Below are positions 1 through 64,000 of a DNA stretch of 64,000 bases, in pieces. Made by a program: the position numbers and the translations under genes. Source of the DNA: Pseudomonas sp. stari2 (GTDB taxonomy: Bacteria > Pseudomonadota > Gammaproteobacteria > Pseudomonadales > Pseudomonadaceae). How positions within the stretch are numbered: position 1 is the stretch's first letter; every line of letters begins with the position of its first letter. Where the stretch lies: assembly GCF_040760005.1 (NCBI RefSeq), contig NZ_CP099760.1, positions 3,839,501 to 3,903,500 of the forward strand, given 5' to 3'. The notes beneath the pieces were generated by a model. That model ran no database searches, was not told the DNA's origin, and saw only the letters and a program-made list of their open reading frames with translations.

Positions 1-223
1 ACGCCAGCACCGCCAATGGCAACACCAGCAATAGCGCCAGCCTCAAGTCGAAACGAAAACCTATGCCCAGGGTTTGCAGCCAGTGTGGATCGATAAAGAA
101 CTGCGCGACATCCCCCCCGGAAAACCCGAACAAGAACACCAGCCGCAGCAAGGCAAACAGCAGAAACGCCAAACCTGTCGCGCCCAAGCCATAGCGCAGG
201 CGACGCGATTGCAACCACCCCAT
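1..223 (-). CDS. LTA synthase-family sulfatase, N-terminal membrane part (cut by window edge)
   Basis: Only the first 74 codons are visible. The ATG at 223 follows an AGAGG-like ribosome site that overlaps the stop codon of the upstream gene. The peptide begins MGWLQSRRLRYGLGATG and contains hydrophobic segments near residues 15-35 and 58-74, joined by a loop with FSGGDVAQFFIDPHWLQ and RFDLRLAL. This arrangement is typical of the multi-helix N-terminus of LTA-synthase/alkaline-phosphatase-superfamily sulfatases in Pseudomonas, which act on the periplasmic side of the inner membrane. The catalytic domain lies outside the window, so the family call is from the N-terminus and the gene context only. 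It is probably the last visible gene of an operon with the membrane protein and sialidase-like gene upstream. Confidence 0.5.
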   Translation of the reverse strand, partial: MGWLQSRRLRYGLGATGLAFLLFALLRLVFLFGFSGGDVAQFFIDPHWLQTLGIGFRFDLRLALLLVLPLAVLA

Positions 224-226
224 TGT

Positions 227-829
227 TTACCTCTGTGTTGTTCGTTGAGATGGCAGGGATTGCCACGCGGTCTTAATGCAAAGTCCAAATCCGGCAATCA
301 CGCAATAACCCGCCAGCAGCGGATCGATCAGGTAATCCCAGTAGTTTTCCGAAGGCTTGAGGCGCAGCGCGAACGCCAACGTGGCCAGTGCCAGCATCGC
401 CACACCCAGCGAGTTACGCAGCCACAAGAGCACCAGAGTCGCCAGCCCGACAACCACGATCATCGGCCGTGGATTGAAGCCCCACCGGTAAGGATCGACA
501 TAGGTCAGGCCCATCGTCGCCGGGTACAACAGCACCGTCAGCACCACGAACAGTCCCAGAATCTGACCCCGTGTCAGCGGTGTCAGTTGAGGAACCACCC
601 CCAGGCGCAACAACGCGGCCCAGCCGAGAAACACCAGCGTGGTGATCGCCAGATCATCGGTGAAACTACGCACATACGCCGCCAGCGGCAGGCCGTTGAG
701 CGAAATGAAGCTGACCAGTGCCAGCGCCGGTAACAGCCACGGACGCCAGCGTTGAGTGAATTGAAAGGAACCCAGCAAAACAAAACCGAGCAGGATGAAA
801 CTCAAATGGGCTTGCCAGAGAAACAGCAT
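227..829 (-). CDS. Multi-pass inner-membrane protein of unknown function
   Basis: This 200-residue protein is almost entirely hydrophobic, with about six predicted membrane helices, for example around residues 5-20, 34-50, 62-78, 90-108 and 125-160. The start chosen is the ATG at 829, which overlaps the stop of the sialidase-like gene as TGATG; a GTG one codon upstream is also possible. The stop is 3 bases before the next gene, so the three genes are very likely translationally coupled. I do not recognise a named family. The context, a sialidase-like exported protein upstream and an LTA-synthase-like enzyme downstream, suggests a role with a cell-surface or periplasmic glycan or lipid, but this is inference. 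Confidence 0.7.
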   Translation of the reverse strand: MLFLWQAHLSFILLGFVLLGSFQFTQRWRPWLLPALALVSFISLNGLPLAAYVRSFTDDLAITTLVFLGWAALLRLGVVPQLTPLTRGQILGLFVVLTVLLYPATMGLTYVDPYRWGFNPRPMIVVVGLATLVLLWLRNSLGVAMLALATLAFALRLKPSENYWDYLIDPLLAGYCVIAGFGLCIKTAWQSLPSQRTTQR

Positions 830-2124
830 CACAGGCGCTCCGCCAGCCAGGCATCGTTGAAGCTGACATGTTTGATGAAAGTGTTGTTCCAGGAATAAAC
901 CAAGTGATACAGGCCATCGCTGCCACGGCTGAAGTACGGGTATTCGTACTCGAATTCACAGCCTTCGGGCTTGCACACGCGGTAGTCGAGGTTGCTCAGG
1001 AAACGCTGTTCCAGCGGCAAACGCTGAGCGCCACTTGAGGCGCGAAAGCCTTCGCCGATGATTGCCTTGTAGGCCTCTGGTGAAAACGGCTGGCCGAGGG
1101 GATCGGGGGACTGGTCGAGTTCGATGACATTGCGCCAGTCGTTGAGGTTGGCATTGGTGCCGTACAGGCTGAGCTTGAAACGCCCGTCGCGCAGGTCATT
1201 GAGCGCCACCAGCAAACCGTCATCGGCGGTGCCCACGGCTGCCAGCGACGAGTTGGGGTTGGCCGGTTCCAGCGGATACGGTTCGCTCCAGGTTTGCCCG
1301 GCGTCTTCGGTGCGGCTGGCCAGCACCTTGTGATGGGTTTCACCGGCATAACGCAGCATCGCCACGGCGCGGCGCTCGTCCTGCGGCACGATAGTCGGTT
1401 GCAACGAATGCTTGCCCCGGCTGATGCGGAATTTGTCGATCACGGCGCCGTCCGTGCTCAGGTACAGGTATTCGGCGAACTTGCCCATGAACTCGTGATA
1501 TACCGGCAGGCCGATCGAGCCGTCGGCATGAAACACAGGCGCGGCGCGCACCAGAGTGCTGATGTTGAAGAACGGCGAAGTGATCAGCTGTCGAGGTGCG
1601 GTCCAGTTGCGCCCCAAGTCATCGGAGACCATCACGTTGATCGCACTGGTGGCCCAGCCGCCGACGGACACCGACACGTAGAACATCCACAAACGCTGGT
1701 CCGGCGCGAGAGCGATCACCGGATTGCCGAGTTTACGGATGTAGCGCTGGGTGCCGGCCACCGTCGATTCGCGTGTGGCCAACACTTGTTCGGCGCCCCA
1801 CTCCGCAGTCTTGGCGTTGAAGCGCGCGGTGCGGATCTGCACGTCGGCGGCGCCTTCGCGCGAGCCGGCGAACCACACGGCCATCAGGTCGCCGCCGGGC
1901 ACCGCAGTGACCGAAGACGAGTGCACGAAATCATCCAGTTCCGAGGACACGAAACGACTGCTGTACACCGGCTCGGCCGCATTCGCCGAGGCCCGGGCGG
2001 CAGGCGTTTCAACTGCGAACGGCGCCAGCACATGCTCCGGGTGACTGCGCCACGCCGCGATAAAAATCAGGCTCACCGCAAGCGCGGCGACAACGAACTT
2101 CAAACGAAAGGACAAGGCACGCAT
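829..2124 (-). CDS. Sialidase-family (BNR/Asp-box) exported or membrane-anchored protein
   Basis: The 431-residue product starts with a signal anchor (hydrophobic residues about 9-25). It then has a six-bladed sialidase-type propeller with Asp-box motifs S-x-D-x-G-x-x-W: SDDLGRNWT near residue 175 and TEDAGQTW near residue 280. An FAGSREG segment and an IRKLGNP segment resemble the region around the substrate-binding arginines of bacterial exo-sialidases. It probably acts on glycans in the periplasm or at the surface. Pseudomonads rarely carry classic sialic acid metabolism, so the true substrate may be another acidic sugar; pseudaminidase-like activity is one possibility. It is followed at once by a membrane protein and an LTA-synthase-like gene, and lies 51 bases downstream of cytochrome b561 on the same strand. 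Confidence 0.75.
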   Translation of the reverse strand: MRALSFRLKFVVAALAVSLIFIAAWRSHPEHVLAPFAVETPAARASANAAEPVYSSRFVSSELDDFVHSSSVTAVPGGDLMAVWFAGSREGAADVQIRTARFNAKTAEWGAEQVLATRESTVAGTQRYIRKLGNPVIALAPDQRLWMFYVSVSVGGWATSAINVMVSDDLGRNWTAPRQLITSPFFNISTLVRAAPVFHADGSIGLPVYHEFMGKFAEYLYLSTDGAVIDKFRISRGKHSLQPTIVPQDERRAVAMLRYAGETHHKVLASRTEDAGQTWSEPYPLEPANPNSSLAAVGTADDGLLVALNDLRDGRFKLSLYGTNANLNDWRNVIELDQSPDPLGQPFSPEAYKAIIGEGFRASSGAQRLPLEQRFLSNLDYRVCKPEGCEFEYEYPYFSRGSDGLYHLVYSWNNTFIKHVSFNDAWLAERL

Positions 2125-2175
2125 AGGCAGCTCATGGCGGTTACGAGATGGCAGACCATCGAAAGAACATCCCTG

Positions 2176-2721
2176 TCATCGGCCCGGATCGTCCGGCAAA
2201 CGGCGCCGGCGCCCGGTAAGCATCGACAACGGCAGGTTGTCGCGTACCTGAACACTTTCAAACAGCGCGGCCGCGATGTGCACGATGACCAGCGCCAGCA
2301 AGGCATCGGCGGCAGTTTCGTGGACTTGCAACGGCCAGTCGGCCCCCCACAGGGCATCGATTTCTTCCATGGCCCAGCCGCTGAGGCCGACGGTCAGCAT
2401 CGCCAGCAGCATCGCGATCATCACCAGTGCGCCAATCGGCGAATGCCCGAGACGATGCTCGGGCCGCCCGGCGATCAGCGACCGGGCATGGGCCGCCAAC
2501 CGTGACGGCGTCGGCCAGAAGTCCGACCAGCGCGCACTGCGCGGCCCGACGAATCCCCACACCAGACGCACCAGCAGCCAGCCCATGGCGTAATAACCGA
2601 GCCAGACATGCCAGTCGTCACCGGCTTCATTGAAGAAGTAGTTGGCGGCAAAGACCCCGGCGATGGACAGGTGAAACATCCGTACCACCGGGTCCCAGAG
2701 GCGCAGGGACTCGCGTGGCAT
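2176..2721 (-). CDS. Cytochrome b561-family membrane protein
   Basis: The start at 2721 (MPRESLRLWDPVVRMFHLSI) gives 181 residues and overlaps the stop of the upstream PepSY gene as ATGA. Four transmembrane helices are expected, carrying haem-ligand histidines: H17 in MFHLS, H38 in DWHVWLGYY, and later H residues in VHETAADALLALVIVHIAAALF. This is the di-haem layout of YceJ/b561 proteins that pass electrons across the inner membrane. Together with the PepSY gene it forms a two-gene operon divergent from a QseBC-like regulator pair, a common pairing in proteobacteria. The extra N-terminal reading frame upstream of 2721 is only the PepSY gene read out of frame. Confidence 0.85.
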   Translation of the reverse strand: MPRESLRLWDPVVRMFHLSIAGVFAANYFFNEAGDDWHVWLGYYAMGWLLVRLVWGFVGPRSARWSDFWPTPSRLAAHARSLIAGRPEHRLGHSPIGALVMIAMLLAMLTVGLSGWAMEEIDALWGADWPLQVHETAADALLALVIVHIAAALFESVQVRDNLPLSMLTGRRRRLPDDPGR

Positions 2722-2987
2722 CAGCCCTTGATCTCGGTTTTCACCGCTTTGCCGCTGACCGGATCGTGATAGATCTCGACCTTGCGTTTGTCCTTGTCGA
2801 AGCCATAGATCTCGTAGCAGTTGCCGTCGGTGACCTTGAACTTGCTGATTTCGTAGCCCTGGGATTTCAGTTGTTCCTGAAAGGCTTTCTGGTCCTGCCA
2901 CTGCGAACGTTCGGCCGTGGTGCATTGCGGGCCGGCGACGGCCAGGGGGCTGGCGACAATCAGGGACAACAGCATAAGTTTGCGCAT
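2721..2987 (-). CDS. PepSY-domain periplasmic protein
   Basis: This 88-residue protein begins MRKLMLLSLIVASPLAVAG, a clear signal peptide with probable cleavage after AVA. A single PepSY domain follows: a CTTAERSQWQDQKAFQEQL helix, then the GYEISKFKVTDGNCYEIYGFDKDKRKVEIYHDP strands (residues about 45-75), ending in DPVSGKAVKTEIKG. PepSY proteins are small periplasmic modulators, sometimes linked to redox partners or proteases. The start at 2987 was preferred over the longer frame because it gives the signal peptide. It is the first gene of the operon with cytochrome b561 and faces the response regulator across a 169-base intergenic region holding a candidate regulator box. Confidence 0.85.
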   Translation of the reverse strand: MRKLMLLSLIVASPLAVAGPQCTTAERSQWQDQKAFQEQLKSQGYEISKFKVTDGNCYEIYGFDKDKRKVEIYHDPVSGKAVKTEIKG

Positions 2988-3033
2988 GGAAGCACTCTCG
3001 CTGGATGGAAAGGCCTCACTGTGCAAAACCAAG

Positions 3034-3050
3034 CTTAACGAAAGCTTAGT
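3034..3050 (+). promoter_or_regulatory. Candidate PmrA/QseB-type box between PepSY and response regulator genes
   Basis: Two direct half-sites, CTTAAC at 3034-3039 and CTTAGT at 3045-3050, are 11 bases apart start to start. This matches the CTTAA-N5/6-CTTAA pattern known for PmrA- and QseB-class response regulators. The site lies in the divergent region between the PepSY gene (start 2987) and the regulator gene (start 3157), so it could serve both autoregulation and activation of PepSY/b561. Binding by the neighbouring regulator is inferred. Confidence 0.55.
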
Positions 3051-3156
3051 TGGCAACGAGTCGTAACATCTTCGCCGCCACAAGGGCTGCCACGGCAGCA
3101 AAGCGAGCGGCATGATGCCGCCGAACACGCGCCCGATTTCCTACAGAGAAAATGCC

Positions 3157-3819
3157 ATGCGCCTACTTCTGGTCGAAGATGACCGCGCCCTCGGCCAGGG
3201 CATCCGCGTCGCCCTGAGCAACGAGGGCTACACCCTCGACTGGCTGCAGGACGGCGTCAGTGCGCTGCATGCATTGCGCAGCGAAAGCTTCGATCTGTTG
3301 CTGCTCGACCTCGGCCTGCCAAGGCTCGACGGGCTGGCGCTGCTGCAACAATTGCGTGCCACGCAGCACGATTTGCCGGTGTTGATCCTCACCGCCCGAG
3401 ACGGCACCGCCGAACGCATCGCCGGGCTGGATGCAGGCGCTGACGATTATCTGGTCAAGCCGTTCGATGTCGACGAACTCAAAGCGCGCATCCGTGCTCT
3501 GCTACGACGCAGTCAGGGCCGGGCGCAACCGGTGCTGGAACATGCTGGCGTCTGCCTCGACCCAATCAGCCAGCAAGTCACCTGGCGCGGCAGCACGGTG
3601 GTGGTCACGCCGATGGAATATCAGTTGTTGCATCAACTGATGGCCCGCCCCGGCAAAGTCGTCACCCGCGAACGCCTGTCGCGCACCTTGTACGGCTGGC
3701 AGGAACGGGTCGAAAGCAACACCCTGGAGGTGCTGATTCACAACCTGCGCAAGAAGCTTTCCGCCGAACTGATCCGCACCGTGCGCGGTGTGGGTTACGT
3801 CGTGGAACTCAAGCCATGA
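3157..3819 (+). CDS. OmpR/PhoB-family response regulator, QseB/PmrA type
   Basis: The 220-residue protein starts MRLLLVEDDRALGQG after an AGAGAA ribosome site; an upstream in-frame ATG at 3112 is less likely. The receiver domain (about 1-115) has acidic residues E7, D8, D9, the phospho-acceptor aspartate in LLLLDLGLP (about D51), T in ILTARDG, and K in YLVKPFD (about K101). A winged-helix DNA-binding domain follows (about 128-218), ending in the typical LIRTVRGVGYVVE. The WQERVESNTLEVLIHNLRKKL stretch is the QseB/PmrA signature form. It overlaps the kinase gene by 4 bases (ATGA), so the two are a cognate pair. Confidence 0.93.
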   Translation: MRLLLVEDDRALGQGIRVALSNEGYTLDWLQDGVSALHALRSESFDLLLLDLGLPRLDGLALLQQLRATQHDLPVLILTARDGTAERIAGLDAGADDYLVKPFDVDELKARIRALLRRSQGRAQPVLEHAGVCLDPISQQVTWRGSTVVVTPMEYQLLHQLMARPGKVVTRERLSRTLYGWQERVESNTLEVLIHNLRKKLSAELIRTVRGVGYVVELKP

Positions 3820-5207
3820 ACTCGATACGCGCGCGGATTCTGCTGCCGGTGCTGTTTCTAGTGTTGCTCGGCGATGTGCTGATCAGTTGGGCGGTTTTGC
3901 GTTACAGCCACCATGAAATCGAAGAAATCTACGACGCCCAACTGGCGCAAAGTGCTCGCCTGCTGCAAGGCGTGCTGGCGCAGCGTGCGCCCGGCGACAA
4001 CGATTGGGAGCGTCTGCATCAGGCCTTCGACGAAGCGATGAGCCGGGTCGGTGATGGCGAGGCGGCTCATCCCTATGAGACACGGTTGACCTTTCAGGTC
4101 TGGCGCAACGACGGTCAGTTGCTGATGCGTTCGGCCGAAGCGCCGATTCTGGATGCACCGCCCGCCACCCTCGGCGCCCATGACCTGATGGAAAACGGTC
4201 GCGACTGGTGCGCCTTCCTGCTCCAGGATCCGCGACAAGGCCTGTTGATCTGGGTCGGTGAGCGCGACGATATTCGCCAGGACCTGATCACCCGCATCGT
4301 CGGCCATACCCTGTGGCCGAGCCTGATCGGCGTGCCGTTGCTGACCATTTTGATCTGGCTGACCATCGGCTGGGGTTTGCAACCGCTGCGGGCCATGGCC
4401 CGCTCGATCCGTGGTCGCGACACCGACACCCTGAAACCGCTGCACCTGAGCCCCCTGCCCCAGGATCTGGAGCCGATGCAGACCGCGCTCAACCGCTTGC
4501 TGCAACAGATCGACAACCTGCTGGCCCGGGAGCGACGCTTTATCGCCGATGCCGCCCACGAGCTGCGCACGCCGTTGGCAATCCTGCGGATTCACGCGCA
4601 GAACGCGCAGTTGGCCAACACCCCGCAACAACGCGAAGAAGCACTGGAGTTTCTGGTCAGCGCCGTGGACCGCGCCACGCGCATCGCCAGCCAGTTGCTG
4701 ACCATGGCGCGCATCGAACCGCGTCTGGCGTCCCCGGAAAACTCTCACGTCGAATTGACCGCGCTGGTGCGCGAGGAACTGGCCGAGCTGACGCCACTGG
4801 CCCTGGAAAAAGACGTCGAGCTGATCCTCGACAGCGATCATCACTGCCCGGTCGACACCGATCCGGTAGCGTTGGCCATCGCTCTGCAAAATCTGGTAAC
4901 CAATGCGCTGAACTTCGCGCCACCCGGCAGCGAGGTGCGGGTTCAGGTGCAGCCACAGGCCTGCGGTTCGGTGTCGATCAGCGTCGAAGATGCCGGCCCT
5001 GGCATCGATGAGCAGCAATATGCGCGGCTGTTCGAACGCTTCTACAGCGAGGGCCACGCCAATGGCGCCGGTCTCGGGCTGGCCATCGTGCAGATGATCG
5101 TGAGCAAGATCGGCAGCACCTTGCAGCTGTACAACCGACCCGAAGGCGGGCTGTGCGCCGAGCTGCGAATCCCTGCGGGATCAACCGAACCTGCGCCGGG
5201 CATTTAA
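3816..5207 (+). CDS. Sensor histidine kinase, QseC/PmrB type
   Basis: This 463-residue kinase has a first membrane helix at about residues 8-28, a periplasmic sensor of about 135 residues (2CSK_N-like), and a second helix at about 172-192 (TLWPSLIGVPLLTILIWLTI). A HAMP-like linker, the H-box DAAHELRTPLA (phospho-accepting His about 247) and an HATPase domain follow, with the N-box LVTNALNFAP, DAGPGID (G1) and GAGLGLAIV (G2). The sensor has no RExxE iron-binding motif of the BqsS type, so it should not be called BqsS. Signal unknown. It phosphorylates the regulator encoded just upstream, with which it overlaps. Confidence 0.92.
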   Translation: MNSIRARILLPVLFLVLLGDVLISWAVLRYSHHEIEEIYDAQLAQSARLLQGVLAQRAPGDNDWERLHQAFDEAMSRVGDGEAAHPYETRLTFQVWRNDGQLLMRSAEAPILDAPPATLGAHDLMENGRDWCAFLLQDPRQGLLIWVGERDDIRQDLITRIVGHTLWPSLIGVPLLTILIWLTIGWGLQPLRAMARSIRGRDTDTLKPLHLSPLPQDLEPMQTALNRLLQQIDNLLARERRFIADAAHELRTPLAILRIHAQNAQLANTPQQREEALEFLVSAVDRATRIASQLLTMARIEPRLASPENSHVELTALVREELAELTPLALEKDVELILDSDHHCPVDTDPVALAIALQNLVTNALNFAPPGSEVRVQVQPQACGSVSISVEDAGPGIDEQQYARLFERFYSEGHANGAGLGLAIVQMIVSKIGSTLQLYNRPEGGLCAELRIPAGSTEPAPGI

Positions 5208-5241
5208 CGAAATTTTCATGTTTGCCTGCCTATGATCCGGG

Positions 5242-5391
5242 CCTTCGTTGGGGAGTAACCTGCTTCCGAGCTCCTCGGAAGCGTTCGTATCAACATATTC
5301 GGCAACATGCCGTGGTGCGAACACCTTCGGGTTGGTGAGACCGACGACACATCCATGCCGAAAGTCGGGCGTGTGGTTGTGTCGTTGACTC
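5242..5391 (+). promoter_or_regulatory. yybP-ykoY manganese riboswitch upstream of mntP
   Basis: The leader contains the conserved landmarks of this Mn2+-sensing RNA in order: TTGGGGAGTAAC at 5248-5259, a variable hairpin (CTTCCGAG...CTCGGAAG), TCAACATATTCGG at 5290-5302, and the closing GGTGAGACC at 5334-5342. A GC-rich hairpin from about 5343 to 5388 follows and ends just before the mntP start, so it could be the expression platform. Known yybP-ykoY RNAs turn on Mn efflux genes when cytosolic Mn is high, which fits the gene downstream exactly. Boundaries are approximate. Confidence 0.88.
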
Positions 5392-5415
5392 ATGGCCCGA
5401 CTGGAAGTATTGCCC

Positions 5416-5979
5416 GTGAATCCTGTTTCCCTGATCTTCCTCGCACTCGCCATGTCCACGGATGCCTTCGCGGCCGCCATCGGCAAGGGCTCCAGCCTGC
5501 ACAAACCACGCCTGACCGAAGCCCTGCGCACCGGCCTGATCTTCGGCGTCATTGAGGCGATCACCCCGATCATCGGCTGGCTCATCGGCCAGGCCGCCAC
5601 TCGCTGGGTGGAAAGCTGGGACCACTGGATCGCCTTCACCCTGCTGGTCGCGCTGGGCCTGCACATGATCTACAACGGCCTCAAGCATGAGGAAGCCGAA
5701 GAAGAAAAACCGGGGCAGCACTCGTTCTTCATTCTCGCTGTCACGGCCTTCGCCACCAGCATCGACGCGCTGGCCGTCGGCGTCGGCCTGGCGTTTGTCG
5801 ATGTGAATATCTGGGTAGCCGCAGCCGCGATTGGCCTGGCGACCATGACCATGGTCACCATTGGCGTGATGCTGGGTCGGGTGCTCGGCACCGTGGTCGG
5901 CAAGCGTGCGGAAATCGTCGGTGGCGTGGTGTTGATGATCGTCGGCGCGACAATTCTCTACGAACACCTTTCGGCCTGA
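5416..5979 (+). CDS. mntP: Manganese efflux pump MntP
   Basis: The 187-residue protein begins at GTG 5416 ([20 protein letters not shown]), the usual MntP N-terminus. An in-frame ATG at 5392 would add eight residues and run into the riboswitch. It has six transmembrane helices in two repeats, with the conserved [12 protein letters not shown] in helix 1 and the mirrored [14 protein letters not shown] in helix 4. The paired aspartates of these repeats are the residues known to matter for Mn export. A charged EEAEEEKPG loop sits in the middle. Expression is probably controlled by the yybP-ykoY RNA in the leader. Confidence 0.95.
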
Positions 5980-6099
5980 TCCCGAATGCCGGTGTCAGGG
6001 CGTTTGCCAACGTCCCGGCACCGGCGTAATCCGTTTGTGTCATGTCGCTGTCATTCTCGGTTGCTAACGTCGTTGCGCCTCTTTGCTCCGACTGCCAAG

Positions 6100-7086
6100 G
6101 TGACCTTCCCGGTGTACTCAAGCCCGACGCGCCAGACCATCATCCTCAGATCCGCCGATATGTCCTGCGACGACTTCGGCGCGTTGTTCTCCCGTATGTT
6201 CGGCAATCGTTACGGCGACACACCGCCACCGCCCAAGGACATCATCATCGGCGGCGTCTACGGGCGGCACGACGGGGTCAGTTTCCGGCGCATGCATTAC
6301 CGGGGCGATTTCATGGTGGCGTTCCCCGAGCCCTACGACGAAATCACCTTCGTGATTCCCACCGCCGGCCGGATCATCTTCAACGACTCCGCCGAATCCC
6401 TGGGCCTGCCGCACATCGGGCTGGCCATCGACAAGGCGGATCTGCGCTCGATGCGCTTCGTCGACAATCATGCCCAGCACGGCATGTCGATCAGCCGCGC
6501 CGCGCTCACCGAACGCCTGTCGTCGCTGCTAGGACGGCCGATCGTGCACAAGCTGCATTTCGAGCCGAGGGTGGATCTGAACAGCCCGGCGTTTCAGGGC
6601 ATTCGCGCATTGATCGACCTGGCCACCGGCACCGAATTCGACCTGTTGTTGAACGCCGGTTCGCTGATGCCATCGCGCCTGCGGGAGATGCTGGTGGACG
6701 CCGTGCTGGAAGCCTGGCCGCACAATTTCAGCGAAGCCTTGCGCCGCCCCGAAGCATCGATTGCGCCACGGCATGTGAAGCAAGCCATCGAGTACATTCA
6801 GGCGCATCCCGAACAATTGGTCAGCGGGACGGATCTGGCGGGGCTGGTCAACGTCAGCCTGCGGGCGTTGCAGGAAGGTTTCCGGCGTTTTGTCGGCACC
6901 TCGATTGTCGCCTACCAGCGACAGGTCAGGCTGGAGCGTGCCTGCGAAGCGCTGAAGCGAGGTCCATCGTCTTCGGTGACCGACGTGGCCCTGCAATACG
7001 GATTCAGCAACGTCGGCCGGTTCTGCCAGTATTTTCAGGATGCCTACGGCGTGAGCCCCGCAGAAATGCGAAAAGGACTGCGCTGA
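6100..7086 (+). CDS. AraC-family transcriptional regulator
   Basis: The frame can be read from 5986, but homologous N-termini of this type resemble the segment after GTG 6100 (MTFPVYSSPTRQTIIL), so I use that start with limited certainty; it gives 328 residues. The N-terminal part (about 1-200) is a ligand or oligomerisation domain without a recognisable cupin signature, of the AraC-binding-like type. The C-terminal 100 residues hold two helix-turn-helix motifs: VSGTDLAGLVNVSLRALQEGFRRF and SVTDVALQYGFSNVGRFCQYFQDAYGVSPAEMRKGLR. It converges with the autotransporter gene, and its stop codon lies inside the shared terminator hairpin. The target is unknown. Confidence 0.85.
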   Translation: MTFPVYSSPTRQTIILRSADMSCDDFGALFSRMFGNRYGDTPPPPKDIIIGGVYGRHDGVSFRRMHYRGDFMVAFPEPYDEITFVIPTAGRIIFNDSAESLGLPHIGLAIDKADLRSMRFVDNHAQHGMSISRAALTERLSSLLGRPIVHKLHFEPRVDLNSPAFQGIRALIDLATGTEFDLLLNAGSLMPSRLREMLVDAVLEAWPHNFSEALRRPEASIAPRHVKQAIEYIQAHPEQLVSGTDLAGLVNVSLRALQEGFRRFVGTSIVAYQRQVRLERACEALKRGPSSSVTDVALQYGFSNVGRFCQYFQDAYGVSPAEMRKGLR

Positions 7087-7098
7087 GGCAGTCCTTTT
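7071..7098. terminator. Bidirectional intrinsic terminator
   Basis: The perfect 11-bp stem AAAAGGACTGC / GCAGTCCTTTT closes a 6-base loop (GCTGAG). A-rich and T-rich arms give U-tracts in both directions. It contains the stop codon of the AraC gene and lies 16 bases beyond the end of the convergent autotransporter gene. Confidence 0.9.
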
Positions 7099-7114
7099 CT
7101 TCACCTTTGGTTGA

Positions 7115-9025
7115 TCAGAACTGATAGCTGGCCTTGAGCCCGCCGCTGAAGCCGTGGCTGTCGCCCCCGCCGCTGGCTCCGACTTCGGCGCCCAGGCTAA
7201 GCGCGCCGAGGTTGGCCATCAGGTTGACGCCGCCGCTGAACTGATCGCGGTTGTCGAACGCCGCGCGCTGTTCGATATCCAGCCCCAGCAGATGGCCTTC
7301 GCTGTCGACCTGATGATCGCCCAGCACACGCTCGTAGCCGACCCGCACACCCGGCACCAGTTGCCACGCGCCCACCGGCATCGGGGCGAACGAGACGTCG
7401 AGATTGGCCACGGCGCTGCGGCGGGTTTGCTGGAGACTGTCAACGTCGAGGGCCAGTTCGCTGCCCGTCTCCCGGAAGCCCGACAGGTCCAGACGGCTGA
7501 CGCGCACACCGAGGCTCGGCTCCAGAACCACATCGTTCATCGGCAGGCGATAACCCAGCGCCAGCGTCGCGCCGCTGAGATTACCGTGGGTGTCGCCCTT
7601 CGCCGAACCGAGGCCGCCGCCGAGGTCGCGCTTGCTGTCGTAGTCAACGTAACCGGCGCTGAGGTTGGCATCGGCAAACAAACCACGCTCCAGACTGGTG
7701 AAGCCATAACGGGCACCAAGATTGAGGAAGGTGAAATCAGTGTCAGCCTCGCCACCCGCCCCGCCGACAGTGCCTTTGCTGTAACCGATACCGCCGCGCG
7801 CGCTGAGTTGTTCGGAGAAGCGCTGGGTGACGCCAACCATCAGGCCCTGACTGTGTTCGTTGCTGCTTTGCGCATGGGCCGAGCCGTCGGTGCCCAGATA
7901 ACCGGCGAGCACGGTGCTCCACAACCGGTACTGGCCGACTTTCAGGTCGGTGCCACTGGCGAATGGCGAGGCGGCTTGTTCAATCATCGCGTTCTGACGC
8001 AGCAAGTAACTGGCGGCGTCCGCATGGACCTGGCCGCCCACCGTGGACTCGACGCCACCGAGGGTGCCGGCGTCGATAGCCGATTGCAGGTAGTAGTTAT
8101 AGGCGCTGTAGGTGCCGGACAGTTTGCTGTTCTGCATCTCCTGCAACAGTTGCGCACCGGCGGCGGCGTTGCCGATCAGCCCGGCCTGACCCGGCAGGCT
8201 GTTGTACTCGACCATTTTGCCGCGCAACACGTAAATGGTTTCCTGGGACAGACCCAGGCCCTGTTTGAGGTAGTTGTCCATGCTGCCGTATTGCGCGGTC
8301 ACCTGGTCCAGGCCCGCTTGCAGATAACTCGCTTCCACACCCAGCAGCGGCGCGTAAACCGCGGCCATGCTCGGCGGCATCATCGCCAACGTCTTGGCCA
8401 CACGGGCGGCGGTGTAGTCGTTGGTCGCCAGGTAGTTGCTCATGATCGTTGCGTTGTCGACCCCGGCGATGCTTTGCAGCACGGCGGCCGTCCAGCCGGT
8501 GCGGTCTTTGCCGGCGGTGCAATGGAACAGCGCGGCACCGTCGACGCCCGCCAGTTCATTGAACAGCACGCCCAACTGACCGCGCATGCCGGCGTCGCTG
8601 ACAAAGGCGCGGTTGGTCTCCTGCATCATCGCAATCGCATCGGCCGCGCTCTTGAACGAGACCGTGGTGATGTTCGCGCCCGACGTGGTGGCGCCGATGA
8701 TGTCGATGTTCTGGTAGGTCGCACCGCTGATCATCGTGTCCGGCGTACCGGCGATTTCGCTGGGCGTACGCAGGTCATAAACGGCCTTGATCCCTAGACC
8801 GTTGAGGGTCGCCAGATCCGACGCTGTCGGCGTCAGCGCATTCGAGCGATAAAACACACCGGCGCGCATCGTGCCGTCATGGGTCGTCGAGTAGGCCGTG
8901 GTGATACCGGCGACATCGCGGAAGTTGTCGATGCCCTGCAGGCGCGGGGTATCAAGGGTGGCCGCGTGGGCGACGGCAATGGACAAACTCAACACGGACA
9001 GCGAACACAGAAGACGTGGAAACAC
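7115..9025 (-). CDS. Autotransporter with N-terminal tyrosine phosphatase passenger
   Basis: The 636-residue protein has a signal peptide (about 1-21, cut after AHA), then a tyrosine/dual-specificity phosphatase domain of the Y_phosphatase3 type (about 25-260). It begins with the family's LDTPRLQGIDNFRDVAG and VYDLRTPSEI motifs and carries the P-loop HCTAGKDRTGW (Cys 169, Arg 175). A helical linker (about 260-360) leads to an autotransporter beta-barrel (about 370-636) ending in the outer-membrane terminal motif ASYQF. The phosphatase should therefore be displayed at, or released from, the cell surface. The CX5R residues are intact, so activity is plausible. It is monocistronic and converges with the AraC gene. 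Confidence 0.88.
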   Translation of the reverse strand: MFPRLLCSLSVLSLSIAVAHAATLDTPRLQGIDNFRDVAGITTAYSTTHDGTMRAGVFYRSNALTPTASDLATLNGLGIKAVYDLRTPSEIAGTPDTMISGATYQNIDIIGATTSGANITTVSFKSAADAIAMMQETNRAFVSDAGMRGQLGVLFNELAGVDGAALFHCTAGKDRTGWTAAVLQSIAGVDNATIMSNYLATNDYTAARVAKTLAMMPPSMAAVYAPLLGVEASYLQAGLDQVTAQYGSMDNYLKQGLGLSQETIYVLRGKMVEYNSLPGQAGLIGNAAAGAQLLQEMQNSKLSGTYSAYNYYLQSAIDAGTLGGVESTVGGQVHADAASYLLRQNAMIEQAASPFASGTDLKVGQYRLWSTVLAGYLGTDGSAHAQSSNEHSQGLMVGVTQRFSEQLSARGGIGYSKGTVGGAGGEADTDFTFLNLGARYGFTSLERGLFADANLSAGYVDYDSKRDLGGGLGSAKGDTHGNLSGATLALGYRLPMNDVVLEPSLGVRVSRLDLSGFRETGSELALDVDSLQQTRRSAVANLDVSFAPMPVGAWQLVPGVRVGYERVLGDHQVDSEGHLLGLDIEQRAAFDNRDQFSGGVNLMANLGALSLGAEVGASGGGDSHGFSGGLKASYQF

Positions 9026-9116
9026 GATGCAGCCTCATTGGAAACCGGTTGGGCTGCCCACTATCTATAACGAAATGTGACTGAATATGGCAAAACCTCG
9101 AAAAGCGTAAATGGCG

Positions 9117-9150
9117 GCGCGATCTGTCCGGTGGGCGCGCGTTCTGTCCG
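9117..9150 (+). repeat. Two 14-base direct repeats spaced 20 bases apart
   Basis: GCGCGATCTGTCCG at 9117-9130 and GCGCGTTCTGTCCG at 9137-9150 differ at one base and repeat every 20 bases, about two turns of the helix. They sit between the divergent autotransporter gene (start 9025) and the FecR-like gene (start 9240), where a dimeric regulator could bind. No protein is assigned. Confidence 0.45.
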
Positions 9151-9239
9151 TCAGGCAGGCTAAATCCCTGCCGAACTTTGACGTTTTTTTTGCAAGAGGC
9201 AGGGTAAAGTGCCCTCTCCGGCCATCCTGGAAGCAGTCA

Positions 9240-9524
9240 ATGAACCTCCAAAGCCCTCAAGACGCCGACGATGAAATCCTCAATCAGGCGGCGCACTGGT
9301 GCCTGCGCCTGCAAGACGAAACCTGCACACCTGACGAACGCCAGGCCTTCCAGCAATGGATTCAGAGCAGTCCGCGCCATGCCTTCGAGTACGCGAAGAT
9401 GCTTGAGGTCTGGGAGTTGAGCGATCAATTGCCCGACGAGCAAGACAAGTCGAAAAAACGCAAAGCCACGACGCTGCCGTGCAGCTTCGAAGAGTTTCAA
9501 CGCAACCTGGCGCAGCGCAATTAG
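9240..9524 (+). CDS. Stand-alone FecR N-terminal domain (DUF4880) protein
   Basis: The 94-residue protein (MNLQSPQDADDEILNQAAHWCLRL) is a DUF4880 module: EAxxW-type helix NQAAHWCLRLQDE, TPDERQAFQQWIQSSPRHAFEYAKMLEVWEL. This is the cytoplasmic, sigma-factor-binding part of FecR-type anti-sigma regulators. Full FecR proteins run to about 320 residues with a membrane helix and a periplasmic domain; here the frame ends after a basic KSKKRKATTLP tail with no membrane segment. No ECF sigma factor or TonB receptor gene adjoins it. It may be a free-standing cytosolic sigma regulator, or a remnant of a lost iron-siderophore signalling system. Confidence 0.8.
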   Translation: MNLQSPQDADDEILNQAAHWCLRLQDETCTPDERQAFQQWIQSSPRHAFEYAKMLEVWELSDQLPDEQDKSKKRKATTLPCSFEEFQRNLAQRN

Positions 9525-9639
9525 CATCGTGCGAGGATCGACGCCAACAGCAGAAGGCGTCACTTGAGGCAACGCCTTGTCCTTGATTGAGGGTTAGAAT
9601 CCCTCGGGTTCGGCTAACCAGCTTAAGGATGATCCCGGC

Positions 9640-10146
9640 ATGTCCTCCCTCGACACCTCCCTGCAAGACACCGCCGCCCCCGACGGCGTCTGCTTCGGCT
9701 GCGGCGGCAGCAACCCGCACGGCTTGCACATCAAGAGTTTCTGGCATGAAGACGGCGTGCACGTCATGGCCGAGCACGTGCCCGAGGCCAAATACTGCGG
9801 CTGGCCGGAGCTGGTTTACGGCGGTTTGATCGCGATGCTGGTGGACTGCCATTCCAACTGGACGGCGATGGCTTATCACTACCGGGCCGAAGGGCGTGAA
9901 GCCGAAAGCCTGTCACGCATCAACTGCGTCACCGGCAACCTCGGCATCAAGTTCATCAAGCCGACGCCGATGGGAGTACCGCTGACGTTGAAGGCGAAAG
10001 TCGAAGGTGAAGTCGGGCGCAAGAGCCGGGTGATCTGCGAGGTGTATGCCGGGGATGTGCTGACGGCGATGGGTGATTCGGTGTTTGTGCGGGTGGATGC
10101 GGGGCAGTTGGCAGCGGCTGCTCATGGGCGGAATGAAGACCAATGA
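9640..10146 (+). CDS. PaaI-family hotdog thioesterase
   Basis: The 168-residue protein has an N-terminal CFGCGGSNPHGLHIKSF motif with paired cysteines, typical of one PaaI-type thioesterase branch. The hotdog core follows, with ELVYGGLIAMLVDCHSNWTAMA (active-site helix, acidic residue D about 71), then IKFIKPTPMGVPLTLKAKVE and KSRVICEVYAGDVLTAMGDSVFVRV strands. It probably hydrolyses acyl-CoA or another acyl thioester; the specific substrate cannot be read from the sequence. Its stop codon overlaps the start of the next gene by 4 bases. Confidence 0.85.
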   Translation: MSSLDTSLQDTAAPDGVCFGCGGSNPHGLHIKSFWHEDGVHVMAEHVPEAKYCGWPELVYGGLIAMLVDCHSNWTAMAYHYRAEGREAESLSRINCVTGNLGIKFIKPTPMGVPLTLKAKVEGEVGRKSRVICEVYAGDVLTAMGDSVFVRVDAGQLAAAAHGRNEDQ

Positions 10147-10526
10147 GTACCAAAGCAATAAACATGGCGCTGATTGTCGCCATCAGCCTGATGGTGGTGG
10201 GCGGCCTGAATTGGCTGATGAACGAATCCTGGCTGATCGCCACGCAAGCAAGCGGCGAAGATGCGTTCTCGTATCTGATAATCGAGATTTTGCAGGCGGT
10301 GGCCATCCACTCGGTGGTAGTGGCATTCATCCCGCTGCTGTTGGCGTTCTTTAGAAAAACACTCGCCAGTTATGTCGTGCTGTTACTGATGCTGTCGCTC
10401 TACATGCTGCTTATCACCGGTATCAACGCGGTCGGCCCGGCCATCGCCGGACTCATGATCGCAGCAGTGGTTTATGCGGTGTTCACAAATTCAGTCAACC
10501 TGATCCGGTACTTTCGCGCGAAGTGA
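10143..10526 (+). CDS. Small four-helix membrane protein, DUF378-like N-terminus
   Basis: This 127-residue protein begins MSTKAINMALIVAISLMVVGGLNWLMNESW; the VGGLNW box near residues 19-24 is like that of DUF378 membrane proteins. Three further helices follow (about 45-68, 74-95, 97-115). It overlaps the thioesterase gene by 4 bases, so they are co-translated, and lies 32 bases before the RidA gene. There is no catalytic motif and the function is unknown. The asparagine/tryptophan motif between helices suggests a fixed fold rather than a random hydrophobic frame. Confidence 0.75.
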   Translation: MSTKAINMALIVAISLMVVGGLNWLMNESWLIATQASGEDAFSYLIIEILQAVAIHSVVVAFIPLLLAFFRKTLASYVVLLLMLSLYMLLITGINAVGPAIAGLMIAAVVYAVFTNSVNLIRYFRAK

Positions 10527-10558
10527 CCCGATTCACCGTTTTACCTGGAGCCTCCGCC

Positions 10559-10966
10559 ATGCCCGATCGCAAAATCATCATCCCCGAATCCATGAAAACC
10601 ATCGTCGAACGCGCCGGTTACGCCCCGGCGGTTCTGGTCGGCGACACGCTTTATTGCGCCGGCCAGGTGGGCCGGACGGCTGATTTGAAGGTCATCGAAG
10701 ACCCCGAGCAGCAATTCATCCGTGCCTGGGAAAACCTCGACGAAGTGCTAAAAGCCGGTGATTGCACCTTCAACGATGTGGTGGAGATGACCACCTATCA
10801 CGTCGACATGAGCCAACACATGCCGGTGTTCCGTGACGTGAAAAACCGCGTATTCCCCAAAGGCTTCTGCGCCTGGACCTGCATCGGCGTCAGCGAACTG
10901 GCCCATCCGGGGCTGCTGGTGGAAATCAAATGTGTGGCGGTGCGCAGGCGCGCTATACCTGAGTAA
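10559..10966 (+). CDS. RidA/YjgF-family protein
   Basis: The 135-residue start at 10559 has a GGAG site 8 bases upstream. The sequence has the RidA fold order: APAVLVGDTLYCAGQVG, a QFIRAWENLDEVLKAGDCTFNDVVEMTTYHVDM helix-strand unit, and CIGVSELAHPGLLVEIKCVAV. The catalytic arginine of archetypal RidA (in the R-x-x-V motif near residue 105) is not seen; the equivalent position reads CAWTCIGVSELA. It probably belongs to an Rid2-7 type subfamily rather than being a classic 2-aminoacrylate deaminase. It lies between the small membrane protein and a GST gene. Confidence 0.82.
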   Translation: MPDRKIIIPESMKTIVERAGYAPAVLVGDTLYCAGQVGRTADLKVIEDPEQQFIRAWENLDEVLKAGDCTFNDVVEMTTYHVDMSQHMPVFRDVKNRVFPKGFCAWTCIGVSELAHPGLLVEIKCVAVRRRAIPE

Positions 10967-10996
10967 CGCCATTCCCCCTCATTGAGGTGTTGAACG

Positions 10997-11659
10997 ATGG
11001 ACTTGACCCTCTACTACCACCCGTTGTCGTCCTACTGCCACAAGGCGTTGATCGCCCTCTACGAACACGGCATCGCCTTCGAGAAACGTTTGATCGACCT
11101 GTCCAGCGAAGCCGAACGGGCCGAGCTTCAGGCGTTGTGGCCGCTGGTCAAATTCCCGGTGCTGCGCGATCACGCCCGCCAGCGCACGGTGCCGGAATCA
11201 AGCGTGATCATCGAGTATCTGGATCATCAACCGGGCCAGTCGAAGCGACTGATTCCCGAAGACTGGGAGGCCGCACTGGACGTGCGTCTGTGGGACCGGT
11301 TCTTCGACCATTACGTGATGACGCCGATGCAGCAGATCGTCGCCGACCGCATCCAGTCCGCCAATGGCGACCTGAGCAGTCAGCGAGCGCTGCTGGCCAC
11401 GGCGTACGGCATGCTTGAACAGCAACTGGCGGACCGCGAATGGATCGCCAGCGCGGATTTCAGTCTGGCCGATTGCTCCGCCGCGCCGGCCCTGTTCTAC
11501 GCCAGCACGCTGGTGCCGTTTGCCACTGAGCAACCGCGCCTGAGCGCCTATTTCGAACGGCTGGTGCAGCGCCCGTCGTTCAGTCGGGTCATCGAAGAAG
11601 CCAAACCGTGGTTCGACTTCTATCCCTTTGCCGAGGCCCTGCCCCAACGGTTTCGCTGA
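10997..11659 (+). CDS. Glutathione S-transferase family protein
   Basis: The 220-residue protein begins MDLTLYYHPLSSYCHKALIALYEHG, a thioredoxin-fold N-terminal domain with the S-x-x-C/S active-site region. FPVLRDHARQRTVPESSVIIEYLD contains the cis-proline and the E-S glutathione-binding pair. The alpha-helical C-terminal domain (about 90-210) includes ADFSLADCSAAPALFYAS, the N-capping box motif. A GAGG ribosome site precedes the start. The substrate is unknown. It converges with the agmatine cluster, and its end is only 9 bases from the end of the exported deiminase gene. Confidence 0.88.
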   Translation: MDLTLYYHPLSSYCHKALIALYEHGIAFEKRLIDLSSEAERAELQALWPLVKFPVLRDHARQRTVPESSVIIEYLDHQPGQSKRLIPEDWEAALDVRLWDRFFDHYVMTPMQQIVADRIQSANGDLSSQRALLATAYGMLEQQLADREWIASADFSLADCSAAPALFYASTLVPFATEQPRLSAYFERLVQRPSFSRVIEEAKPWFDFYPFAEALPQRFR

Positions 11660-11668
11660 GGAACGACC

Positions 11669-12787
11669 TCACGCCGGCTGGTGACTGGTCACGCAGTGAA
11701 TCCCGCCACCGCCGGCCGCGATGGCGTCGATGTTGATCTGCACCACGTCGCGGTTCGGATAGAGTTTTTTCAGCAGGTCGAAGGCTTTCTTGTCGGCGTC
11801 CTTGTCGCCAAACTCCGGGGCGATCACCGCGCCGTTGATCACGAAATAGTTGATGTAGCCGGCCGCAAAATCGTCATTGTCCTTGTTGAACTTGGTATTG
11901 CGCGGCTTCAACGGTGGCGAAACGGTGTGGATTTGCAACGGGCGACCTTCGGCGTCGGTGGCGTTTTTCAGGATTTCCAGATGCGCCAGCGTGACCTTGT
12001 TGTCGTAGGATTTCGGGTCGGTGTCGAGGTTGGCGATCACCACGCCGGGCGTGACGAAGCGCGCGTAGAAATCGACGTGGGCATCGGTGATGTCCTTGCC
12101 CTTGATGCCCGGCAGCCAGATGATCTTGCGCAAACCGAGGCGCGCTTTCAGTTCCGCCTCGACATCAGCCTTGCTCCAGCCGGGGTTGCGGTTTTCATTG
12201 ACCCAGCAGCTTTCGGTCATGATCGCGGTGCCGTGGCCGTCGACTTCAATGCCCCCGCCCTCGCCCACCAGTTCGCTGCGGACGTAGGTCGCTTGCGCGT
12301 CTTGCGCCACGCGTTTGGCGATCTTCGCGTCCTTCGAGTGCTGCTGCTTGTTGCCCCAGCCGCTGAAGTTGAAATCCACCGCGCCCAGGCCGTTCTTGTC
12401 GTCGATGACAAAATTGGCGCTGATGTCACGCATCCAGATGTCGTCGAGGTTGGCGATCTGGTAGGTGATGTTGGACGTGCCGCAAATCTCTTCCGCAAGG
12501 CTGCGTTCGCTGCTGCGGCAGTAGATGGTCAGCGGTTCGTAGCGAGCGATGGCACGGGCGATCCGGCCCAGCGCTTCCTGGACATCTTCGGTGAAGTCTT
12601 CCCAGATCGCGTCCTGCGCGCCGAAGGCCATGTAGGCGCGTTCGTGCTTGTCGCCCTCGTCGGGCATGAACCAGCGACCTTCGCTGGCCGCCAGCACGCG
12701 CGCCGGGGACAGGCCGAGGCTCATGACGGCAGCGCCTACGCCGGCGGCGACTGAAACCTGTTTGATGAACTCGCGACGAGTCGGCAT
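11669..12787 (-). CDS. Tat-exported agmatine deiminase-family protein
   Basis: The 372-residue protein has a twin-arginine signal, MPTRREFIKQVSVAAGVGAA (RREFIK), probably cleaved after VLAAS. The mature part is a peptidyl-arginine-deiminase-like fold: DDIWMRDISANFVI, ELVGEGGGIEVDGHGTAIMTESCWVNENRNPG, KDITDAHVDFYARFVTPGVV, and the nucleophile motif GGGGIHCVTSHQP (Cys near residue 367). These match the guanidine-binding and catalytic positions of agmatine deiminase. It would work in the periplasm, unlike the cytosolic AguA encoded 2 kb upstream. It is the last gene of the row aguA-aguB-binding protein-this gene. The start at 12787 was chosen because it creates the Tat signal. Confidence 0.87.
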   Translation of the reverse strand: MPTRREFIKQVSVAAGVGAAVMSLGLSPARVLAASEGRWFMPDEGDKHERAYMAFGAQDAIWEDFTEDVQEALGRIARAIARYEPLTIYCRSSERSLAEEICGTSNITYQIANLDDIWMRDISANFVIDDKNGLGAVDFNFSGWGNKQQHSKDAKIAKRVAQDAQATYVRSELVGEGGGIEVDGHGTAIMTESCWVNENRNPGWSKADVEAELKARLGLRKIIWLPGIKGKDITDAHVDFYARFVTPGVVIANLDTDPKSYDNKVTLAHLEILKNATDAEGRPLQIHTVSPPLKPRNTKFNKDNDDFAAGYINYFVINGAVIAPEFGDKDADKKAFDLLKKLYPNRDVVQINIDAIAAGGGGIHCVTSHQPA

Positions 12788-12834
12788 GTGTACGTTCCTG
12801 ATGTGGAAGGGGCCACCGAAGCGGCCCGGAAAAA

Positions 12835-13938
12835 TCACTTTGCAGTGGCGGTCTTGAACTTGGTCCAGGTGCGCATGCGGGCGCGCATGTCAGCCTGGGG
12901 AATATCCTTGCCCGGTATCAGACGAGCATAGGTCGCATCGTCGAGGTAGATGTCCGGGTTGTTGCGCATCGCCTCATCCACGCTTGGCCGGGCCTTGGCA
13001 TTGGAGGTCGGGTAGCCGGTGAAATTGCTGATCGCGGCCATGTTCTCCGGGCGCATCACGAAATTGATGAACGCGTAGGCATATTCCGGGTGTTTGGCAT
13101 CCACCGGAATGGCCATGGTGTCCATCCACACCGTGGTGCCCTCGCGGGGCACGCGGTACTGGAAGCGGGTCTGCTTGCCGGCGCTGTCCGAGGTGCGCTG
13201 GGCCTGGGTCATGTCGCCGCTGTAGCCGAGGGACAGGCACAGGTTGCCGTTGACCAGATCGGTCACCGGTTGCGACTGGAACTTGCGGACGTACGGCCGC
13301 AGCTTCATCAGCAAGTCACTGGCCGCCGCCAGATCCGCAGGCTTGGCGCTGCGCGGATCACGACCGAGATAATTGAGCACCACGGCCAGCACTTCGTCCG
13401 GCGAGTCGATCATCGAAATCCCGCAATCGGCGAACTTCGCCGCCAGCTCCGGCTTGAACAGCATGTCGAGGCTGTTGACCGGCGCATCGGCCATGCGCTG
13501 CTTGATCTGCTCGGCGTTGTAGGTCAGGCCGATAGTGCCCCAGGTATACGGCACGGTGGCCTTGTTCGAATGCTCGTAATGGCTGCGCAGTTTTTGCAGG
13601 CCCGGCTCGATGTCGTTCATCGCCGTGATCTTCGAAGCATCCAGTGGCAACAGGCTGCCGGCGCGCATCAGGCGTTCAGCCACGGTGTCACCGGGGAAGA
13701 TCAGGTCGTAGCCGCTGCCGCCGGAGAGCATCTTGGCCTCCAGGGTTTCGCTGCCGTCCATCACGTCGTAGACCACCTTGATCCCGGTTTCGGCGGTGAA
13801 CTTTGTGAGCGTGTCTTCAGCGAAATAGTCCGCCCAGTTGTACAGGCGCAAGGTCTTGTCTTCAGCGTGTACGGCGGGCATCAAACCGGCCAGCGCCAGG
13901 CCCAGAGCGCCCAGCAACCACTTGTGTGAGGTATGCAT
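12835..13938 (-). CDS. Polyamine-type ABC transporter substrate-binding protein
   Basis: The 367-residue protein has a signal peptide (cut near AVHA, residue 25) and begins DKTLRLYNWADYFAEDTLTKFTAETGIKVVYDV. This is the PotF/SpuD pattern, including the NW-D segment that contacts polyamine amino groups and DLIFPGDTVAERL. Lineage features YTWGTIGLTYN, SLGYSGDMTQAQ and GTTVWMDTMAIPVDAKHP are all present. It starts one base after the end of aguB, with a strong AAGGAG site. No permease or ATPase adjoins it, so it may use a transporter encoded elsewhere or act as a sensor. Agmatine or putrescine is the likely ligand from context. Confidence 0.9.
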   Translation of the reverse strand: MHTSHKWLLGALGLALAGLMPAVHAEDKTLRLYNWADYFAEDTLTKFTAETGIKVVYDVMDGSETLEAKMLSGGSGYDLIFPGDTVAERLMRAGSLLPLDASKITAMNDIEPGLQKLRSHYEHSNKATVPYTWGTIGLTYNAEQIKQRMADAPVNSLDMLFKPELAAKFADCGISMIDSPDEVLAVVLNYLGRDPRSAKPADLAAASDLLMKLRPYVRKFQSQPVTDLVNGNLCLSLGYSGDMTQAQRTSDSAGKQTRFQYRVPREGTTVWMDTMAIPVDAKHPEYAYAFINFVMRPENMAAISNFTGYPTSNAKARPSVDEAMRNNPDIYLDDATYARLIPGKDIPQADMRARMRTWTKFKTATAK

Positions 13939-13939
13939 A

Positions 13940-14848
13940 TCAGACTCCTTGATGATTCCAGCGGGCGTGAAGGTGACGGCCGTCCTGACTCAACAACGCG
14001 CCGTACATTTCCGGGCGACGGTCGCGGTAGATGCCCCAGCTCAGGCGCTCTTCACGCATGGCTGCCAGATCCAGGCTTTGCACCAATACGCCGGTGCTGG
14101 CGCGATCCGCTTCGGCGAGCATTTTTCCCTTGTGGTTGCAGATGAACGACGAGCCGTAGAAATTCATTTGCAGCGTCGCATTGGTGCCGGCCACTTCGCG
14201 GCCAACGCGGTTGGAGGCGATCACCGGCAGCAGGTTGGCGGCAGCGTGGCCGCGCATGGTCATCTGCCAGTGATCCCGCGAATCCAGATCCGCGCAGCCC
14301 GGTTCCGATCCGATGGCGGTCGGGAACAGCAGCATTTCAGCGCCCCTCAACGCCAGGCAGCGGGCGGTTTCCGGGAACCACTGATCCCAGCAGATGCCCA
14401 CGCCGAGGCGACCGAACGCGGTGTCCCAGACCTTGAAGCCGGTGTCGCCGGGACTGAAATATTCCTTCTCCTGATAGCCGATGGCGTTGGGGATGTGGGT
14501 CTTGCGGTACACGCCCAACAGCCGCCCGTCGGCATCGGCCACGCTCAGGGAATTGAAGTAGGCATTGCCGGCCTTCTCGTACCAGCTCAGCGGCAGCACC
14601 ACGCCCAGTTCTCGGGCCAGTGCAGCGAAGCGCGACAACACCTGACTGTCACGGTATTCCTCGGCCAACTCCATGTGATGGTGACTCTGCTCGATGCAGA
14701 AATACGGCGTGGCGAACAATTCCTGCAACAGGATCACTTGCGCACCCTGCGCTGCTGCTTCACGCACCAATTGCTCGGCGCGGTCGAGGTTGCTTTTCAG
14801 GTCCCAGGTGCACGGCATCTGGGTGGTGGCGACTTTGAGCATCGTCAT
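13940..14848 (-). CDS. aguB: N-carbamoylputrescine amidase
   Basis: The 302-residue nitrilase-superfamily enzyme carries the catalytic triad: Glu in QVILLQELFATPYFC (about E44), Lys in VYRKTHIPN (about K119), and Cys in GVGICWDQWFPE (about C157). It hydrolyses N-carbamoylputrescine, the product of AguA, to putrescine, CO2 and ammonia. The start at 14848 has a GGAGGGG site that lies inside the last codons of aguA; the two genes are 3 bases apart and surely coupled. A second in-frame ATG lies two codons inside. Length and motifs are usual for AguB. Confidence 0.95.
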   Translation of the reverse strand: MTMLKVATTQMPCTWDLKSNLDRAEQLVREAAAQGAQVILLQELFATPYFCIEQSHHHMELAEEYRDSQVLSRFAALARELGVVLPLSWYEKAGNAYFNSLSVADADGRLLGVYRKTHIPNAIGYQEKEYFSPGDTGFKVWDTAFGRLGVGICWDQWFPETARCLALRGAEMLLFPTAIGSEPGCADLDSRDHWQMTMRGHAAANLLPVIASNRVGREVAGTNATLQMNFYGSSFICNHKGKMLAEADRASTGVLVQSLDLAAMREERLSWGIYRDRRPEMYGALLSQDGRHLHARWNHQGV

Positions 14849-14851
14849 CGA

Positions 14852-15904
14852 TCACCCCTCCACCGGACAGGCAGGCTGCTGTTGGGTGATGCAGTGCACA
14901 CCGCCGCCGCCATGGGCCAGATGATTGATCCGTACCGGCACCACTTCACGGCCCGGGAACGCCTTGGCCAGGGTTTCTGCCGCGACATGGTCGGCCTCGA
15001 TGCCGTACGCCGGCATGATGATCGCGCCGTTGGCGATGTAGAAATTGGTGTACGAGGCGCAGAACACTTCGGCTTCGGTGTCCACCGCATCGGTGGCTTC
15101 ATACAGCTCGATCAGCTCGAACTTGCGGCCCTGAGCATCGGTGGCCAGTTCCAGAGCACGGCGGTTTTCCCGCACGACTTCGGCGTACACCGAGCTGCGA
15201 TCGTGAGTGGCATCCACCAGTAAAACGCCGGGACGGGCGAAGGCGCAGACGCCATCGACGTGGCCGTCGGTCATGTCGCCGGTAACGTAATCCGGATCAC
15301 CCGGCAGCCAGATGGTTTTCTTCACGCCGAGCAGGCGGCTGAAGATCTCCTCCATCTCGGACTTGCTCACGCCGGGGTTGCGATTGGGGTTGAGCAGCAC
15401 CGATTCGGTGGTGATCAACGTGCCCTCGCCGTCCACGTGGATCGCGCCGCCCTCGTTGCTCAGTGCCGTGCCGAAGCACTCGCCCCCCAGATGATTGAGT
15501 ACGCGACGGGCCAGACTCTCGTCCAGTTCGTGGGCAGACTTGCCACCCCACGCGTTGAAGCGCCAGCTCACCCCGGCCAGGCCGTGCTCCGGGTGAACCA
15601 CGAAGCTTGGACCGGAGTCGCGGCACCAGCTGTCGTTGACTGCCAACGGAATCAGCTCGATGTTCGGCCCGCAAAAGGCTTTGGCGCTGGCGATGGCCGA
15701 CGGATCGACGACCATTTTCACCGGCTCGAACCGGGCGATGGCGTTGGCGACGCGGGCGAAATCTTCTTGCACCAACGGCAGGGTCGCGCGCCAGCCCGAC
15801 TCCCACAGGGCCTTGTTGTGAGGCCAGACCATCCAGGTCGCCGCGTGCGTCACCCACTCTGCCGGCATCATCCAACCGCTGTTGTTGTTTTTGTTCTGCT
15901 GCAT
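14852..15904 (-). CDS. aguA: Agmatine deiminase
   Basis: The 350-residue cytosolic enzyme converts agmatine to N-carbamoylputrescine and ammonia. It shows the family landmarks in order: MPAEWVTHAATWMVWPHN, NDSWCRDSGPSFVV, ALSNEGGAIHVDGEGTLITTESVLLNPNRNPG, GDMTDGHVDGVCAF, and the nucleophilic cysteine in GGGGVHCITQQQP near the C-terminus (about 339). It is the first gene of the cluster with aguB, the binding protein and the exported paralogue. It is divergent from a LysR gene that starts 138 bases away, the likely regulator. Confidence 0.95.
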   Translation of the reverse strand: MQQNKNNNSGWMMPAEWVTHAATWMVWPHNKALWESGWRATLPLVQEDFARVANAIARFEPVKMVVDPSAIASAKAFCGPNIELIPLAVNDSWCRDSGPSFVVHPEHGLAGVSWRFNAWGGKSAHELDESLARRVLNHLGGECFGTALSNEGGAIHVDGEGTLITTESVLLNPNRNPGVSKSEMEEIFSRLLGVKKTIWLPGDPDYVTGDMTDGHVDGVCAFARPGVLLVDATHDRSSVYAEVVRENRRALELATDAQGRKFELIELYEATDAVDTEAEVFCASYTNFYIANGAIIMPAYGIEADHVAAETLAKAFPGREVVPVRINHLAHGGGGVHCITQQQPACPVEG

Positions 15905-16041
15905 GGTAAAAAGCCCTTTGAGTTAAGCCATTGTGTTCAATGAAAACAGCCTTGGCGGCGTTGACGTGCATGCTAATGGCGGCCTGACGGGCAAACAAAC
16001 GATGGATTTAGCGGAAAACTGATTAGAGAAACTTATCGATC

Positions 16042-16902
16042 ATGCTGAAACACTGGCCACCCCTCAGCTCGTTGCGCGGCTTCGAAGCCGCCGCAAGGCT
16101 GGGCAGTTTTCACAAAGCCGCCGAGGAACTGAGCCTCACGCAGTCGGCCATCAGCCAGCAGATCCGCAGCCTTGAGGCGTACCTGGAGCAGCCGCTGTTT
16201 TTCCGCAGCGGGCGCAGCGTCAGTCTGACCGACGCAGGTCACGATCTGCTCAGCACCACCCAGGCGATGCTGCAGCAACTGTCGGTGGGGATTCGGCGGC
16301 TGGGGCAATACCAGAAACCCAATCAACTGGTGCTTAACACCACGCCGGCGTTTGCCCGGCATTGGTTATTGCCACGGCTGGGGGATTTCCGCCGTCAGCA
16401 TCCGAATGTGGATCTGTGGATTTTCAGCACCGATGAAGTGCCGGACATGGCGACCCAGACCATCGATCTGGCGGTGCGCGACGACATCAGTTCCCAGGCC
16501 GAATGCAGCTTCAAAGTGCTGCACGCTGATCGACTTTATCCGGCGTGCCATCCGAGCCTGCTGAGCATGCCGAACGCACAGCGGACGACGCTGCACGGCG
16601 AGCGGGAAATGGACTGGAGCCATTGGGCGGTGGAGTCCGGGATCGACGTCGGCCAGCAGGATCAGGGCCTGAACTTCTCCGATCCAGGCCTGTTGCTGGA
16701 CGCTGCCTGCGGTGGGCTCGGCATTGCGCTGGTCAGCCAGTTGCTCAGTCGCAAGGCCCGGGCCGACGGGCTGTTGCAGCCCTTGGTGGACGACACTATT
16801 CGCGGCCCGAACTGGGCGCTGCTGACTCACCGCGACAGCGAAGGCGATCCGATGGCCCGCAGTTTCACCGAGTGGTTGCTGGCGAACCTGAGCGATCAAT
16901 AA
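16042..16902 (+). CDS. LysR-family regulator, GcvA-like, of the agmatine cluster
   Basis: The 286-residue protein has an N-terminal winged helix (about 8-66) with LRGFEAAARLGSFHKAAEELSLTQSAISQQIRSLE and the turn LFFRSGRSVSLTDAG. A LysR substrate domain follows; the TTPAFARHWLLPRLGDFRRQHPNVDL and DLAVRDDI features place it in the GcvA/AmpR-like branch. It is divergent from aguA and is the obvious candidate regulator of aguAB and the genes downstream. The last 38 bases overlap the end of the convergent second LysR gene. No strong ribosome site precedes the ATG. Confidence 0.88.
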   Translation: MLKHWPPLSSLRGFEAAARLGSFHKAAEELSLTQSAISQQIRSLEAYLEQPLFFRSGRSVSLTDAGHDLLSTTQAMLQQLSVGIRRLGQYQKPNQLVLNTTPAFARHWLLPRLGDFRRQHPNVDLWIFSTDEVPDMATQTIDLAVRDDISSQAECSFKVLHADRLYPACHPSLLSMPNAQRTTLHGEREMDWSHWAVESGIDVGQQDQGLNFSDPGLLLDAACGGLGIALVSQLLSRKARADGLLQPLVDDTIRGPNWALLTHRDSEGDPMARSFTEWLLANLSDQ

Positions 16903-17806
16903 CCGGAGCGTGGCGGGCCATCACCTCGGCGATCCAGTCGATGAACACCCGCAGCTTGCGGCTGATGTGGCGGTTCGGCGGGTAGGCAACGTAGAGCGGC
17001 ATCGGATCGAGGCGCCAGTCTTCGAACAGCGGCACCAGATCACCGCTGGCCTCGTGGGCCCTGGACATGTACTTGGGCAACCACAACACGCCCAGCCCCG
17101 CGAGGCCCGCCGACAGGTAGGCATTGCCGTCATCGACGGCCAGCACGTGGCGGCCCTTGATCTGCAGATCTTCGTGTTCGTTGTGCAGGGCATACGGCAC
17201 CGGTTTGCCGGTGCGTGCCCAGAGGAAACCGACCACCCGGTGATGGCTGTCTTCCAGCTCCCGGGGATGCGCCGGGGTGCCGGCGCGGGCCAGGTAACTC
17301 GGCGCGGCGTACACGCCAAGTTGAAGATCCGCCACCTTCCGGGCCATCAGCGACTGATCCCGTAGCTCCCCGCCACGCAACACGCAGTCAACGTTTTCAT
17401 CAATGATGTCGACGATCCGGTCGCTGACGCCCATGTCGATCTGGATTTCCGGGTAACGCGCACAAAACTCGGGCAGCGCCGGCACCAGAATCAGATTGGC
17501 CAGAGGGCTCGGCACATCGACCCGCAAGCGACCCTTGGGCTGCGCCGCCGCGCCAGGAAGACTGGTTTCGGCATCGTCCATGTCCGCCAGCAGCTTGATC
17601 ACCCGCTCGTAGTAAGCCGCGCCGTCCGCCGTGGCGTTGACCTTGCGCGTGGTGCGATTGAGCAACTTGACCCGCAGGCGTGCCTCCAGTTGCTGAATGA
17701 GCTGGGTCACGGTGGTCTTGCTCATGTGCAGGGTCTCGGCAGCCTTGGTGAAACTGCCCGCCTCCACCACCCGTGCGAAGGCCTGCATCGCGTCAAAGCG
17801 GTCCAT
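16865..17806 (-). CDS. LysR-family regulator, divergent from RidA gene
   Basis: The ATG at 17806 (MDRFDAMQAFARVVEAGSFTKAAETLHMSKTTVTQLIQQLE) has a GAGG site 6 bases upstream; the TTG two codons earlier is less likely. The 313-residue protein has the CrgA/PtxR-like layout: helix-turn-helix (about 1-60), then VNATADGAAYYERV and a ligand domain (about 90-300) with RLRVDVPSPLANLILVPALPEF. It is divergent from a RidA-family gene 134 bases away, its probable target. The 3' end overlaps the aguA-side LysR gene by 38 bases in convergent orientation. Confidence 0.88.
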   Translation of the reverse strand: MDRFDAMQAFARVVEAGSFTKAAETLHMSKTTVTQLIQQLEARLRVKLLNRTTRKVNATADGAAYYERVIKLLADMDDAETSLPGAAAQPKGRLRVDVPSPLANLILVPALPEFCARYPEIQIDMGVSDRIVDIIDENVDCVLRGGELRDQSLMARKVADLQLGVYAAPSYLARAGTPAHPRELEDSHHRVVGFLWARTGKPVPYALHNEHEDLQIKGRHVLAVDDGNAYLSAGLAGLGVLWLPKYMSRAHEASGDLVPLFEDWRLDPMPLYVAYPPNRHISRKLRVFIDWIAEVMARHAPVIDRSGSPATTR

Positions 17807-17939
17807 ATTCAACCTCTAATGGCGGCTCGATTGTTTGGAATTTGCAAACAGTGATCGCCAAGGTTGCGCGTTTATCGCGTCGACGCAAGTCCCTAGAGTT
17901 ACTCCATCACAGGTTTCAAACCATTGAAGGAGACACCCC

Positions 17940-18347
17940 ATGCCCCATGCCCAGCCAAAACGCGACGTGGTTTTCCCGCCCGGACGCCATGCCCTCTACG
18001 AGCGCAATCGCTATTCGCCGGCGGTTCGCTCCAACGGTTTTCTGTTCGTCTCAGGGCAAGTCGGCAGTCTTGAGGACGGCTCGCCCGAGCAGGATCTGAA
18101 GCAGCAGGTGCGACTGGCTTTCACCAACCTGAATTCGATTCTCGGCGCAGCCGGTGGCAGCTTCGATGACGTGGTGGACGTGACCGTGTTCATTGTCGAC
18201 CCGCAATCGACCTTCGAAACCATCTGGGAAGTGGTGCCCGAGTTCTGGGGCGAGGCGCCGTATCCGACCATTACGGCGGTCGGCGTGACGTGGCTTTACG
18301 GGTTTCAATTCGAGATCAAGGTGATTGCCAAAGTGCCGGAGGCGTAA
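17940..18347 (+). CDS. RidA-family protein
   Basis: The 135-residue protein has GGAG 8 bases before the ATG. Core motifs are YSPAVRSNGFLFVSGQVGSLEDGSPEQDLKQQVRLAFTNLNSILGAAGGSFDDVVDVTVF and YPTITAVGVTWLYGFQFEIKVIAKV. The arginine of the canonical RidA active site is replaced around ITAVGVTWL, so it is not a standard 2-aminoacrylate deaminase. It pairs with the divergent LysR gene, a common arrangement for stress- or catabolism-linked Rid proteins. Confidence 0.85.
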   Translation: MPHAQPKRDVVFPPGRHALYERNRYSPAVRSNGFLFVSGQVGSLEDGSPEQDLKQQVRLAFTNLNSILGAAGGSFDDVVDVTVFIVDPQSTFETIWEVVPEFWGEAPYPTITAVGVTWLYGFQFEIKVIAKVPEA

Positions 18348-18437
18348 GTCGGTGCGCAGGGAGCGCTCACACTTTTGCAACACACTCGGGAGCGTAATCC
18401 GCCAGACTTTTCCCCGAACTCCCGAGAACGAGTAAGC

Positions 18438-18944
18438 ATGAACATTACGATCCGCAACGAACGCCCTGAAGACATCAGTGCCATCGCCCGAATCACCGAG
18501 GCCGCGTTCCAGCACGAAGAACACTCCAGCCACACCGAACAATTCATCGTCAACGCGTTGCGCCGCGCCGGTCAGCTCAGCGTTTCACTGGTGGCGGTGG
18601 AGAACGACACGGTGGTCGGCCATGTCGCCATTTCACCGGTCACGATTTCCTCCGGAACACAGGACTGGTACGGCCTCGGCCCGATCTCCGTGTGCCCGAC
18701 CCGCCAGCAGCAAGGCATCGGCTCGGCACTGATGAAAGCCTCGCTGGCGGAGTTGCAGCGTATCGGTGGTGTTGGTTGCGTGGTGCTTGGCGATCCGGGC
18801 TACTACGGCCGCTTCGGCTTCAAGGCCCATGCAGGCCTGGAACTGCCAGGGATTCCGGAGGAGTACTTTCAGGCGTTGTCGTTTGGCGGCGAGTTGCCGG
18901 TGGGTACCGTCAAGTATCACGAGGCTTTCGACGCTACTGCATAA
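18438..18944 (+). CDS. GNAT-family N-acetyltransferase (YhbS-like)
   Basis: The 168-residue protein starts at 18438 (MNITIRNERPEDISAIARITEAAF), 90 bases after the RidA gene. It shows the GNAT fold: VENDTVVGHVAISPVTI strand, the acetyl-CoA-binding motif A with LGPISVCPTRQQQGIGSALMKASL (Q/R-x-x-G-I/G), and the YhbS-type GCVVLGDPGYYGRFGFKA. The acceptor substrate is unknown. The longer frame starting at 18375 has no support from the fold. Confidence 0.88.
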   Translation: MNITIRNERPEDISAIARITEAAFQHEEHSSHTEQFIVNALRRAGQLSVSLVAVENDTVVGHVAISPVTISSGTQDWYGLGPISVCPTRQQQGIGSALMKASLAELQRIGGVGCVVLGDPGYYGRFGFKAHAGLELPGIPEEYFQALSFGGELPVGTVKYHEAFDATA

Positions 18945-18948
18945 AAAC

Positions 18949-19020
18949 CAAAAGGGGACATAACCAAAAGGGGACAGATTTATTAAATCAAATAAATCTG
19001 TCCCCTTTGTCCCCTTTTAA
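18949..19020. repeat. Nested inverted repeat with AAAAGGGGACAGATTTATT arms
   Basis: The left arm has two copies of AAAAGGGGACA (18949-18959 and 18965-18975 approximately); the second continues as GATTTATT. After a 6-base centre the right arm reads AATAAATCTGTCCCC and is followed by a second TGTCCCCTTTT. Both the inner and outer arms can pair, giving a long hairpin ending in TTTTAA, so it may also terminate transcription. This AGGGGACAGATTTATT sequence is a widespread bacterial repeat often seen near REP-associated (RAYT) transposases. No transposase is present here, so it looks like a mobilised copy. Confidence 0.75.
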
Positions 19021-19137
19021 GATCGCGGCCTCCACCTTCCGGACAAGCCTGCCCGTCGCAATAATCTGTAAACTCTCCCCTCTTTCACCGCCCTCTCATC
19101 CTGGCGGCCATCACCTCTTTATATTGCGGAGTCAGCC

Positions 19138-20382
19138 TTGCGTCTGTTTCACACCTCCGACTGGCACCTTGGGCAGAACCTGCACGGCCAGGAGCGCGAT
19201 TTCGAGCACGCCTGTTTTCTCGAGTGGCTGCTGCGCCAATTGAAGCTGGCGCAGCCGGACGTGCTGCTGATCGCTGGCGACATTTTTGACACGGTGAACC
19301 CGCCGGTCAAAGCTCAGGAACGCCTCTACGACTTCATCGTCAGCGCCCACGAGCAGCAGCCGTTGCTGACCATCGTGATGATCGCCGGCAACCACGACTC
19401 CGGCTCGCGGATCGAACTGCCCGCACCGTTGATGCGGCGTTTGCGCACCCATGCGTTGGGCCGGGTGTTGTGGCTGGATGACGGCCAGCTCGATTCGGAA
19501 CGTCTGTTGTTGCCGCTGCCGGATGCGTCCGGCGAGATCGCCGCGTGGTGCCTGGCGCTGCCGTTTCTGCGGCCTGCCGAGGTGACTGGCGCGCATCTGG
19601 GTGACAACTATCTGCGCGGCATTGGCCAGGTGCATGAATGGCTGATCGAAGCGGCCAACGCCAAGCGCCAGCCGGGTCAGGCACTGGTCGCCATCAGCCA
19701 TGCACACATGGCCGGTGGGTCGGTATCGGAAGACTCCGAACGCAGCCTGATCATCGGCAACGCCGAAGCCCTGCCTGCCAGTCTGTTCGGGCCGAGCATC
19801 AGCTACGTCGCCCTCGGCCATTTGCACAAGCCGCAGAAGGTCAATGGCGAAGAACGGATTCGCTACAGCGGCTCGCCGATCCCGTTGTCGTTTTCCGAAA
19901 TCAGTTATCAGCATCAGGTGCTCGACGTCGTTCTGGACGGCGAAACCCTGGTCAGCGTCGAGCCAATGCTGATCCCCCGCTCCGTCAATCTGCAACGCCT
20001 CGGTCCTGCGCCGCTGGCGGAAATCCTGCTGCAACTGGCCGACCTGCCGAACATCGACCTGCTGGCCGAAACCCAGCGCCAGCCGTGGCTGGAAGTGCGC
20101 GTGACCCTCGACGAGCCGCAACCGGATCTGCGCCATCAGGTCGAAAGCTCCCTGCAAGGCAAGGCCGTGCGACTGGTGCGAATCTCCGCCGAATACGCTG
20201 GCAATCGTGGCGCTGACGGCGTCGAGGACGGCGGCCCTCTGATCGAGCTGGACCAACTCACGCCGCAGGAATTGTTCCGCCGCGCCTGGCTCGACAATTA
20301 TGGCAACGAGGTCGACGAGCAGACCCTCAAGGACTTCGCCACGCTGCTGCAGGACGTACAAATGGAGGGCGAGCAGCCATGA
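19138..20382 (+). CDS. sbcD: Exonuclease subunit SbcD
   Basis: The 414-residue protein starts at TTG 19138 with GCGGAG upstream; the first residues (M)RLFHTSDWHLGQNL align with the E. coli SbcD start. Mre11-type phosphodiesterase motifs are all visible: HTSDWHLG, LLIAGDIFDT, MIAGNHDSG, ISHAHMAGG and VALGHLHKPQ, which bind two Mn ions. The capping domain and C-terminal region follow (about 260-414). With SbcC it forms the double-strand nuclease that opens hairpin and protein-blocked DNA ends. It overlaps sbcC by 4 bases. A palindromic repeat lies about 120 bases upstream of its start. Confidence 0.96.
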   Translation: MRLFHTSDWHLGQNLHGQERDFEHACFLEWLLRQLKLAQPDVLLIAGDIFDTVNPPVKAQERLYDFIVSAHEQQPLLTIVMIAGNHDSGSRIELPAPLMRRLRTHALGRVLWLDDGQLDSERLLLPLPDASGEIAAWCLALPFLRPAEVTGAHLGDNYLRGIGQVHEWLIEAANAKRQPGQALVAISHAHMAGGSVSEDSERSLIIGNAEALPASLFGPSISYVALGHLHKPQKVNGEERIRYSGSPIPLSFSEISYQHQVLDVVLDGETLVSVEPMLIPRSVNLQRLGPAPLAEILLQLADLPNIDLLAETQRQPWLEVRVTLDEPQPDLRHQVESSLQGKAVRLVRISAEYAGNRGADGVEDGGPLIELDQLTPQELFRRAWLDNYGNEVDEQTLKDFATLLQDVQMEGEQP

Positions 20383-23300
20383 AGATTCTCGCCATTCGTT
20401 TGAAGAACCTTGCCTCGCTAGCCGGCCCGTTCGAGATCGATTTCACCGCCGAACCGCTGGCCAGTGCCGGTCTGTTCGCCATCACCGGCCCCACCGGTGC
20501 CGGCAAAAGTACCTTGCTCGATGCCTTGTGCCTGGCGCTGTTCGGCGCTGTGCCGCGTCTGAACAACACCGGGCGTGACGCCAAGGTCCCGGACGCCGAC
20601 GGTGAAATCGCCACCGGCGACCCGCGTACCCTGCTGCGTCGTGGTACAGGCGAAGGGTTTGCCGAAGTGGATTTTGTCGGTGTCGATGGCCGCCGCTATC
20701 GCGCTCGCTGGGAAGCCAACCGCGCCCGGGAAAAGGCTGGCGGCAAGTTGCAGACCAGCCGCCAGAGCCTGCGCGACATCGATCAGGATCAACTGCTCGC
20801 CAGCCAGAAAGGCGAGTACAAGGTTCAGCTCGAAGCCGCGCTGGGCCTGAACTTCGAACAGTTCACCCGCGCCGTGCTGCTGGCCCAGAGTGAGTTCAGT
20901 GCGTTCCTCAAGGCCGATGACAACGACCGCAGCGAACTGCTGGAAAAACTCACCGACACGGCGCTCTACACCCGCCTCGGCCGCCGCGCGTTCGACAAGA
21001 CCAAAGAGGCTCGCGAAGCCCACAAGCAGCTGCAGGATCAGGCTACCGGCGTGACCCCGCTGCCGCCCGAGGCCCGTGCCGAACTCGACGAACGCTTCAA
21101 CGCTGCCCAGCAGCAATTGAAGTTGCAGCAGGCGCAGCTCAAACAGATCGAGCAACAGCACGACTGGCTCAAGGAACTGCTGCGACTGCAAGACTCGCAA
21201 CAAGCCGCCGCCGAACAGCTGCGCAGCGCCGAGCACGAGCGAGAGTCGCTGGCCGGTGAGCGTCTGAAGCTCACCCGCCTGGAACAGCTCGCCCCGCAAC
21301 GGCACCAGTTCGCCCGTAAAACCGAACTGGATGCACAGCTGACGCCACTCGCTGCGCAGATCCACGCGCACACCCAACAGCAAGGCGAACTGGCTGAGCG
21401 CCAGACGCGACTGGAACAGGATCTCGCCGCAGCGCAGATCGCCCTGACCCAGGCGCAAGCGCAGCAAAGCGAAAGCGCACCGCTGTTGCGTCAGGCCTTC
21501 GAAGAGCAAAGCACCCTCGCCCGCCTCGCCAAGGATGTCGCGTCCGGCACCGAAGCGAAGCAATCCGCCGAACAAGCCTGCACCCAGGGCCAGAGCACAA
21601 TCCAGACCTTGCTCGATCAGCAGAAACAGGTCGCCGAACGCTTGCAGCGCATTGCCGCCGATCTTGAGCAGAGCGCTCAATTGGCACCGTTGAGCGAAGC
21701 CTGGAATGCCTACCGCGACCGCTTGCAGCAACTGATGCTGATCGGCAACCGGTTGAACAAGGGCGAGAGCGAACTGGCGAATCTCCAACAGAACGCCGCC
21801 CGAGCAACCGAAGAACTCGCCACACAAAAGCAGCAGCTGGAAGTGCTGTTCAAGGAGGCTGGCGCGGAGCCGGACGCCGTCGCCGAGCAGATCGGCATCC
21901 TCGGCACCCTGCTACAGGACAACCGCAAACAACTGCGCGCGGTAGAAGACCTGGCGCGCCTGTGGGCCAGTCAGCAGGACCTGGACAAGCGCAGTGCCGA
22001 GTTGCAACAGCGTCAGCTCGATGCGCAACAGGAGCGCGAGCGCCTGACCCAGGACGGGGTGAAAACCAAATCTGAACTGATCGTCGCCGAACAGACCTTC
22101 AACGTCACCCGTGAACTGCTCGAACGTCAGCGTCTGGCCCGCAGTGCCAGCGTCGAAGAGCTGCGTGCGCAGTTGCAGGACGACCAGCCGTGCCCGGTCT
22201 GCGGCAGCAACGAACATCCATATCACCAGCCGGAAGCTCTTCTGCAAAGCCTCGGCCGTCACGATGAAAGCGAGCAGGCCAGCGCGCAGCAAGCGGTCGA
22301 TCAACTGAAGGAAAAACTCACCGAACTGCGTACCAGCGTCGGTGGCGTGATTGCCCAACAGAAAGAGTTGCTGCAACAGCAGGAACAACTGGCGGCACAA
22401 CAGCAAGCACTGACGCCGAGCATCGAGTCTCATCCGCTGGCCGCGCAATTATTGAATCAGGACAGCGACAAGCGCGCGGCCTGGCTGACGCGCCAGAACG
22501 ATCAACTGAACCAGAGCATCACCCAGGACGAACAGCGCCAGACCGCCCTGCTTACCTTGCAAAAGGACGCGGCGCGTCTGACCCAGCAATTGCGTCACGC
22601 TGAAACCGCACACCAGCAAGCAACGCAGCACCTGAGCAATCAGCAGCGCGAGTTGAGCGCTGACCGTCAACGTCTGGACGAAGAGCTCGCAGCCTTCGCC
22701 ACACTGCTGCCCTCCGAGACGCACGAAGCCCTGCGCGCCGAACCGGCCGCGACCTTCATGCAGCTTGACCGGCAGATCGCCGAGCGTCTGGCGCAAGTTG
22801 ATCAGCAAAAAGACGAACTGGCCGAACAGCAACAACGCCAGCAGACGCTTGAGAAGGAACAGGATCGCCAGCAAAGCCGCGTGCAGCAACTGCAAAACGC
22901 TGAACAGCAGCTCAACGCACTGACCGCTCAGCAACAGGCCAGCCAGGAGAAACTGGCGCAATTGCTGGGCGCTCACAACTGCGCCGAACACTGGCAGCAG
23001 CAGCTGGAGCAGGCTGTGGAACAGGCGCGCAACGCCGAATCCACCAAGACTCAGGCGCTGCAAGCCGTACGCACGCAGCTTGTGCAAATCGCCGCCGAAC
23101 TCAAAGCGCAGCAGGAGCGTTTGCAGGCGCTGGAAACCGAAGATCGCGATCTGGCCGGCAAAATTGCCGACTGGCGCGCTCGTCACCCGGAACTGGATGA
23201 CGGCGGTCTCGAAGATCTGTTGCGGGTCGACGACGCGCAGGTCGGCGAGCTGCGCGAGCGTTTGCAGCGCAACGAAAAGGCCCTGGAACACGCCAAAGTG

Positions 23301-24020
23301 CTGTTGCAGGAGCGCGATCGCCAGTTGCTTGAACATCAGGCACAACACAACGGCGACCTCGAAGCCGAGCAACTTGTCACTGCCCTCGCCGACCTGCAGA
23401 ACCAGTGCGGCGTCAGTGAACAGCTCTGTGCCGAACTGCGTGCCGAGCAAGTCGAAGATCAGCGACGGCAGAACGCCAACGCCGCACTGGCGCAGCAGAT
23501 CGCCGACGCCTATGCCGAGTATCAGCGCTGGGCGCGCCTCAATGCCTTGATCGGTTCGGCCACCGGCGACACCTTCCGCAAGATCGCCCAGGCCTACAAC
23601 CTCGACCTGCTGGTGCATCACGCCAACGCGCAACTGCGCCAACTGGTCAAACGCTATCGCCTCAAGCGGGGCGGCAGCATGCTCGGCCTGCTGGTGATGG
23701 ACACCGAGATGGGCGATGAACTGCGCTCGGTGCATTCGCTGTCCGGCGGCGAGACCTTCCTGGTGTCGCTGGCCCTTGCATTGGGTCTGGCATCGATGGC
23801 ATCGAGCACGCTGAAGATTGAATCGCTGTTCATCGACGAAGGCTTTGGCAGCCTCGATCCGGAGTCCCTGCAACTGGCCATGGACGCCCTCGACGGTTTG
23901 CAGGCTCAGGGTCGCAAAGTCGCGGTAATTTCCCACGTGCAGGAAATGCACGAGCGGATTCCGGTACAGATTCAGGTACAGCGCCAGGGCAATGGTTTGA
24001 GCACACTGGAGGTGAAATGA
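20379..24020 (+). CDS. sbcC: Exonuclease subunit SbcC (SMC-like ATPase)
   Basis: The 1213-residue SMC/Rad50-type protein has Walker A GPTGAGKST (about 34-42), a long N-terminal coiled coil rich in Q, E and A, and the zinc hook CPVC at about residues 605-608. A returning coiled coil leads to a C-terminal ATPase lobe with the signature LSGGETFLVSLALALG, Walker B SLFIDEGFGSLD and the D-loop. It ties two SbcD nucleases and tethers DNA ends. Translation is coupled to sbcD (ATGA) and to the following GST (ATGA). Confidence 0.96.
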   Translation: MKILAIRLKNLASLAGPFEIDFTAEPLASAGLFAITGPTGAGKSTLLDALCLALFGAVPRLNNTGRDAKVPDADGEIATGDPRTLLRRGTGEGFAEVDFVGVDGRRYRARWEANRAREKAGGKLQTSRQSLRDIDQDQLLASQKGEYKVQLEAALGLNFEQFTRAVLLAQSEFSAFLKADDNDRSELLEKLTDTALYTRLGRRAFDKTKEAREAHKQLQDQATGVTPLPPEARAELDERFNAAQQQLKLQQAQLKQIEQQHDWLKELLRLQDSQQAAAEQLRSAEHERESLAGERLKLTRLEQLAPQRHQFARKTELDAQLTPLAAQIHAHTQQQGELAERQTRLEQDLAAAQIALTQAQAQQSESAPLLRQAFEEQSTLARLAKDVASGTEAKQSAEQACTQGQSTIQTLLDQQKQVAERLQRIAADLEQSAQLAPLSEAWNAYRDRLQQLMLIGNRLNKGESELANLQQNAARATEELATQKQQLEVLFKEAGAEPDAVAEQIGILGTLLQDNRKQLRAVEDLARLWASQQDLDKRSAELQQRQLDAQQERERLTQDGVKTKSELIVAEQTFNVTRELLERQRLARSASVEELRAQLQDDQPCPVCGSNEHPYHQPEALLQSLGRHDESEQASAQQAVDQLKEKLTELRTSVGGVIAQQKELLQQQEQLAAQQQALTPSIESHPLAAQLLNQDSDKRAAWLTRQNDQLNQSITQDEQRQTALLTLQKDAARLTQQLRHAETAHQQATQHLSNQQRELSADRQRLDEELAAFATLLPSETHEALRAEPAATFMQLDRQIAERLAQVDQQKDELAEQQQRQQTLEKEQDRQQSRVQQLQNAEQQLNALTAQQQASQEKLAQLLGAHNCAEHWQQQLEQAVEQARNAESTKTQALQAVRTQLVQIAAELKAQQERLQALETEDRDLAGKIADWRARHPELDDGGLEDLLRVDDAQVGELRERLQRNEKALEHAKVLLQERDRQLLEHQAQHNGDLEAEQLVTALADLQNQCGVSEQLCAELRAEQVEDQRRQNANAALAQQIADAYAEYQRWARLNALIGSATGDTFRKIAQAYNLDLLVHHANAQLRQLVKRYRLKRGGSMLGLLVMDTEMGDELRSVHSLSGGETFLVSLALALGLASMASSTLKIESLFIDEGFGSLDPESLQLAMDALDGLQAQGRKVAVISHVQEMHERIPVQIQVQRQGNGLSTLEVK

Positions 24021-24601
24021 ACACGCTGTATTCGTTCCGCCGCTGCCCGTACGCGATGCGCGCGCGGATGGCCCTGCGCTATTCGGGCGTGCCGGTAGAG
24101 ATCGTTGAAGTCAGCCTCAAGGCCAAACCGGCCGAGATGCTGGCGATCTCGCCCAAGGGCACGGTGCCGGTGCTGGATGCGGATGGCCAGGTGATCGATG
24201 AGAGCCTGGAGATCATGCGTTGGGCGCTGGCGAAGAACGATCGGGATGACTGGCTACTCGGTGGCGACTCCAGGATTGTCGAGTTGATCGAAGCCAACGA
24301 TCAAGTGTTCAAGGTGCACCTGAATCGCTACAAGTACGCCGAACGTTATCCGGAACAGCCGATGGAGGTCTATCGCGCGGAAGGTGCGCTGTTCCTGCAG
24401 AAGCTCAATGAGTTACTCGAGAACCGCGACTACTTGCTGACCGATCATCCTTGCCTGGCCGATATCGCGCTGCTGCCCTTCGTACGCCAGTTTGCCCATG
24501 TCGATCGCGACTGGTTTGCGACGACGCCTTATGAGCGATTGCAGGCTTGGCTACAGCGCTTTCTTGAGTCGGACCTGTTTACCGCCATCATGAAAAAGTA
24601 A
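24017..24601 (+). CDS. Glutathione S-transferase family protein coupled to sbcC
   Basis: The 194-residue protein begins MNTLYSFRRCPYAMRARMALRYSG, a glutaredoxin/thioredoxin-like N-terminus with the CPYA active-site motif. PKGTVPVLDADGQVIDESLEIMRWAL contains the cis-Pro and E-S pair that bind glutathione. The C-terminal helices carry LTDHPCLADIALLPFVRQFA. The start overlaps the sbcC stop and lies behind GGAGGTGAA, a very strong site, so it is made together with SbcCD. The pairing of sbcDC with this GST is seen in pseudomonads; a functional link to DNA repair is not established. Confidence 0.9.
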   Translation: MNTLYSFRRCPYAMRARMALRYSGVPVEIVEVSLKAKPAEMLAISPKGTVPVLDADGQVIDESLEIMRWALAKNDRDDWLLGGDSRIVELIEANDQVFKVHLNRYKYAERYPEQPMEVYRAEGALFLQKLNELLENRDYLLTDHPCLADIALLPFVRQFAHVDRDWFATTPYERLQAWLQRFLESDLFTAIMKK

Positions 24602-24606
24602 GCGCC

Positions 24607-24864
24607 TTACGCCAGCACCTGGCACATGCCGATGGCCGAGCAATCCACTTGGAACGGTCCGAAAAAACTCGCTTCGGTTTTCACCGGTGGATTGCCGGCC
24701 AGCAGCCCTAGCGCATTGGCCCGTTCGATGTTGTGGGCGATGGTGTGATTGGCCTCTATGGCCCGGGCCAGCCCGCCGACCGAGCCCTGGCCGAATCCCA
24801 ACAGGGACGCGCCATTGGTCATGATCGCCAGACCGGCGATGACCCAGAATCTGTAGCCTTTCAT
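24607..24864 (-). CDS. Small hydrophobic-start protein of unknown function
   Basis: The 85-residue protein begins MKGYRFWVIAGLAIMTNGASLLGFGQG, one hydrophobic segment that may be a signal anchor. It continues LARAIEANHTIAHNIERANALGLLAGNPPVKTEAS and ends with two cysteines in DCSAIGMCQVLA. The start overlaps the stop of the upstream 70-residue gene by 4 bases, so they form a pair. It converges with the GST gene, 5 bases away. No family recognised. The two C-terminal cysteines could form a disulfide if the tail is periplasmic. Confidence 0.6.
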   Translation of the reverse strand: MKGYRFWVIAGLAIMTNGASLLGFGQGSVGGLARAIEANHTIAHNIERANALGLLAGNPPVKTEASFFGPFQVDCSAIGMCQVLA

Positions 24865-25073
24865 GCTCCGACGGCTCCCGCGAGTTCAACTGAATCTACC
24901 GCTGCGTTTTGCGAGCGGAGTTCGAACTGGACGGCGGGATGCGCGACCTGGATCGGCGCTTCGAATGTGTGTTGCGACTGCGACGAGAGGCTGACGAACA
25001 GCACCATGACCAGGTACAGACCGATGGCCAGGTAGGCGCCGCGTTTGGCGGAAGTGATGATTGAACTGGCCAT
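24861..25073 (-). CDS. Small single-helix membrane protein
   Basis: The 70-residue protein starts MASSIITSAKRGAYLAIGLYLVMVLFVSL, a membrane helix at about 12-30, then a soluble tail SQSQHTFEAPIQVAHPAVQFELRSQNAAVDSVELAGAVGA. A CGGAG site lies 8 bases before the ATG. It overlaps the next gene, also a small membrane or exported protein. Function unknown; the two genes look like a coupled membrane pair. Confidence 0.6.
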   Translation of the reverse strand: MASSIITSAKRGAYLAIGLYLVMVLFVSLSSQSQHTFEAPIQVAHPAVQFELRSQNAAVDSVELAGAVGA

Positions 25074-25235
25074 GATGTGTGCTCCGTGGACAATGTTTCG
25101 ACGCCCACAGAATCAATCAAAAAAGCCGGGGTAACCACTCAGCGTTTACCATAGTAACCATCAGCTTCGTTGATTATTTAGCCGGTCTATCTCGGCGTTT
25201 GAAAATGTCTATCGCCTGACAATACACGCGCAAAA

Positions 25236-25308
25236 AACTGCCCAAGGCTGCGATCTTTTGATTTTGCTTTTGATAAACAAGATCAAAGGATCGCAGCCTT
25301 GGGCAGTT
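25236..25308. repeat. Long imperfect inverted repeat, Pseudomonas GATCGCAGCC type
   Basis: The left arm AACTGCCCAAGGCTGCGATC (25236-25255) continues TTTTGA; the right arm at 25283-25308 is its reverse complement with one mismatch in 26 bases. The 21-base centre is AT-rich. The GATCGCAGCC core followed by TTGGGCAG is a short interspersed repeat common between genes of fluorescent pseudomonads. It lies between two minus-strand gene groups and could act as a transcript end. Confidence 0.8.
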
Positions 25309-25327
25309 CCAGGGCGTGACGGAAATT

Positions 25328-25507
25328 TCAGTGTTGGGCTTTGTGATCCAGCGCGGCGTAGAAGTTGGCGCTCTGTTGCAGGTATTTCTGGGTGTAGCTC
25401 TGGGTGTGGGATTTTTTGTCGCTGATTTCAACGTTGGCGCTGGCTGGCAGAGCCACGGTGGCGGAGATGGCGGAAGCGGCGATGATCGAGAAGAGATTGA
25501 AGTTCAT
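25328..25507 (-). CDS. Small secreted protein (59 residues)
   Basis: The product begins MNFNLFSIIAASAISATVALPASA, a signal peptide with likely cleavage after ASA. The mature peptide of about 35 residues reads NVEISDKKSHTQSYTQKYLQQSANFYAALDHKAQH. It is polar, rich in Gln, Lys, His and Tyr, and has no cysteine. The start at 25507 follows a GGGTTACC stretch; the longer frame lacks a signal. Function unknown; it looks like one of the small periplasmic proteins common in Pseudomonas. Confidence 0.6.
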   Translation of the reverse strand: MNFNLFSIIAASAISATVALPASANVEISDKKSHTQSYTQKYLQQSANFYAALDHKAQH

Positions 25508-25636
25508 GGCGGTAACCCTCGTGTTCGGTTGGCTTGCTTGCCCGGTTGGGCCGTGAAGCAAACTTAACGCTCGAGGGTTGCTCGCTTGAAATGCTTTGTA
25601 CCATTACCTGTTATCAGCAGGATTAATACAAAGCGT

Positions 25637-25659
25637 CAGGCCCCGTAGACCGGGGCCTG
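25637..25659 (-). terminator. Probable terminator of the lactonase gene
   Basis: CAGGCCCC at 25637-25644 pairs with GGGGCCTG at 25652-25659 around a 7-base loop, starting 5 bases after the stop codon of the lactonase-like gene. The following bases on the minus strand (ACGCTTTGTATT) give only a weak U-tract. Confidence 0.55.
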
Positions 25660-25663
25660 CGGC

Positions 25664-26839
25664 TTATTGACGCACGATAAACTTGAGGTCGCTCGGGGCA
25701 TCCATCGGCAGTTTCTGCACGGTTTTGCCCAGCAGACCGGTCTTGCCGTCGCGCTCGACCACGACAATCTGGTTGCTCTTCTGGTTGGCGATCAGCAGAA
25801 ATTTACCGCTCGGATCGAGGCTGAATTCACGCGGGTGATCGCCTTCCACCGAACGTCGCTGCAGTTCCTTGAGCTGGCCGTTGGCCGGGTCGATGGCAAA
25901 TACCAGCAGTTGATTGGCGGTGCCACGGTTGCTGACGTAGAGGAATTTCCCATCGGCGGACGCATGCAGCGCCGCAGCGGCTTTGTCCGACGTCGGCTGG
26001 CCGCCCGCCAGATCAACCATTTGCGTCTGGGTCAGCACGCCGTCCTTGTAGTCGAACACCGCGACTTGCGCGCTCATTTCCATGGTCAGCCAGGCATGCT
26101 TGCCGTCAGCGCTGAACAACAGATGACGCGGCCCGCTGCCCGGTGGCAGTTGCACCGAGGCGGTTTTTGCCGGGGTCAGCGGCAGGTCCGGGTTGGCCTT
26201 CGGATCAAATTGATAGATGAAGACCTTGTCCGCGCCCAGGTCATTGGAGAACACATAACGGCCGTCCGGCGAGGAAATCGTCGAGTGCACGTGGTTCGAG
26301 GCCTGACGCTCGGGATTGACCCGGCTCGCCGGGTGCGCGCTCATCTGCACCACCGGCTTGAGCTTGCCGTCGCTGCCCACCGGCAACACCGCGAGGGTGC
26401 CGCCCGGATCTTCAACCACCGAGTAGTTGCTGACGAACAGATGACTGGCGTCGCCGCTGAGGCTCGAATGGGTCGGCTCGTTGCCCAGGCTCTGGACCTG
26501 ATTGATCAGGGTCAGGGCGTGAGTCTTGGGATCGATCGAATAACTGCTGACGCGACCGACCGGGTCTTTCTGGCCCGGACCGTTTTCGTTGACCACGAAC
26601 AACCGATGCTGGTCCTTGGACAGGGTCAGCCACGACGGGTTTTCGCTCTTGATCACTTGCAGCGGCTTGGCGGCGATCTGGCCGGTGGCGCTGTCGAAGC
26701 TCATCCGGTAGATGCCCTGGCTGGTGCCGGCGGTGTAGGAGCCGACCAGCAACTGGAAGCTTTCGGCCGAGGCACTGGACAGGCCCATCGCACCGACGCT
26801 GCCGGCCATCAGCAACGGCCAGAATTTACGCATGTTCAT
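25664..26839 (-). CDS. Exported lactonase-family seven-bladed beta-propeller (YkgB/Pgl-like)
   Basis: The 391-residue protein has a signal peptide MNMRKFWPLLMAGSVGAMGLSSASA. Seven repeats of a YVTN-like propeller of the Lactonase_7 family follow: LLVGSYTAGTSQGIYRM, NENGPG, GNEPTHSSLSGDASHLFVSNYS, HVHSTISSPDGRYVFSNDLGADKVFIYQ, GSGPRHLLFSADGKHAWLTME, ALHASADGKFLYVSNRG, DHPREFSLDPSGKFLLIANQKSN. E. coli Pgl of this family opens 6-phosphogluconolactone, but this copy is exported, so it probably acts on another lactone or binds a ligand in the periplasm. It overlaps the upstream gene as ATGA. Confidence 0.85.
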   Translation of the reverse strand: MNMRKFWPLLMAGSVGAMGLSSASAESFQLLVGSYTAGTSQGIYRMSFDSATGQIAAKPLQVIKSENPSWLTLSKDQHRLFVVNENGPGQKDPVGRVSSYSIDPKTHALTLINQVQSLGNEPTHSSLSGDASHLFVSNYSVVEDPGGTLAVLPVGSDGKLKPVVQMSAHPASRVNPERQASNHVHSTISSPDGRYVFSNDLGADKVFIYQFDPKANPDLPLTPAKTASVQLPPGSGPRHLLFSADGKHAWLTMEMSAQVAVFDYKDGVLTQTQMVDLAGGQPTSDKAAAALHASADGKFLYVSNRGTANQLLVFAIDPANGQLKELQRRSVEGDHPREFSLDPSGKFLLIANQKSNQIVVVERDGKTGLLGKTVQKLPMDAPSDLKFIVRQ

Positions 26840-27153
26840 TCGGTTTCATCCTCGTCGTCGGCGCTGCTGAGCACATCGCCGAGGCAGACCAGACGGTGTT
26901 CGCCGACAGTTTTGGTGTCGCTGGCAAAACCGATGATCAACCAGCTCTGCAGGTCCTGGTCAAACGTCGCCGCTTCAACCTGGGCCGGTGTGAACTCCCA
27001 ATGCTTGGCCGTTCGGCCATCGATGCACTCGATATGCAGGTTATCGTCTTCATCGAGGGCGAATTCGAAGGCGTGCAGGCCGTCGATTTCGACCATACCG
27101 CAGTGTTCGAGGGCGTTGAGAAGGGTGTCTGGTACGGCAGTCATGTCGATCAT
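26836..27153 (-). CDS. Small acidic protein, DUF5629-like
   Basis: The 105-residue protein MIDMTAVPDTLLNALEHCGMVEIDGLHAFEFALDEDDNL is compact and acidic, without a signal peptide or membrane segment. CIDGRTAKHWEFTPAQVEAATFD resembles the Pseudomonas-restricted DUF5629 group, recalled from pattern and not verified. Two ATGs (27153 and 27144) are possible starts; GAAAG precedes the first. The stop overlaps the start of the lactonase-like gene, so it is cotranslated with it. Function unknown. Confidence 0.65.
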   Translation of the reverse strand: MIDMTAVPDTLLNALEHCGMVEIDGLHAFEFALDEDDNLHIECIDGRTAKHWEFTPAQVEAATFDQDLQSWLIIGFASDTKTVGEHRLVCLGDVLSSADDEDETE

Positions 27154-27240
27154 GTCTTTCAGGGGGAAAGTGGCAATGATAGCTCAATGTGGCCGCCGGG
27201 CCTCAGGGGACCTTGTCCACACAAGGCCCGGCGATTCGAC

Positions 27241-28821
27241 TTAGAGCGCTTCGCGTGAAGGCTTGCCGTCGACCAGTCGCTGAATCCGCAGCGGGTTGGC
27301 GTTTTTCAGCGGTTCCGGCAGCAGGTTGTCGGGGTAGTTCTGAAAGCACACCGGGCGCAGGAAACGATCGATGGCCAGGGTGCCGACCGAGGTGCCGCGC
27401 GCATCGGACGTCGCCGGATACGGTCCGCCGTGGACCATCGAATCACACACCTCGACGCCGGTCGGGTAACCGTTAAGCAGAATTCGGCCGACCTTCTGTT
27501 CCAGCAACGGCGTCAGCTCCGGGAATTGCGCAAAGTCAGCCGGTTCGCCAATGATCGTCGCCGTCAGTTGCCCATGCAGACCGTGCAGCGCCGCACTCAG
27601 TTGCACCTGATCCGCCACTTCGACGATCACCGTAGTCGGGCCGAACACTTCCTCTTGAAGTACTTCATCGACATCGATCAACAGGCTGGCATTGGCCTTG
27701 AACAACTGCGGATGTGCTTGATTACCCAACTGAGGGTTGCCGGCCAGATGCTCGATACCGGCATGCGCCAAGAGTTTTTCCAGACCCTTGCCGTAGCTGC
27801 CGAGGGTCCCGGCATTGAGCATGGTTTGCGCCGGTTGATCAGCGATCAGCGCGGCGAGTTGCTCGACGAACGTCGTGAACTGCGGCGAGCGAATGCCGAT
27901 CACTAATCCCGGGTTGGTACAGAACTGACCGCAGCCCTGCACCACCGATGCAGTGAGATCTCGAGCGACGGATTCCGAACGAACGGCCAAGGCCTGAGGC
28001 AGGATGATCACAGGGTTGATGCTCGACATCTCGGCGAACACCGGGATCGGTTGGGGCCGTGCCGCTGCCATGTCGCACAGTGCCCGTCCACCCTTCAGCG
28101 AACCGGTGAAGCCGACGGCTTGAATGGCGGGATGCTTGACCAGCCATTCACCCACGCCGCCGCCATAAATCATGTTGAACACGCCGGCCGGCATCGCGGT
28201 TTTTTCTGCCGCCCGAATCACCGCGTCGGCCACGAGTTCGGCCGTGGCCATGTGACCGCTGTGGGCCTTGAACACCACCGGGCAACCGGCGGCCAGCGCC
28301 GACGCGGTGTCGCCGCCAGCGGTGGAGAATGCCAGCGGAAAGTTGCTCGCGCCGAACACCGCCACCGGGCCCAAGCCGATGCGGTATTGGCGCAGATCGG
28401 GACGCGGCAGCGGCTGGCGATCCGGCAGCGGCAGATCAATCCGCGCACCGTAGAAATCACCACGCCGCAGGACTTTGGCGAACAACCGCATCTGGCCGCT
28501 GGTGCGGCCACGCTCACCCTGAATCCGCCCGGCAGGCAGCGCGGTCTCACGGCAGACCACCGCGACAAAATCATCGCCCAGCGCGTCCAGTTCATCGGCG
28601 ATTGCATCGAGGAACTGCGCGCGTCGTTCGGCGCTCAAGCTGCGATAGGCCGGGTAGGCAGAAGCGGCCGCTTTGGCGGCAGCGTCCACTTCCTCTTCCG
28701 TGGCCTGGATGAAATCGTGAGGCAAGGGTTCACCCGTCGTGGCGTCGATGCTGTGCAACTTGACGCTGCCCGCCGCGCTGCGACGCCCGCCGATGTAGTT
28801 GTGACCGAGAATCTGAGTCAT
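27241..28821 (-). CDS. Alpha-ketoglutarate semialdehyde dehydrogenase (NADP+)
   Basis: The 526-residue aldehyde dehydrogenase belongs to the KGSADH group: FNYIGG-like start, VAVFGASNFPLAFSTAGGDTASALAAGCPVVFKAHSGH (cofactor loop), VGFTGSLKGGRALCDMAA, FAEMSSINPVIILP (catalytic Glu region) and VVQGCGQFCTNPGLV with the catalytic cysteine (about C308). It oxidises 2,5-dioxopentanoate to 2-oxoglutarate, the last step of non-phosphorylating pentonate and hexarate routes. An AAGGAG site precedes the start, 9 bases after the AraD1 gene end. Its neighbours supply the earlier steps. Confidence 0.92.
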   Translation of the reverse strand: MTQILGHNYIGGRRSAAGSVKLHSIDATTGEPLPHDFIQATEEEVDAAAKAAASAYPAYRSLSAERRAQFLDAIADELDALGDDFVAVVCRETALPAGRIQGERGRTSGQMRLFAKVLRRGDFYGARIDLPLPDRQPLPRPDLRQYRIGLGPVAVFGASNFPLAFSTAGGDTASALAAGCPVVFKAHSGHMATAELVADAVIRAAEKTAMPAGVFNMIYGGGVGEWLVKHPAIQAVGFTGSLKGGRALCDMAAARPQPIPVFAEMSSINPVIILPQALAVRSESVARDLTASVVQGCGQFCTNPGLVIGIRSPQFTTFVEQLAALIADQPAQTMLNAGTLGSYGKGLEKLLAHAGIEHLAGNPQLGNQAHPQLFKANASLLIDVDEVLQEEVFGPTTVIVEVADQVQLSAALHGLHGQLTATIIGEPADFAQFPELTPLLEQKVGRILLNGYPTGVEVCDSMVHGGPYPATSDARGTSVGTLAIDRFLRPVCFQNYPDNLLPEPLKNANPLRIQRLVDGKPSREAL

Positions 28822-28830
28822 GGGATCTCC

Positions 28831-29823
28831 TTAAAGGGTGCCGATGCTGTCCGGTTGGAAAACCGCTTCAACCGGGGCGATGCCGTTGACCAGCGGCGCG
28901 CCGAATTCGGCCTGGCTGATCTCGAACACGTCGCCGGGCTGTGTGCGAACGCCGTCAGCGAACGACAGGGTCGCGGTGCCGAAAAAGTGAATGTGCACGT
29001 CGCCCGGACGCAGGAACTGGCTGTACTTGAAGTGGTGGTATTCGAGGTTCGCCAGGCTATGGCACATGTTGGCCTCGCCGCTGAGGAACTCGTTCTGCCA
29101 CAGCACTTCGCCGTCGCGCAGGATGCGGCTGGTACCGGCCAGGTGTTGCGGCAATTCACCCACGCGCAGTTCCGGGCCGTAGCTGCAACTGCGCAGTTTC
29201 GAGTGAGCCAGGTACAGGTAGTTCTTGCGCTCCATGACGTGATCGGAGAATTCGTTGCCCACCGCGAAACCGAGGCGATACGGCTTGCCGTCGTGGCCGA
29301 TAACATAGAGGCCGGCCATCTCCGGCTCTTCGCCGGCGTCTTCGGCAAACGGCGGCAGCGGGAACGGCTGCCCCGGGCGCACGACGATGCCGCCATCACC
29401 CTTATAGAACCATTCCGGTTGCACCCCGGCCTGCCCCGCCGCCGGTTTGCCGCCCTCCACGCCCCATTTGAAGATGCGCATGGTGTCGGTCATCGCCGCT
29501 TCGTCGCCGGCCTGCTGGTGCATCTTGTCCCGGGCCGAGGCGCTGCCAAGATGTGTAAGGCCGGTGCCGCTGACCAGCAGGTGCGCGGGGTCCGGGTGAT
29601 CCAGCGGCGGCAGGATGCGCAGGTCTTTGAGCAACTGCGCGTATTCGTGGCTGATGCCTAGGCCGAGGGCCTGCACTTGCTGCGCGAGGGTGCTGCCGGC
29701 TTCAATCGCGGCCAGGGCGAGATCACGAACCGTGCGCGCATCCTGCACTTCGCGAACCAGACCGCCCTCGACCACCCCGACGCGGCGCTCGCCGTTACTC
29801 AATTCGAATTGAACCAGATGCAT
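28831..29823 (-). CDS. AraD1/GguC-family 2-keto-3-deoxy sugar-acid dehydratase (FAH fold)
   Basis: The start at 29823 (MHLVQFELSNGERRVGVVEGG) follows CAGGAGAAC and gives 330 residues. It is a fumarylacetoacetate-hydrolase-fold enzyme of the AraD1/GguC branch: LLVSGTGLTHLGSASARDKMH, PEMAGLYVIGHDGKPYRLGFAVGNEFSDHVMERKNYLYLAHSKLRSCSYGPEL and GDVHIHFFGTATLSFADG. Members dehydrate 2-keto-3-deoxy-L-arabonate, or a related acid, to alpha-ketoglutarate semialdehyde. It lies between the importer and KGSADH genes. The exact sugar acid is not determined by sequence alone. Confidence 0.88.
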   Translation of the reverse strand: MHLVQFELSNGERRVGVVEGGLVREVQDARTVRDLALAAIEAGSTLAQQVQALGLGISHEYAQLLKDLRILPPLDHPDPAHLLVSGTGLTHLGSASARDKMHQQAGDEAAMTDTMRIFKWGVEGGKPAAGQAGVQPEWFYKGDGGIVVRPGQPFPLPPFAEDAGEEPEMAGLYVIGHDGKPYRLGFAVGNEFSDHVMERKNYLYLAHSKLRSCSYGPELRVGELPQHLAGTSRILRDGEVLWQNEFLSGEANMCHSLANLEYHHFKYSQFLRPGDVHIHFFGTATLSFADGVRTQPGDVFEISQAEFGAPLVNGIAPVEAVFQPDSIGTL

Positions 29824-29858
29824 GATGTTCTCCTGTTGAATCAAACGCTGAATCGGTA

Positions 29859-31181
29859 TCAGGTGCGCGTTGCGCCGCGTGCACTCGCTGCAAATTGGTC
29901 GACTGGCAATACGTGTTTACGCTCCAGCAAGCGATAGACGACGCCCGTCAAAATCAGCCCGAACACCATCACCCCGGACAGGAAGTACAGGCCCGACGCG
30001 AGGTTGCCGGTGTATTCCTTCAACGCGCCGATCACGAACGGGCCGATGTAGCCGCCGAGGTTGCCAACCGAGTTGATCAAGGCAATGCCCGCCGCCGCAC
30101 TGGCACCGGCAAAGAACCGCCCCGGCAAAGTCCAGAACACCGCCGTGCAGGAAAACAGCGCGAACGCCACCAGACACAACGCGGCCAGTTGCGCCACCGG
30201 CAAGGACAGCCAGGCACTGAGGAACAGGCCGAGGGCGCCCAGCACATAAAGCACCGCCAGATGCCCGTAGCGATCATTCATGCGGTCGGAACTGCGCGGC
30301 ACGATCAGCAGGCCGACGATGCCGAAGATGTACGGCACCGACGAGACGAAACCGGTCACCAGATCGCTGCCGCCGAACTGTTTGATCAGAGTCGGCAGCC
30401 ACAGGCCAAGTCCATAGATGCTCAGTGTCACCGGCAGATAGAACAGCGCCAGCAGCAACACACGTTTGTCCTTGAGCGCATGCAGCGGATTGCCGTGGCG
30501 GGTCTGGCCGTACTCCTGCAGATCCTTTTTCAGCTCGCCGGTCAGCCAGTCCTTCTCCCCCTGATCCATCCATTTCACTTGCTGCGGGCCATCCGGCAGC
30601 CAGCGCAATACCGGCCAGGTCAGCAGGATCGCCGGGGTGCCGATGACGATGAACAGCCATTGCCAGCCATGCAGACCGAGGATGCCGTCCATGCCCAGCA
30701 GGCCGCCGGACACGGGGCCGGTGATCATCATCGCGATCGGTTGGGAAAGGATGAACAGCCCGAGGATCTTGCCGCGATGGCGCACCGGGAACCATTGGGT
30801 GATGTAGTACAGAACGCCGGGAAAGAACCCCGCCTCCGCCGCGCCAAGCAGAAAGCGCATGACGTAGAAACTGTGCGGACCCTGGACAAAAGCCATGCCG
30901 ATGGTAATCGCGCCCCAGGTGATCATGATCCGCGCGAACCAGCGCCGCGCACCGAAGCGTTCGAGCATCAGGTTGCTGGGGATCTCCAGCAGAAAGTAGC
31001 CAATGAAAAACAGCCCGGCCCCGAGGCCGTAGGCGGCATCGCCGATGCCGATATCAGCGCCCATGTGCAGCTTGGCGAAGCCGACGGCGGAGCGATCCAC
31101 ATAGGCAATCAGGTACAGCAGGATCAGGAATGGAATCAGTTTCAGCGTGATGCGCCGGACAAGCCGCAGTTCCTGGCTCAT
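29859..31181 (-). CDS. MFS sugar-acid importer (ACS/glucarate-galactonate type)
   Basis: The 440-residue major-facilitator protein has 12 predicted helices. The first carries LIPFLILLYLIAYVDRSAVGFAKLHMGADIGIGDAAYGLGAGLFFIGYFLLEIPSNLMLERFGARRWFARIMI, the ACS-family signature (R-x-N/S-x-G-F-A). GFFPGVLYYITQWFP and the long middle loop are usual for aldonate, aldarate and hydroxycarboxylate symporters. It is the first gene of the minus-strand operon, divergent from the dehydratase. A CGGAG site precedes the start. It probably takes up the sugar acid that feeds the pathway. Confidence 0.88.
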   Translation of the reverse strand: MSQELRLVRRITLKLIPFLILLYLIAYVDRSAVGFAKLHMGADIGIGDAAYGLGAGLFFIGYFLLEIPSNLMLERFGARRWFARIMITWGAITIGMAFVQGPHSFYVMRFLLGAAEAGFFPGVLYYITQWFPVRHRGKILGLFILSQPIAMMITGPVSGGLLGMDGILGLHGWQWLFIVIGTPAILLTWPVLRWLPDGPQQVKWMDQGEKDWLTGELKKDLQEYGQTRHGNPLHALKDKRVLLLALFYLPVTLSIYGLGLWLPTLIKQFGGSDLVTGFVSSVPYIFGIVGLLIVPRSSDRMNDRYGHLAVLYVLGALGLFLSAWLSLPVAQLAALCLVAFALFSCTAVFWTLPGRFFAGASAAAGIALINSVGNLGGYIGPFVIGALKEYTGNLASGLYFLSGVMVFGLILTGVVYRLLERKHVLPVDQFAASARGATRT

Positions 31182-31274
31182 GGGATCGGTCTCCGATTGT
31201 TGTTTTTATGGAACCTCGGGGGACGCCTCTCGCGGAAAACCGCCAGGGCCATCCCTCCGTCGAAAACGACTATA

Positions 31275-31360
31275 TAGTAATACTAATTACCCAACAACAC
31301 TTCCAAACAGTCGATTTTGCGCTTATGTTTAGCCGAGGCTCGCAAACAATAGTCTTACAA
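31275..31360. promoter_or_regulatory. Two candidate FadR-type GntR operators in the dehydratase/MFS divergent promoter
   Basis: TAGTAATACTA at 31275-31285 is a perfect palindrome around one base. TAGTCTTACAA at 31350-31360 has the same GT-N3-AC core. FadR-subfamily GntR proteins commonly bind t-x-GT-N3-AC-x-a. The second site lies 15 bases before the dehydratase start; the first lies between the two divergent genes. The GntR gene at 33237 is the likely ligand-responsive repressor, which is inference. Confidence 0.5.
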
Positions 31361-31374
31361 TAAGAGAATCGATC

Positions 31375-33111
31375 ATGTCTGATAAGCACCCCACCCTGCG
31401 CTCCGCCCAATGGTTTGGCACGGCCGACAAGAACGGCTTCATGTACCGCAGCTGGATGAAGAATCAGGGCATCGCCGACCATCAGTTCCATGGCAAACCG
31501 ATCATCGGCATCTGCAACACCTGGTCGGAACTGACGCCGTGCAACGCGCACTTCCGCCAGATTGCCGAGCACGTCAAACGCGGTGTGATCGAGGCCGGCG
31601 GCTTCCCGGTGGAATTCCCGGTGTTCTCCAACGGCGAATCAAACCTGCGCCCGACTGCCATGCTCACCCGCAACCTGGCGAGCATGGACGTCGAGGAAGC
31701 GATTCGCGGCAACCCGATTGACGGCGTGGTGCTGCTGACCGGTTGCGACAAGACCACCCCGGCGCTGCTGATGGGCGCGGCCAGTTGCGACGTGCCGGCG
31801 ATCGTCGTCACTGGCGGGCCGATGCTCAACGGCAAGCACAAGGGTAAGGACATTGGCTCCGGCACGGTGGTCTGGCAGCTCAGCGAACAGGTCAAGGCCG
31901 GCACCATCACGATTGACGATTTCCTTGCGGCCGAGGGCGGCATGTCCCGCTCGGCCGGCACCTGCAACACCATGGGCACCGCGTCGACCATGGCCTGCAT
32001 GGCCGAAGCACTGGGCACGTCCCTGCCGCACAACGCGGCGATTCCGGCGGTGGATGCGCGGCGTTATGTGCTGGCGCACATGTCCGGCATGCGTGCGGTC
32101 GAGATGGTGCGAGAAGACTTGAAGCTGTCGAAAATCCTGACCAAGGAGGCTTTCGAAAACGCGATCCGGGTCAACGCAGCGATTGGCGGTTCGACCAACG
32201 CGGTGATCCACCTCAAAGCCATCGCCGGGCGCATTGGTGTCGAGCTGGATCTGGACGACTGGACCCGCATCGGCCGTGGCATGCCAACCATCGTCGACCT
32301 GCAACCGTCCGGACGTTTCCTGATGGAAGAGTTCTACTACGCGGGCGGCTTGCCGGCCGTGCTCCGGCGCCTCGGCGAGGCCAATCTGATTCCGAATCCG
32401 GACGCGTTGACGGTCAATGGCAAATCCATCGGCGAGAACACCAAGGACGCACCGATCTACGGCGAAGACGAAGTAATCCGCACCCTCGACAATCCGATCC
32501 GCGCCGACGGCGGGATCTGCGTGTTACGCGGCAACCTGGCTCCCCTGGGCGCGGTGCTCAAGCCGTCCGCCGCCACGCCGGAACTGATGCAGCACCGTGG
32601 CCGCGCGGTCGTATTCGAGAATTTCGATATGTACAAGGCGCGGATCAACGACCCGGAGCTGGATGTCGATGCGAACTCGATTCTGGTGATGAAAAACTGC
32701 GGGCCGAAGGGTTATCCGGGCATGGCCGAAGTCGGCAACATGGGTTTGCCGGCCAAGTTGCTGGCCCAGGGTGTGACGGATATGGTGCGCATTTCTGATG
32801 CACGCATGAGCGGCACCGCGTATGGCACCGTCGTGTTGCACGTCGCCCCGGAAGCGGCGGCCGGCGGGCCGTTGGCGGTGGTTAAGGAAGGCGACTGGAT
32901 CGAGCTGGACTGCGCCAGTGGGCGTTTACACCTGGATATTCCGGACGCTGAACTGGCGGCGCGCATGGCGGATCTGCAACCACCGCAGCAGCTGTTGGTG
33001 GGTGGTTATCGTCAGTTGTACATCGACCATGTGCTGCAGGCGGATCAGGGTTGCGACTTTGATTTCCTGGTCGGCTGTCGAGGTGCTGAAGTCCCCCGCC
33101 ACTCCCATTAA
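31375..33111 (+). CDS. IlvD/Edd-family sugar-acid dehydratase (L-arabinonate-dehydratase-like)
   Basis: The 578-residue enzyme has the three [2Fe-2S] cysteine positions of pentonate dehydratases: C56 (SELTPCN), C124 (LTGCDKTTPA) and C197 (SAGTCNTMGTAST). The spacing of 68 and 73 residues is that known for L-arabinonate and D-xylonate dehydratases. NAAIGGSTNAVIHLKAIAGR, GGICVLRGNLAPLGAVLKPSAA, KNCGPKGYPGMAEVGNM and ISDARMSGTAYGTVVLHVAPEAAAGGPLA complete the family pattern. It removes water from a C5 or C6 aldonate to give a 2-keto-3-deoxy acid, which AraD1 and KGSADH then process. Divergent from the MFS gene. Confidence 0.92.
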   Translation: MSDKHPTLRSAQWFGTADKNGFMYRSWMKNQGIADHQFHGKPIIGICNTWSELTPCNAHFRQIAEHVKRGVIEAGGFPVEFPVFSNGESNLRPTAMLTRNLASMDVEEAIRGNPIDGVVLLTGCDKTTPALLMGAASCDVPAIVVTGGPMLNGKHKGKDIGSGTVVWQLSEQVKAGTITIDDFLAAEGGMSRSAGTCNTMGTASTMACMAEALGTSLPHNAAIPAVDARRYVLAHMSGMRAVEMVREDLKLSKILTKEAFENAIRVNAAIGGSTNAVIHLKAIAGRIGVELDLDDWTRIGRGMPTIVDLQPSGRFLMEEFYYAGGLPAVLRRLGEANLIPNPDALTVNGKSIGENTKDAPIYGEDEVIRTLDNPIRADGGICVLRGNLAPLGAVLKPSAATPELMQHRGRAVVFENFDMYKARINDPELDVDANSILVMKNCGPKGYPGMAEVGNMGLPAKLLAQGVTDMVRISDARMSGTAYGTVVLHVAPEAAAGGPLAVVKEGDWIELDCASGRLHLDIPDAELAARMADLQPPQQLLVGGYRQLYIDHVLQADQGCDFDFLVGCRGAEVPRHSH

Positions 33112-33124
33112 CACCGCTGTCCTC

Positions 33125-33152
33125 TGTGGGAGCTGGCAAGCCAGCTCCCACA
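33125..33152. repeat. Pseudomonas REP element
   Basis: TGTGGGAGCTGGC / GCCAGCTCCCACA is a perfect 13-bp inverted repeat with an AA loop. It is the palindromic REP type (GTGGGAGC...GCTCCCAC) scattered in fluorescent pseudomonads. It lies between the dehydratase stop and the GntR gene. Confidence 0.92.
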
Positions 33153-33236
33153 TTTGCTTTGTGTATCTGCCTCAAGATTGTGTGGTGCCTGCTATGATGC
33201 GCGGCATCTCCATCGCTCAGGATCGTGCCGCTCCCC

Positions 33237-33956
33237 ATGGATTACCGCAAACCTTCCGACCGCAAAAGCATGCACTCGCGCATTGTCCAGGAACTGGGCA
33301 TGCAGATCGTCTCCGGCCGTTTTCTGCCCGACGACAAACTGCCCGCCGAAGCCTTGCTCTGCGAGGAATACGCGGTCAGTCGGCCGGTGTTGCGCGAAGC
33401 CACGCGGGTGTTGGTGGCCAAGGGGCTGGTGTACTCGAAACCGCGGGTCGGCACCGTGGTCAAACCGCGCCGCGAATGGCACATGCTCGACCCGGACGTA
33501 CTGCACTGGCTGATGCAAAGCAGCCCGCAGAATGAGTTCTTCAACGTGCTGACCAGCGTGCGCAGCATCATCGAACCGGCCGCCGCCGCCCTCGCCGCCC
33601 AACACGCCACGGATGCCGACATCGCCGCCATCGGCGAAGCCTACCAACGCATGGAAGCTGCACCGACCCCGGAAGCCTTGCTGCAACCGGATCTGGATTT
33701 CCACAGCCGCATCGCCGACGCAACCCACAACGACTTGCTGGCGAACCTGTGCAACATGCTGTCGGTGGCAATTGCCGAGGCGTTGAAGCATTCCAACCAG
33801 CGGCCGAATCTGCATGAACTGGCGTTGCCTCGGCACAAGGCGATTCTGACCGCCATCGAGAACCGTGATGCGTTGGGGGCTCGGCATGCGACGTTGGTGC
33901 AGCTGGATGATGCGCGGAGTGCGCTGAGTGTTGTGCTCGGCACCGAACTTTCCTGA
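33237..33956 (+). CDS. FadR-subfamily GntR regulator of the sugar-acid cluster
   Basis: The 239-residue protein starts at ATG 33237 (MDYRKPSDRKSMHSRIVQELG); a GTG four codons earlier is also open. The winged helix (about 10-75) has LPAEALLCEEYAVSRPVLREATRVLVAKGLVYSKPRVGTVV. The FCD ligand domain (about 90-235) has IIEPAAAALAAQHATDAD, DLDFHSRIADATHNDLLANL and LPRHKAILTAIENRDALGARHATLVQLDDA. The D-x-x-x-H...H residues would bind a metal and an organic acid. From position it controls the dehydratase and the divergent MFS-AraD1-KGSADH operon, probably relieved by a 2-keto-3-deoxy acid. Confidence 0.88.
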   Translation: MDYRKPSDRKSMHSRIVQELGMQIVSGRFLPDDKLPAEALLCEEYAVSRPVLREATRVLVAKGLVYSKPRVGTVVKPRREWHMLDPDVLHWLMQSSPQNEFFNVLTSVRSIIEPAAAALAAQHATDADIAAIGEAYQRMEAAPTPEALLQPDLDFHSRIADATHNDLLANLCNMLSVAIAEALKHSNQRPNLHELALPRHKAILTAIENRDALGARHATLVQLDDARSALSVVLGTELS

Positions 33957-33963
33957 AGACATA

Positions 33964-33995
33964 AAAAAGCCGCAACCCTTGGGTTGCGGCTTTTT
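33964..33995. terminator. Bidirectional intrinsic terminator
   Basis: AAAAAGCCGCAACCC / GGGTTGCGGCTTTTT is a perfect 15-bp stem with a TT loop, placed 8 bases after the GntR stop and 18 bases after the end of the convergent RND gene. T-tracts on both sides allow termination in both directions. Confidence 0.95.
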
Positions 33996-34012
33996 CGTTT
34001 CAGGCTCGCCGA

Positions 34013-36397
34013 TCAGTGAGCAAACAACGAATTGCCCTTCTGCCCCGCCAGTTTCTCCGGCTTGATCAGGAACTTGGCCAGTGCCGGCAGCAGCCACAGC
34101 GCACCGAACATGTTCCACAGCAGCATGAAGGTCAGCATCAGGCCCATGTCGGCCTGGAACTTGATCGCCGAGAAGATCCAGGTGCACACGCCGATGGCCA
34201 GGCACAGGCCGGTGAACAGTACCGCTTTACCGGTCGACTTCAGGGTCTGGTAATAGGCTTCCTGCAACGGCAGGCCGGCACGCAGGAAACTTTCCAGACG
34301 GCTGTAGATGTAGATGCCGTAGTCCACGCCGATCCCCACACCCAGCGCCACCACCGGCAGCGTCGCTACCTTCACGCCGATGCCCATGAACGCCATCAGC
34401 GCGTTGCCCAGCACCGAGGTCAGCACCAGCGGCAGCACGATGCACAGGGTCGCCGCCCAGGAACGGAAGGTGATCATGCACATCACCGCCACGCAGATGT
34501 ACACCAGAATCAGGATGGTCAGTTCAGCCTGCTTGATGACTTCGTTGGTGGCTGCTTCGATCCCGGCGTTACCCGCCGCGAGTATGAATTCCAGACCGTC
34601 CTTGTTGTTGTCCCTGGCGAATTCCTGCACGGCTTTCACCGCACGGTCGAGGGTTTCAGCCTTGTGGTCGTTGAGGAACACCAGCACCGGCGCCAGCGAG
34701 CAACTGTTGTTGTACAGGCCATCGGCACGGGCGATGGAGTTGTTCAGCACGTCCGGGTTACGCGACAGGGTTTCCCATTTCAGGTTGCCCTCGTTCATGC
34801 CCTTGATCATCTGCTTGGACACGGTCACCAGCGAGATCGCCGACTGCACGCCCTCGGTGTTCTGCATCTTCCACATCAGCTCATCGATCGGCGCCATGGC
34901 TTCGTAGCGCGAACAGCCTTCGGACTTGGTCTTGACCATCACCACCAGTACGTCGGAGCTGGTGGAGTAGTTGTTGATGATGAAGTTGTTGTCCTTGTTG
35001 TAGCGCGAGTCCGGACGCAGTTCCGGCGCACCCTGGTCGAGGTCGCCGATCTTCAGGTTCTGGCTGTACCAGAGGCCGCCACCGAAGGCGATCAGCGCCA
35101 GCGCGATGGACACCGGTGCGACTTTCGGGCTGGCGAAATTCGACAGCAGGCGCCAAAACGGATGTTCGCGGTTCGCATCCTTCTTGCTCTTGGCGATGGC
35201 GCGCTTGCTGATGCCAACGTAGGAAATCGCCACCGGTAGCAGGATCAGGTTGGTGAACACGATCACCGCAACGCCGATGGACGCGCCGATAGCCAGTTCG
35301 CGGATCACGCCGATGTCGATGATCAGCAACGTGATGAAGCCCACCGCATCCGCGAGAATCGCGATCATCCCCGGCAGGAACAACTGCCGGAAGGTGCGCC
35401 GCGCGGCGGTCAGGGCGTTGTCCGCCTCGCTCGATTGCAGGGCAATACCGTTGATCTTCTGCACGCCGTGGGAAATCCCGATGGCAAAGATCAGGAACGG
35501 CACCAGCATCGAATACGGATCGAGGCCGAATCCGAAGAAGTGCATCAACCCCAGTTGCCAGACCACCGCCACCAGCGTGGTGCTCAACACCGCCACGGTA
35601 CTGCGCAGGCAGTTGGTGAACCACAGCAGCAGGATCAGGGTGATGACGAAAGCGATGCCGAAGAACATCACCACCATCACCAGGCCATCGATCAGGTCCC
35701 CGACCTTCTTGGCGAAACCGACGATGTGGATCTTGACGTTGGGGTTCTGCGCCTCGAACTTGTTGCGGATCTTGTCCTCCAGTTCATGGGAGAACTGGCG
35801 GTAGTCCAGCGCCAGCAACTTGCCCTGGTCCTGCGGGTCGGGGTAGGACTCCAACAGCGGGATGTCGACGATGCTCGACTTGAAGTCGTTGGCCACCAGA
35901 CGCCCGACCTGACCAGACTTGAGCACGTTGTTGCGCAGCATGTCGAGGCTGTCCTGGGAGCCGTCGTAGCTCTGCGGGATCACTTCACCGCCGGCGAAAC
36001 CTTCCTCGGTCACTTCGGTCCAGCGCACGCTCGGGCTCCACAGCGATTTCAGGCCGGAGCGGTCGACGCCGGAGATGTAGAACACCTCGTCGTTGATCTG
36101 GCGCAGGGTCTCCATGTACTCCTTGGAGAAGATGTCACCGTCCTTGGCCTCCACCGAAATGCGCACGGTGTTGCCCAGGTTCGTCAGATCGTTGCGGTGC
36201 TCCATCATCTTCTCGATGAACGGATGCTTGAGCGGGATCATTTTTTCGAAACTGGTGGACGGCCGGATCAGCGTGGCCTGCCAGAACAGGAAAATGCTGA
36301 CCAGCAGGCAGATCACGATCACTGCCGGGCGGTTGTTGAAGATCAGGCGTTCGAGGAACGTCGCCTTGTCCTGATGATGAGTGCTCAAGGAAGTCAT
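34013..36397 (-). CDS. RND/MMPL-family exporter
   Basis: The 794-residue protein has two halves, each with one helix, a large periplasmic domain and five further helices. The first block starts NRPAVIVICLLVSIFLFWQATLI. Helices at about 240-400 include FLIFAIGISHGVQKINGIAL, the D/H-containing helix 4 region, and the second half ends with VVALGVGIGVDYGIYIYSRLESFLRAG. These GxxxDY-type motifs carry the proton-relay residues of MMPL/HpnN-type lipid exporters. An efflux pump of this kind without a membrane-fusion partner often moves hydrophobic lipids or sterol-like molecules. The Ycf48-like gene lies directly upstream, 28 bases away, and is likely its partner. Confidence 0.88.
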   Translation of the reverse strand: MTSLSTHHQDKATFLERLIFNNRPAVIVICLLVSIFLFWQATLIRPSTSFEKMIPLKHPFIEKMMEHRNDLTNLGNTVRISVEAKDGDIFSKEYMETLRQINDEVFYISGVDRSGLKSLWSPSVRWTEVTEEGFAGGEVIPQSYDGSQDSLDMLRNNVLKSGQVGRLVANDFKSSIVDIPLLESYPDPQDQGKLLALDYRQFSHELEDKIRNKFEAQNPNVKIHIVGFAKKVGDLIDGLVMVVMFFGIAFVITLILLLWFTNCLRSTVAVLSTTLVAVVWQLGLMHFFGFGLDPYSMLVPFLIFAIGISHGVQKINGIALQSSEADNALTAARRTFRQLFLPGMIAILADAVGFITLLIIDIGVIRELAIGASIGVAVIVFTNLILLPVAISYVGISKRAIAKSKKDANREHPFWRLLSNFASPKVAPVSIALALIAFGGGLWYSQNLKIGDLDQGAPELRPDSRYNKDNNFIINNYSTSSDVLVVMVKTKSEGCSRYEAMAPIDELMWKMQNTEGVQSAISLVTVSKQMIKGMNEGNLKWETLSRNPDVLNNSIARADGLYNNSCSLAPVLVFLNDHKAETLDRAVKAVQEFARDNNKDGLEFILAAGNAGIEAATNEVIKQAELTILILVYICVAVMCMITFRSWAATLCIVLPLVLTSVLGNALMAFMGIGVKVATLPVVALGVGIGVDYGIYIYSRLESFLRAGLPLQEAYYQTLKSTGKAVLFTGLCLAIGVCTWIFSAIKFQADMGLMLTFMLLWNMFGALWLLPALAKFLIKPEKLAGQKGNSLFAH

Positions 36398-36425
36398 AGC
36401 CCCGCCTTCTTATTATTGATTCGGC

Positions 36426-37454
36426 TCATTTGCCCAGCTCGGTGCCGTTTGGCGTGGTGGTGTGGACGCCACCCTGCCCGCTCAGGATCAGGTTGCCGTT
36501 GCCGGCGGCGGTGACCGACGACAGCGAGATGCGATCCGGGCGGTTGAACACGCTGAAGGTTTCACCGTTGTCGCTGCTGCTGATCACCGTGCCGCCGTTG
36601 CCGACGATGATGATGGAGCCGTCGTCGAGCCGCGTGGCACCGGACAGGCCGAACTCCAGCGCACCGCGCGCAGCCTTCAGTTCAACCTGCTGCCAGGTGC
36701 TGCCGAAATCGGTGGAGCGGTAGAGGTTGCCGCGCAGTCCGTAGGCCAGCAGCGTGGAAGGCTGGGCGGTGCCGATCACACCAAACAGCGAGCCTTGATA
36801 CGGGCCGTCGATTTTTTCCCAGGTCTGGCCCCAGTCGGCGGAACGAAACATCGCGCCCTGCTCGCCCACAATGAACAGCCCGGCGTCCTTGACGGCGGCG
36901 ATGGCGTTGAGGTGGAACTGGTCCTGGTTGTCGAGGCGGTCGCTGACGTCTTGCCAGTGCTTGCCGCCATCGGTGGTCTCGAACAATGCGCCGTAGGCAC
37001 CCACGGCCAGGCCGTTGTTGAGGTCCTTGAACCAGAGGTCGAGCAGCGGCGATTCGCGCTTGAGGTCTTCGAACTGTTTGGTCCAGGTCTGACCACCGTC
37101 TTCACTGGCGAGGATCTGCGCGTCATGGCCGACAGCCCAGCCGTGCTTGTCATCGACGAAATACACGGCCGTCAGCAACTGGCGGCTCGGCACCTTGGCC
37201 TGGGTCCAGGACTTGCCCTGGTCGTCGGAATAGAGAATGTGCCCGCGATCCCCGACCGCCACCAGCCGGGATCCGGCGTGAACGACATCGAGCATCAGGC
37301 TTTTCGGGGCCTTGGCCGATTCGATGGCGTAGACCACGTCGGCGGGCGCTTCGGCAGCCAGGACAGGCGCCGACAAGGTGGCAAAGCCCAGCAGAGAGAG
37401 TGCTGTGGCCAGCAACGCGGTGTTGCGAAACGCCGGCGGGCGGCAACGACTCAT
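36426..37454 (-). CDS. Exported Ycf48-like (BNR) beta-propeller, partner of RND exporter
   Basis: The 342-residue protein has a signal peptide (about 1-34, cut after VLA). Repeating Asp-box blades follow, such as YSDDQGKSWTQA, ASEDGGQTWTKQ, ETTDGGKHWQDV, RSADWGQTWEKI, RSTDFGSTWQQV and SSSDNGETFSV, each followed by VGxxGxxx-type turns. Ycf48 proteins of photosynthetic organisms help build photosystem II. In non-photosynthetic Pseudomonas this family commonly accompanies an RND/MMPL exporter, probably as a periplasmic scaffold. The strong site GGGGAAGG precedes the start. Transcription enters the RND gene. Confidence 0.88.
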   Translation of the reverse strand: MSRCRPPAFRNTALLATALSLLGFATLSAPVLAAEAPADVVYAIESAKAPKSLMLDVVHAGSRLVAVGDRGHILYSDDQGKSWTQAKVPSRQLLTAVYFVDDKHGWAVGHDAQILASEDGGQTWTKQFEDLKRESPLLDLWFKDLNNGLAVGAYGALFETTDGGKHWQDVSDRLDNQDQFHLNAIAAVKDAGLFIVGEQGAMFRSADWGQTWEKIDGPYQGSLFGVIGTAQPSTLLAYGLRGNLYRSTDFGSTWQQVELKAARGALEFGLSGATRLDDGSIIIVGNGGTVISSSDNGETFSVFNRPDRISLSSVTAAGNGNLILSGQGGVHTTTPNGTELGK

Positions 37455-37724
37455 AGACCTTCCCCTATTTATTATTGTTAGGCCATTCGGCCTTCAAGGG
37501 CGCCGCAAGCGTGCTCCGGCGGCGGTTGGTCAGAAGCATAGTCCTGAAACCCGCAATCCAGAGCCACTTCGGAAGCTGGCTCATCCTATCGGGCATTCGA
37601 AACGTCTGACAATCGGCGCAACGTTATCTTTTGTTAACCGAAAGGGATTACGTCGGCGGCTGAATGCGCGGGCATTCGTCCGACTGATGGAAGGGAATCT
37701 TGCGTGGGGGACTTGCACGATCGG
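37455..37724. other. Intergenic region upstream of the flavin-linked operon
   Basis: This 270-base stretch separates the Ycf48-like gene (minus strand) from the DUF1185 operon (plus strand). I see the divergent promoter area but no gene. A TTGCAC hexamer at 37713-37718 sits 14 to 16 bases before the operator-overlapping TATACC/TACCAT and may be a -35 element. A TTGCGT at 37700-37705 is another candidate. Confidence 0.4.
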
Positions 37725-37740
37725 TATTATGGTATACCAT
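37725..37740. promoter_or_regulatory. Shared operator site 1 (TATTATGGTATACCA), DUF1185 operon
   Basis: ATGGTATACCAT at 37729-37740 is a perfect 12-base palindrome, 39 bases before the DUF1185 start. The 15 bases TATTATGGTATACCA (37725-37739) are identical to those in front of the RibB-like gene at 43981-43995. GGTATA-type sites are known for FadR-subfamily GntR proteins such as NanR, which suits the GntR encoded at 41671. Confidence 0.7.
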
Positions 37741-37779
37741 CAGACGCACAGACACTCTTTATCCCCTACGGAGCAGCTC

Positions 37780-38370
37780 ATGAGTTTCGAAATTCGCAAG
37801 ATCGTCAGCTATGTCGAAGAGACGTTCATTGAAGGCGGCAAAGCGGCCGACACGCCTGTAACCATGGCCGGCCTGGCCGTCGTGATGAAAAACCCGTGGG
37901 TCGGAAATGGCTTTGTCGAAGACCTCAAGCCGCAGATCCGAGCCAACTGCTCCGACCTCGGCGCGATGATGGTCGAGCGTCTGGTGGGCATCATCGGCGG
38001 CGCCGAGAAGATCGAGGCTTACGGCAAGGCTGCGGTGGTCGGTGCCGATGGCGAGATCGAACACGCCTCGGCGGTGATCCACACCCTGCGTTTCGGCAAC
38101 CACTACCGCGAAGCGGTGAAGGCCAAGAGTTACCTGAGTTTCACCAACAAGCGTGGCGGTCCGGGCACTTCGATTCAGATCCCGATGATGCACAAGGACG
38201 ACGAAGGCCTGCGCTCGCACTACATCACTCTGGAAATGCAGATCGAAGACGCCCCGCGTGCCGACGAAATCGTCGTGGTGCTCGGTTGTGCCGACGGAGG
38301 CCGCCTGCACCCGCGCATCGGTAACCGTTACATCGATCTTGAAGAACTGGCTGCCGAAAAAGCCCAGTAA
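37780..38370 (+). CDS. DUF1185 (amino acid synthesis family) protein
   Basis: The 196-residue protein starts at ATG 37780 behind CGGAG: MSFEIRKIVSYVEETFIEGG. The DUF1185 pattern is VAVVMKNPWVGNGFVEDLKPQIRANCSDLGAMMVERLVGIIGGAEKIEAYGKAAVVGADGEIEHASAVIHTLRFGNHYREAV and VLGCADGGRLHPRIGNRYIDLEEL. Despite the old family name, no biosynthetic reaction is established for it. It is the first gene of a five-enzyme operon with hydrolase, aldehyde dehydrogenase, flavin reductase and CMD genes. That points to a catabolic enzyme acting on a small nitrogen-containing compound. The longer frame upstream is out of gene context. Confidence 0.85.
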   Translation: MSFEIRKIVSYVEETFIEGGKAADTPVTMAGLAVVMKNPWVGNGFVEDLKPQIRANCSDLGAMMVERLVGIIGGAEKIEAYGKAAVVGADGEIEHASAVIHTLRFGNHYREAVKAKSYLSFTNKRGGPGTSIQIPMMHKDDEGLRSHYITLEMQIEDAPRADEIVVVLGCADGGRLHPRIGNRYIDLEELAAEKAQ

Positions 38371-38401
38371 TCACAATAAAAAGGCATTGCAGGAGCGCTC
38401 C

Positions 38402-39235
38402 ATGATTCGGCCTACCGCTGAACTCACCCCGGCCGGCACCAGTTATCTGGCGACCGGCCAAGGCCAACCCGTGGTGTTGATCCACGGTGTGGGCCTGAAC
38501 AAAGAAATGTGGGGCGGCCAGATCGTTGGCCTGGCCACGCAATACCGGGTGATCGCCTACGACATGCTCGGCCATGGCGCCAGCCCGCGACCGGCCAGCG
38601 GCACCGCCCTGCTCGGTTATGCCGATCAGTTGCTGGAGCTGCTCGACCACCTGCAATTGCCCTTGGCATCAGTGATCGGTTTTTCCATGGGCGGTCTGGT
38701 GGCGCGGGCCTTTGCCCTGCATTACCCGGAGCGCCTGAAAAGCCTGGTGGTGCTCAACAGCGTGTTCAACCGCAGCGAAGAGCAGCGCGCCGGGGTCATC
38801 GCCCGCACCGCGCAGGCTGCCGAACATGGGCCGGACGCGAATGCCGAAGCGGCGCTGTCGCGCTGGTTCAGCCGTGAGTATCAGGCGGCCAACCCGGCGC
38901 AGATCGCCGCGATTCGCCAGACCCTGGCCGGCAATGACCCGCAGGGTTACCTGACCACCTACGAATTGTTCGCCACCCAGGACATGTACCGCGCCGACGA
39001 TCTGGGCAGCATTCAGGCGCCGACGCTAATCGCCACCGGCGAGCTGGACCCCGGATCGACGCCGGAAATGGCCGAGCAACTGGCCGCGCGCATTCCCGGC
39101 GCGAAGGTTGCCGTGCTGCCCGAGCAACGGCATATGATGCCGGTAGAGTCGCCTCGGCTGGTGAACCAGACACTGCTGGAATTTCTCGAAACCGCACACG
39201 CCCGACAAAACCATATAAAGGGGATCGTTGCATGA
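38402..39235 (+). CDS. Alpha/beta hydrolase
   Basis: The start at 38402 (MIRPTAELTPAGTSYLATGQG) gives 277 residues. The alpha/beta-hydrolase core has VVLIHGVGLNKEMW (oxyanion loop HGVG), the nucleophile elbow GFSMGGLVARAFAL (Ser about 98), the acid in ATGELDPGS (Asp about 221) and His in EQRHMMPVESP (about 246). It resembles enol-lactone and carboxy-ester hydrolases such as PcaD. In this operon it probably opens a lactone, lactam or enamide produced by the flavin-dependent oxygenation step. The gene overlaps the aldehyde dehydrogenase start by 4 bases. Confidence 0.88.
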   Translation: MIRPTAELTPAGTSYLATGQGQPVVLIHGVGLNKEMWGGQIVGLATQYRVIAYDMLGHGASPRPASGTALLGYADQLLELLDHLQLPLASVIGFSMGGLVARAFALHYPERLKSLVVLNSVFNRSEEQRAGVIARTAQAAEHGPDANAEAALSRWFSREYQAANPAQIAAIRQTLAGNDPQGYLTTYELFATQDMYRADDLGSIQAPTLIATGELDPGSTPEMAEQLAARIPGAKVAVLPEQRHMMPVESPRLVNQTLLEFLETAHARQNHIKGIVA

Positions 39236-40713
39236 CACTCGCACGCTTCCAGATGTGCATCGGCGGAGAATGGGTCGACGCCCTCTCCGGCAAGACTTTC
39301 GAAAGCCTCAACCCTGCGCTGGCCGAGCCTTGGGCCGAACTGCCCGACGCCGATGAAGCCGATGTCGAACGCGCCGTGCAAGCCGCACAGACCGCCTTCG
39401 AAAGCCCGGCATGGCGTGGCCTGACCGCCACCGCTCGCGGCAAGCTGCTGCGTCGTCTCGGTGACCTGATCGCAGAAAACAAGGAACAACTGGCGCAGCT
39501 GGAAAGCCGCGACAACGGCAAACTGATCCGCGAAACTCGGGGTCAGGTCGGTTATCTGCCGGAGTTTTTCCACTACACTGCCGGCCTTGCCGACAAGCTC
39601 GAAGGCGGCACCCTGCCGCTGGACAAGCCCGACCTGTTTGCCTACACCGTGCACGAAGCCATGGGTGTGGTCGCCGCGATCATTCCGTGGAACAGCCCGC
39701 TCTATCTGACCGCGATCAAACTGGCGCCGGCGCTGGCAGCGGGCAACACCATCGTGATCAAGCCGTCGGAACACGCCTCGGCGACCATTCTGGAATTGGC
39801 GCGCCTGGCCCTCGAAGCCGGAATTCCACCGGGCGTGGTCAACGTCGTCACCGGTTACGGCCCGAGCACCGGCGCCGCCCTCACCCGTCATCCACTGATC
39901 CGCAAGATCGCCTTCACCGGCGGCGCGGCCACGGCCCGACATGTGGTGCGCAGCAGCGCCGAGAATTTCGCCAAGCTGTCGCTGGAACTGGGCGGCAAGT
40001 CGCCGAACATCATCTTCGCCGACGCTGATCTCGACAGCGCAATCAATGGTGCAATTGCCGGGATTTACGCGGCGTCCGGCCAGAGCTGCGTATCCGGTTC
40101 GCGACTGCTGGTGCAGGACGAAATCTACGACGAGTTCGTCAGCCGACTGGTGGAACGCGCCCGGCGCATCCGCATCGGTAACCCGCAGGATGACAGCAGC
40201 GAGATGGGCCCGATGGCTACCGCGCAGCAACTGGCGGTGGTTGAAGGTCTGGTGGCTGATGCCATCGCTGAGGGTGCGCGCCTGCGACTGGGTGGCAAGC
40301 GCCCGAGTGGCGTCGGTGACGGCTGGTTCTATGAACCGACGCTGTTCGAGTGCGACCGCAATTCGATGAAGATCATGCAGGAAGAAGTCTTTGGTCCGGT
40401 GGCCTCGGTGATTCGTTTCAAAGATGAAGCCGAAGCACTGGCGATTGCCAACGACTCGCAGTTCGGCCTCGCCGCCGGCATCTGGACCCGTGATCTGGGC
40501 CGCGCCCATCGCCTGGCCCGGGACGTGCGTTCGGGAATCATCTGGGTCAACACCTACCGCGCGGTGTCGGCGATGGCACCGATCGGAGGCTTCAAGAACA
40601 GTGGCTATGGACGCGAAAGCGGCATCGACTCGGTGCTGGCCTACACCGAACTGAAAACGGTGTGGATCAACCTCTCCCAGGCACCGATGCCTGATCCGTT
40701 TGTGATGCGCTAG
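39232..40713 (+). CDS. NAD(P)+-dependent aldehyde dehydrogenase
   Basis: The 493-residue ALDH has the usual motifs: IIPWNSPLYLTAIKLAPALAAGNTIVIKPSEHAS, IAFTGGAATARHV (cofactor loop), LSLELGGKSPNIIFADAD (catalytic Glu about 264), ASGQSCVSGSRLLVQ (catalytic Cys about 298) and MQEEVFGPVASVIRF. It oxidises an aldehyde to an acid. The substrate is unknown, but it works with the hydrolase whose gene it overlaps. It ends 12 bases before the flavin reductase start. Confidence 0.92.
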   Translation: MTLARFQMCIGGEWVDALSGKTFESLNPALAEPWAELPDADEADVERAVQAAQTAFESPAWRGLTATARGKLLRRLGDLIAENKEQLAQLESRDNGKLIRETRGQVGYLPEFFHYTAGLADKLEGGTLPLDKPDLFAYTVHEAMGVVAAIIPWNSPLYLTAIKLAPALAAGNTIVIKPSEHASATILELARLALEAGIPPGVVNVVTGYGPSTGAALTRHPLIRKIAFTGGAATARHVVRSSAENFAKLSLELGGKSPNIIFADADLDSAINGAIAGIYAASGQSCVSGSRLLVQDEIYDEFVSRLVERARRIRIGNPQDDSSEMGPMATAQQLAVVEGLVADAIAEGARLRLGGKRPSGVGDGWFYEPTLFECDRNSMKIMQEEVFGPVASVIRFKDEAEALAIANDSQFGLAAGIWTRDLGRAHRLARDVRSGIIWVNTYRAVSAMAPIGGFKNSGYGRESGIDSVLAYTELKTVWINLSQAPMPDPFVMR

Positions 40714-40725
40714 GAGTCCAGCGAC

Positions 40726-41211
40726 ATGATCGAACCCGGCATTTACAAAGACGTCATGAGCTCGTTTCCGTCCGGGGTCACGGTGGTCACCACCCTCGAC
40801 CCGGACGGCGGCATCGTCGGGATCACCGCCAGCGCCTTCAGTGCGCTGTCGATTGATCCGGCGCTGGTACTGTTCTGCCCCAACTACGCCTCCGACACCT
40901 ACCCGGTGCTGCGCGACAGCAAGCGTTTCGCGATCCATTTGCTGTCCGCCGACCAGACCGCCGAGGCCTACGCTTTCGCTGGCAAAGGCAAGGACAAGGC
41001 CAACGGCATCGACTGGCATTTGAGCGAGCTCGGTAACCCGATCCTCGCCAAGGCCACGGCGATCATCGAGTGCGAGCTGTGGCGCGAATACGACGGCGGC
41101 GACCACGCGATCATCGTTGGCGCGGTGAAGAACCTGATCCTGCCGGAGCAACCGGTGACGCCGATGATTTATCACAAGGGCAAGCTCGGCGCGTTGCCGA
41201 CACTGGGTTGA
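40726..41211 (+). CDS. Flavin reductase (HpaC/DIM6-NTAB type)
   Basis: The 161-residue protein MIEPGIYKDVMSSFPSGVTVVTTLDPDGGIVGITASAFSALSIDPALVLFCPNYASDTYPVLRDSKRFAIHLLSADQ is a typical FMN-binding split-barrel NAD(P)H:flavin oxidoreductase; the SAFSALSIDPALVLFC segment binds the flavin. It would supply reduced FMN/FAD to a flavin-dependent monooxygenase. No such monooxygenase is encoded anywhere in this cluster. The AGGAG ribosome site overlaps the stop of the aldehyde dehydrogenase. Confidence 0.92.
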   Translation: MIEPGIYKDVMSSFPSGVTVVTTLDPDGGIVGITASAFSALSIDPALVLFCPNYASDTYPVLRDSKRFAIHLLSADQTAEAYAFAGKGKDKANGIDWHLSELGNPILAKATAIIECELWREYDGGDHAIIVGAVKNLILPEQPVTPMIYHKGKLGALPTLG

Positions 41212-41222
41212 GCGGAGGACAC

Positions 41223-41612
41223 ATGAGCAACGAGAAATATGAGCAAGGCCTGAAGATCCGCACCCAGGTGCTCGGCAAAGACTATGTGCAGCGCTCGATC
41301 AAGAACGCCGACGACTTCAACCGCCCGCTGCAGGAAATGGTCACCGAATACTGCTGGGGCCATGTCTGGGGGCGCGAGGGCCTGTCGCTCAAGGAGCGCA
41401 GCATGATCAACCTGGCGATGATCTCCGCGCTGAACCGCCCGCACGAACTGAAACTGCATGTGCGTGGCGCCTTGCGTAACGGCCTGAGTCGTGAGCAAAT
41501 ACGCGAAATTCTGCTTCAGGTCGGTATTTATTGCGGCGTCCCGGCAGCCGTGGACAGTTTCCGGCTCGCCCGTGAAGCCTTCGCCGAAGCCGACGCCGAG
41601 GCCTCCAGTTAA
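41223..41612 (+). CDS. Carboxymuconolactone decarboxylase-family protein
   Basis: The 129-residue start at 41223 (MSNEKYEQGLKIRTQVLGKDYVQRSIKNAD) follows GCGGAGGAC. The all-helical CMD fold shows FNRPLQEMVTEYCWGHVWGREGLSLKERSMINLAMISALNRPHELKLHVRGALRNGLSREQIREILLQVGIYCGVPAAVDSF. The conserved E-Y-C-W-x-x-x-W and His-containing segment of the 4-carboxymuconolactone decarboxylase branch are present; the peroxidase-type CxxC pair of AhpD is not. It probably acts on a ring-opened or lactone intermediate within the same operon. Confidence 0.88.
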   Translation: MSNEKYEQGLKIRTQVLGKDYVQRSIKNADDFNRPLQEMVTEYCWGHVWGREGLSLKERSMINLAMISALNRPHELKLHVRGALRNGLSREQIREILLQVGIYCGVPAAVDSFRLAREAFAEADAEASS

Positions 41613-41670
41613 CCCCTCGGCTGTTTTGATGCCCGTCTGGCATGGACAGCCACCTTAAAGAGCGGACCCC

Positions 41671-42423
41671 ATGAAACGCCTGCCACTCGACGACAGCTTC
41701 AAGGTCAATCGCAACCCCGTCACCCTGCGCGAAATCGTGCTGGATAAACTGCGAAGCGCCATCATGAACTTCCAGCTGCTACCGGGCGATCGCCTGGTGG
41801 AGCGCGATCTGTGCGATCGCCTGGGCGTGAGCCGTACGTCGGTCCGGGAAGCCTTGCGTCACCTGGAATCCGAAGGCCTGGTGGAGTTCGCCGACGCCAA
41901 GGGTCCGCGCGTGGCGATCATCACCCTCGCCGATGCCGTCGACATCTATGAACTGCGCTGCGTACTCGAAGGCCTGATCGTCCAGTTGTTCACCCTGCGC
42001 GCCAAGGCCAAGGACATCAAGGCCCTGGAAAAAGCCCTCGACGAGAACCGCAAGGCGCTCAAGGACGGCGAGTTGCAACAGGTGATCGACTCGGTGCAGG
42101 GTTTCTACGACGTGCTGCTGGAAGGCTCGGGCAACCATGTGGCGGCCACCCAGTTGCGTCAGTTGCAGGCGCGCATCAGCTACCTGCGAGCAACGTCGGT
42201 ATCCCAGGAAAACCGTCGCGGCGCCAGTAATCACGAGATGGAAAAAATGGTCGAGGCGATCAAGAGCGGCGATCCGCTGGCGGCGCATCAGGCGTGCGTC
42301 GATCACGTTCGTGCGGCGGCGGCAGTGGCCCTCGATTACCTGAAGCGCAAACAGGAAGAAACCGGCGCCACACCGGCGATCACCCTGCCCATCGCGCTGA
42401 AAGAACCGCGCATAGGTCACTGA
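41671..42423 (+). CDS. FadR-type GntR regulator of the flavin-linked cluster
   Basis: The 250-residue protein has a winged helix (about 15-85) with LREIVLDKLRSAIMNFQLLPGDRLVERDLCDRLGVSRTSVREALRHLESEGLVEF. The FCD domain (about 95-230) has VDIYELRCVLEGLIVQLFTLRAKAKDIKALEKAL and SNHEMEKMVEAIKSGDPLAAHQACVDHVRAAAAVALDYL. It is the last but one gene of the plus-strand operon. The three TATTATGGTAT sites in front of the surrounding transcription units are the natural candidates for its binding; this is inference from position and motif class. Confidence 0.88.
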   Translation: MKRLPLDDSFKVNRNPVTLREIVLDKLRSAIMNFQLLPGDRLVERDLCDRLGVSRTSVREALRHLESEGLVEFADAKGPRVAIITLADAVDIYELRCVLEGLIVQLFTLRAKAKDIKALEKALDENRKALKDGELQQVIDSVQGFYDVLLEGSGNHVAATQLRQLQARISYLRATSVSQENRRGASNHEMEKMVEAIKSGDPLAAHQACVDHVRAAAAVALDYLKRKQEETGATPAITLPIALKEPRIGH

Positions 42424-42424
42424 C

Positions 42425-42988
42425 ATGTTCAGCCCGAGCTTTTGCCCGAAATGCGGTGGCGCTGACCTTGGTCAGCAGGTGCCGCCGGGCGATACGCACG
42501 AGCGCCTGATGTGCCGCGGCTGCGGCTACATCCACTATGTGAACCCGAAAATCATCGCCGGCTGCATCATTGAGCAGGACGGCAAATACCTCTTGTGCCA
42601 ACGGGCGATTCCTCCGCGCCCGGGCACCTGGACCCTGCCCGCCGGTTTCATGGAAAGCGGCGAAACCACCGAACAGGCCGCCCTGCGCGAAGTCTGGGAA
42701 GAAAGCGGCGTGCGCGCGGAAATCGTCTCGCCGTACTCGATCTTCAGCGTGCCGAAGATCAGCGAGGTCTACATCATCTTCCGCGCCCTCGCACTGGAAA
42801 TCACCGGCCAATACGGCCCGGAAACCCAGGACTGCAAATTCTTCGCCCCCGAAGACATCCCGTGGGACCAGATCTACTACCCGGCGATCCGGCAGATCCT
42901 CGAACGCTACATCGAGGAACGCCAGGCCGGGGTGTATGGCATGTATATGGGTAATGACGACAGTGGCAAGATTCATTTCATGCGTTGA
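42425..42988 (+). CDS. NUDIX hydrolase with N-terminal zinc ribbon
   Basis: The 187-residue protein starts MFSPSFCPKCGGADLGQQVPPGDTHERLMCRGCGY, a zinc ribbon with two C-x2-C pairs. The NUDIX box follows, GFMESGETTEQAALREVWEESGV (G-x5-E-x7-REVxEE-x-G), with the metal-binding glutamates intact. The HYVNPKIIAGCIIE and RPGTWTLPAGF contexts match the NADH-pyrophosphatase-like and ADP-ribose-type branch. It begins 1 base after the GntR stop and is surely in the same operon. In a flavin-linked cluster an FAD or nucleotide pyrophosphatase role is possible but unproven. Confidence 0.9.
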   Translation: MFSPSFCPKCGGADLGQQVPPGDTHERLMCRGCGYIHYVNPKIIAGCIIEQDGKYLLCQRAIPPRPGTWTLPAGFMESGETTEQAALREVWEESGVRAEIVSPYSIFSVPKISEVYIIFRALALEITGQYGPETQDCKFFAPEDIPWDQIYYPAIRQILERYIEERQAGVYGMYMGNDDSGKIHFMR

Positions 42989-43044
42989 TCAGCCGTCACT
43001 TGCAAGAGATACAGAGCCCGCCCGACTCTTCGGTCGATGTCTAT

Positions 43045-43527
43045 TCAGTCCGGCATCGAACGAATGATGTCAGCCAGATCATCTTTGGTGATTTCATTGG
43101 CTTTGAGAGCAGCGAAGATGTCTTTCCTGGAGAGCGGGAAACGCTTGAAAATGTCTTTCAAGGTATCGGCATCAATATTGGCCAGCCAAAGAGGATCGAT
43201 AAAAGAACCGCCATATTCAGGCTTCATTGGGGTTTCTTCGTGGGCAATGGCACCTTTGTGATTCAGATACACCACATAACGATCGTGCCCTTCAGGAAAG
43301 CTTTTATCGTGATAAAGCGTTGTTCCCATCGGCAGGACATAGTAATTGTCATCGCCACCTTGCCCTTCGATCAGCAGTGGTTCTTGGGTTTTAACCATCT
43401 CCAGATCGCGTCCCTTCGCACTGTTCCCCAAAATCAGAAAAGCCAGAAAGACCGCATTTACCAATAGAGCAGCCACTAGCCAGAGACCCACTCGCGTACC
43501 TGTAAACATTCCTTTTGTCATGCGCAT
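43045..43527 (-). CDS. Single-helix membrane protein of unknown function
   Basis: The ATG at 43527 (MRMTKGMFTGTRVGLWLVAALLVNAVFLAFLILG) has GGGAA 6 bases before it, giving 160 residues. There is one N-terminal membrane helix (about 14-34), then a periplasmic or cytosolic domain with DDNYYVLPMGTTLYHDKSFPEGHDRYVVYLNHKGAIAHEE and a helical end DADTLKDIFKRFPLSRKDIFAALKANEITKDDLADIIRSM. No family recognised. It converges with the NUDIX gene and is probably unrelated to the flanking catabolic genes. Its A/T content looks a little higher than that of its neighbours, so it may be an insertion. Confidence 0.7.
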   Translation of the reverse strand: MRMTKGMFTGTRVGLWLVAALLVNAVFLAFLILGNSAKGRDLEMVKTQEPLLIEGQGGDDNYYVLPMGTTLYHDKSFPEGHDRYVVYLNHKGAIAHEETPMKPEYGGSFIDPLWLANIDADTLKDIFKRFPLSRKDIFAALKANEITKDDLADIIRSMPD

Positions 43528-43664
43528 CAATATTCCCTTAGAGCAACCCGTGCAAAACCGCAGGCATTAAATCCCATCCGGCAGGCGATCTCCTGATCCA
43601 GAAAAAAACAAAAGATCGCGGCCATGTTCGATTCTGTGGTTCCTGCGGGTTTACAGGCAAGACG

Positions 43665-43958
43665 TTACGGCGCCATCCCTTCGACAATAACGATCTCCGC
43701 CCTCGCCCACTCCTCCCGGTAGCACTTCGCTTCCTGATACGCCGCCGAGCGATAGCACGCCACCGCCTGCTCGTAACTGTCGAACTCGATCACCACACTG
43801 CGCTGCGGCGTCGTCCGGCCTTCCATCGCTTCGCTGCGCCCGCCTCTCGCCAGAAACTTCGCACCAAACTCGGCGAACGCTTTCGGCGCGCGCTGGGTGT
43901 ATTGGCTGTAGTGATCGGGATCGGTGATGTCCACGTGAGCAATCCAGTACGCCTTCAT
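43665..43958 (-). CDS. DUF1330 protein
   Basis: The 97-residue protein MKAYWIAHVDITDPDHYSQYTQRAPKAFAEFGAKFLARGGRSEAMEGRTTPQRSVVIEFDSYEQAVACYRSAAYQEAKCYREEWARAEIVIVEG is a complete DUF1330 dimeric ferredoxin-like fold. Its members resemble small monooxygenases or isomerases. The gene is divergent from the RibB-like gene across a 65-base space that holds operator site 2, so both are probably controlled by the same regulator. The reaction is unknown; DUF1330 could be the missing oxygenation or isomerisation step in this pathway. Confidence 0.85.
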   Translation of the reverse strand: MKAYWIAHVDITDPDHYSQYTQRAPKAFAEFGAKFLARGGRSEAMEGRTTPQRSVVIEFDSYEQAVACYRSAAYQEAKCYREEWARAEIVIVEGMAP

Positions 43959-43980
43959 AGTGACCTCTTGGTTGAATTTG

Positions 43981-43996
43981 TATTATGGTATACCAC
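43981..43996. promoter_or_regulatory. Shared operator site 2 (TATTATGGTATACCA), DUF1330 / RibB-like divergent promoter
   Basis: The 15 bases TATTATGGTATACCA at 43981-43995 are identical to site 1 at 37725-37739. The 12-base palindrome ATGGTATACCAC differs from site 1 only at its last base. It lies 22 bases from the DUF1330 start and 28 bases from the RibB-like start, so one bound repressor could block both. Confidence 0.72.
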
Positions 43997-44023
43997 GAAT
44001 TTCATCCACATCGAGAGTCCAGC

Positions 44024-45133
44024 ATGGCCTTCAACAGCATCGAAGAAATCATCGAAGATTATCGCCTCGGCAAAATGGTGTTGCTGGTCGATGACGAAGA
44101 CCGGGAAAACGAAGGCGACCTGCTACTGGCCGCCGACCGTTGCACGCCCGAAGCGATCAGTTTCATGGCTCGTGAGGCTCGGGGGCTGATCTGCCTGACG
44201 TTGACCGACGATCACTGCCAGCGCCTGGGGCTGGAGCAGATGGTACCGAGCAATGGCAGCGTGTTCAGCACCGCGTTCACAGTTTCCATTGAAGCGGCGG
44301 TCGGCGTGACTACCGGGATTTCCGCCGCTGACCGCGCTTGTACGGTGGCCGCTGCGGTGGCGCCAAATGCTCGCGCAGAAGACTTGGTGCAACCCGGCCA
44401 TATCTTCCCGCTGCGCGCCAAGGAAGGTGGCGTGCTGACCCGTGCCGGCCACACCGAGGCCGGTTGCGATCTGGCGCGTCTGGCGGGTTTCACCCCGGCC
44501 TCGGTGATCGTCGAGGTGATGAACGACGACGGCACCATGGCCCGTCGTCCGGATCTGGAAGTCTTTGCGCGCAAGCACGGGATCAAGATCGGCACCATCG
44601 CCGACCTGATCCACTATCGCCTGAGCACCGAACACACCATCGAACGCATCGGCGAACGGGAATTGCCGACGGTGCATGGCACCTTCCGTTTGATCACCTT
44701 CGAAGACCGCATCGAGGGCGGCGTACACATGGCGATGGTCATGGGTGAATTGCGCCGTGAGGAACCGACGCTGGTGCGTGTGCATGTGATCGACCCGCTG
44801 CGGGATCTGGTCGGCGCCGAGTACAGCGGGCCGACGAACTGGACGCTGTGGGCAGCGCTGCAACGGGTCGCCGCCGAAGGCCATGGCGTGGTCGTGGTGC
44901 TGGCCAATCATGAGTCGTCGCAGGCGTTGCTGGAGCGGGTGCCGCAACTGACACAGCCGCCACGGCAGTTCAGTCGTTCGCAATCGCGGATCTATTCGGA
45001 GGTTGGCACCGGGGCGCAGATTCTGCAGAACCTGGGCGTCGGCAAGCTGCGCCACCTGGGCCCGCCGCTGAAATACGCCGGTTTGACTGGCTACGATCTG
45101 GAAGTGGTCGAGAGCATTCCGTTCACCGAATAA
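44024..45133 (+). CDS. RibB-like 3,4-dihydroxy-2-butanone 4-phosphate synthase with degenerate GTP cyclohydrolase II domain
   Basis: The 369-residue start at 44024 ([33 protein letters not shown]) follows GAG. The DHBP synthase half (about 1-205) has [53 protein letters not shown] and the acidic residues that bind ribulose 5-phosphate. The second half (about 206-369) aligns with GTP cyclohydrolase II, but the zinc ligands C-x10-C-x-C are absent; the region reads [18 protein letters not shown]. It is therefore probably a RibBX-type enzyme that makes only the butanone phosphate for riboflavin. It is separate from any housekeeping rib operon, controlled by operator site 2, and should raise flavin supply when the cluster is induced. 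Confidence 0.9.
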
Positions 45134-45167
45134 CCCTGTTTGCCAGATAGCCGGTAAGGCAAAGTGC

Positions 45168-45205
45168 TTGCACAAAGTTTGGAATACCATAATATGATAT
45201 TCCAT
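45168..45205 (+). promoter_or_regulatory. Promoter and operator site 3 of the ABC importer operon
   Basis: TTGCAC at 45168-45173 and TAATAT at 45190-45195 are 16 bases apart, a good sigma-70 promoter. ATACCATAATA at 45184-45194 is the reverse complement of TATTATGGTAT, the core of sites 1 and 2, and covers the -10. A longer imperfect palindrome GGAATACCAT...ATGATATTCC spans 45181-45203. A repressor bound here would block the polymerase. Confidence 0.62.
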
Positions 45206-45299
45206 AGACCGGACGACCTGAAAAACCGTCCAGCTACTGCTCCCGACAGGCGGGCAACAACGCAAGCCCGCTCAAAAACACAACAATGAGGGCGTAAAA

Positions 45300-46325
45300 A
45301 TGGTGTTGAACAAAGCTGCAACCGCGATCTTTCTTGCGGGACTGCTGAGCGTGACCGGTCAGGCCGCGATGGCCGCCGAGAGTGTGAACTTTGTCAGCTG
45401 GGGCGGTAGCACCCAGGATGCGCAGAAACAGGCTTGGGCTGATCCGTTCAGCAAGGCCAGCGGCATCACCGTCGTGCAGGACGGCCCGACCGACTACGGC
45501 AAACTCAAGGCCATGGTCGAAAGCGGCAACGTTCAATGGGACGTGGTCGACGTCGAAGCCGATTTCGCCCTGCGCGCCGCGTCCGAGGGCCTGCTCGAAC
45601 CCCTCGATTTCAAACAGATCCAGCGCGACAAGATCGACCCACGCTTCGTCAGCGACTATGGCGTCGGCTCGTTCTTCTTCTCCTTCGTCCTCGGCTATAA
45701 CGAGGGCAAACTCGGCGCCAACAAGCCGCAGGACTGGAGCGCACTGTTCGACACCAAGACCTACCCCGGCAAACGCGCCCTGTACAAATGGCCGAGCCCC
45801 GGCGTGCTTGAACTGGCCCTGCTCGCCGACGGCGTACCGGCCGACAAGCTCTACCCGCTGGACCTGGATCGCGCCTTCAAGAAACTCGACACCATCAAGA
45901 AAGACATCGTCTGGTGGGGCGGCGGCGCGCAATCGCAGCAACTGCTGGCCTCCGGTGAAGCGAGCATGGGCCAGTTCTGGAACGGCCGGATTCACGCCCT
46001 GCAAGAAGACGGCGCACCGGTGGGCGTGAGCTGGAAACAGAACCTCGTAATGGCTGACATTCTGGTCGTGCCAAAGGGCTCGAAAAACAAGGACGCGGCG
46101 ATGAAGTTCCTGGCCAGCGCCAGCAGTGCCAAGGGTCAAGCGGACTTCTCCAACCTGACCGCCTATGCCCCGGTCAACGTCGACAGTGTGCAGCGTCTGG
46201 ACTCGACGCTGGCCCCGAACCTGCCGACTGCCTACGCTAAGGATCAGATCACTCTTGATTTCGCGTACTGGGCCAAGAATGGCCAGTCCATCGCGACACG
46301 GTGGAACGAATGGCTGGTCAAATGA
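45300..46325 (+). CDS. ABC transporter substrate-binding protein, PotD/PotF type
   Basis: The 341-residue protein has a signal peptide (cut after AMA, about 25) and begins AESVNFVSWGGSTQDAQKQAWADPFSKASGITVVQDGPTDYGKLKAMVESGNVQWDVVDVEADFA. This is the layout of spermidine/putrescine, opine and small-amine binding proteins of the PotD group. FYNEGKLGANKPQDWSALFD and YKWPSPGVLELALLADGV complete the family pattern. GAGGG lies 7 bases before the ATG. It is the first gene of a four-gene importer and the one closest to operator site 3. The ligand is probably a cationic or nitrogen-rich compound, but is not known. Confidence 0.92.
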   Translation: MVLNKAATAIFLAGLLSVTGQAAMAAESVNFVSWGGSTQDAQKQAWADPFSKASGITVVQDGPTDYGKLKAMVESGNVQWDVVDVEADFALRAASEGLLEPLDFKQIQRDKIDPRFVSDYGVGSFFFSFVLGYNEGKLGANKPQDWSALFDTKTYPGKRALYKWPSPGVLELALLADGVPADKLYPLDLDRAFKKLDTIKKDIVWWGGGAQSQQLLASGEASMGQFWNGRIHALQEDGAPVGVSWKQNLVMADILVVPKGSKNKDAAMKFLASASSAKGQADFSNLTAYAPVNVDSVQRLDSTLAPNLPTAYAKDQITLDFAYWAKNGQSIATRWNEWLVK

Positions 46326-47269
46326 AAATGGCGGCCACCGCGTCCCGTCCCTCCACTGCCACCGGGAGCGCCGCCAGCGCTGCCGGGTCGGCCGCCGGAA
46401 AAAAGGCCAGTACGATGGCGCCAGCCCCGTCCCTCAAGCAACGCTGGCGCGGCGCCGGCAACCTCGCGCCGGCGCTGCTGTTCCTCGGCCTGTTCTTTCT
46501 CGCGCCGTTGATTGGCCTGCTGTTGCGCGGCGTGCTGGAACCGGTGCCGGGCCTTGGTAACTACGAACAACTGTTCGCCAACTCGGCTTACGCACGGGTG
46601 CTGTTCAACACCTTCTCGGTGGCAGGACTGGTGACGGTGTTCAGCCTGTTGCTGGGCTTTCCGCTGGCATGGGCGATCACTCTGGTGCCGCGCGGCTGGG
46701 GCCGCTGGATCCTCAACATCGTGCTGCTGTCGATGTGGACCAGTCTCCTCGCCCGCACCTATTCGTGGCTGGTGCTGTTACAGGCTTCGGGCGTCATCAA
46801 TAAAGCCTTGATGGCCATGGGCATCATCGATCAGCCGCTGGAAATGGTGCACAACCTGACCGGCGTGGTGATCGGCATGAGCTACATCATGATCCCGTTC
46901 ATCGTGCTGCCGTTGCAGGCGACCATGCAGGCCATCGACCCGATGATCCTGCAGGCCGGCTCGATCTGTGGCGCGAGCCCGTGGACCAACTTCTTCCGGG
47001 TGTTCCTGCCGCTGTGCCGGCCGGGTCTGGCGTCCGGCGGGTTGATGGTGTTCGTGATGTCGCTCGGTTACTACGTCACCCCGGCGCTGCTGGGCGGGGC
47101 GCAGAACATGATGCTGCCGGAGTTCATCATTCAGCAGGTGCAGTCGTTCCTCAACTGGGGCCTGGCCAGCGCCGGCGCCGCGTTGCTGATCGTCATCACG
47201 CTGGTGCTGTTCTACGTCTACCTGAAGCTGCAGCCGGAATCCCCGGTTGGCGCCAGTAACGCGAGGTAA
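46322..47269 (+). CDS. ABC permease, PotB-like
   Basis: The 315-residue permease overlaps the binding-protein stop by 4 bases. It begins with an unusual Ala/Ser/Thr/Lys-rich soluble stretch of about 40 residues (MKMAATASRPSTATGSAA), then helices at about 45-70, 100-130 and 140-165. The BPD_transp_1 EAA loop follows in SICGASPWTNFFRVFLPLCRPGLASGG (about 220-246). It pairs with the second permease to form the membrane channel. Later in-frame ATGs could be used, which would trim the odd N-terminus. Confidence 0.9.
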   Translation: MKMAATASRPSTATGSAASAAGSAAGKKASTMAPAPSLKQRWRGAGNLAPALLFLGLFFLAPLIGLLLRGVLEPVPGLGNYEQLFANSAYARVLFNTFSVAGLVTVFSLLLGFPLAWAITLVPRGWGRWILNIVLLSMWTSLLARTYSWLVLLQASGVINKALMAMGIIDQPLEMVHNLTGVVIGMSYIMIPFIVLPLQATMQAIDPMILQAGSICGASPWTNFFRVFLPLCRPGLASGGLMVFVMSLGYYVTPALLGGAQNMMLPEFIIQQVQSFLNWGLASAGAALLIVITLVLFYVYLKLQPESPVGASNAR

Positions 47270-47275
47270 GCCGAG

Positions 47276-48085
47276 ATGCTCCTGACCCCCAATGCCATGA
47301 GCCGCCGGATGCGCTTCGGCCTGTACGCCACCACCGGGCTGATCGCGCTGTTTCTGCTGCTGCCGATCGTTTTTATTGTCCTGCTGTCGTTCGGCTCGTC
47401 CCAGTGGCTGGTATTCCCGCCGCCGGGCTGGACGCTGAAATGGTACGGCCAGTTCTTCTCCAACGCCGACTGGATGAACGCAGCGGCAGCCAGCCTCAAG
47501 GTTGCGGTACTGACCACGATCTGCGCCGTGGCCCTAGGTTTGCCGACTGCTTTTGCCCTGGTGCGCGGACGCTTCCCCGGCCGGGAAATGCTCTACGGCC
47601 TGTTCACCCTGCCGATGATCGTGCCGCTGGTGATCATCGCCGTGGCGGTGTACGCGCTGTTCCTCAAGCTCGGCTACACCGGGACGATGTTCGCCTTCGT
47701 CGTCAGCCATGTGATCGTTGCGCTGCCGTTCACCATCATCTCGATCATCAACTCGCTGAAGCTGTTCGATCAGTCGATTGAAGATGCGGCGGTGATCTGC
47801 GGGGCGTCACGCCTGCAAGCGGTGTTCAAGGTGACCTTTCCGGCGATTCGTCCGGGGATGGTGGCCGGCGCCCTCTTCGCTTTCCTGGTTTCGTGGGACG
47901 AAGTAGTGCTGAGCGTGATGATGGCCAGCCCGACCCTGCAAACCCTTCCCGTGAAAATGTGGACCACCCTGCGCCAGGACCTGACGCCCGTGATCGCCGT
48001 CGCCTCGACGCTGCTGATCGGCCTGTCGGTATTGGTCATGGTGATCGCCGCCGCGCTGCGCCGGCGCAACGAAATCAGCGCCTGA
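47276..48085 (+). CDS. ABC permease, PotC-like
   Basis: The 269-residue permease begins MLLTPNAMSRRMRFGLYATTGLIALFLLLPIVFIVLLSFG after GAGGTAAG. Six helices and the EAA-loop AAVICGASRLQAVFKVTFPAIRPGMVAGALFAFLVSWDEVVLS (about 177-220) are typical of the PotC partner of polyamine importers. Its start lies 6 bases after the first permease. Confidence 0.92.
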   Translation: MLLTPNAMSRRMRFGLYATTGLIALFLLLPIVFIVLLSFGSSQWLVFPPPGWTLKWYGQFFSNADWMNAAAASLKVAVLTTICAVALGLPTAFALVRGRFPGREMLYGLFTLPMIVPLVIIAVAVYALFLKLGYTGTMFAFVVSHVIVALPFTIISIINSLKLFDQSIEDAAVICGASRLQAVFKVTFPAIRPGMVAGALFAFLVSWDEVVLSVMMASPTLQTLPVKMWTTLRQDLTPVIAVASTLLIGLSVLVMVIAAALRRRNEISA

Positions 48086-48101
48086 GCGCCAGGAGTACGA
48101 C

Positions 48102-49256
48102 ATGAGTGCCGTGATCAAAGACGCATCCCAGCAGAACGACAAACCCCTGGTCAGCCTGCGCAACCTGAACAAGCACTACGGCGATTTCGCCGCCGTGGAC
48201 AACATCTCGCTGGACATCAAGGACGGCGAGTTCCTGACCTTTCTCGGCTCCAGCGGCTCGGGCAAAAGCACCACACTGTCGATGCTCGCCGGGTTCGAAA
48301 CCCCGAGCAGCGGCGAGATCCTGGTCAACGGCCAGTCGCTGGTCAACGTGCCGCCGCACAAGCGCGACATCGGCATGGTGTTCCAGCGTTACTCGCTGTT
48401 CCCGCATCTGTCGGTGCGCGACAACATCGCGTTCCCGCTGGCGATCCGCAAACTCGCGGCGGCCGAGCGTGACAAACGTGTCGACGCGATGCTGAAACTG
48501 GTGCAACTGGAGCAGTTCGCCCATCGCCGCCCTTCGCAACTGTCCGGCGGCCAGCAGCAACGGGTCGCCATCGCCCGGGCGCTGGTTTACGAGCCACGCA
48601 TCCTGTTGATGGACGAACCCCTCGGCGCGCTGGACAAGAAACTTCGTGAAGATTTGCAGGATGAATTGCGCCAACTGCACCGCCGCCTCGGCATCACCAT
48701 CGTCTACGTGACCCACGATCAGGAAGAAGCCATGCGCCTGTCCCAGCGCATCGCGATTTTCAGTCACGGCAAGATTGTCGGGCTCGGCAGCGGTTATGAC
48801 CTGTACCAGAATCCGCCGAATGCATTTGTGGCGTCGTTCCTCGGCAACTCGAACTTCCTCAAGCTCAAGGCACAGGGCAACGGCGCGGCGAGTTTTGAAG
48901 GGCAGTCGCTGTCGATTCGCCTGACTGCCGGATTGCAGACCGGGCAGGATGTTTTGCTGATGGTGCGCCCGGAAAAGGCGTTGGCGTTGAGTGTGCAGCA
49001 GGCGAATGACGAGCCGTTGGCGGCGGGTTGGAACGAAGTTTCGGCGAAGGTGGTCGAGGTGCTGTTTCTGGGTGAGAGCCAGACCTGCAGTGTGGTGACT
49101 TCCGGCGGGACTTCGATGACGGTGAAGGCGCTGTCGGCGGCGGGGATGCCGTTGAAGGCTGGCGATCCGGTGCAGGTGCGCTGGGCGACGTCTGATGCCT
49201 GCGTCTACACCGAGTGGGCCGAAAGCGATCTGAACAAAGCCGCGGGTGCTCACTGA
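48102..49256 (+). CDS. ABC ATPase, PotA-like
   Basis: The 384-residue ATPase has Walker A GSSGSGKST (about 49-57), the signature LSGGQQQRVAIARAL (about 146-160), Walker B RILLMDEPLGALD and the H-loop VYVTHDQEEAM. A TOBE domain (about 285-380) is the regulatory part of PotA-type subunits. AGGAG precedes the start. It ends the importer operon and is followed at once by a strong terminator. Confidence 0.94.
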   Translation: MSAVIKDASQQNDKPLVSLRNLNKHYGDFAAVDNISLDIKDGEFLTFLGSSGSGKSTTLSMLAGFETPSSGEILVNGQSLVNVPPHKRDIGMVFQRYSLFPHLSVRDNIAFPLAIRKLAAAERDKRVDAMLKLVQLEQFAHRRPSQLSGGQQQRVAIARALVYEPRILLMDEPLGALDKKLREDLQDELRQLHRRLGITIVYVTHDQEEAMRLSQRIAIFSHGKIVGLGSGYDLYQNPPNAFVASFLGNSNFLKLKAQGNGAASFEGQSLSIRLTAGLQTGQDVLLMVRPEKALALSVQQANDEPLAAGWNEVSAKVVEVLFLGESQTCSVVTSGGTSMTVKALSAAGMPLKAGDPVQVRWATSDACVYTEWAESDLNKAAGAH

Positions 49257-49283
49257 CCTGCGGACGTTTCGCGTGTTACTTGC

Positions 49284-49319
49284 GGCCACCGCAACGTCGG
49301 GTTGCGGTGGCCTTTTTTT
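49284..49319 (+). terminator. Intrinsic terminator of the ABC importer operon
   Basis: GGCCACCGCAAC / GTTGCGGTGGCC is a perfect 12-bp stem with a GTCGG loop, followed by seven T (49313-49319). It lies at the end of the importer operon and overlaps the stop codon of the convergent map gene. Confidence 0.95.
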
Positions 49320-50110
49320 CAAGCGATGGCCGTAAAACCTTCGATCTGATCAGGCCAGGTCGTCAACACCTCAAACCCGTCCTCCGTCACCGCCACCATG
49401 TGTTCCCACTGCGCCGACAGCGAGCCATCCTTGGTCAGCACGGTCCAGCCATCCGGCATGTTCTTCACATGGCGCTTGCCGGCATTGAGCATCGGCTCAA
49501 TGGTGAAGATCATCCCCGCTTTCAGCTTCAGGCCCTGATTCGGGTAGCCGTAATGCAGCACTTGCGGCTCATCGTGATAGACCTTGCCGATCCCGTGCCC
49601 GCAGTATTCGCGCACCACGCTGAAACCTTCCCTTTCCGCCAGACTTTGAATCGCATGACCGATGTCACCCAGGGTGGCGCCCGGACGCACCACGCGAATA
49701 CCGGCGCACATGGCCTCATAGGTGGTCTTGATCAGATGCTGCGCCTCGGCTGAAGCCTCGCCGACCACGTACATGCGGCTGGTGTCACCGAACCAGCCGT
49801 CCTTGATCACGGCGATGTCGAGGTTGAGGATGTCGCCATCCTTCAAAGGCGTGCCCGATGGAATGCCGTGACAGACCACGTCGTTGACCGACGCGCAGAC
49901 GGTTTTCGGGAAGCCGTGATAACCGACGTTGGCCGGAATGGCTTTCTGCACATTGACGATGTAGTCGTTGCACAAGCGGTCGAGTTGATCAGTGGTAACG
50001 CCAGCCTTGACGTGCGGCACCAGCATCGCCAGTACCTCGGCTGCCAGTTGGCCGGCCACGCGGGATTGGGCGATTTCAGCCCGGGTATTGATCTTGATCG
50101 GGTTTCTCAT
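49319..50110 (-). CDS. map: Methionine aminopeptidase, type I
   Basis: The 263-residue start at 50110 (MRNPIKINTRAEIAQSRVAG) gives a full-length type I MetAP. Metal and substrate residues are visible: HGIPSGTPLKDGDILNLDIAVIKDGWFGDTSRMY (two Asp ligands), CGHGIGKVYHDEPQVLHYG (His ligand), GMIFTIEPMLN (Glu) and SAQWEHMVAVTEDGFEVLT (Glu). It removes the initiator methionine. It is a second-type copy in context: the housekeeping map normally sits upstream of rpsB, while this one overlaps a ParD-like gene by 4 bases and so is coupled to it. Confidence 0.92.
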   Translation of the reverse strand: MRNPIKINTRAEIAQSRVAGQLAAEVLAMLVPHVKAGVTTDQLDRLCNDYIVNVQKAIPANVGYHGFPKTVCASVNDVVCHGIPSGTPLKDGDILNLDIAVIKDGWFGDTSRMYVVGEASAEAQHLIKTTYEAMCAGIRVVRPGATLGDIGHAIQSLAEREGFSVVREYCGHGIGKVYHDEPQVLHYGYPNQGLKLKAGMIFTIEPMLNAGKRHVKNMPDGWTVLTKDGSLSAQWEHMVAVTEDGFEVLTTWPDQIEGFTAIA

Positions 50111-50367
50111 GCCTTGGCTGCCTCTTGAACCGGGATGTTCTGCGCGGCATCGGCCAAGGCACAGATTTGTTGCAGATCCAGACCACCCGCCAGCTCGGCG
50201 CGAATCAGCAACCGGCAAATGGCGTGGTGATCAAGGTCGGGATAGAGCTCGGCGAGCATGCCGATGCGCATCCAGTGCTCGGCCTGCGCGTTGATCGAGC
50301 GGCTCAGTGCGTTGCTGGAGATGCGCAGATTCTCGTGCATGTCCTCTGAAATCTTTACGATGCCCAT
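50107..50367 (-). CDS. ParD-like small protein, cotranslated with map
   Basis: The 86-residue protein MGIVKISEDMHENLRISSNALSRSINAQAEHWMRIGMLAELYPDLDHHAICRLLIRAELAGGLDLQQICALADAAQN looks like the ParD-like family. The first half is ribbon-helix-helix-like, with VKISEDMHENLRISSNALSRSINAQAEHWMRIGM, followed by a helical tail. ParD proteins are antitoxins, but no ParE toxin is here; the gene in the toxin position is map. It overlaps map by 4 bases. A direct repeat lies just upstream, as expected if it regulates its own promoter. Confidence 0.85.
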   Translation of the reverse strand: MGIVKISEDMHENLRISSNALSRSINAQAEHWMRIGMLAELYPDLDHHAICRLLIRAELAGGLDLQQICALADAAQNIPVQEAAKA

Positions 50368-50378
50368 GACAAAATCCG

Positions 50379-50397
50379 ATATGGAATATATATGGAA
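50379..50397. repeat. Direct repeat in the ParD-like/map promoter
   Basis: ATATGGAA occurs at 50379-50386 and again at 50390-50397, an 11-base period. It starts 12 bases before the ParD-like start codon, so it covers the promoter or the ribosome site region. Ribbon-helix-helix antitoxins usually bind such short repeats to control their own operon. Confidence 0.5.
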
Positions 50398-50457
50398 CGT
50401 ATATTAATCGGGCATTCCTTAGAATTGCAAATTTCGCTGACGAGTCAAATCGCAGGC

Positions 50458-50483
50458 AAAAAAAAGCTGCCAGAGTTGGCAGC
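50458..50483 (-). terminator. Intrinsic terminator on the minus strand, upstream of the ParD-like gene
   Basis: On the minus strand the 7-bp stem GCTGCCA / TGGCAGC with loop ACTC is followed by eight T (50465-50458). No annotated gene ends here, so it must stop a transcript that starts between here and the ppx remnant. Confidence 0.8.
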
Positions 50484-50513
50484 CAAAATCATGAAAAGCA
50501 CGCGATGTATTGA
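50458..50513 (-). ncRNA. Possible very short PhoB-dependent RNA
   Basis: A perfect Pho box (50536-50553), a -10-like CATACT (50524-50519) 11 bases downstream of it, and an intrinsic terminator ending at 50458 line up on the minus strand. A transcript started about 6 bases after the -10 would be roughly 55 bases long and consist mostly of its terminator hairpin. No ORF fits. It could instead be an attenuated leader of the ParD-like/map operon. Prediction only. Confidence 0.3.
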
Positions 50514-50535
50514 GGGCAAGTATGGACACCCGATA

Positions 50536-50553
50536 ATGACAGTGTCATGACAG
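50536..50553 (-). promoter_or_regulatory. Perfect Pho box
   Basis: On the minus strand CTGTCAT-GACA-CTGTCAT matches both 7-base half-sites of the PhoB consensus, with the standard 4-base spacer. It points away from the ppx remnant (start 50664) toward the terminator at 50458. A -10-like CATACT lies 11 bases downstream, the usual spacing for PhoB promoters. Control of the ppx side is possible but would be the unusual orientation. Confidence 0.65.
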
Positions 50554-50663
50554 CGCTAGATTCATTGAACCGCCCTCCGCGCGTCATCAGGTTGTCATTG
50601 AAGCCATTGCAGAATCCTCGCAAACCGCCCGGGCCTGGGGCGGTGGATTTTGCAAGGATTCCC

Positions 50664-51330
50664 ATGAAAGAAGACGCCTCGGTATTTGCTGCCATCGATC
50701 TCGGTTCGAATGCGTTTCGAATGATGATCGGCCAGTCGGTCCGCAGCAGAAAGGGCTTCATGATTCAGGAAGTGAAAACCTTGCGTGAACCGGTGCGGCT
50801 GGCCGAGGGATTCGATGGCCGGGCGCTCGACGAAATGGCGCTGGATCGCGGCTGGCAGGCCTTGGCGCGGTTCGGCAAAAAGCTGCGCGGATTCGAGCAG
50901 GGCCCTGAGCGCCCGCTACTTTCGCAATGGCGAGATTTCCCCCGGAGCCCTTCAAGAGGCTGAGCGTGTGGCCATCCTGCAATTCGAGAAAGTCGCCCGC
51001 CGCTATCGCGCCCAGGGCTGGCAGCAGACCATCGGCTCCTCGGGCACGGCACGGATGTTGGCCAAAGTGCTCAAGGCCAATCGCCTGAACGACTACGGTC
51101 ATGGCGGCATCACCTACGGCGGCCTGTTGCGGCTGTCGCTTCGCCTGCTGGAAGTCAGCAATGTGCGGCAACTGAAACTCGCCGGTCTGCAGCCCCATCG
51201 TCAGAGCATCCTGCCCGGCGGTCTGGTGGTCATGCTCGCCGCCTTCAAGGTGTTCGGCATCGCGCAAATGCAGCCGTCGGAAACCGGTTTGAGGCTGGGT
51301 GTTCTGCACGGCCTTATGAGCAACCACTGA
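50664..51330 (+). pseudogene. Ppx/GppA exopolyphosphatase remnant with internal deletion and frame change
   Basis: The 5' part, in one frame from ATG 50664 (AAGGA upstream), encodes SVFAAIDLGSNAFRMMIGQ, the first phosphate-binding loop. It continues to about 50900 (LARFGKKLRGFE). The 3' part, in another frame, resumes about 50900 as ALSARYFRNGEISPGALQEAERVAILQFEKVARRYRAQGWQQTIGSSGTARMLAKVLKANRLND and ends GLRLGVLHGLMSNH at 51330. The roughly 90-100 residues normally found between them, including the GGGSTE phosphate loop, are missing. The loss is too large to be a single-base sequencing error. The protein cannot be a functional ATPase-fold phosphatase. Confidence 0.85.
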
Positions 51331-51589
51331 TCGGTTTTCGCAGCCGGATATTCATCGTCAGATCAAGCTGTTCATGCCGCTGAAGACGCCCTTTGAATAC
51401 TCGATGACGCCTCTGTGTAAACCTCGGTAAATCGCTCCCTTCCCCTCTCTGATTTCGTTCTATGGTTAGATCGAAATGGCTGAATTGCACGCTGACTAAT
51501 GGTTGCGACAGTTGATGTCTGCGCCTATGTTGCACGCGAGCTTTTCCCCCGCGAATGGAACGCGATCAACACCACAAAGAGGTGAAGAA

Positions 51590-52966
51590 ATGTCAAAGGA
51601 ATCACGCCCTGCCGTACTTGGGCTGATCGGCAATACTCCGCTGGTACAAGTCACCCGCTTCGATACCGGTCTGTGCACTCTGTTTCTCAAGCTCGAATCC
51701 CAGAACCCCGGCGGCTCGATCAAGGATCGTATCGGCCTGGCGATGATCGACGCCGCCGAGCGCGACGGTCGCCTGCAACCCGGTGGCACCATCGTTGAAG
51801 CCACTGCCGGCAACACCGGCCTGGGCCTGGCATTGGTAGGCCGCGCCAAGGGCTACCGCGTCGTGCTGGTGGTGCCGGACAAGATGTCCACGGAAAAAGT
51901 CCTGCACCTCAAGGCCATGGGCGCCGAAGTGCACATCACCCGCTCCGATGTCGGCAAGGGCCACCCCGAGTATTACCAGGACGTCGCCGCCCGTCTGGCG
52001 AAAGACATCCCCGGCGCATTCTTCGCCGACCAGTTCAACAACCCCGCCAACCCGCTGGCCCACGAATGCAGCACCGCGCCGGAAATCTGGGCGCAAACCG
52101 AGCATGATCTGGATGCCATCGTGGTCGGCGTCGGTTCCGCCGGTACGCTGACCGGCCTGACCCGTTTCTTCAAACGCGTACAACCAGACCTCGAGATGGT
52201 CCTGGCCGACCCGGTCGGTTCGGTCATGGCTGAATACAGCCGCAGCAAGCACCTCGGCACTGCCGGTTCGTGGGCGGTGGAAGGCATCGGCGAAGACTTC
52301 ATTCCGTCGATCACCGACCTGTCGAGCGTGCGCAGCGCCTACTCGATCAGCGACGAAGAAAGCTTCGATCACGCCCGCCAGTTGCTGCGTTCCGAGGGCA
52401 TTCTCGGTGGTTCGTCCACCGGCACCCTGCTCGCTGCCGCGCTGCGTTACTGCCGTGAGCAGACTGTGCCGAAACGTGTGGTCAGCTTCGTCTGCGACAC
52501 CGGTACTCGCTACCTGTCGAAGGTCTACAACGACCAGTGGATGACCGATCAGGGCCTGTTGCAGCGCAAACGCTACGGCGATTTGCGCGACCTCATTGCC
52601 CGTCGCTTCGAAGACGGCAAAGTGGTCAGCGTCGGCCCGGACGACACCCTGATGACCGCGTTCCAACGCATGCGCCTGGCGGATGTTTCGCAACTGCCGG
52701 TGCTGGTGGAAGGCAAACAACTGGTCGGCGTGATCGACGAATCGGACATCCTGGTGCGCGTACACGAAGATGCCACGCTCTTCAGCAAACCCGTCGCCAG
52801 CGCGATGACGGACAAACTGCAAACCCTCGCCCCCGCCGCGACCCTGGCTGAACTGGAAGCCGTGCTCAGCAGCGGCCTGGTGGCGATCATTGCCGACGCC
52901 TCGGGCTTCCACGGCCTGATCACCCGCGTCGACATGCTCAACCAACTACGGAGATCCCTTGCATGA
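51590..52966 (+). CDS. Cystathionine beta-synthase with CBS-domain tail
   Basis: The 458-residue start at 51590 has GAGGTGAAGAA before it. The PLP domain (about 8-320) has LIGNTPLVQVTRF, LKLESQNPGGSIKDRIGLAMI (Lys about 41 binds PLP), VEATAGNTGLGLA and VVGVGSAGTLTGLTRFFK. Two C-terminal CBS motifs follow (about 340-455), VGPDDTLMTAFQRMRLADVSQLPVLVEGKQLVGVIDESDIL and the last LVAIIADASGFHGLITRVDML, as in eukaryotic enzymes. It makes cystathionine from serine and homocysteine and can release H2S. The next gene splits cystathionine. Confidence 0.93.
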   Translation: MSKESRPAVLGLIGNTPLVQVTRFDTGLCTLFLKLESQNPGGSIKDRIGLAMIDAAERDGRLQPGGTIVEATAGNTGLGLALVGRAKGYRVVLVVPDKMSTEKVLHLKAMGAEVHITRSDVGKGHPEYYQDVAARLAKDIPGAFFADQFNNPANPLAHECSTAPEIWAQTEHDLDAIVVGVGSAGTLTGLTRFFKRVQPDLEMVLADPVGSVMAEYSRSKHLGTAGSWAVEGIGEDFIPSITDLSSVRSAYSISDEESFDHARQLLRSEGILGGSSTGTLLAAALRYCREQTVPKRVVSFVCDTGTRYLSKVYNDQWMTDQGLLQRKRYGDLRDLIARRFEDGKVVSVGPDDTLMTAFQRMRLADVSQLPVLVEGKQLVGVIDESDILVRVHEDATLFSKPVASAMTDKLQTLAPAATLAELEAVLSSGLVAIIADASGFHGLITRVDMLNQLRRSLA

Positions 52967-54141
52967 GTCAGCACGACAAGAACGCCCGCCCGCAGGGTTT
53001 CGCCACTCGCGTGATCCACGCCGGACAAACGCCGGACCCGACCACCGGCGCGCTGATGCCGCCGATCTACGCCAACTCCACCTATCTGCAAGACAGCCCC
53101 GGCGTGCACAAGGGGTTCGACTACGGCCGCTCGCACAACCCGACGCGTTTTGCCCTGGAGCGTTGCGTGGCGGATCTGGAGGGTGGCACTCAGGCGTTTG
53201 CCTTCGCGTCCGGGCTGGCGACCATTTCCACCGTGCTCGAACTGATCGACGCCGGGTCGCACATCGTCTCCGGCAATGACTTGTATGGCGGAACGTTCCG
53301 CCTGTTCGACAAGGTGCGCCAGCGCAGCGCCGGGCATCGTTTCAGTTACGTCGACCTGGCCGACCTGTCGGCGTTCGAAGCATCGTTGCAAGACGACACA
53401 CGCATGGTCATGGTCGAAACCCCGACCAACCCGTTGCTGAGTCTGTCCGACCTCGCCGCCATCGCGCGCATCTGCAAGGCGCGCGGGATCATCTGCGTGG
53501 CCGACAACACCTTCGCCAGCCCGTGGATCCAGCGTCCGCTGGAACTGGGTTTCGACATCGTGCTGCACTCGACCACCAAATACCTGAACGGTCACTCCGA
53601 CGTGATCGGCGGCATCGCGGTGGTTGGCGACAATCCTGCGCTGGCCGAGCGCCTGGGCTTCCTGCAGAACGCTGTCGGCGCCATCTCGGGCCCGTTCGAC
53701 GCTTTCCTCACCCTGCGCGGCGTGAAGACACTGGCGCTGCGCATGGAACGTCATTGCAGTAACGCACTGGATCTGGCTCGCTGGCTGGAACAACAGCCTC
53801 AGGTGAAGCGCGTCTACTACCCTGGCCTGGAATCCCATCCGCAGCACGAACTGGCCAGGCGTCAGATGCGTGGTTTCGGCGGGATGATTTCCCTGGATCT
53901 GAACAGTGATCTGGCAGGCGCTCGCCGCTTCCTGGAGAACGTGCAGATTTTCGCCCTGGCCGAAAGCCTCGGCGGTGTGGAAAGCTTGATCGAGCACCCG
54001 GCGATCATGACTCACGCGACCATCCCGGCCGAAACCCGTGCCAAGCTTGGCATCGGTGACAGCCTGGTGCGTCTGTCGGTGGGCGTCGAGGATATCGAAG
54101 ACCTGCGGGCGGATCTGGCGCAGGCCCTGGCCAGTATCTAA
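52963..54141 (+). CDS. Cystathionine gamma-lyase (PLP, Cys/Met metabolism family)
   Basis: The 392-residue PLP enzyme overlaps the beta-synthase gene by 4 bases. Landmarks are [54 protein letters not shown], the PLP aspartate in [18 protein letters not shown], lysine in [17 protein letters not shown] (about K206), and [26 protein letters not shown]. It splits cystathionine to cysteine, 2-oxobutyrate and ammonia. With the beta-synthase this forms the reverse transsulfuration route. Confidence 0.94.
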
Positions 54142-54154
54142 TCCGCAAAAACGT

Positions 54155-54179
54155 CAAAGCCCGCACGAGGCGGGCTTTG
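54155..54179 (+). terminator. Intrinsic terminator of the transsulfuration operon
   Basis: CAAAGCCCGC / GCGGGCTTTG is a 10-bp stem with loop ACGAG, 13 bases after the stop codon of the gamma-lyase. The T-tract is short (GGTGTTTG). Confidence 0.85.
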
Positions 54180-54689
54180 GTGTTTGAGTAGGCGGCCAGT
54201 GCTGGTCTCTGGCTTACGAGGTTTATCAGGACTCCCACAGTACAGGCAATGTGCTCTGCTGCTTCACACGGCATAAGGGCTGGAACCCAGCGCGGGGTTC
54301 TTTCTAACCGTGTACCCTTCGGAACGCGCCCAACGCCTCCTCGCTATCCGCTTGCGCATCAGTCTGCGTCTTCGCCTACATTCTTGAGCCTAGCAAACAC
54401 GCTGTGTTGCGCTACGCGTTTTTTAGATTGATTGTTTTCTAGCGTTTGCCTGCAAGAAAGCTAACCGACTATCGCCTTCAAGGCCCTTCCTCCTGCCACC
54501 CGCCGAGGGCGAACTATACTTTTGAATTCGCTGTCCGGATTTCATGTAAACCGTCGACACCCGTGCGCCTTGTGGTGCGCCCGTGCCAATCGCCAATCTG
54601 GTTAACCCCGGGCCAACGAGCCGCGCCGTCACCGATGTTCGACGGGCAATGCTCGGATGCTTTGTGGCTGATGGGTCGTGGAGAAAATC
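54180..54689. other. 510-base gap with no recognised gene
   Basis: No coding frame here has a supported start and codon pattern; the short frames open in it are broken or have no ribosome site. GAACCC / GGGTTC with loop AGCGCG at 54283-54300, followed by TTTCT, is a possible weak terminator or RNA hairpin. TATACT near 54512-54517 could be the -10 of the repeat-protein gene downstream. The stretch is rather AT-richer near 54410-54450. No function assigned. Confidence 0.4.
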
Positions 54690-55379
54690 ATGAAACACAA
54701 GCTTTGGTCAGGCCTGGTCCTGGCGGTCGCGGCAATGATGGTGGTGATGCCCGAAGTCTGGGCGGCGCAGGCGCAGGCTGTGGCATCTGACGGGGCGGAT
54801 CATGTGGGTGCAGGTTCGGTAGCCTCGGATGGCTCGGATCACGTTGGCGCCAAAGCCGTCGCATCTGACGGTGCCGATCATGTGGGCGCTGGGGCCGTCG
54901 CCTCTGATGGGGCCGATCACGTGGGCGCTGGGGCCGTCGCTTCCGATGGGGCCGATCACGTGGGCGCTGGGGCCGTCGCCTCTGATGGGGCCGATCACGT
55001 GGGTGCCGGCACAGTCGCTTCCGATGGGGCCGATCACGTGGGCGCTGGGGCCGTCGCCTCTGATGGGGCCGATCACGTGGATGCCGGCGCAGTCGCTTCC
55101 GATGGGGCCGATCACGTGGGTGCCGGCGCAGTCGCTTCCGATGGGGCCGATCACGTGGGCGCTGGGGCCGTCGCCTCTGATGGGGCCGATCACGTGGGCG
55201 CTGGGGCCGTCGCTTCCGATGGTGCCGACCACGTGGGCGCCGGCGCAGTCGCCTCCGATGGCGCAGACAAGGTGGACGCCAGACGGCTCGCCTACTCTCG
55301 CCGTGGCGTGGGCTCCGATCAGGTAGCGTCCGCCCTCATGACCGGCAGCTATTCAGACCAGTTCAACAGTCCTCAGTAG
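54690..55379 (+). CDS. Secreted protein with 13 tandem 13-residue repeats
   Basis: The 229-residue start at 54690 follows GGAGAAAA. A signal peptide MKHKLWSGLVLAVAAMMVVMPEVWA ends before AQAQA. The mature chain is 13 perfect or near-perfect repeats of V-A-S-D-G-A-D-H-V-G-A-G-A (54780-55286), with few substitutions (S, K, T, D or R at repeat-specific positions). A 31-residue tail LAYSRRGVGSDQVASALMTGSYSDQFNSPQ follows. Each repeat has D-G-x-D-H, a possible metal or calcium site. No known domain was recognised. The bases repeat too, which suggests expansion by slippage. Exported; role unknown, possibly adhesive or metal-binding. Confidence 0.82.
   Translation: MKHKLWSGLVLAVAAMMVVMPEVWAAQAQAVASDGADHVGAGSVASDGSDHVGAKAVASDGADHVGAGAVASDGADHVGAGAVASDGADHVGAGAVASDGADHVGAGTVASDGADHVGAGAVASDGADHVDAGAVASDGADHVGAGAVASDGADHVGAGAVASDGADHVGAGAVASDGADHVGAGAVASDGADKVDARRLAYSRRGVGSDQVASALMTGSYSDQFNSPQ
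54780..55286 (+). repeat. 13 tandem copies of a 39-bp coding repeat
   Basis: Thirteen units of 39 bases run head to tail without spacers and stay in frame. Central units are almost identical at the DNA level, with two alternating sub-types around GTCGCCTCTGATGGGGCCGA and GTCGCTTCCGATGGGGCCGA. Edge units have diverged more. Such an array is a likely site of copy-number change between strains. Confidence 0.95.
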
Positions 55380-55559
55380 TGCTTTTTGGCGCGACCGGCG
55401 GCCCGCCGGTTGCGCCGCACTAGCACATTTGTGCTAATCGACCACCCCGTTCCCTGGCGTTATATTCCCTCGCAACCCCCGACATTCCCCAACATTGCCG
55501 CTGCGCAGTGCGCGGGATCGTTGTGCCTGGAAAAACAACAACATCAAGGAAGCAACACC

Positions 55560-55874
55560 ATGAAACTGCATCTCTGCCTCACCAGAATCACCGTCCTGGG
55601 TGCCCTGCTCCTCGGCGCCACCGGTTGCCAGACCGCCAAGCCCACCGAAGACAGCATGCGCGAACGGGCCCAGACCGTCATCGGCAAGCCTGTTTCCAAA
55701 ATCGGCAACATCCGCAACGACAGCACCCTGACCTACTACACCGCCTACACCGCCGCCGGCGAATACAACTGCGAACTGCCCAGTGGCGCAATCATCGCGG
55801 TCGCCAGCATGGGCATCATGACGCCTCCGCTGTCCTGCCTGCCCAAAGGCGCGTCGCCGATTCCGGTCCAGTAA
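55560..55874 (+). CDS. Small lipoprotein of unknown function
   Basis: The start at 55560 gives 104 residues: MKLHLCLTRITVLGALLLGATGCQTAKPTEDS, a lipoprotein signal with lipobox LGATGC (cleavage before C23). The body MRERAQTVIGKPVSKIGNIRNDSTLTYYTAYTAAGEYNCELPSGAIIAVASMGIMTPPLSCLPKGASPIPV has two cysteines that may form a disulfide. No domain recognised. It should sit in the outer or inner membrane facing the periplasm. Confidence 0.75.
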   Translation: MKLHLCLTRITVLGALLLGATGCQTAKPTEDSMRERAQTVIGKPVSKIGNIRNDSTLTYYTAYTAAGEYNCELPSGAIIAVASMGIMTPPLSCLPKGASPIPVQ

Positions 55875-55918
55875 ACCGTTACACCGCCTTCTCATCCGGT
55901 AAAGGATTCCGTTAGATC

Positions 55919-56227
55919 ATGAAAACACTCATCGCCACTCTCAGCCTCGCCGCCGTCGTGCTCACCGGCTGCGCCACACCGAAACAATGGGAAGCCACCG
56001 GCGGCAGCAAGACCGATGGCGTCGTCCAGGTTTCCTATGAACTGGGCCAGTTCGAAAGCGGGCAAACCTCCGCTGCACAGGGGCTGGCCACGGCCGAAGG
56101 ACGCTGCAAAGTCTGGGGCTACAAGAGCGCCGAAGTCTCCGGCTCGGAGAAAAATATCTGCCGCACCATGGGCCAGTACAACTGCCTGCAAACCACCATC
56201 ACGCAGGACTATCTGTGTAAGCGCTGA
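55919..56227 (+). CDS. YecR-like lipoprotein
   Basis: The 102-residue protein has a lipoprotein signal MKTLIATLSLAAVVLTGCATPKQWEATGGSKTDGVVQVSYELGQFESGQTS (lipobox LTGC). The ATGGSKxDG, a SYELGxFE stretch, and C-K-x-W-G-Y, followed by C residues, are like the YecR family. A link to motility in E. coli YecR is known; none is shown here. The last 29 bases overlap the end of the convergent kinase gene. Confidence 0.75.
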   Translation: MKTLIATLSLAAVVLTGCATPKQWEATGGSKTDGVVQVSYELGQFESGQTSAAQGLATAEGRCKVWGYKSAEVSGSEKNICRTMGQYNCLQTTITQDYLCKR

Positions 56228-57836
56228 CCGCTTCGGTCTGCCGGTCGCGCAGCGCACGCAAGGTCGCGCGCAGCTCGGCCGGGCGTACCGGTTTGGAAAG
56301 AATAGCTATCTGGCGGTCATGCAGGGCCGCCTGGATTTTCTCGATGTCGTGCCCGGTGATGATCATGGCCGGCACCGCAAAACCCCGCTGACGGCGAACT
56401 TCGTCGATGCACTCGATACCGGTGCTGTGCGAGCCGAGATCATAGTCGGCAACGATGATGTCGCAATCGGTGACCAGCCCCTGCCCCGTCAGTTCGGCCT
56501 GCACGACACAGCCCCAGCGCTCCAGCAACGCCGAGGTCGCCAGCAGAACGTTATGGTCATCCTCCACCAGACACACCTTCAACCCCGTCAGCAATCCGAC
56601 TTGACGAACCTCGTCGCGACTGACCGGCAACTGCGGTGCCGCCCGTGACAACCCCTGCAGCGTCACAGCCGTGCCATGCCCCAGCCGCGAGCGAATCAAC
56701 ACATCGACACCGATCATCTGCCCCAGCCGCTTGACGATCGACAGGCCCAGCCCCACGCCTTCAACGTCCTTGTCACGCAATTGACGGGCCCGATAAAACT
56801 CCTCGAAAACCCTGGGCAGATGCTCCTCGGCGATGCCGCTGCCACGGTCATACACCACGATGGCCAACCCCGCGCCCTTTCTACGCACGCCCACCAGCAC
56901 CGGCCGCTGCGCGCCATATTTGAAGCAGTTGGAAAGCACGTTCTGCACCATGGTCGCCAACAGGGCCGGGTCGGTGCGCACCCAATGCTCGAAGCGGTGC
57001 AGGCGCAGATCGACCCCGGCCCAACGCGCGGCTTCGGCATTCTGACGAATCAGTTCCGTCAGCCACTGCCCCAGCTCCAGCGTTTGCATCCTGGGTTGAA
57101 CCCGGCCGTTATCGAGGGTGTACAGATCGAGGATCGAGCGGAAAAGCTGCGACACGTTGAGCAGCGACCGGTCGATATTGTCCACCAGCCGCCGCTCTTC
57201 CTCGCCCAGCCGCGACTCGCGAAGACACGCGGTAAACAGGCCGATGGAGTGGATCGGCTGGCGCAGGTCGTGACTGGCCTGGGCCAGGAATCGCGATTTC
57301 TCCAGATTCGCCGCGACGGCCTCTTCAGAGGCCTTGCGCGTGCGCTCCAGCAGCAAGTGCGCGTACACCGGAATCACCGTGCTGGTGATCATCAGCATCA
57401 GCACCATGAACGGTTGCGCCTGCCAGTACGGCGTCAACCGATAGACCGCCAACAGTGCCAGCAAGGCCAGCACCGTGGCAATCGCCAGATAGCGCGAGCC
57501 GTAGCGCATGCCGTTACCGAGGTTGACCCAAACCATGACGGCATAGATGGGCAGCGCCGCCTCGCCACCGACCACCAGACCAAAGCAGGTGCCGGTGTAA
57601 TCGTGGACCATGCCGAAAATCCGCCGCGCCGGATAATGCCCCGGCCAACGCACGATGGCCTGGCGCAGCCCGACGGAGGCCAGCAAAAACAGGGCAATGT
57701 AAGTGACGACCGGCAGATAGGTATCGAAGTGCTGGTCCGGCAGGAAACCGAGCACGGTCATGTAAACCAAGGCGATACTGGCGATGATGATGCGCAGGTT
57801 AGCCTGGTCGAGCTCGGTGTTCTTCTCGAACTTCAT
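56199..57836 (-). CDS. Hybrid sensor histidine kinase with C-terminal receiver
   Basis: The ATG at 57836 (MKFEKNTELDQANLRIIIAS) gives 545 residues. Six to seven hydrophobic segments (about 15-170) form a membrane sensor. The kinase core has QASHDLRQPIHSIGLFTACL (phospho-His about 208), ENVLSNCFKYGAQRP (N-box), IVVYDRGSGIAEEHLPRVFEEFYRARQLRDKDVEGVGLGLSIVKRL (G boxes) and a receiver (about 420-535) with VEDDHNV, VADYDLG (phospho-Asp) and ILSKPVRPAEL. It probably signals to the NarL-type regulator encoded divergently, 113 bases away. The stimulus is not known. Confidence 0.9.
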   Translation of the reverse strand: MKFEKNTELDQANLRIIIASIALVYMTVLGFLPDQHFDTYLPVVTYIALFLLASVGLRQAIVRWPGHYPARRIFGMVHDYTGTCFGLVVGGEAALPIYAVMVWVNLGNGMRYGSRYLAIATVLALLALLAVYRLTPYWQAQPFMVLMLMITSTVIPVYAHLLLERTRKASEEAVAANLEKSRFLAQASHDLRQPIHSIGLFTACLRESRLGEEERRLVDNIDRSLLNVSQLFRSILDLYTLDNGRVQPRMQTLELGQWLTELIRQNAEAARWAGVDLRLHRFEHWVRTDPALLATMVQNVLSNCFKYGAQRPVLVGVRRKGAGLAIVVYDRGSGIAEEHLPRVFEEFYRARQLRDKDVEGVGLGLSIVKRLGQMIGVDVLIRSRLGHGTAVTLQGLSRAAPQLPVSRDEVRQVGLLTGLKVCLVEDDHNVLLATSALLERWGCVVQAELTGQGLVTDCDIIVADYDLGSHSTGIECIDEVRRQRGFAVPAMIITGHDIEKIQAALHDRQIAILSKPVRPAELRATLRALRDRQTEAVSAYTDSPA

Positions 57837-57949
57837 GGGGAACGTCCTTGTGCGGTAATCGTCAGATTCAGCACGAATCGACAGGCAATGCCTTCGCCCG
57901 GTGCTAAGGTGCACGCCGTGAGCAATGCCTACCCAGGGAGGGTTGTGCC

Positions 57950-58555
57950 ATGACATGCCGAATCATCATAGCCGACGATCATCCGCTGTTTCGCGAAGCG
58001 ATGCTGCGCACGGTTCAGCGCCTGCTGCCTGAAGCACTGATCGACGAAGCCGGCGACCTCGACAGCGTGCTCGCCCTGCTGCCTTCCGGTGATGAGCCGG
58101 ACACCTTGATCCTCGATCTGCGCTTCCCCGGCCTGACTTGCGTCAGCCAGCTCGGTGAGCTGCGCCGACGTTTGCCGCGTACCACGCTGATCGTGGTGTC
58201 GATGGTGGATGACGAGGCGCTGATCGGCGAAGTCATGTCAGCGGGCATCGACGGTTTCATCGGCAAGAACATCGCCCCCGATGAAATCGGCGAGGCCATC
58301 CTGGCGATCCGCGAAGGCGAAGTGCTGGTGAAGTTCGCCCCGTCGGGCCTGCTGCCACTGGAAACCGGCGCCGCCCTCACCCCGCGCCAGCAGGATGTCC
58401 TGCGGCTGATCGCCCAGGGCAAGACCAACAAGGAAATCGCCCGTGAGCTGGATATTTCCCCGTTCACGGTGCGGATTCATGTGTCGTCGTTGTTGCGGGT
58501 GCTCAACGTGCCATCGCGAGCTGCGGCGGCAGTCAAGTATTCCGGTGCGGGTTAG
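57950..58555 (+). CDS. NarL/FixJ-family response regulator
   Basis: The 201-residue protein starts [23 protein letters not shown]; the receiver (about 1-125) has D10, D11, the phospho-Asp in [10 protein letters not shown] (about D56), T/S in VVSMVDD and K in FIGKNIAP. The C-terminal LuxR-type HTH (about 140-200) reads [44 protein letters not shown]. It is divergent from the hybrid kinase, its likely partner. AGGGAGGG precedes the start. Confidence 0.92.
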
Positions 58556-58570
58556 TGTCCGCAGCCGTGA

Positions 58571-59569
58571 TTACGGATCAACCTGTGCCATCAGTTCCTG
58601 CACCGACTCCTGGCGTTTCGCATAACGCTGCGCCAGCACCGCACAGACCATCAACTGGATCTGGTGAAACAACATCAGCGGCAGGATCAGCACACCGATC
58701 GTGCTACCGGCGAACAACACCTGGGCCATCGGCACACCGGTGGCCAGGCTCTTTTTCGAGCCGCAGAACAGGATGGTGATGCGATCTTCCAGGTTGAAGC
58801 CAAACAGCTTGCCCAGTAGCGTCGACGCCAGCAGCACTAGCCCCAGCAGGATGCAGCAGGCCACCACCAGCCCCAGCAGGTCGATGACCGGGATCTGATG
58901 CCAGATGCCTTCGTTCACCGCCTCGCTGAACGCGCCATAGACCACCAGCAGAATCGAACCCTGATCGACGAACTTCAGCCAGTTCTTGTTGCGACCGACC
59001 CAGGCGCCGATCCAGCGACGGGCGATCTGACCGGCGATGAACGGCAGCAGCAGTTGCACGCTGATTTTCAGGATCGCGTCGACGGTCGAACCGCCGTCAC
59101 CATGCACGTTCAGCAACAACGTCACCAGCAACGGTGTGAGAAAGATCCCGAACAGGCTGGACGCCGCCGCACTGCAAATTGCAGCCGGAATATTGCCCCG
59201 GGCCAGCGACGTGAAAGCAATCGCCGACTGCACCGTGGCCGGCAATGCGCAGAGGTAAAGCATGCCCATGTACAGGTTGTCACCGATCATCGGCGACAAC
59301 AGCGGTTTGAGCGCCAGCCCCAGCAGCGGGAACAGGACAAAGGTCAGGCTGAACACCAACAGATGCAGGCGCCAGTGACCGGCGCCAGCAATGATCGATT
59401 CGCGGGAAAGCTTGGCGCCGTGCAGGAAAAACAGCAGCGCAATTGCAATGTTGGTCAGCCAGCCGAAGCCGACCGCGACCTGGCCGCTGGCGGGCAGGAA
59501 GCTGGCAAGCAGCACCACGGCGACGAGGGTCAGGGTGAAGTTGTCGGGCAGGAATCTTGGGCGCGTCAT
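58571..59569 (-). CDS. Bile acid:sodium symporter-family (BASS/YfeH-like) transporter
   Basis: The 332-residue protein has about ten helices. LNTLV-type start MTRPRFLPDNFTLTLVAVVLLASFLP, the helix break LPATVQSAIAFTSLARGNIPAAICSAAASSLFGIFLTPLLV and FCGSKKSLATGVPMAQVLF are marks of the YfeH branch of the BASS family. It moves an organic anion with sodium. Its ligand is unknown. A divergent AraC-type regulator gene (start 59654) is 84 bases away and probably controls it. Confidence 0.88.
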   Translation of the reverse strand: MTRPRFLPDNFTLTLVAVVLLASFLPASGQVAVGFGWLTNIAIALLFFLHGAKLSRESIIAGAGHWRLHLLVFSLTFVLFPLLGLALKPLLSPMIGDNLYMGMLYLCALPATVQSAIAFTSLARGNIPAAICSAAASSLFGIFLTPLLVTLLLNVHGDGGSTVDAILKISVQLLLPFIAGQIARRWIGAWVGRNKNWLKFVDQGSILLVVYGAFSEAVNEGIWHQIPVIDLLGLVVACCILLGLVLLASTLLGKLFGFNLEDRITILFCGSKKSLATGVPMAQVLFAGSTIGVLILPLMLFHQIQLMVCAVLAQRYAKRQESVQELMAQVDP

Positions 59570-59653
59570 GGTTTGTTCATCCGGGGGTTGCCAGTACGTG
59601 GAAGCGACTCTAACGTGACTGGAAATTACCGACTAACGCCGAAGAGCCGCAAG

Positions 59654-60442
59654 ATGCCGCCAAAAGGACACGACAAGAGCGTCAGACGCAGCATCCCCGG
59701 GCTGCCGAGCCTGCCGCGCCCGTTGTACGGACGCACCGAATCGCTGCCCAATCGCGCCCTGACCCGCCGCCACAGTCATCCGTGGGTGCAATTGTCCTAC
59801 GCGATCCAGGGCGTGCTCGAAGTGCAGACCGCCGTCGGTCGTTTCGTTGCGCCGCCGGAGCGGGCCGTGTGGATTCCTGCGGGCGTGCCGCATCGGGTAT
59901 TCAGTTCGCCGCACACGGAAATGCGCAGCCTGTACATCGATTGCAGCGTGGCGGGTTGGGCGCTGGAGCGCTGTCATGTGCTCGGCGTCAGCGATCTTTT
60001 GCGTGAGTTGATCCGGGCCTTCAGTCAGATTCCTGTCGAGTATGACCAGAGCGGCCCTCACGGACGCTTGGCACAGGTGATCCTCGATCAATTGGCCGAG
60101 GCCCCGCAAATCGACCTGATGCTGCCACTGCCTCAGGACATCCGCCTGCGGCAGATTTATCAAAGTCTCGAGCAACATCCGGAACAGCAGACCACACTCA
60201 GTCACTGGAGCGAAAAGTTCGGCGTGACCGAGAAAACCCTCAGCCGGCTGTTCCTGCGCGATACCGGCCTGACTTTTCGCGCATGGCGCCAGCGCTTGCG
60301 TCTGCTGGGAGCGCTGACGCCGCTGGAGCGTGGCGAACGGGTCACCGAAGTGGCTCTGGCCTGCGGTTATGATTCGACATCGGCGTTCATCGCAGCCTTT
60401 CGCCAGCAGTTCGGCGAGACGCCCGGAGAATTTTTTCGCTGA
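59654..60442 (+). CDS. AraC-family regulator with cupin domain
   Basis: The start at 59654 (MPPKGHDKSVRRSIPGLPSLPRPLYGRTESLPNRALTRRHSHPWVQLSYAIQGVLEV) gives 262 residues. A cupin (about 20-100) with RHSHPW and VWIPAGVPHRVF is followed by a two-HTH AraC domain (about 165-260): LSHWSEKFGVTEKTLSRLFLRDTGLTFRAWRQRLRLLGAL and VTEVALACGYDSTSAFIAAFRQQFGETPGEFF. The frame upstream is an artefact of the divergent transporter gene. It likely regulates the BASS transporter, perhaps also the amidase downstream. Confidence 0.88.
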   Translation: MPPKGHDKSVRRSIPGLPSLPRPLYGRTESLPNRALTRRHSHPWVQLSYAIQGVLEVQTAVGRFVAPPERAVWIPAGVPHRVFSSPHTEMRSLYIDCSVAGWALERCHVLGVSDLLRELIRAFSQIPVEYDQSGPHGRLAQVILDQLAEAPQIDLMLPLPQDIRLRQIYQSLEQHPEQQTTLSHWSEKFGVTEKTLSRLFLRDTGLTFRAWRQRLRLLGALTPLERGERVTEVALACGYDSTSAFIAAFRQQFGETPGEFFR

Positions 60443-60444
60443 TT

Positions 60445-60485
60445 TTTGTCGATATTTATCGAATTAGGACATGCCAATCGACAAA
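60445..60485. promoter_or_regulatory. Inverted repeat upstream of the amidase gene
   Basis: TTTGTCGAT at 60445-60453 and ATCGACAAA at 60477-60485 form a perfect 9-base inverted repeat with a 23-base AT-rich spacer. It lies about 95 bases before the amidase start, in the right place for a regulator site. The protein that binds is unknown. Confidence 0.5.
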
Positions 60486-60580
60486 CTTCAGGGTAGAGTT
60501 TCGCCCATCAAGAATGATTGACACGTTTCGACGATAACAATGATCAACCACCCTTTAGCGAACCTGTCGGCGGTAACAGC

Positions 60581-62293
60581 ATGATCGAAGTCACTGAAGT
60601 CTCCATTGCTCAACTGCGCTCGGCGCTCGAATCCGGCCAGACCACCGCGGTTGAACTGGTCCAGGCCTATCTGGCGCGCATCGATGCCTTTGACGGCCCG
60701 GACACCGCCACTGCCCTGAACGCGGTGGTCGTGCGCAACCCCGAAGCCCTGAAAGAAGCCCAGGCCTCCGATGCCCGCCGCGCCAAGGGGCAAACCCTTG
60801 GTCCGCTGGACGGCATCCCCTACACCGCCAAGGACAGCTATCTGGTCAAAGGCCTGACCGCTGCGTCCGGCAGCCCTGCGTTCGCCGATCTGGTGGCCCA
60901 GCGTGATGCGTTCACCATCGAGCGCCTGCGTGCGGGCGGCGCGATCTGCCTGGGCAAGACCAACATGCCGCCGATGGCCAATGGCGGGATGCAGCGCGGG
61001 GTCTACGGCCGCGCTGAAAGCCCGTACAACGCCGCTTATCTGACTGCGCCGTTTGCTTCCGGCTCGTCGAACGGTGCCGGCACCGCCACTGCTGCAAGCT
61101 TCTCGGCATTCGGTCTGGCGGAAGAGACCTGGTCGAGCGGTCGTGGCCCGGCATCCAACAATGGCCTGTGCGCCTACACGCCATCCCGCGGGGTGATTTC
61201 GGTGCGCGGCAACTGGCCGCTGACGCCGACCATGGACGTGGTGGTGCCCTACGCCCGCACCATGGCCGATCTGCTGGAAGTGCTCGACGTGGTGGTCGCC
61301 GAAGACACCGACACCCGTGGCGACCTGTGGCGCCTGCAACCCTGGGTGCCGATCCCGAGCGTCGCCTCGGTACGCCCTGCTTCCTATCTCGATCTGGCGG
61401 TGAAAAGTGACGCCCTGGCTGGCAAACGCCTGGGCGTGCCGCGCATGTACATCAACGCCGACCCTGAGGCCGGCACCAGCGAAGCACCGGGCATCGGCGG
61501 CCCGACCGGGCAACGCATCAACACCCGCGCTTCGGTGATCGACCTGTGGAAACAGGCCCGTCAGGCCCTCGAAGCGGCCGGCGCCGAAGTCATCGAAGTG
61601 GATTTCCCGCTGGTGTCAAACTGCGAAGGCGATCGTCCGGGCGCACCGACCGTGTTCAATCGCGGCATCGTCTCTAAAGAGTTCATGCACGATGAGCTGT
61701 GGGATTTGTCTGCCTGGGCGTTCGATGATTTCCTGCGCGCCAATGGCGATCCGAAACTCAATCGTCTGGCCGACGTCGACGGGCCGAAAATATTCCCTCA
61801 CGATCCGGGCACCCTGCCCAACCGTGAAGGCGACCTCGCCGCCGGGATGGACGAATACGTGCGCATGGCCGAACGCGGCATCACGCCGTGGGATCAGATC
61901 CCGACTTTGCCGGACGGTCTGCGCGGCCTGGAGAAGACCCGCAAGCTCGACCTCGAAGACTGGATGGATCGCCTGGGCCTCGACGCTGTGCTGTTCCCGA
62001 CCAACGCTGACGTGGGTCCGGCTGACGCCGACGTCAACCCGGCCTCGGCGGACATCGCCTGGAGCAACGGCATCTGGGTTGCCAATGGCAACCTCGCGAT
62101 CCGCCACCTCGGCGTGCCGACCGTCACCGTGCCGATGGGCGTGATGGCCGATATTGGCATGCCAGTGGGGCTGACGTTTGCTGGTCGTGCCTATGACGAC
62201 TCGACGTTGCTGCGCTTGGCGGCGGCGTTTGAAGCGACAGGGTCGAAACGCCTGGTGCCGCCACGTACGCCGGCACTGGTGGCAGGCAAGTAA
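60581..62293 (+). CDS. Amidase-signature-family amidase
   Basis: The ATG at 60581 (MIEVTEVSIAQLRSALESGQTTAVELVQAYLARIDAFDG) gives 570 residues. The catalytic Ser-cisSer-Lys triad is visible: Lys in DGIPYTAKDSYL (about K86), and serines in FASGSSNGAGTATAASFSAFGLAEETWSSGRGPASNNGL. LDAVLFPTNADVG and GVPTVTVPMGVM complete the family. It hydrolyses an amide; the substrate cannot be read. An upstream TTG start is less likely. A strong terminator follows. Confidence 0.9.
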   Translation: MIEVTEVSIAQLRSALESGQTTAVELVQAYLARIDAFDGPDTATALNAVVVRNPEALKEAQASDARRAKGQTLGPLDGIPYTAKDSYLVKGLTAASGSPAFADLVAQRDAFTIERLRAGGAICLGKTNMPPMANGGMQRGVYGRAESPYNAAYLTAPFASGSSNGAGTATAASFSAFGLAEETWSSGRGPASNNGLCAYTPSRGVISVRGNWPLTPTMDVVVPYARTMADLLEVLDVVVAEDTDTRGDLWRLQPWVPIPSVASVRPASYLDLAVKSDALAGKRLGVPRMYINADPEAGTSEAPGIGGPTGQRINTRASVIDLWKQARQALEAAGAEVIEVDFPLVSNCEGDRPGAPTVFNRGIVSKEFMHDELWDLSAWAFDDFLRANGDPKLNRLADVDGPKIFPHDPGTLPNREGDLAAGMDEYVRMAERGITPWDQIPTLPDGLRGLEKTRKLDLEDWMDRLGLDAVLFPTNADVGPADADVNPASADIAWSNGIWVANGNLAIRHLGVPTVTVPMGVMADIGMPVGLTFAGRAYDDSTLLRLAAAFEATGSKRLVPPRTPALVAGK

Positions 62294-62302
62294 ATGCAAA
62301 AC

Positions 62303-62332
62303 GGCGGGATCAATTGATCCCGCCATTTTTTT
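62303..62332. terminator. Intrinsic terminator between amidase and DyP genes
   Basis: GGCGGGATC / GATCCCGCC is a 9-bp perfect stem with AATT loop, followed by ATTTTTTT (62325-62332) on the plus strand. It lies between the convergent amidase and peroxidase genes. Confidence 0.93.
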
Positions 62333-63356
62333 ATCGCTCTGCCAGTTCTTCCAGCAAATCCGCCGAAGGCACGAAGAACAGACTGCCGGTCACCGCCGTG
62401 CTGAAGTCCAGCAACCGATCATAGTTTCCGGGTGGCTTTCCGACGAACATGTTTTCCAGCATCTGCTCCAGCGGTTCGGGCGAACGTGCATAACCGATGA
62501 AGTAAGTGCCAAATTCACCTGCGCCGGGCCGACCGAACGGCATATTGTCGCGCAGGATCTTCACTTCCTCGCCGTCCTTGGTGATGGTGGTCAACGCGCT
62601 GTGGGAGTTGCTCGGCTTGACCGAATCGTCGAGCTCGATATCGGACAGTTTGGTCCGCCCGATCACCCGTTCCTGCGCTTCGACCGGCAATTCGTTCCAC
62701 GCCTTCATGTTGTGCAGATACTTCTGCACCAGCACGTAACTGCCACCGCTGAACGCGGGATCTTCATCGCCGACGAGCGTGAAATGCTCGGCTTTGCGTC
62801 CGACCGGGTTCTCCGTGCCGTCGACAAAACCGATGATGCTGCGCATGTCGAAATAGCGGAAACCCTGCACTTCGTCGGTCACGGTCACGACGCCGTCCAG
62901 CGACGACATCAATTGCGTGGCCAACTCGAAACACAGGTCCATCTGATCGGCACGAATGTGCAGCAGCAAATCACCGGGCGTGGAAACCGCGCGCCGTCCT
63001 TCTACACCGAATTCACGAAAGTCATGCAGCGACGCCGGTCGCGGACTGCCGAACAGGCGATCCCAGGCGCTGGAAGAAAACCCGCAAACGCAGGACAGGT
63101 TGCCCGAGGGCACGCGCTTGCCGACCGAGCGTGTCAGGCCTGCGATATCGGCGCACCAGCCGCGGACTGTTTCAGCCGCCTCGGCTTCGGCATTGAGGGT
63201 CGCCACGATGAATATCGCAGCGCTGGTGATCGGGCTGCAGACGGCTTGAGGATCTGGCGTGTCGATGATCGTCGCTCCTGGCGTGATGGACTGACTCGAT
63301 AGCGAGGTTAGCAAAGAAGTGTTGAATGAAGTATTACCCGCATCTGCCCATCTCAC
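62331..63356 (-). CDS. DyP-type haem peroxidase
   Basis: The product of up to 341 residues has the DyP ferredoxin-like fold motifs: SIIGFVDGTENPVG with the distal aspartate of G-x-x-D-G, VKPSNSHSALTTI with the probable proximal haem histidine, and AGEFGTYFIGYARSP with the distal arginine nearby. It uses H2O2 to oxidise dyes, lignin-like phenols or other substrates. The start is uncertain: GTG at 63356 has no clear ribosome site, and a TTG 14 codons inside is an alternative. No signal peptide is seen. Confidence 0.88.
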   Translation of the reverse strand: MRWADAGNTSFNTSLLTSLSSQSITPGATIIDTPDPQAVCSPITSAAIFIVATLNAEAEAAETVRGWCADIAGLTRSVGKRVPSGNLSCVCGFSSSAWDRLFGSPRPASLHDFREFGVEGRRAVSTPGDLLLHIRADQMDLCFELATQLMSSLDGVVTVTDEVQGFRYFDMRSIIGFVDGTENPVGRKAEHFTLVGDEDPAFSGGSYVLVQKYLHNMKAWNELPVEAQERVIGRTKLSDIELDDSVKPSNSHSALTTITKDGEEVKILRDNMPFGRPGAGEFGTYFIGYARSPEPLEQMLENMFVGKPPGNYDRLLDFSTAVTGSLFFVPSADLLEELAER

Positions 63357-63472
63357 CTGACAGTTCGTTATTCACGAACAATACCCACGAAATAAACGAT
63401 TTTTCTTCCTCGGAATTCTCCTACTAGCATGGCCCCGTCTACCCCGAAAAACATAAAGACAGGGAGAACGAC

Positions 63473-64000
63473 ATGCATCCCCTCAACATCGGCGAACCCT
63501 GGATGTGGGCCGCCTTCATCGTTTTTGTCCTCGCCATGCTGGCCGTTGACCTGTTTGTCTTCGGCGGGCGCAAGGCACATCGGGTCTCGGTGCGCGAAGC
63601 CTCATCCTGGGTGATTGCGTGGTGCATGCTGGCAATGGCCTTTGCCGGGCTGCTCTGGTGGTACCTGAACGGCGAATTCGGGCCCGAAATCGCCCAGCGC
63701 AAGACCCTGGAATTCCTCACCGGTTATTTGATCGAGCAGTCGCTGTCGATCGACAACATGTTCGTCTTCGTGATGATTTTCGGCTATTTCGCCGTGCCGC
63801 CGGAGTTGCAGCGTCGGGTGCTGTTGTACGGCGTGCTCGGCGCGATCGTGATGCGCGCGGCGATGATCTTCGCCGGGGTGTGGCTGGTCTCGCAGTTCAC
63901 GTGGCTGCTGTATGTGTTCGGCGTGTTCCTGATCATCACCGGGATCAAGATGCTGGTGTTCGCCGAACAGCAACCGGACCTCGATAACAATCCGCTTCTG
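63473..64000 (+). CDS. TerC-family membrane protein (3' end beyond window)
   Basis: The gene starts at ATG 63473 (MHPLNIGEPWMWAAFIVFVLAMLAVDLFVFGG) after AGGGAGAAC and remains open at the window edge (176 codons). Helices and charged loops match TerC/Alx: LAVDLFVFGGRKAHRVSVREASSWVIAWCMLAM, GYLIEQSLSIDNMFVFVMIFGYFAVPPELQRRVLLYGVLGAIVMRAAMIFAGVWLV. The acidic residues of DLFVF and SIDNMF are those thought to bind Mn2+. TerC proteins export metal ions, mainly Mn. I see no yybP-ykoY landmark in the 116 bases before it, unlike mntP. Confidence 0.9.
   Translation, partial: MHPLNIGEPWMWAAFIVFVLAMLAVDLFVFGGRKAHRVSVREASSWVIAWCMLAMAFAGLLWWYLNGEFGPEIAQRKTLEFLTGYLIEQSLSIDNMFVFVMIFGYFAVPPELQRRVLLYGVLGAIVMRAAMIFAGVWLVSQFTWLLYVFGVFLIITGIKMLVFAEQQPDLDNNPLL

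Follow-up and report, generated by a model that had tools for sequence, protein, structure and literature searches.

A probable trigonelline catabolic regulon of Pseudomonas sp. stari2 and its conserved palindromic operator

The Rut uracil pathway (RutA-F) combines a luciferase-like monooxygenase (LLM), a flavin reductase and a hydrolase, a general logic similar to that of the genes described here. A trigonelline (N-methylnicotinate) pathway was reportedly described for Acinetobacter baylyi ADP1 by Perchat et al. in 2018, a study that is cited in PMC8269262 and is also said to be the source of the reaction scheme used below. In one publication, trigonelline is presented as a plant compound that was measured in the sea too, ring opening is assigned to TgnA/TgnB, and Ruegeria pomeroyi is said to grow on the compound (PMC8269262). 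Another states that TgnF, a DUF1185 homologue, stimulates TgnE (PMC7913881). The features recognized in the window (the whole stretch of 64,000 nucleotides analysed) are the following.

37724-37745, no strand: operator 1, 22-bp frame, before the DUF1185 operon; core TGGTATACCA at 37730-37739
37780-38370, plus: DUF1185/AA_synth protein, TgnF-like (PF06684, 236 bits)
38402-39235, plus: alpha/beta hydrolase, TgnD-like candidate for the ring-product hydrolase (PF00561)
39232-40713, plus: aldehyde dehydrogenase (ALDH), TgnC-like (PF00171)
40726-41211, plus: flavin reductase copy 1, TgnA-like reductase domain only (PF01613)
41223-41612, plus: carboxymuconolactone-decarboxylase-family (CMD) protein (PF02627)
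41671-42423, plus: GntR/FCD regulator, TgnR-like, candidate operator binder (PF00392 and PF07729)
42425-42988, plus: stand-alone Nudix protein (PF00293 and PF14803)
43665-43958, minus: DUF1330 protein (PF07045)
43980-44001, no strand: operator 2, 22-bp frame, core at 43986-43995, between divergent DUF1330 and RibBA genes
44024-45133, plus: RibBA paralogue (NF009132, 816 bits, above its cut-off), a DHBP synthase whose GTP cyclohydrolase II domain matches weakly
45180-45204, no strand given: operator 3, reversed, over a -10-like hexamer, weaker overlapping copy included
45300-46325, plus: PotD-type substrate-binding protein, SBP (PF13416)
46301-47269, plus: ABC permease A, start codon not settled (PF00528)
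47276-48085, plus: ABC permease B (PF00528)
48102-49256, plus: ABC ATPase, PotA-like (PF00005 and PF08402), followed 3' by a terminator-like hairpin at 49284-49312

A PF01613 and PF00296 pair, consisting of flavin reductase 2 and a TgnB-like LLM, was found outside the window, with the LLM 4.1 kb beyond the window end. The operon looked odd because three genes sharing its operator, those for this oxygenase, its paired flavin reductase and an NCS1 permease, are encoded shortly beyond the window. Compared with the tgn locus of A. baylyi DSM 14961, the identities were 56% for DUF1185, 52% for ALDH over the whole length, 51% for the LLM (to TgnB), 54% for the NCS1 permease, 49% for DUF1330 and 36% for the hydrolase, the weakest enzyme match. 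The regulator was 35% identical to the GntR protein adjoining DUF1185 there, flavin reductase copy 1 was 38% identical to the N-terminal part of the TgnA-like protein, and the CMD protein was 77% identical to the product of the gene directly 3' of the succinic semialdehyde dehydrogenase (SSADH) gene. The A. baylyi locus also has the operator upstream of DUF1185, with one core mismatch, and an exact TATGGTATACCATA upstream of SSADH. In Pseudomonas, by contrast, the genes are spread over several operator-bearing promoters, reductase and Nudix are separate genes, a RibBA paralogue and the PotD-type importer are extra, and the operon of this genome is without SSADH. The Pseudomonas pathway is easily missed because of this scattering.

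Many tgn-type loci of rhizobia, Rhodobacterales and Burkholderiales share the core (GntR, then DUF1185-hydrolase-reductase-LLM-ALDH) and the position of the operator. They differ in being mostly compact, in having a reductase with a Nudix-like tail and in RibBA, matched in none of the 84 related loci. The hydrolase was matched in all 84, at most 1.5 kb from DUF1185 in 82, and a DUF1330 homologue in 69, A. baylyi included. An SBP with 56-65% identity was present in 35 of the 84, and matches above 40% identity to permeases A and B in 34 and 35, respectively. The Arthrobacter dokdonellae pDCT5 plasmid cluster shares an LLM 80% identical to ours, NCS1, GntR, DUF1185, hydrolase, ALDH and a stand-alone Nudix gene, and it has a flavin-supply gene too (riboflavin kinase). 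It differs by an SSADH inside the cluster, a second DUF1185 gene, a fusion of SnoaL with a reductase and a tautomerase. No PF06684 ring was found in the 14 control genomes.

We consider it very probable that these genes form a Pseudomonas trigonelline catabolic regulon in which a GntR/FCD regulator of the TgnR type acts on the palindrome GTATTATGGTATACCATAATAC; trigonelline as the substrate is predicted from homology to enzymes of which TgnB is just 51% identical to its A. baylyi counterpart. We infer the following order of reactions. Both the PotD-type ABC importer and the NCS1 permease would bring trigonelline into the cell. Using FMNH2 and O2, the TgnA/TgnB pair encoded outside the window would open the pyridinium ring, the TgnC aldehyde dehydrogenase would oxidise the ring-opening product, and the TgnD alpha/beta hydrolase would convert the TgnC product to methylamine, formate, CO2 and succinic semialdehyde, with the CMD-family protein perhaps aiding decarboxylation. 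The last step would fall to a succinic semialdehyde dehydrogenase encoded elsewhere in the genome. The DUF1185 protein (TgnF) would assist, RibBA would boost the flavin supply on demand and, as long as inducer is lacking, TgnR would keep all five operators repressed, the one of its own operon among them. The preliminary description had foreseen that a small nitrogen compound is imported and then undergoes oxygenation with flavin, hydrolysis and oxidation of an aldehyde, and this chemistry agrees with the tgn pathway.

No TgnE gene (succinic semialdehyde dehydrogenase) was present in this operon; the closest TgnE-like match (66%) lay 32 kb beyond the LLM, and genes with 66% identity occurred elsewhere in the genome. 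In 10 of the 28 Pseudomonas genomes read, a TgnE-like SSADH (69-72%) was inside the same operon. The SSADH count of 84/84 related loci includes cross-matches to the ALDH gene. Two other roles were considered and rejected. For a Rut-like uracil pathway, the hydrolase scored 92 bits against the RutD cut-off of 238.5, and reductase 1 scored 64 against 254.75 for RutF. For PcaC/PcaD (protocatechuate-type) roles, CMD scored 153.0 against the PcaC cut-off of 155.7, but the gene for its 77% identical homologue belongs to the tgn locus of A. baylyi.

It is possible, but unlikely, that the same machinery and regulator family serve in the Pseudomonas/actinobacterial clade to open a different N-methylpyridinium betaine or N-heterocycle. 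The LLM falls into two sister clades, the TgnB found here belonging to the Pseudomonas/actinobacterial one, with about 50-51% identity to the Acinetobacter clade; we know of no assayed member of the former. A third LLM cluster (42-44% identical) was found in 6 of 249 Pseudomonas genomes, in 4 of them together with this LLM, and in the one read through (L174) it is followed by a glycine-betaine-type importer. Substrates within the family may therefore differ. Against this, Acinetobacter-type clusters share the operator, CMD, DUF1330, the PotD-type SBP and the NCS1 permease, which at 57-58% identity to the A. baumannii protein was the best of six own-genome matches, although a neighbouring paralogue reached 53%. 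Homarine was also considered as a substrate and set aside, since PMC8269262 judges TgnA/TgnB unlikely to act on it. Among the 120 LLM relatives listed of 1866, four (76-83%) carried the JGI name "flavin-dependent trigonelline monooxygenase, oxygenase component", and most other named ones had generic names. Some observations sit less well with the proposed trigonelline regulon: the distance of the TgnB clade (about 51%), the operon without TgnE, the hydrolase at 36%, the GntR gene near DUF1185 in only 62 of 84 loci, and the plasmid locus of Arthrobacter that has the nearest LLM (80%), where no site had fewer than three mismatches.

The operator was examined at the scale of the window and of the genome. 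The 15-mer TATTATGGTATACCA occurred in two identical copies, at 37725-37739 and 43981-43995, as had been noted before, and in a third on the minus strand at 45180-45194 with one mismatch, overlapped by a weaker copy at 45190-45204 with three. Allowing up to three mismatches, there were five matches in the window against a shuffle mean of 0.10, and five were reached in 0 of 100 shuffles; the five are not independent, as the match at 37730 is the other-strand reading of the palindrome and that at 45190 overlaps the one at 45180. The core of operator 1 starts 50 bp upstream of the ATG at 37780. Operator 3 overlaps the -10-like hexamer of TGCACA-18-TATGAT, ending at 45198, in agreement with the reversed core reported across the importer -10, in a scan that found two promoters against a shuffle mean of 2.5, which is no excess. 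The site assigned to a RibB-like/DUF1330 pair is present, but the two genes are divergent and the site, lying between them, can serve both. A search of all 6.31 Mb of the genome for the 12-mer TATGGTATACCA, one mismatch being allowed, gave five distinct sites, all inside 30 kb here. Two of them, at genome positions 3906834 and 3907007 (about 67334 and 67507 on the window scale), are 3.3-3.5 kb beyond the window end, with the NCS1 permease on one side and the flavin reductase/luciferase-like monooxygenase pair on the other.

The same palindrome was kept in relatives. The consensus GTATTATGGTATACCATAATAC was located 41-139 bp upstream of DUF1185 in all but one of 83 loci, which came from Alpha-, Beta- and Gammaproteobacteria and, for the sole miss, from an actinobacterium; 82 of the 83 named loci had it with at most one mismatch within 200 bp, against 0.3% in shuffles. 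It was within 320 bp upstream of DUF1185 in all 28 Pseudomonas genomes read, and preceded RibBA in 22/22, DUF1330 in 22/22 and SBP in 19/20 scorable Pseudomonas loci. For the reductase-2 query the count was 25/27, omitting 10 loci with reductase 1 only, where the query matched reductase 1 (uncorrected 25/37). Every one of the 140 Pseudomonas genomes in which DUF1185 was strongly matched (E<1e-100; in one, over 168 of 196 residues) contained the exact 12-mer somewhere, versus 1 of the 109 others. DUF1185 at this threshold and the LLM (E<=1e-60) occurred together in 138 of the 249 genomes, DUF1185 alone in 2 and the LLM alone in 3; this genus search was used instead of an order-wide LLM search (E<=1e-80; 8 of 293 genomes), in which few Pseudomonas were sampled. 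The compared genomes are related and these counts are thus not independent. The proposal that one operator unites the catabolic operon, the RibB-like/DUF1330 genes and the importer was borne out, as the motif kept its positions in relatives and tracked the genes across the 249 Pseudomonas genomes; two of the refuting conditions set out beforehand were examined in this way, and neither applied.

The FadR-type regulator reported at 41671 proved to be a GntR/FCD protein by its two domains. A GntR match was at most 2.5 kb from DUF1185 in 62 of 84 related loci. It was further away in 16, whose titles all name Burkholderiales, and 6 loci, several of which may be too short as contigs, gave no match; a first count had taken the best match anywhere in the locus. 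The operator was kept in nearly all loci. Binding by the 41671 regulator is a prediction, and GGTATACC-like palindromes suit several GntR/FCD proteins. This, with 22 of 84 loci lacking a near match, would fit another, global regulator owning the motif, with the local GntR protein not its binder. We hold this very improbable: a global regulator is poorly suited because all sites of this genome with at most one mismatch are confined to this locus and the exact 12-mer is missing from 108 of the 109 Pseudomonas genomes in which DUF1185 had no strong match.

That the pathway would have no described counterpart, as first claimed, is hardly credible: the window holds no oxygenase and, among the matches listed for 12 window proteins in NCBIfam, only RibBA passed its family cut-off, but the oxygenase lies beyond the window in a pair starting under the same operator, the genes compared, except RibBA, the stand-alone Nudix and a local hypothetical gene, have counterparts in A. 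baylyi or in Rhodobacterales/Burkholderiales tgn-type loci, and the set with its outside genes matches the A. baylyi trigonelline locus gene by gene, with homologues of most parts there.

The cross-class operator is apparently new, as is the Pseudomonas regulon in its scattered form, which has a RibBA copy to itself and in some relatives also includes a chemoreceptor. "New" here means absent from the literature searched, because neither a trigonelline operator nor a Pseudomonas tgn regulon was described among the matches listed there (few subscription papers covered). A palindrome that Alpha-, Beta- and Gammaproteobacteria share in front of one and the same gene offers a simple marker of possible trigonelline users and makes the putative repressor directly testable. 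The operator also points to further partners that are new: a RibBA devoted to the pathway, a Nudix protein connected with the oxygenase reductase through domain fusion and, for some species, the chemoreceptor, which would join the finding, import and degradation of a root compound in one circuit.

The RibBA paralogue scored 33 bits against TIGR00505 (ribA; cut-off 206), and a second copy, 58% identical, is encoded elsewhere in the genome. The stand-alone Nudix protein appears to be a homologue of the domain at the C-terminus of TgnA-type reductases, a link that is apparently new: profile alignment of 28 Nudix sequences gave a probability of 99.5%, or 99.7% with a set of 30 that included the reductase tails of L174 and L175. 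By BLAST the link was weak (E 1e-6), and a Pfam search of the TgnA C-terminus gave no NUDIX match at E<=1. The best PDB match of the Nudix protein was 3cng, "NUDIX hydrolase", and that search gave no functional lead or pointer to FAD. In 82 of 84 loci, Acinetobacter included, the reductase aligned over both halves and thus has the Nudix-like tail, and most of the Nudix matches, seen in 35 of 84, were inside the reductase gene. A rather unlikely reading is that the regulon has its own FMN-supply line, in which RibBA would make more riboflavin precursor on induction and Nudix would turn FAD into FMN for the FMNH2-using oxygenase. Reductase and Nudix are separate in Pseudomonas (Nudix also in Arthrobacter) but fused in other proteobacteria, with the catalytic box lost there; the fused Nudix half may now bind flavin or channel it to TgnB. 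With RibBA in Pseudomonas and riboflavin kinase in Arthrobacter, flavin supply would therefore be wired into the pathway at least twice.

The sequence TATTATGGTATACCA was located by motif search in the window where the preliminary description had placed it: exactly at 37725 and 43981, before the DUF1185 operon and the DUF1330/RibBA pair, and reversed with one mismatch at 45180, before the PotD-type importer. A weak copy at 45190 overlapped the last site. At up to three mismatches the window held five matches, two of which are palindrome or overlap readings of the same sites, against 0.10 expected; none of 100 shuffles gave as many. Across the single-contig genome of 6.31 Mb, of which the window covers 3839501–3903500, TATGGTATACCA at up to one mismatch occurred at five places, three inside the window and two shortly past its end (3906834 and 3907007). 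The genes around these two outer sites, in coordinates of L031, the locus read past the window end (add 59000 for the window scale), are:

6842–8248, minus strand: NCS1-type permease, divergent, with the two outer operator sites between it and reductase 2
8571–9056: flavin reductase 2, on the other side of these sites from the permease
9124–10167: luciferase-like monooxygenase (LLM), after reductase 2

The LLM supplies the oxygenase that the scheme of the preliminary description required and that was invisible from the window.

Judging from gene content, the system is very probably the known trigonelline (N-methylnicotinate) pathway in a Pseudomonas-specific layout. In Acinetobacter baylyi DSM 14961 (L088) the gene order is DUF1330, GntR, DUF1185, hydrolase, reductase, LLM, aldehyde dehydrogenase (ALDH), NCS1, succinic semialdehyde dehydrogenase (SSADH) and a carboxymuconolactone-decarboxylase-family (CMD) gene. 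As species and gene content agree, we take this locus to be the cluster characterised in strain ADP1. Nine of its genes match the present regulon at 35–77% identity. The earlier observation was confirmed and extended; the statement that no described pathway with such a gene set was known was not upheld. The LLM is 97% identical to that of Pseudomonas sp. rhizo66. Among the best 120 of 1866 LLM relatives, four (76–83% identical) are labelled by JGI as “flavin-dependent trigonelline monooxygenase, oxygenase component”, most other named entries being generic. According to a paper on coumarin degradation, TgnF of A. baylyi ADP1, which is homologous to a DUF1185-family protein, assists TgnE (PMC7913881); TgnA/TgnB are described as opening the trigonelline ring, and Ruegeria pomeroyi as using trigonelline for growth (PMC8269262).

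The companions were followed in 84 related loci (80 from a genome scan and 4 plasmid-collection records), all selected by LLM similarity. Matches were found to the hydrolase and the ALDH in 84, DUF1185 in 83, the reductase in 82, the GntR regulator in 78, DUF1330 in 69, NCS1 in 44 (42 at 45% identity or more), and the PotD-type substrate-binding protein (SBP) and CMD in 35 each (CMD in 18 at 60% or more). Two ABC permeases were matched at >40% identity in 34 and 35 loci. The importer and DUF1330 are therefore ordinary companions of the tgn genes. RibBA was matched in none of the 84. A tgn-like cluster also lies on the Arthrobacter dokdonellae plasmid pDCT5 (L071, 4342–15068), typed as mobilizable; it holds two DUF1185 genes, a riboflavin kinase, a NUDIX gene and a fusion of a reductase with a SnoaL-like domain.

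The operator is deeply conserved, and no earlier description of it was found in the literature searched. Of the 83 loci with a readable region upstream of DUF1185, 62 carried TGGTATACCA there without mismatch and 20 a copy differing by a single base; the sole exception, the actinobacterium Arthrobacter, had three mismatches. Shuffled upstream regions gave up to one mismatch in 0.3% of cases. The distance to the DUF1185 start was mostly 41–74 bp (136–139 bp in three loci). The majority-base consensus of the 82 sites was GTATTATGGTATACCATAATAC, with 87–100% agreement at ten core positions and 44–93% elsewhere. A Pseudomonas set of 40 loci from 30 genomes, or 28 genomes once two loci with only a paralogous system were set aside, was scored for the operator at up to one mismatch within 320 bp, n being the loci with a scorable gene start. 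Sought before the same genes, as had been proposed, the motif was conserved: DUF1185 28/28, DUF1330 22/22, RibBA 22/22, SBP 19/20, NCS1 17/18 and reductase 2 25/27 (10 loci dropped); before the LLM itself it stood in 10/27. The exact 12-mer was present in 141 of 249 Pseudomonas genomes: all 140 with a DUF1185 match at E<1e-100 and one of the 109 others (G058, with a partial match, residues 1–101). The pattern read backwards occurred in three genomes. Strong DUF1185 and LLM matches (E≤1e-60) coincided in 138/249, with DUF1185 alone in two and LLM alone in three, two of these having only the paralogous system; as the genomes are related, these counts express linkage and are not independent evidence per genome. 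The picture is complicated by the regulator gene: in 62 of the 84 named loci a GntR match lay no more than 2.5 kb from DUF1185, in 16 it lay farther away and in 6 none was found. The operator was retained in nearly all of them; where the GntR gene is distant or unfound, the regulator may be encoded elsewhere or another may act.

The genome has two RibBA copies: the one under operator 2 and another, 58% identical, at 5776626. The RibA half of the former scored 33 bits, the cut-off being 206, which makes the earlier label “RibB-like” fair. The Nudix box GX5EX7REXXEEXG was intact in 28/28 stand-alone Pseudomonas Nudix proteins and in 0/82 reductase tails. A profile alignment spanning 135 columns joined tails and Nudix proteins with a probability of 99.5%; Pfam did not detect the likeness in the tails. 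Structure 3rh7 covers residues 10–308 of a 310-residue two-part reductase of this type. In the Arthrobacter cluster the NUDIX and riboflavin kinase genes are adjacent. Together these features suggest a possible role in flavin supply. In Acinetobacter, Burkholderiales and alphaproteobacteria the degenerate Nudix-like domain forms the C-terminal half of the two-part flavin reductase (e.g., L072:9546–9998), whereas in Pseudomonas Nudix is a separate gene with an intact box.

The trigonelline reading stops short of certainty because the LLM clades split and relatives may use other betaines. In a midpoint-rooted tree of 75 sequences, the Pseudomonas/actinobacterial and the Acinetobacter/alpha/beta LLMs formed two sister clades that share about 50% identity. 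A third cluster, with an LLM 42–44% identical, was found in six Pseudomonas genomes, four of which carry both systems. The paralogous cluster comprises:

L174:9756–18942, also in L175: DUF1185 (52–53%), two-part reductase, ALDH, LLM (43%), hydrolase and CMD

In neither L174 nor L175 did this cluster show an operator at up to one mismatch. It is followed in L174 by an ABC importer of the glycine-betaine type (OpuAC domain). These findings are the reason for considering other betaines, and this third, paralogous cluster is a candidate route for the use of a different pyridinium betaine.

Starting from the gene families, their linkage and the operator positions and conservation observed here, we propose that trigonelline would first be imported, and its ring opened with FMNH2 and O2 and then oxidised. 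Hydrolysis would yield methylamine, formate, CO2 and succinic semialdehyde. The reaction scheme reportedly comes from Perchat et al. 2018. The 41671 protein, a putative operator binder, would repress the operator-bearing promoters. Conjecturally, the CMD protein might accelerate decarboxylation of a formylsuccinate-like intermediate.

The layout varies within Pseudomonas. A TgnE-like SSADH (69–72% identical to that of Acinetobacter) follows reductase 1 in the operon in 10/28 genomes. It is missing from that place in this genome, which has SSADH matches (66%) at 431150 and, if one TAG is read through, at 3940618. Five compact loci (L169–L173) had no DUF1330, RibBA or importer match within the stretch read. 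In G080 (C1:1585072–1586107), an incomplete assembly, the LLM match consists of two overlapping pieces, and the gene may be frameshifted.

A 648-aa chemoreceptor was present in seven loci (L165, L166, L167, L176, L183, L187 and L191; 75–100% identical to the L165 copy), its start no more than 75 bp from an operator core; dCache_1, HAMP and MCP domains were found in the three checked with Pfam. It adjoins the LLM gene, for instance, at L165:3302–5248, L166:11245–13191 and L183:2940–4886, and is a candidate trigonelline receptor. In a published study (PMC10104139), trigonelline was reportedly not bound by the amine-type dCache domains tested with it. Partial matches (63%) lay at the stretch edge in L161 and L190. 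In this genome a receptor with 74% identity is encoded far away, and the whole-genome search found no operator site at up to two mismatches near it.

Between the Nudix and DUF1330 genes (window 43045–43530, minus strand), a 161-aa hypothetical protein without a Pfam match had counterparts only in L178 and L180 among the Pseudomonas loci read; its gene is probably a recent insertion outside the regulon. Past the LLM, L031:13012–18349 (about 72012–77349 on the window scale) encodes an FAD-dependent oxidoreductase, a RidA-like protein (by eye), DUF1028, an M20 peptidase-family protein and another NCS1 permease, which shares 53% identity with that of Acinetobacter. In Leisingera (L073), too, an FAD-oxidoreductase/RidA/DUF1028 trio comes after the tgn genes.
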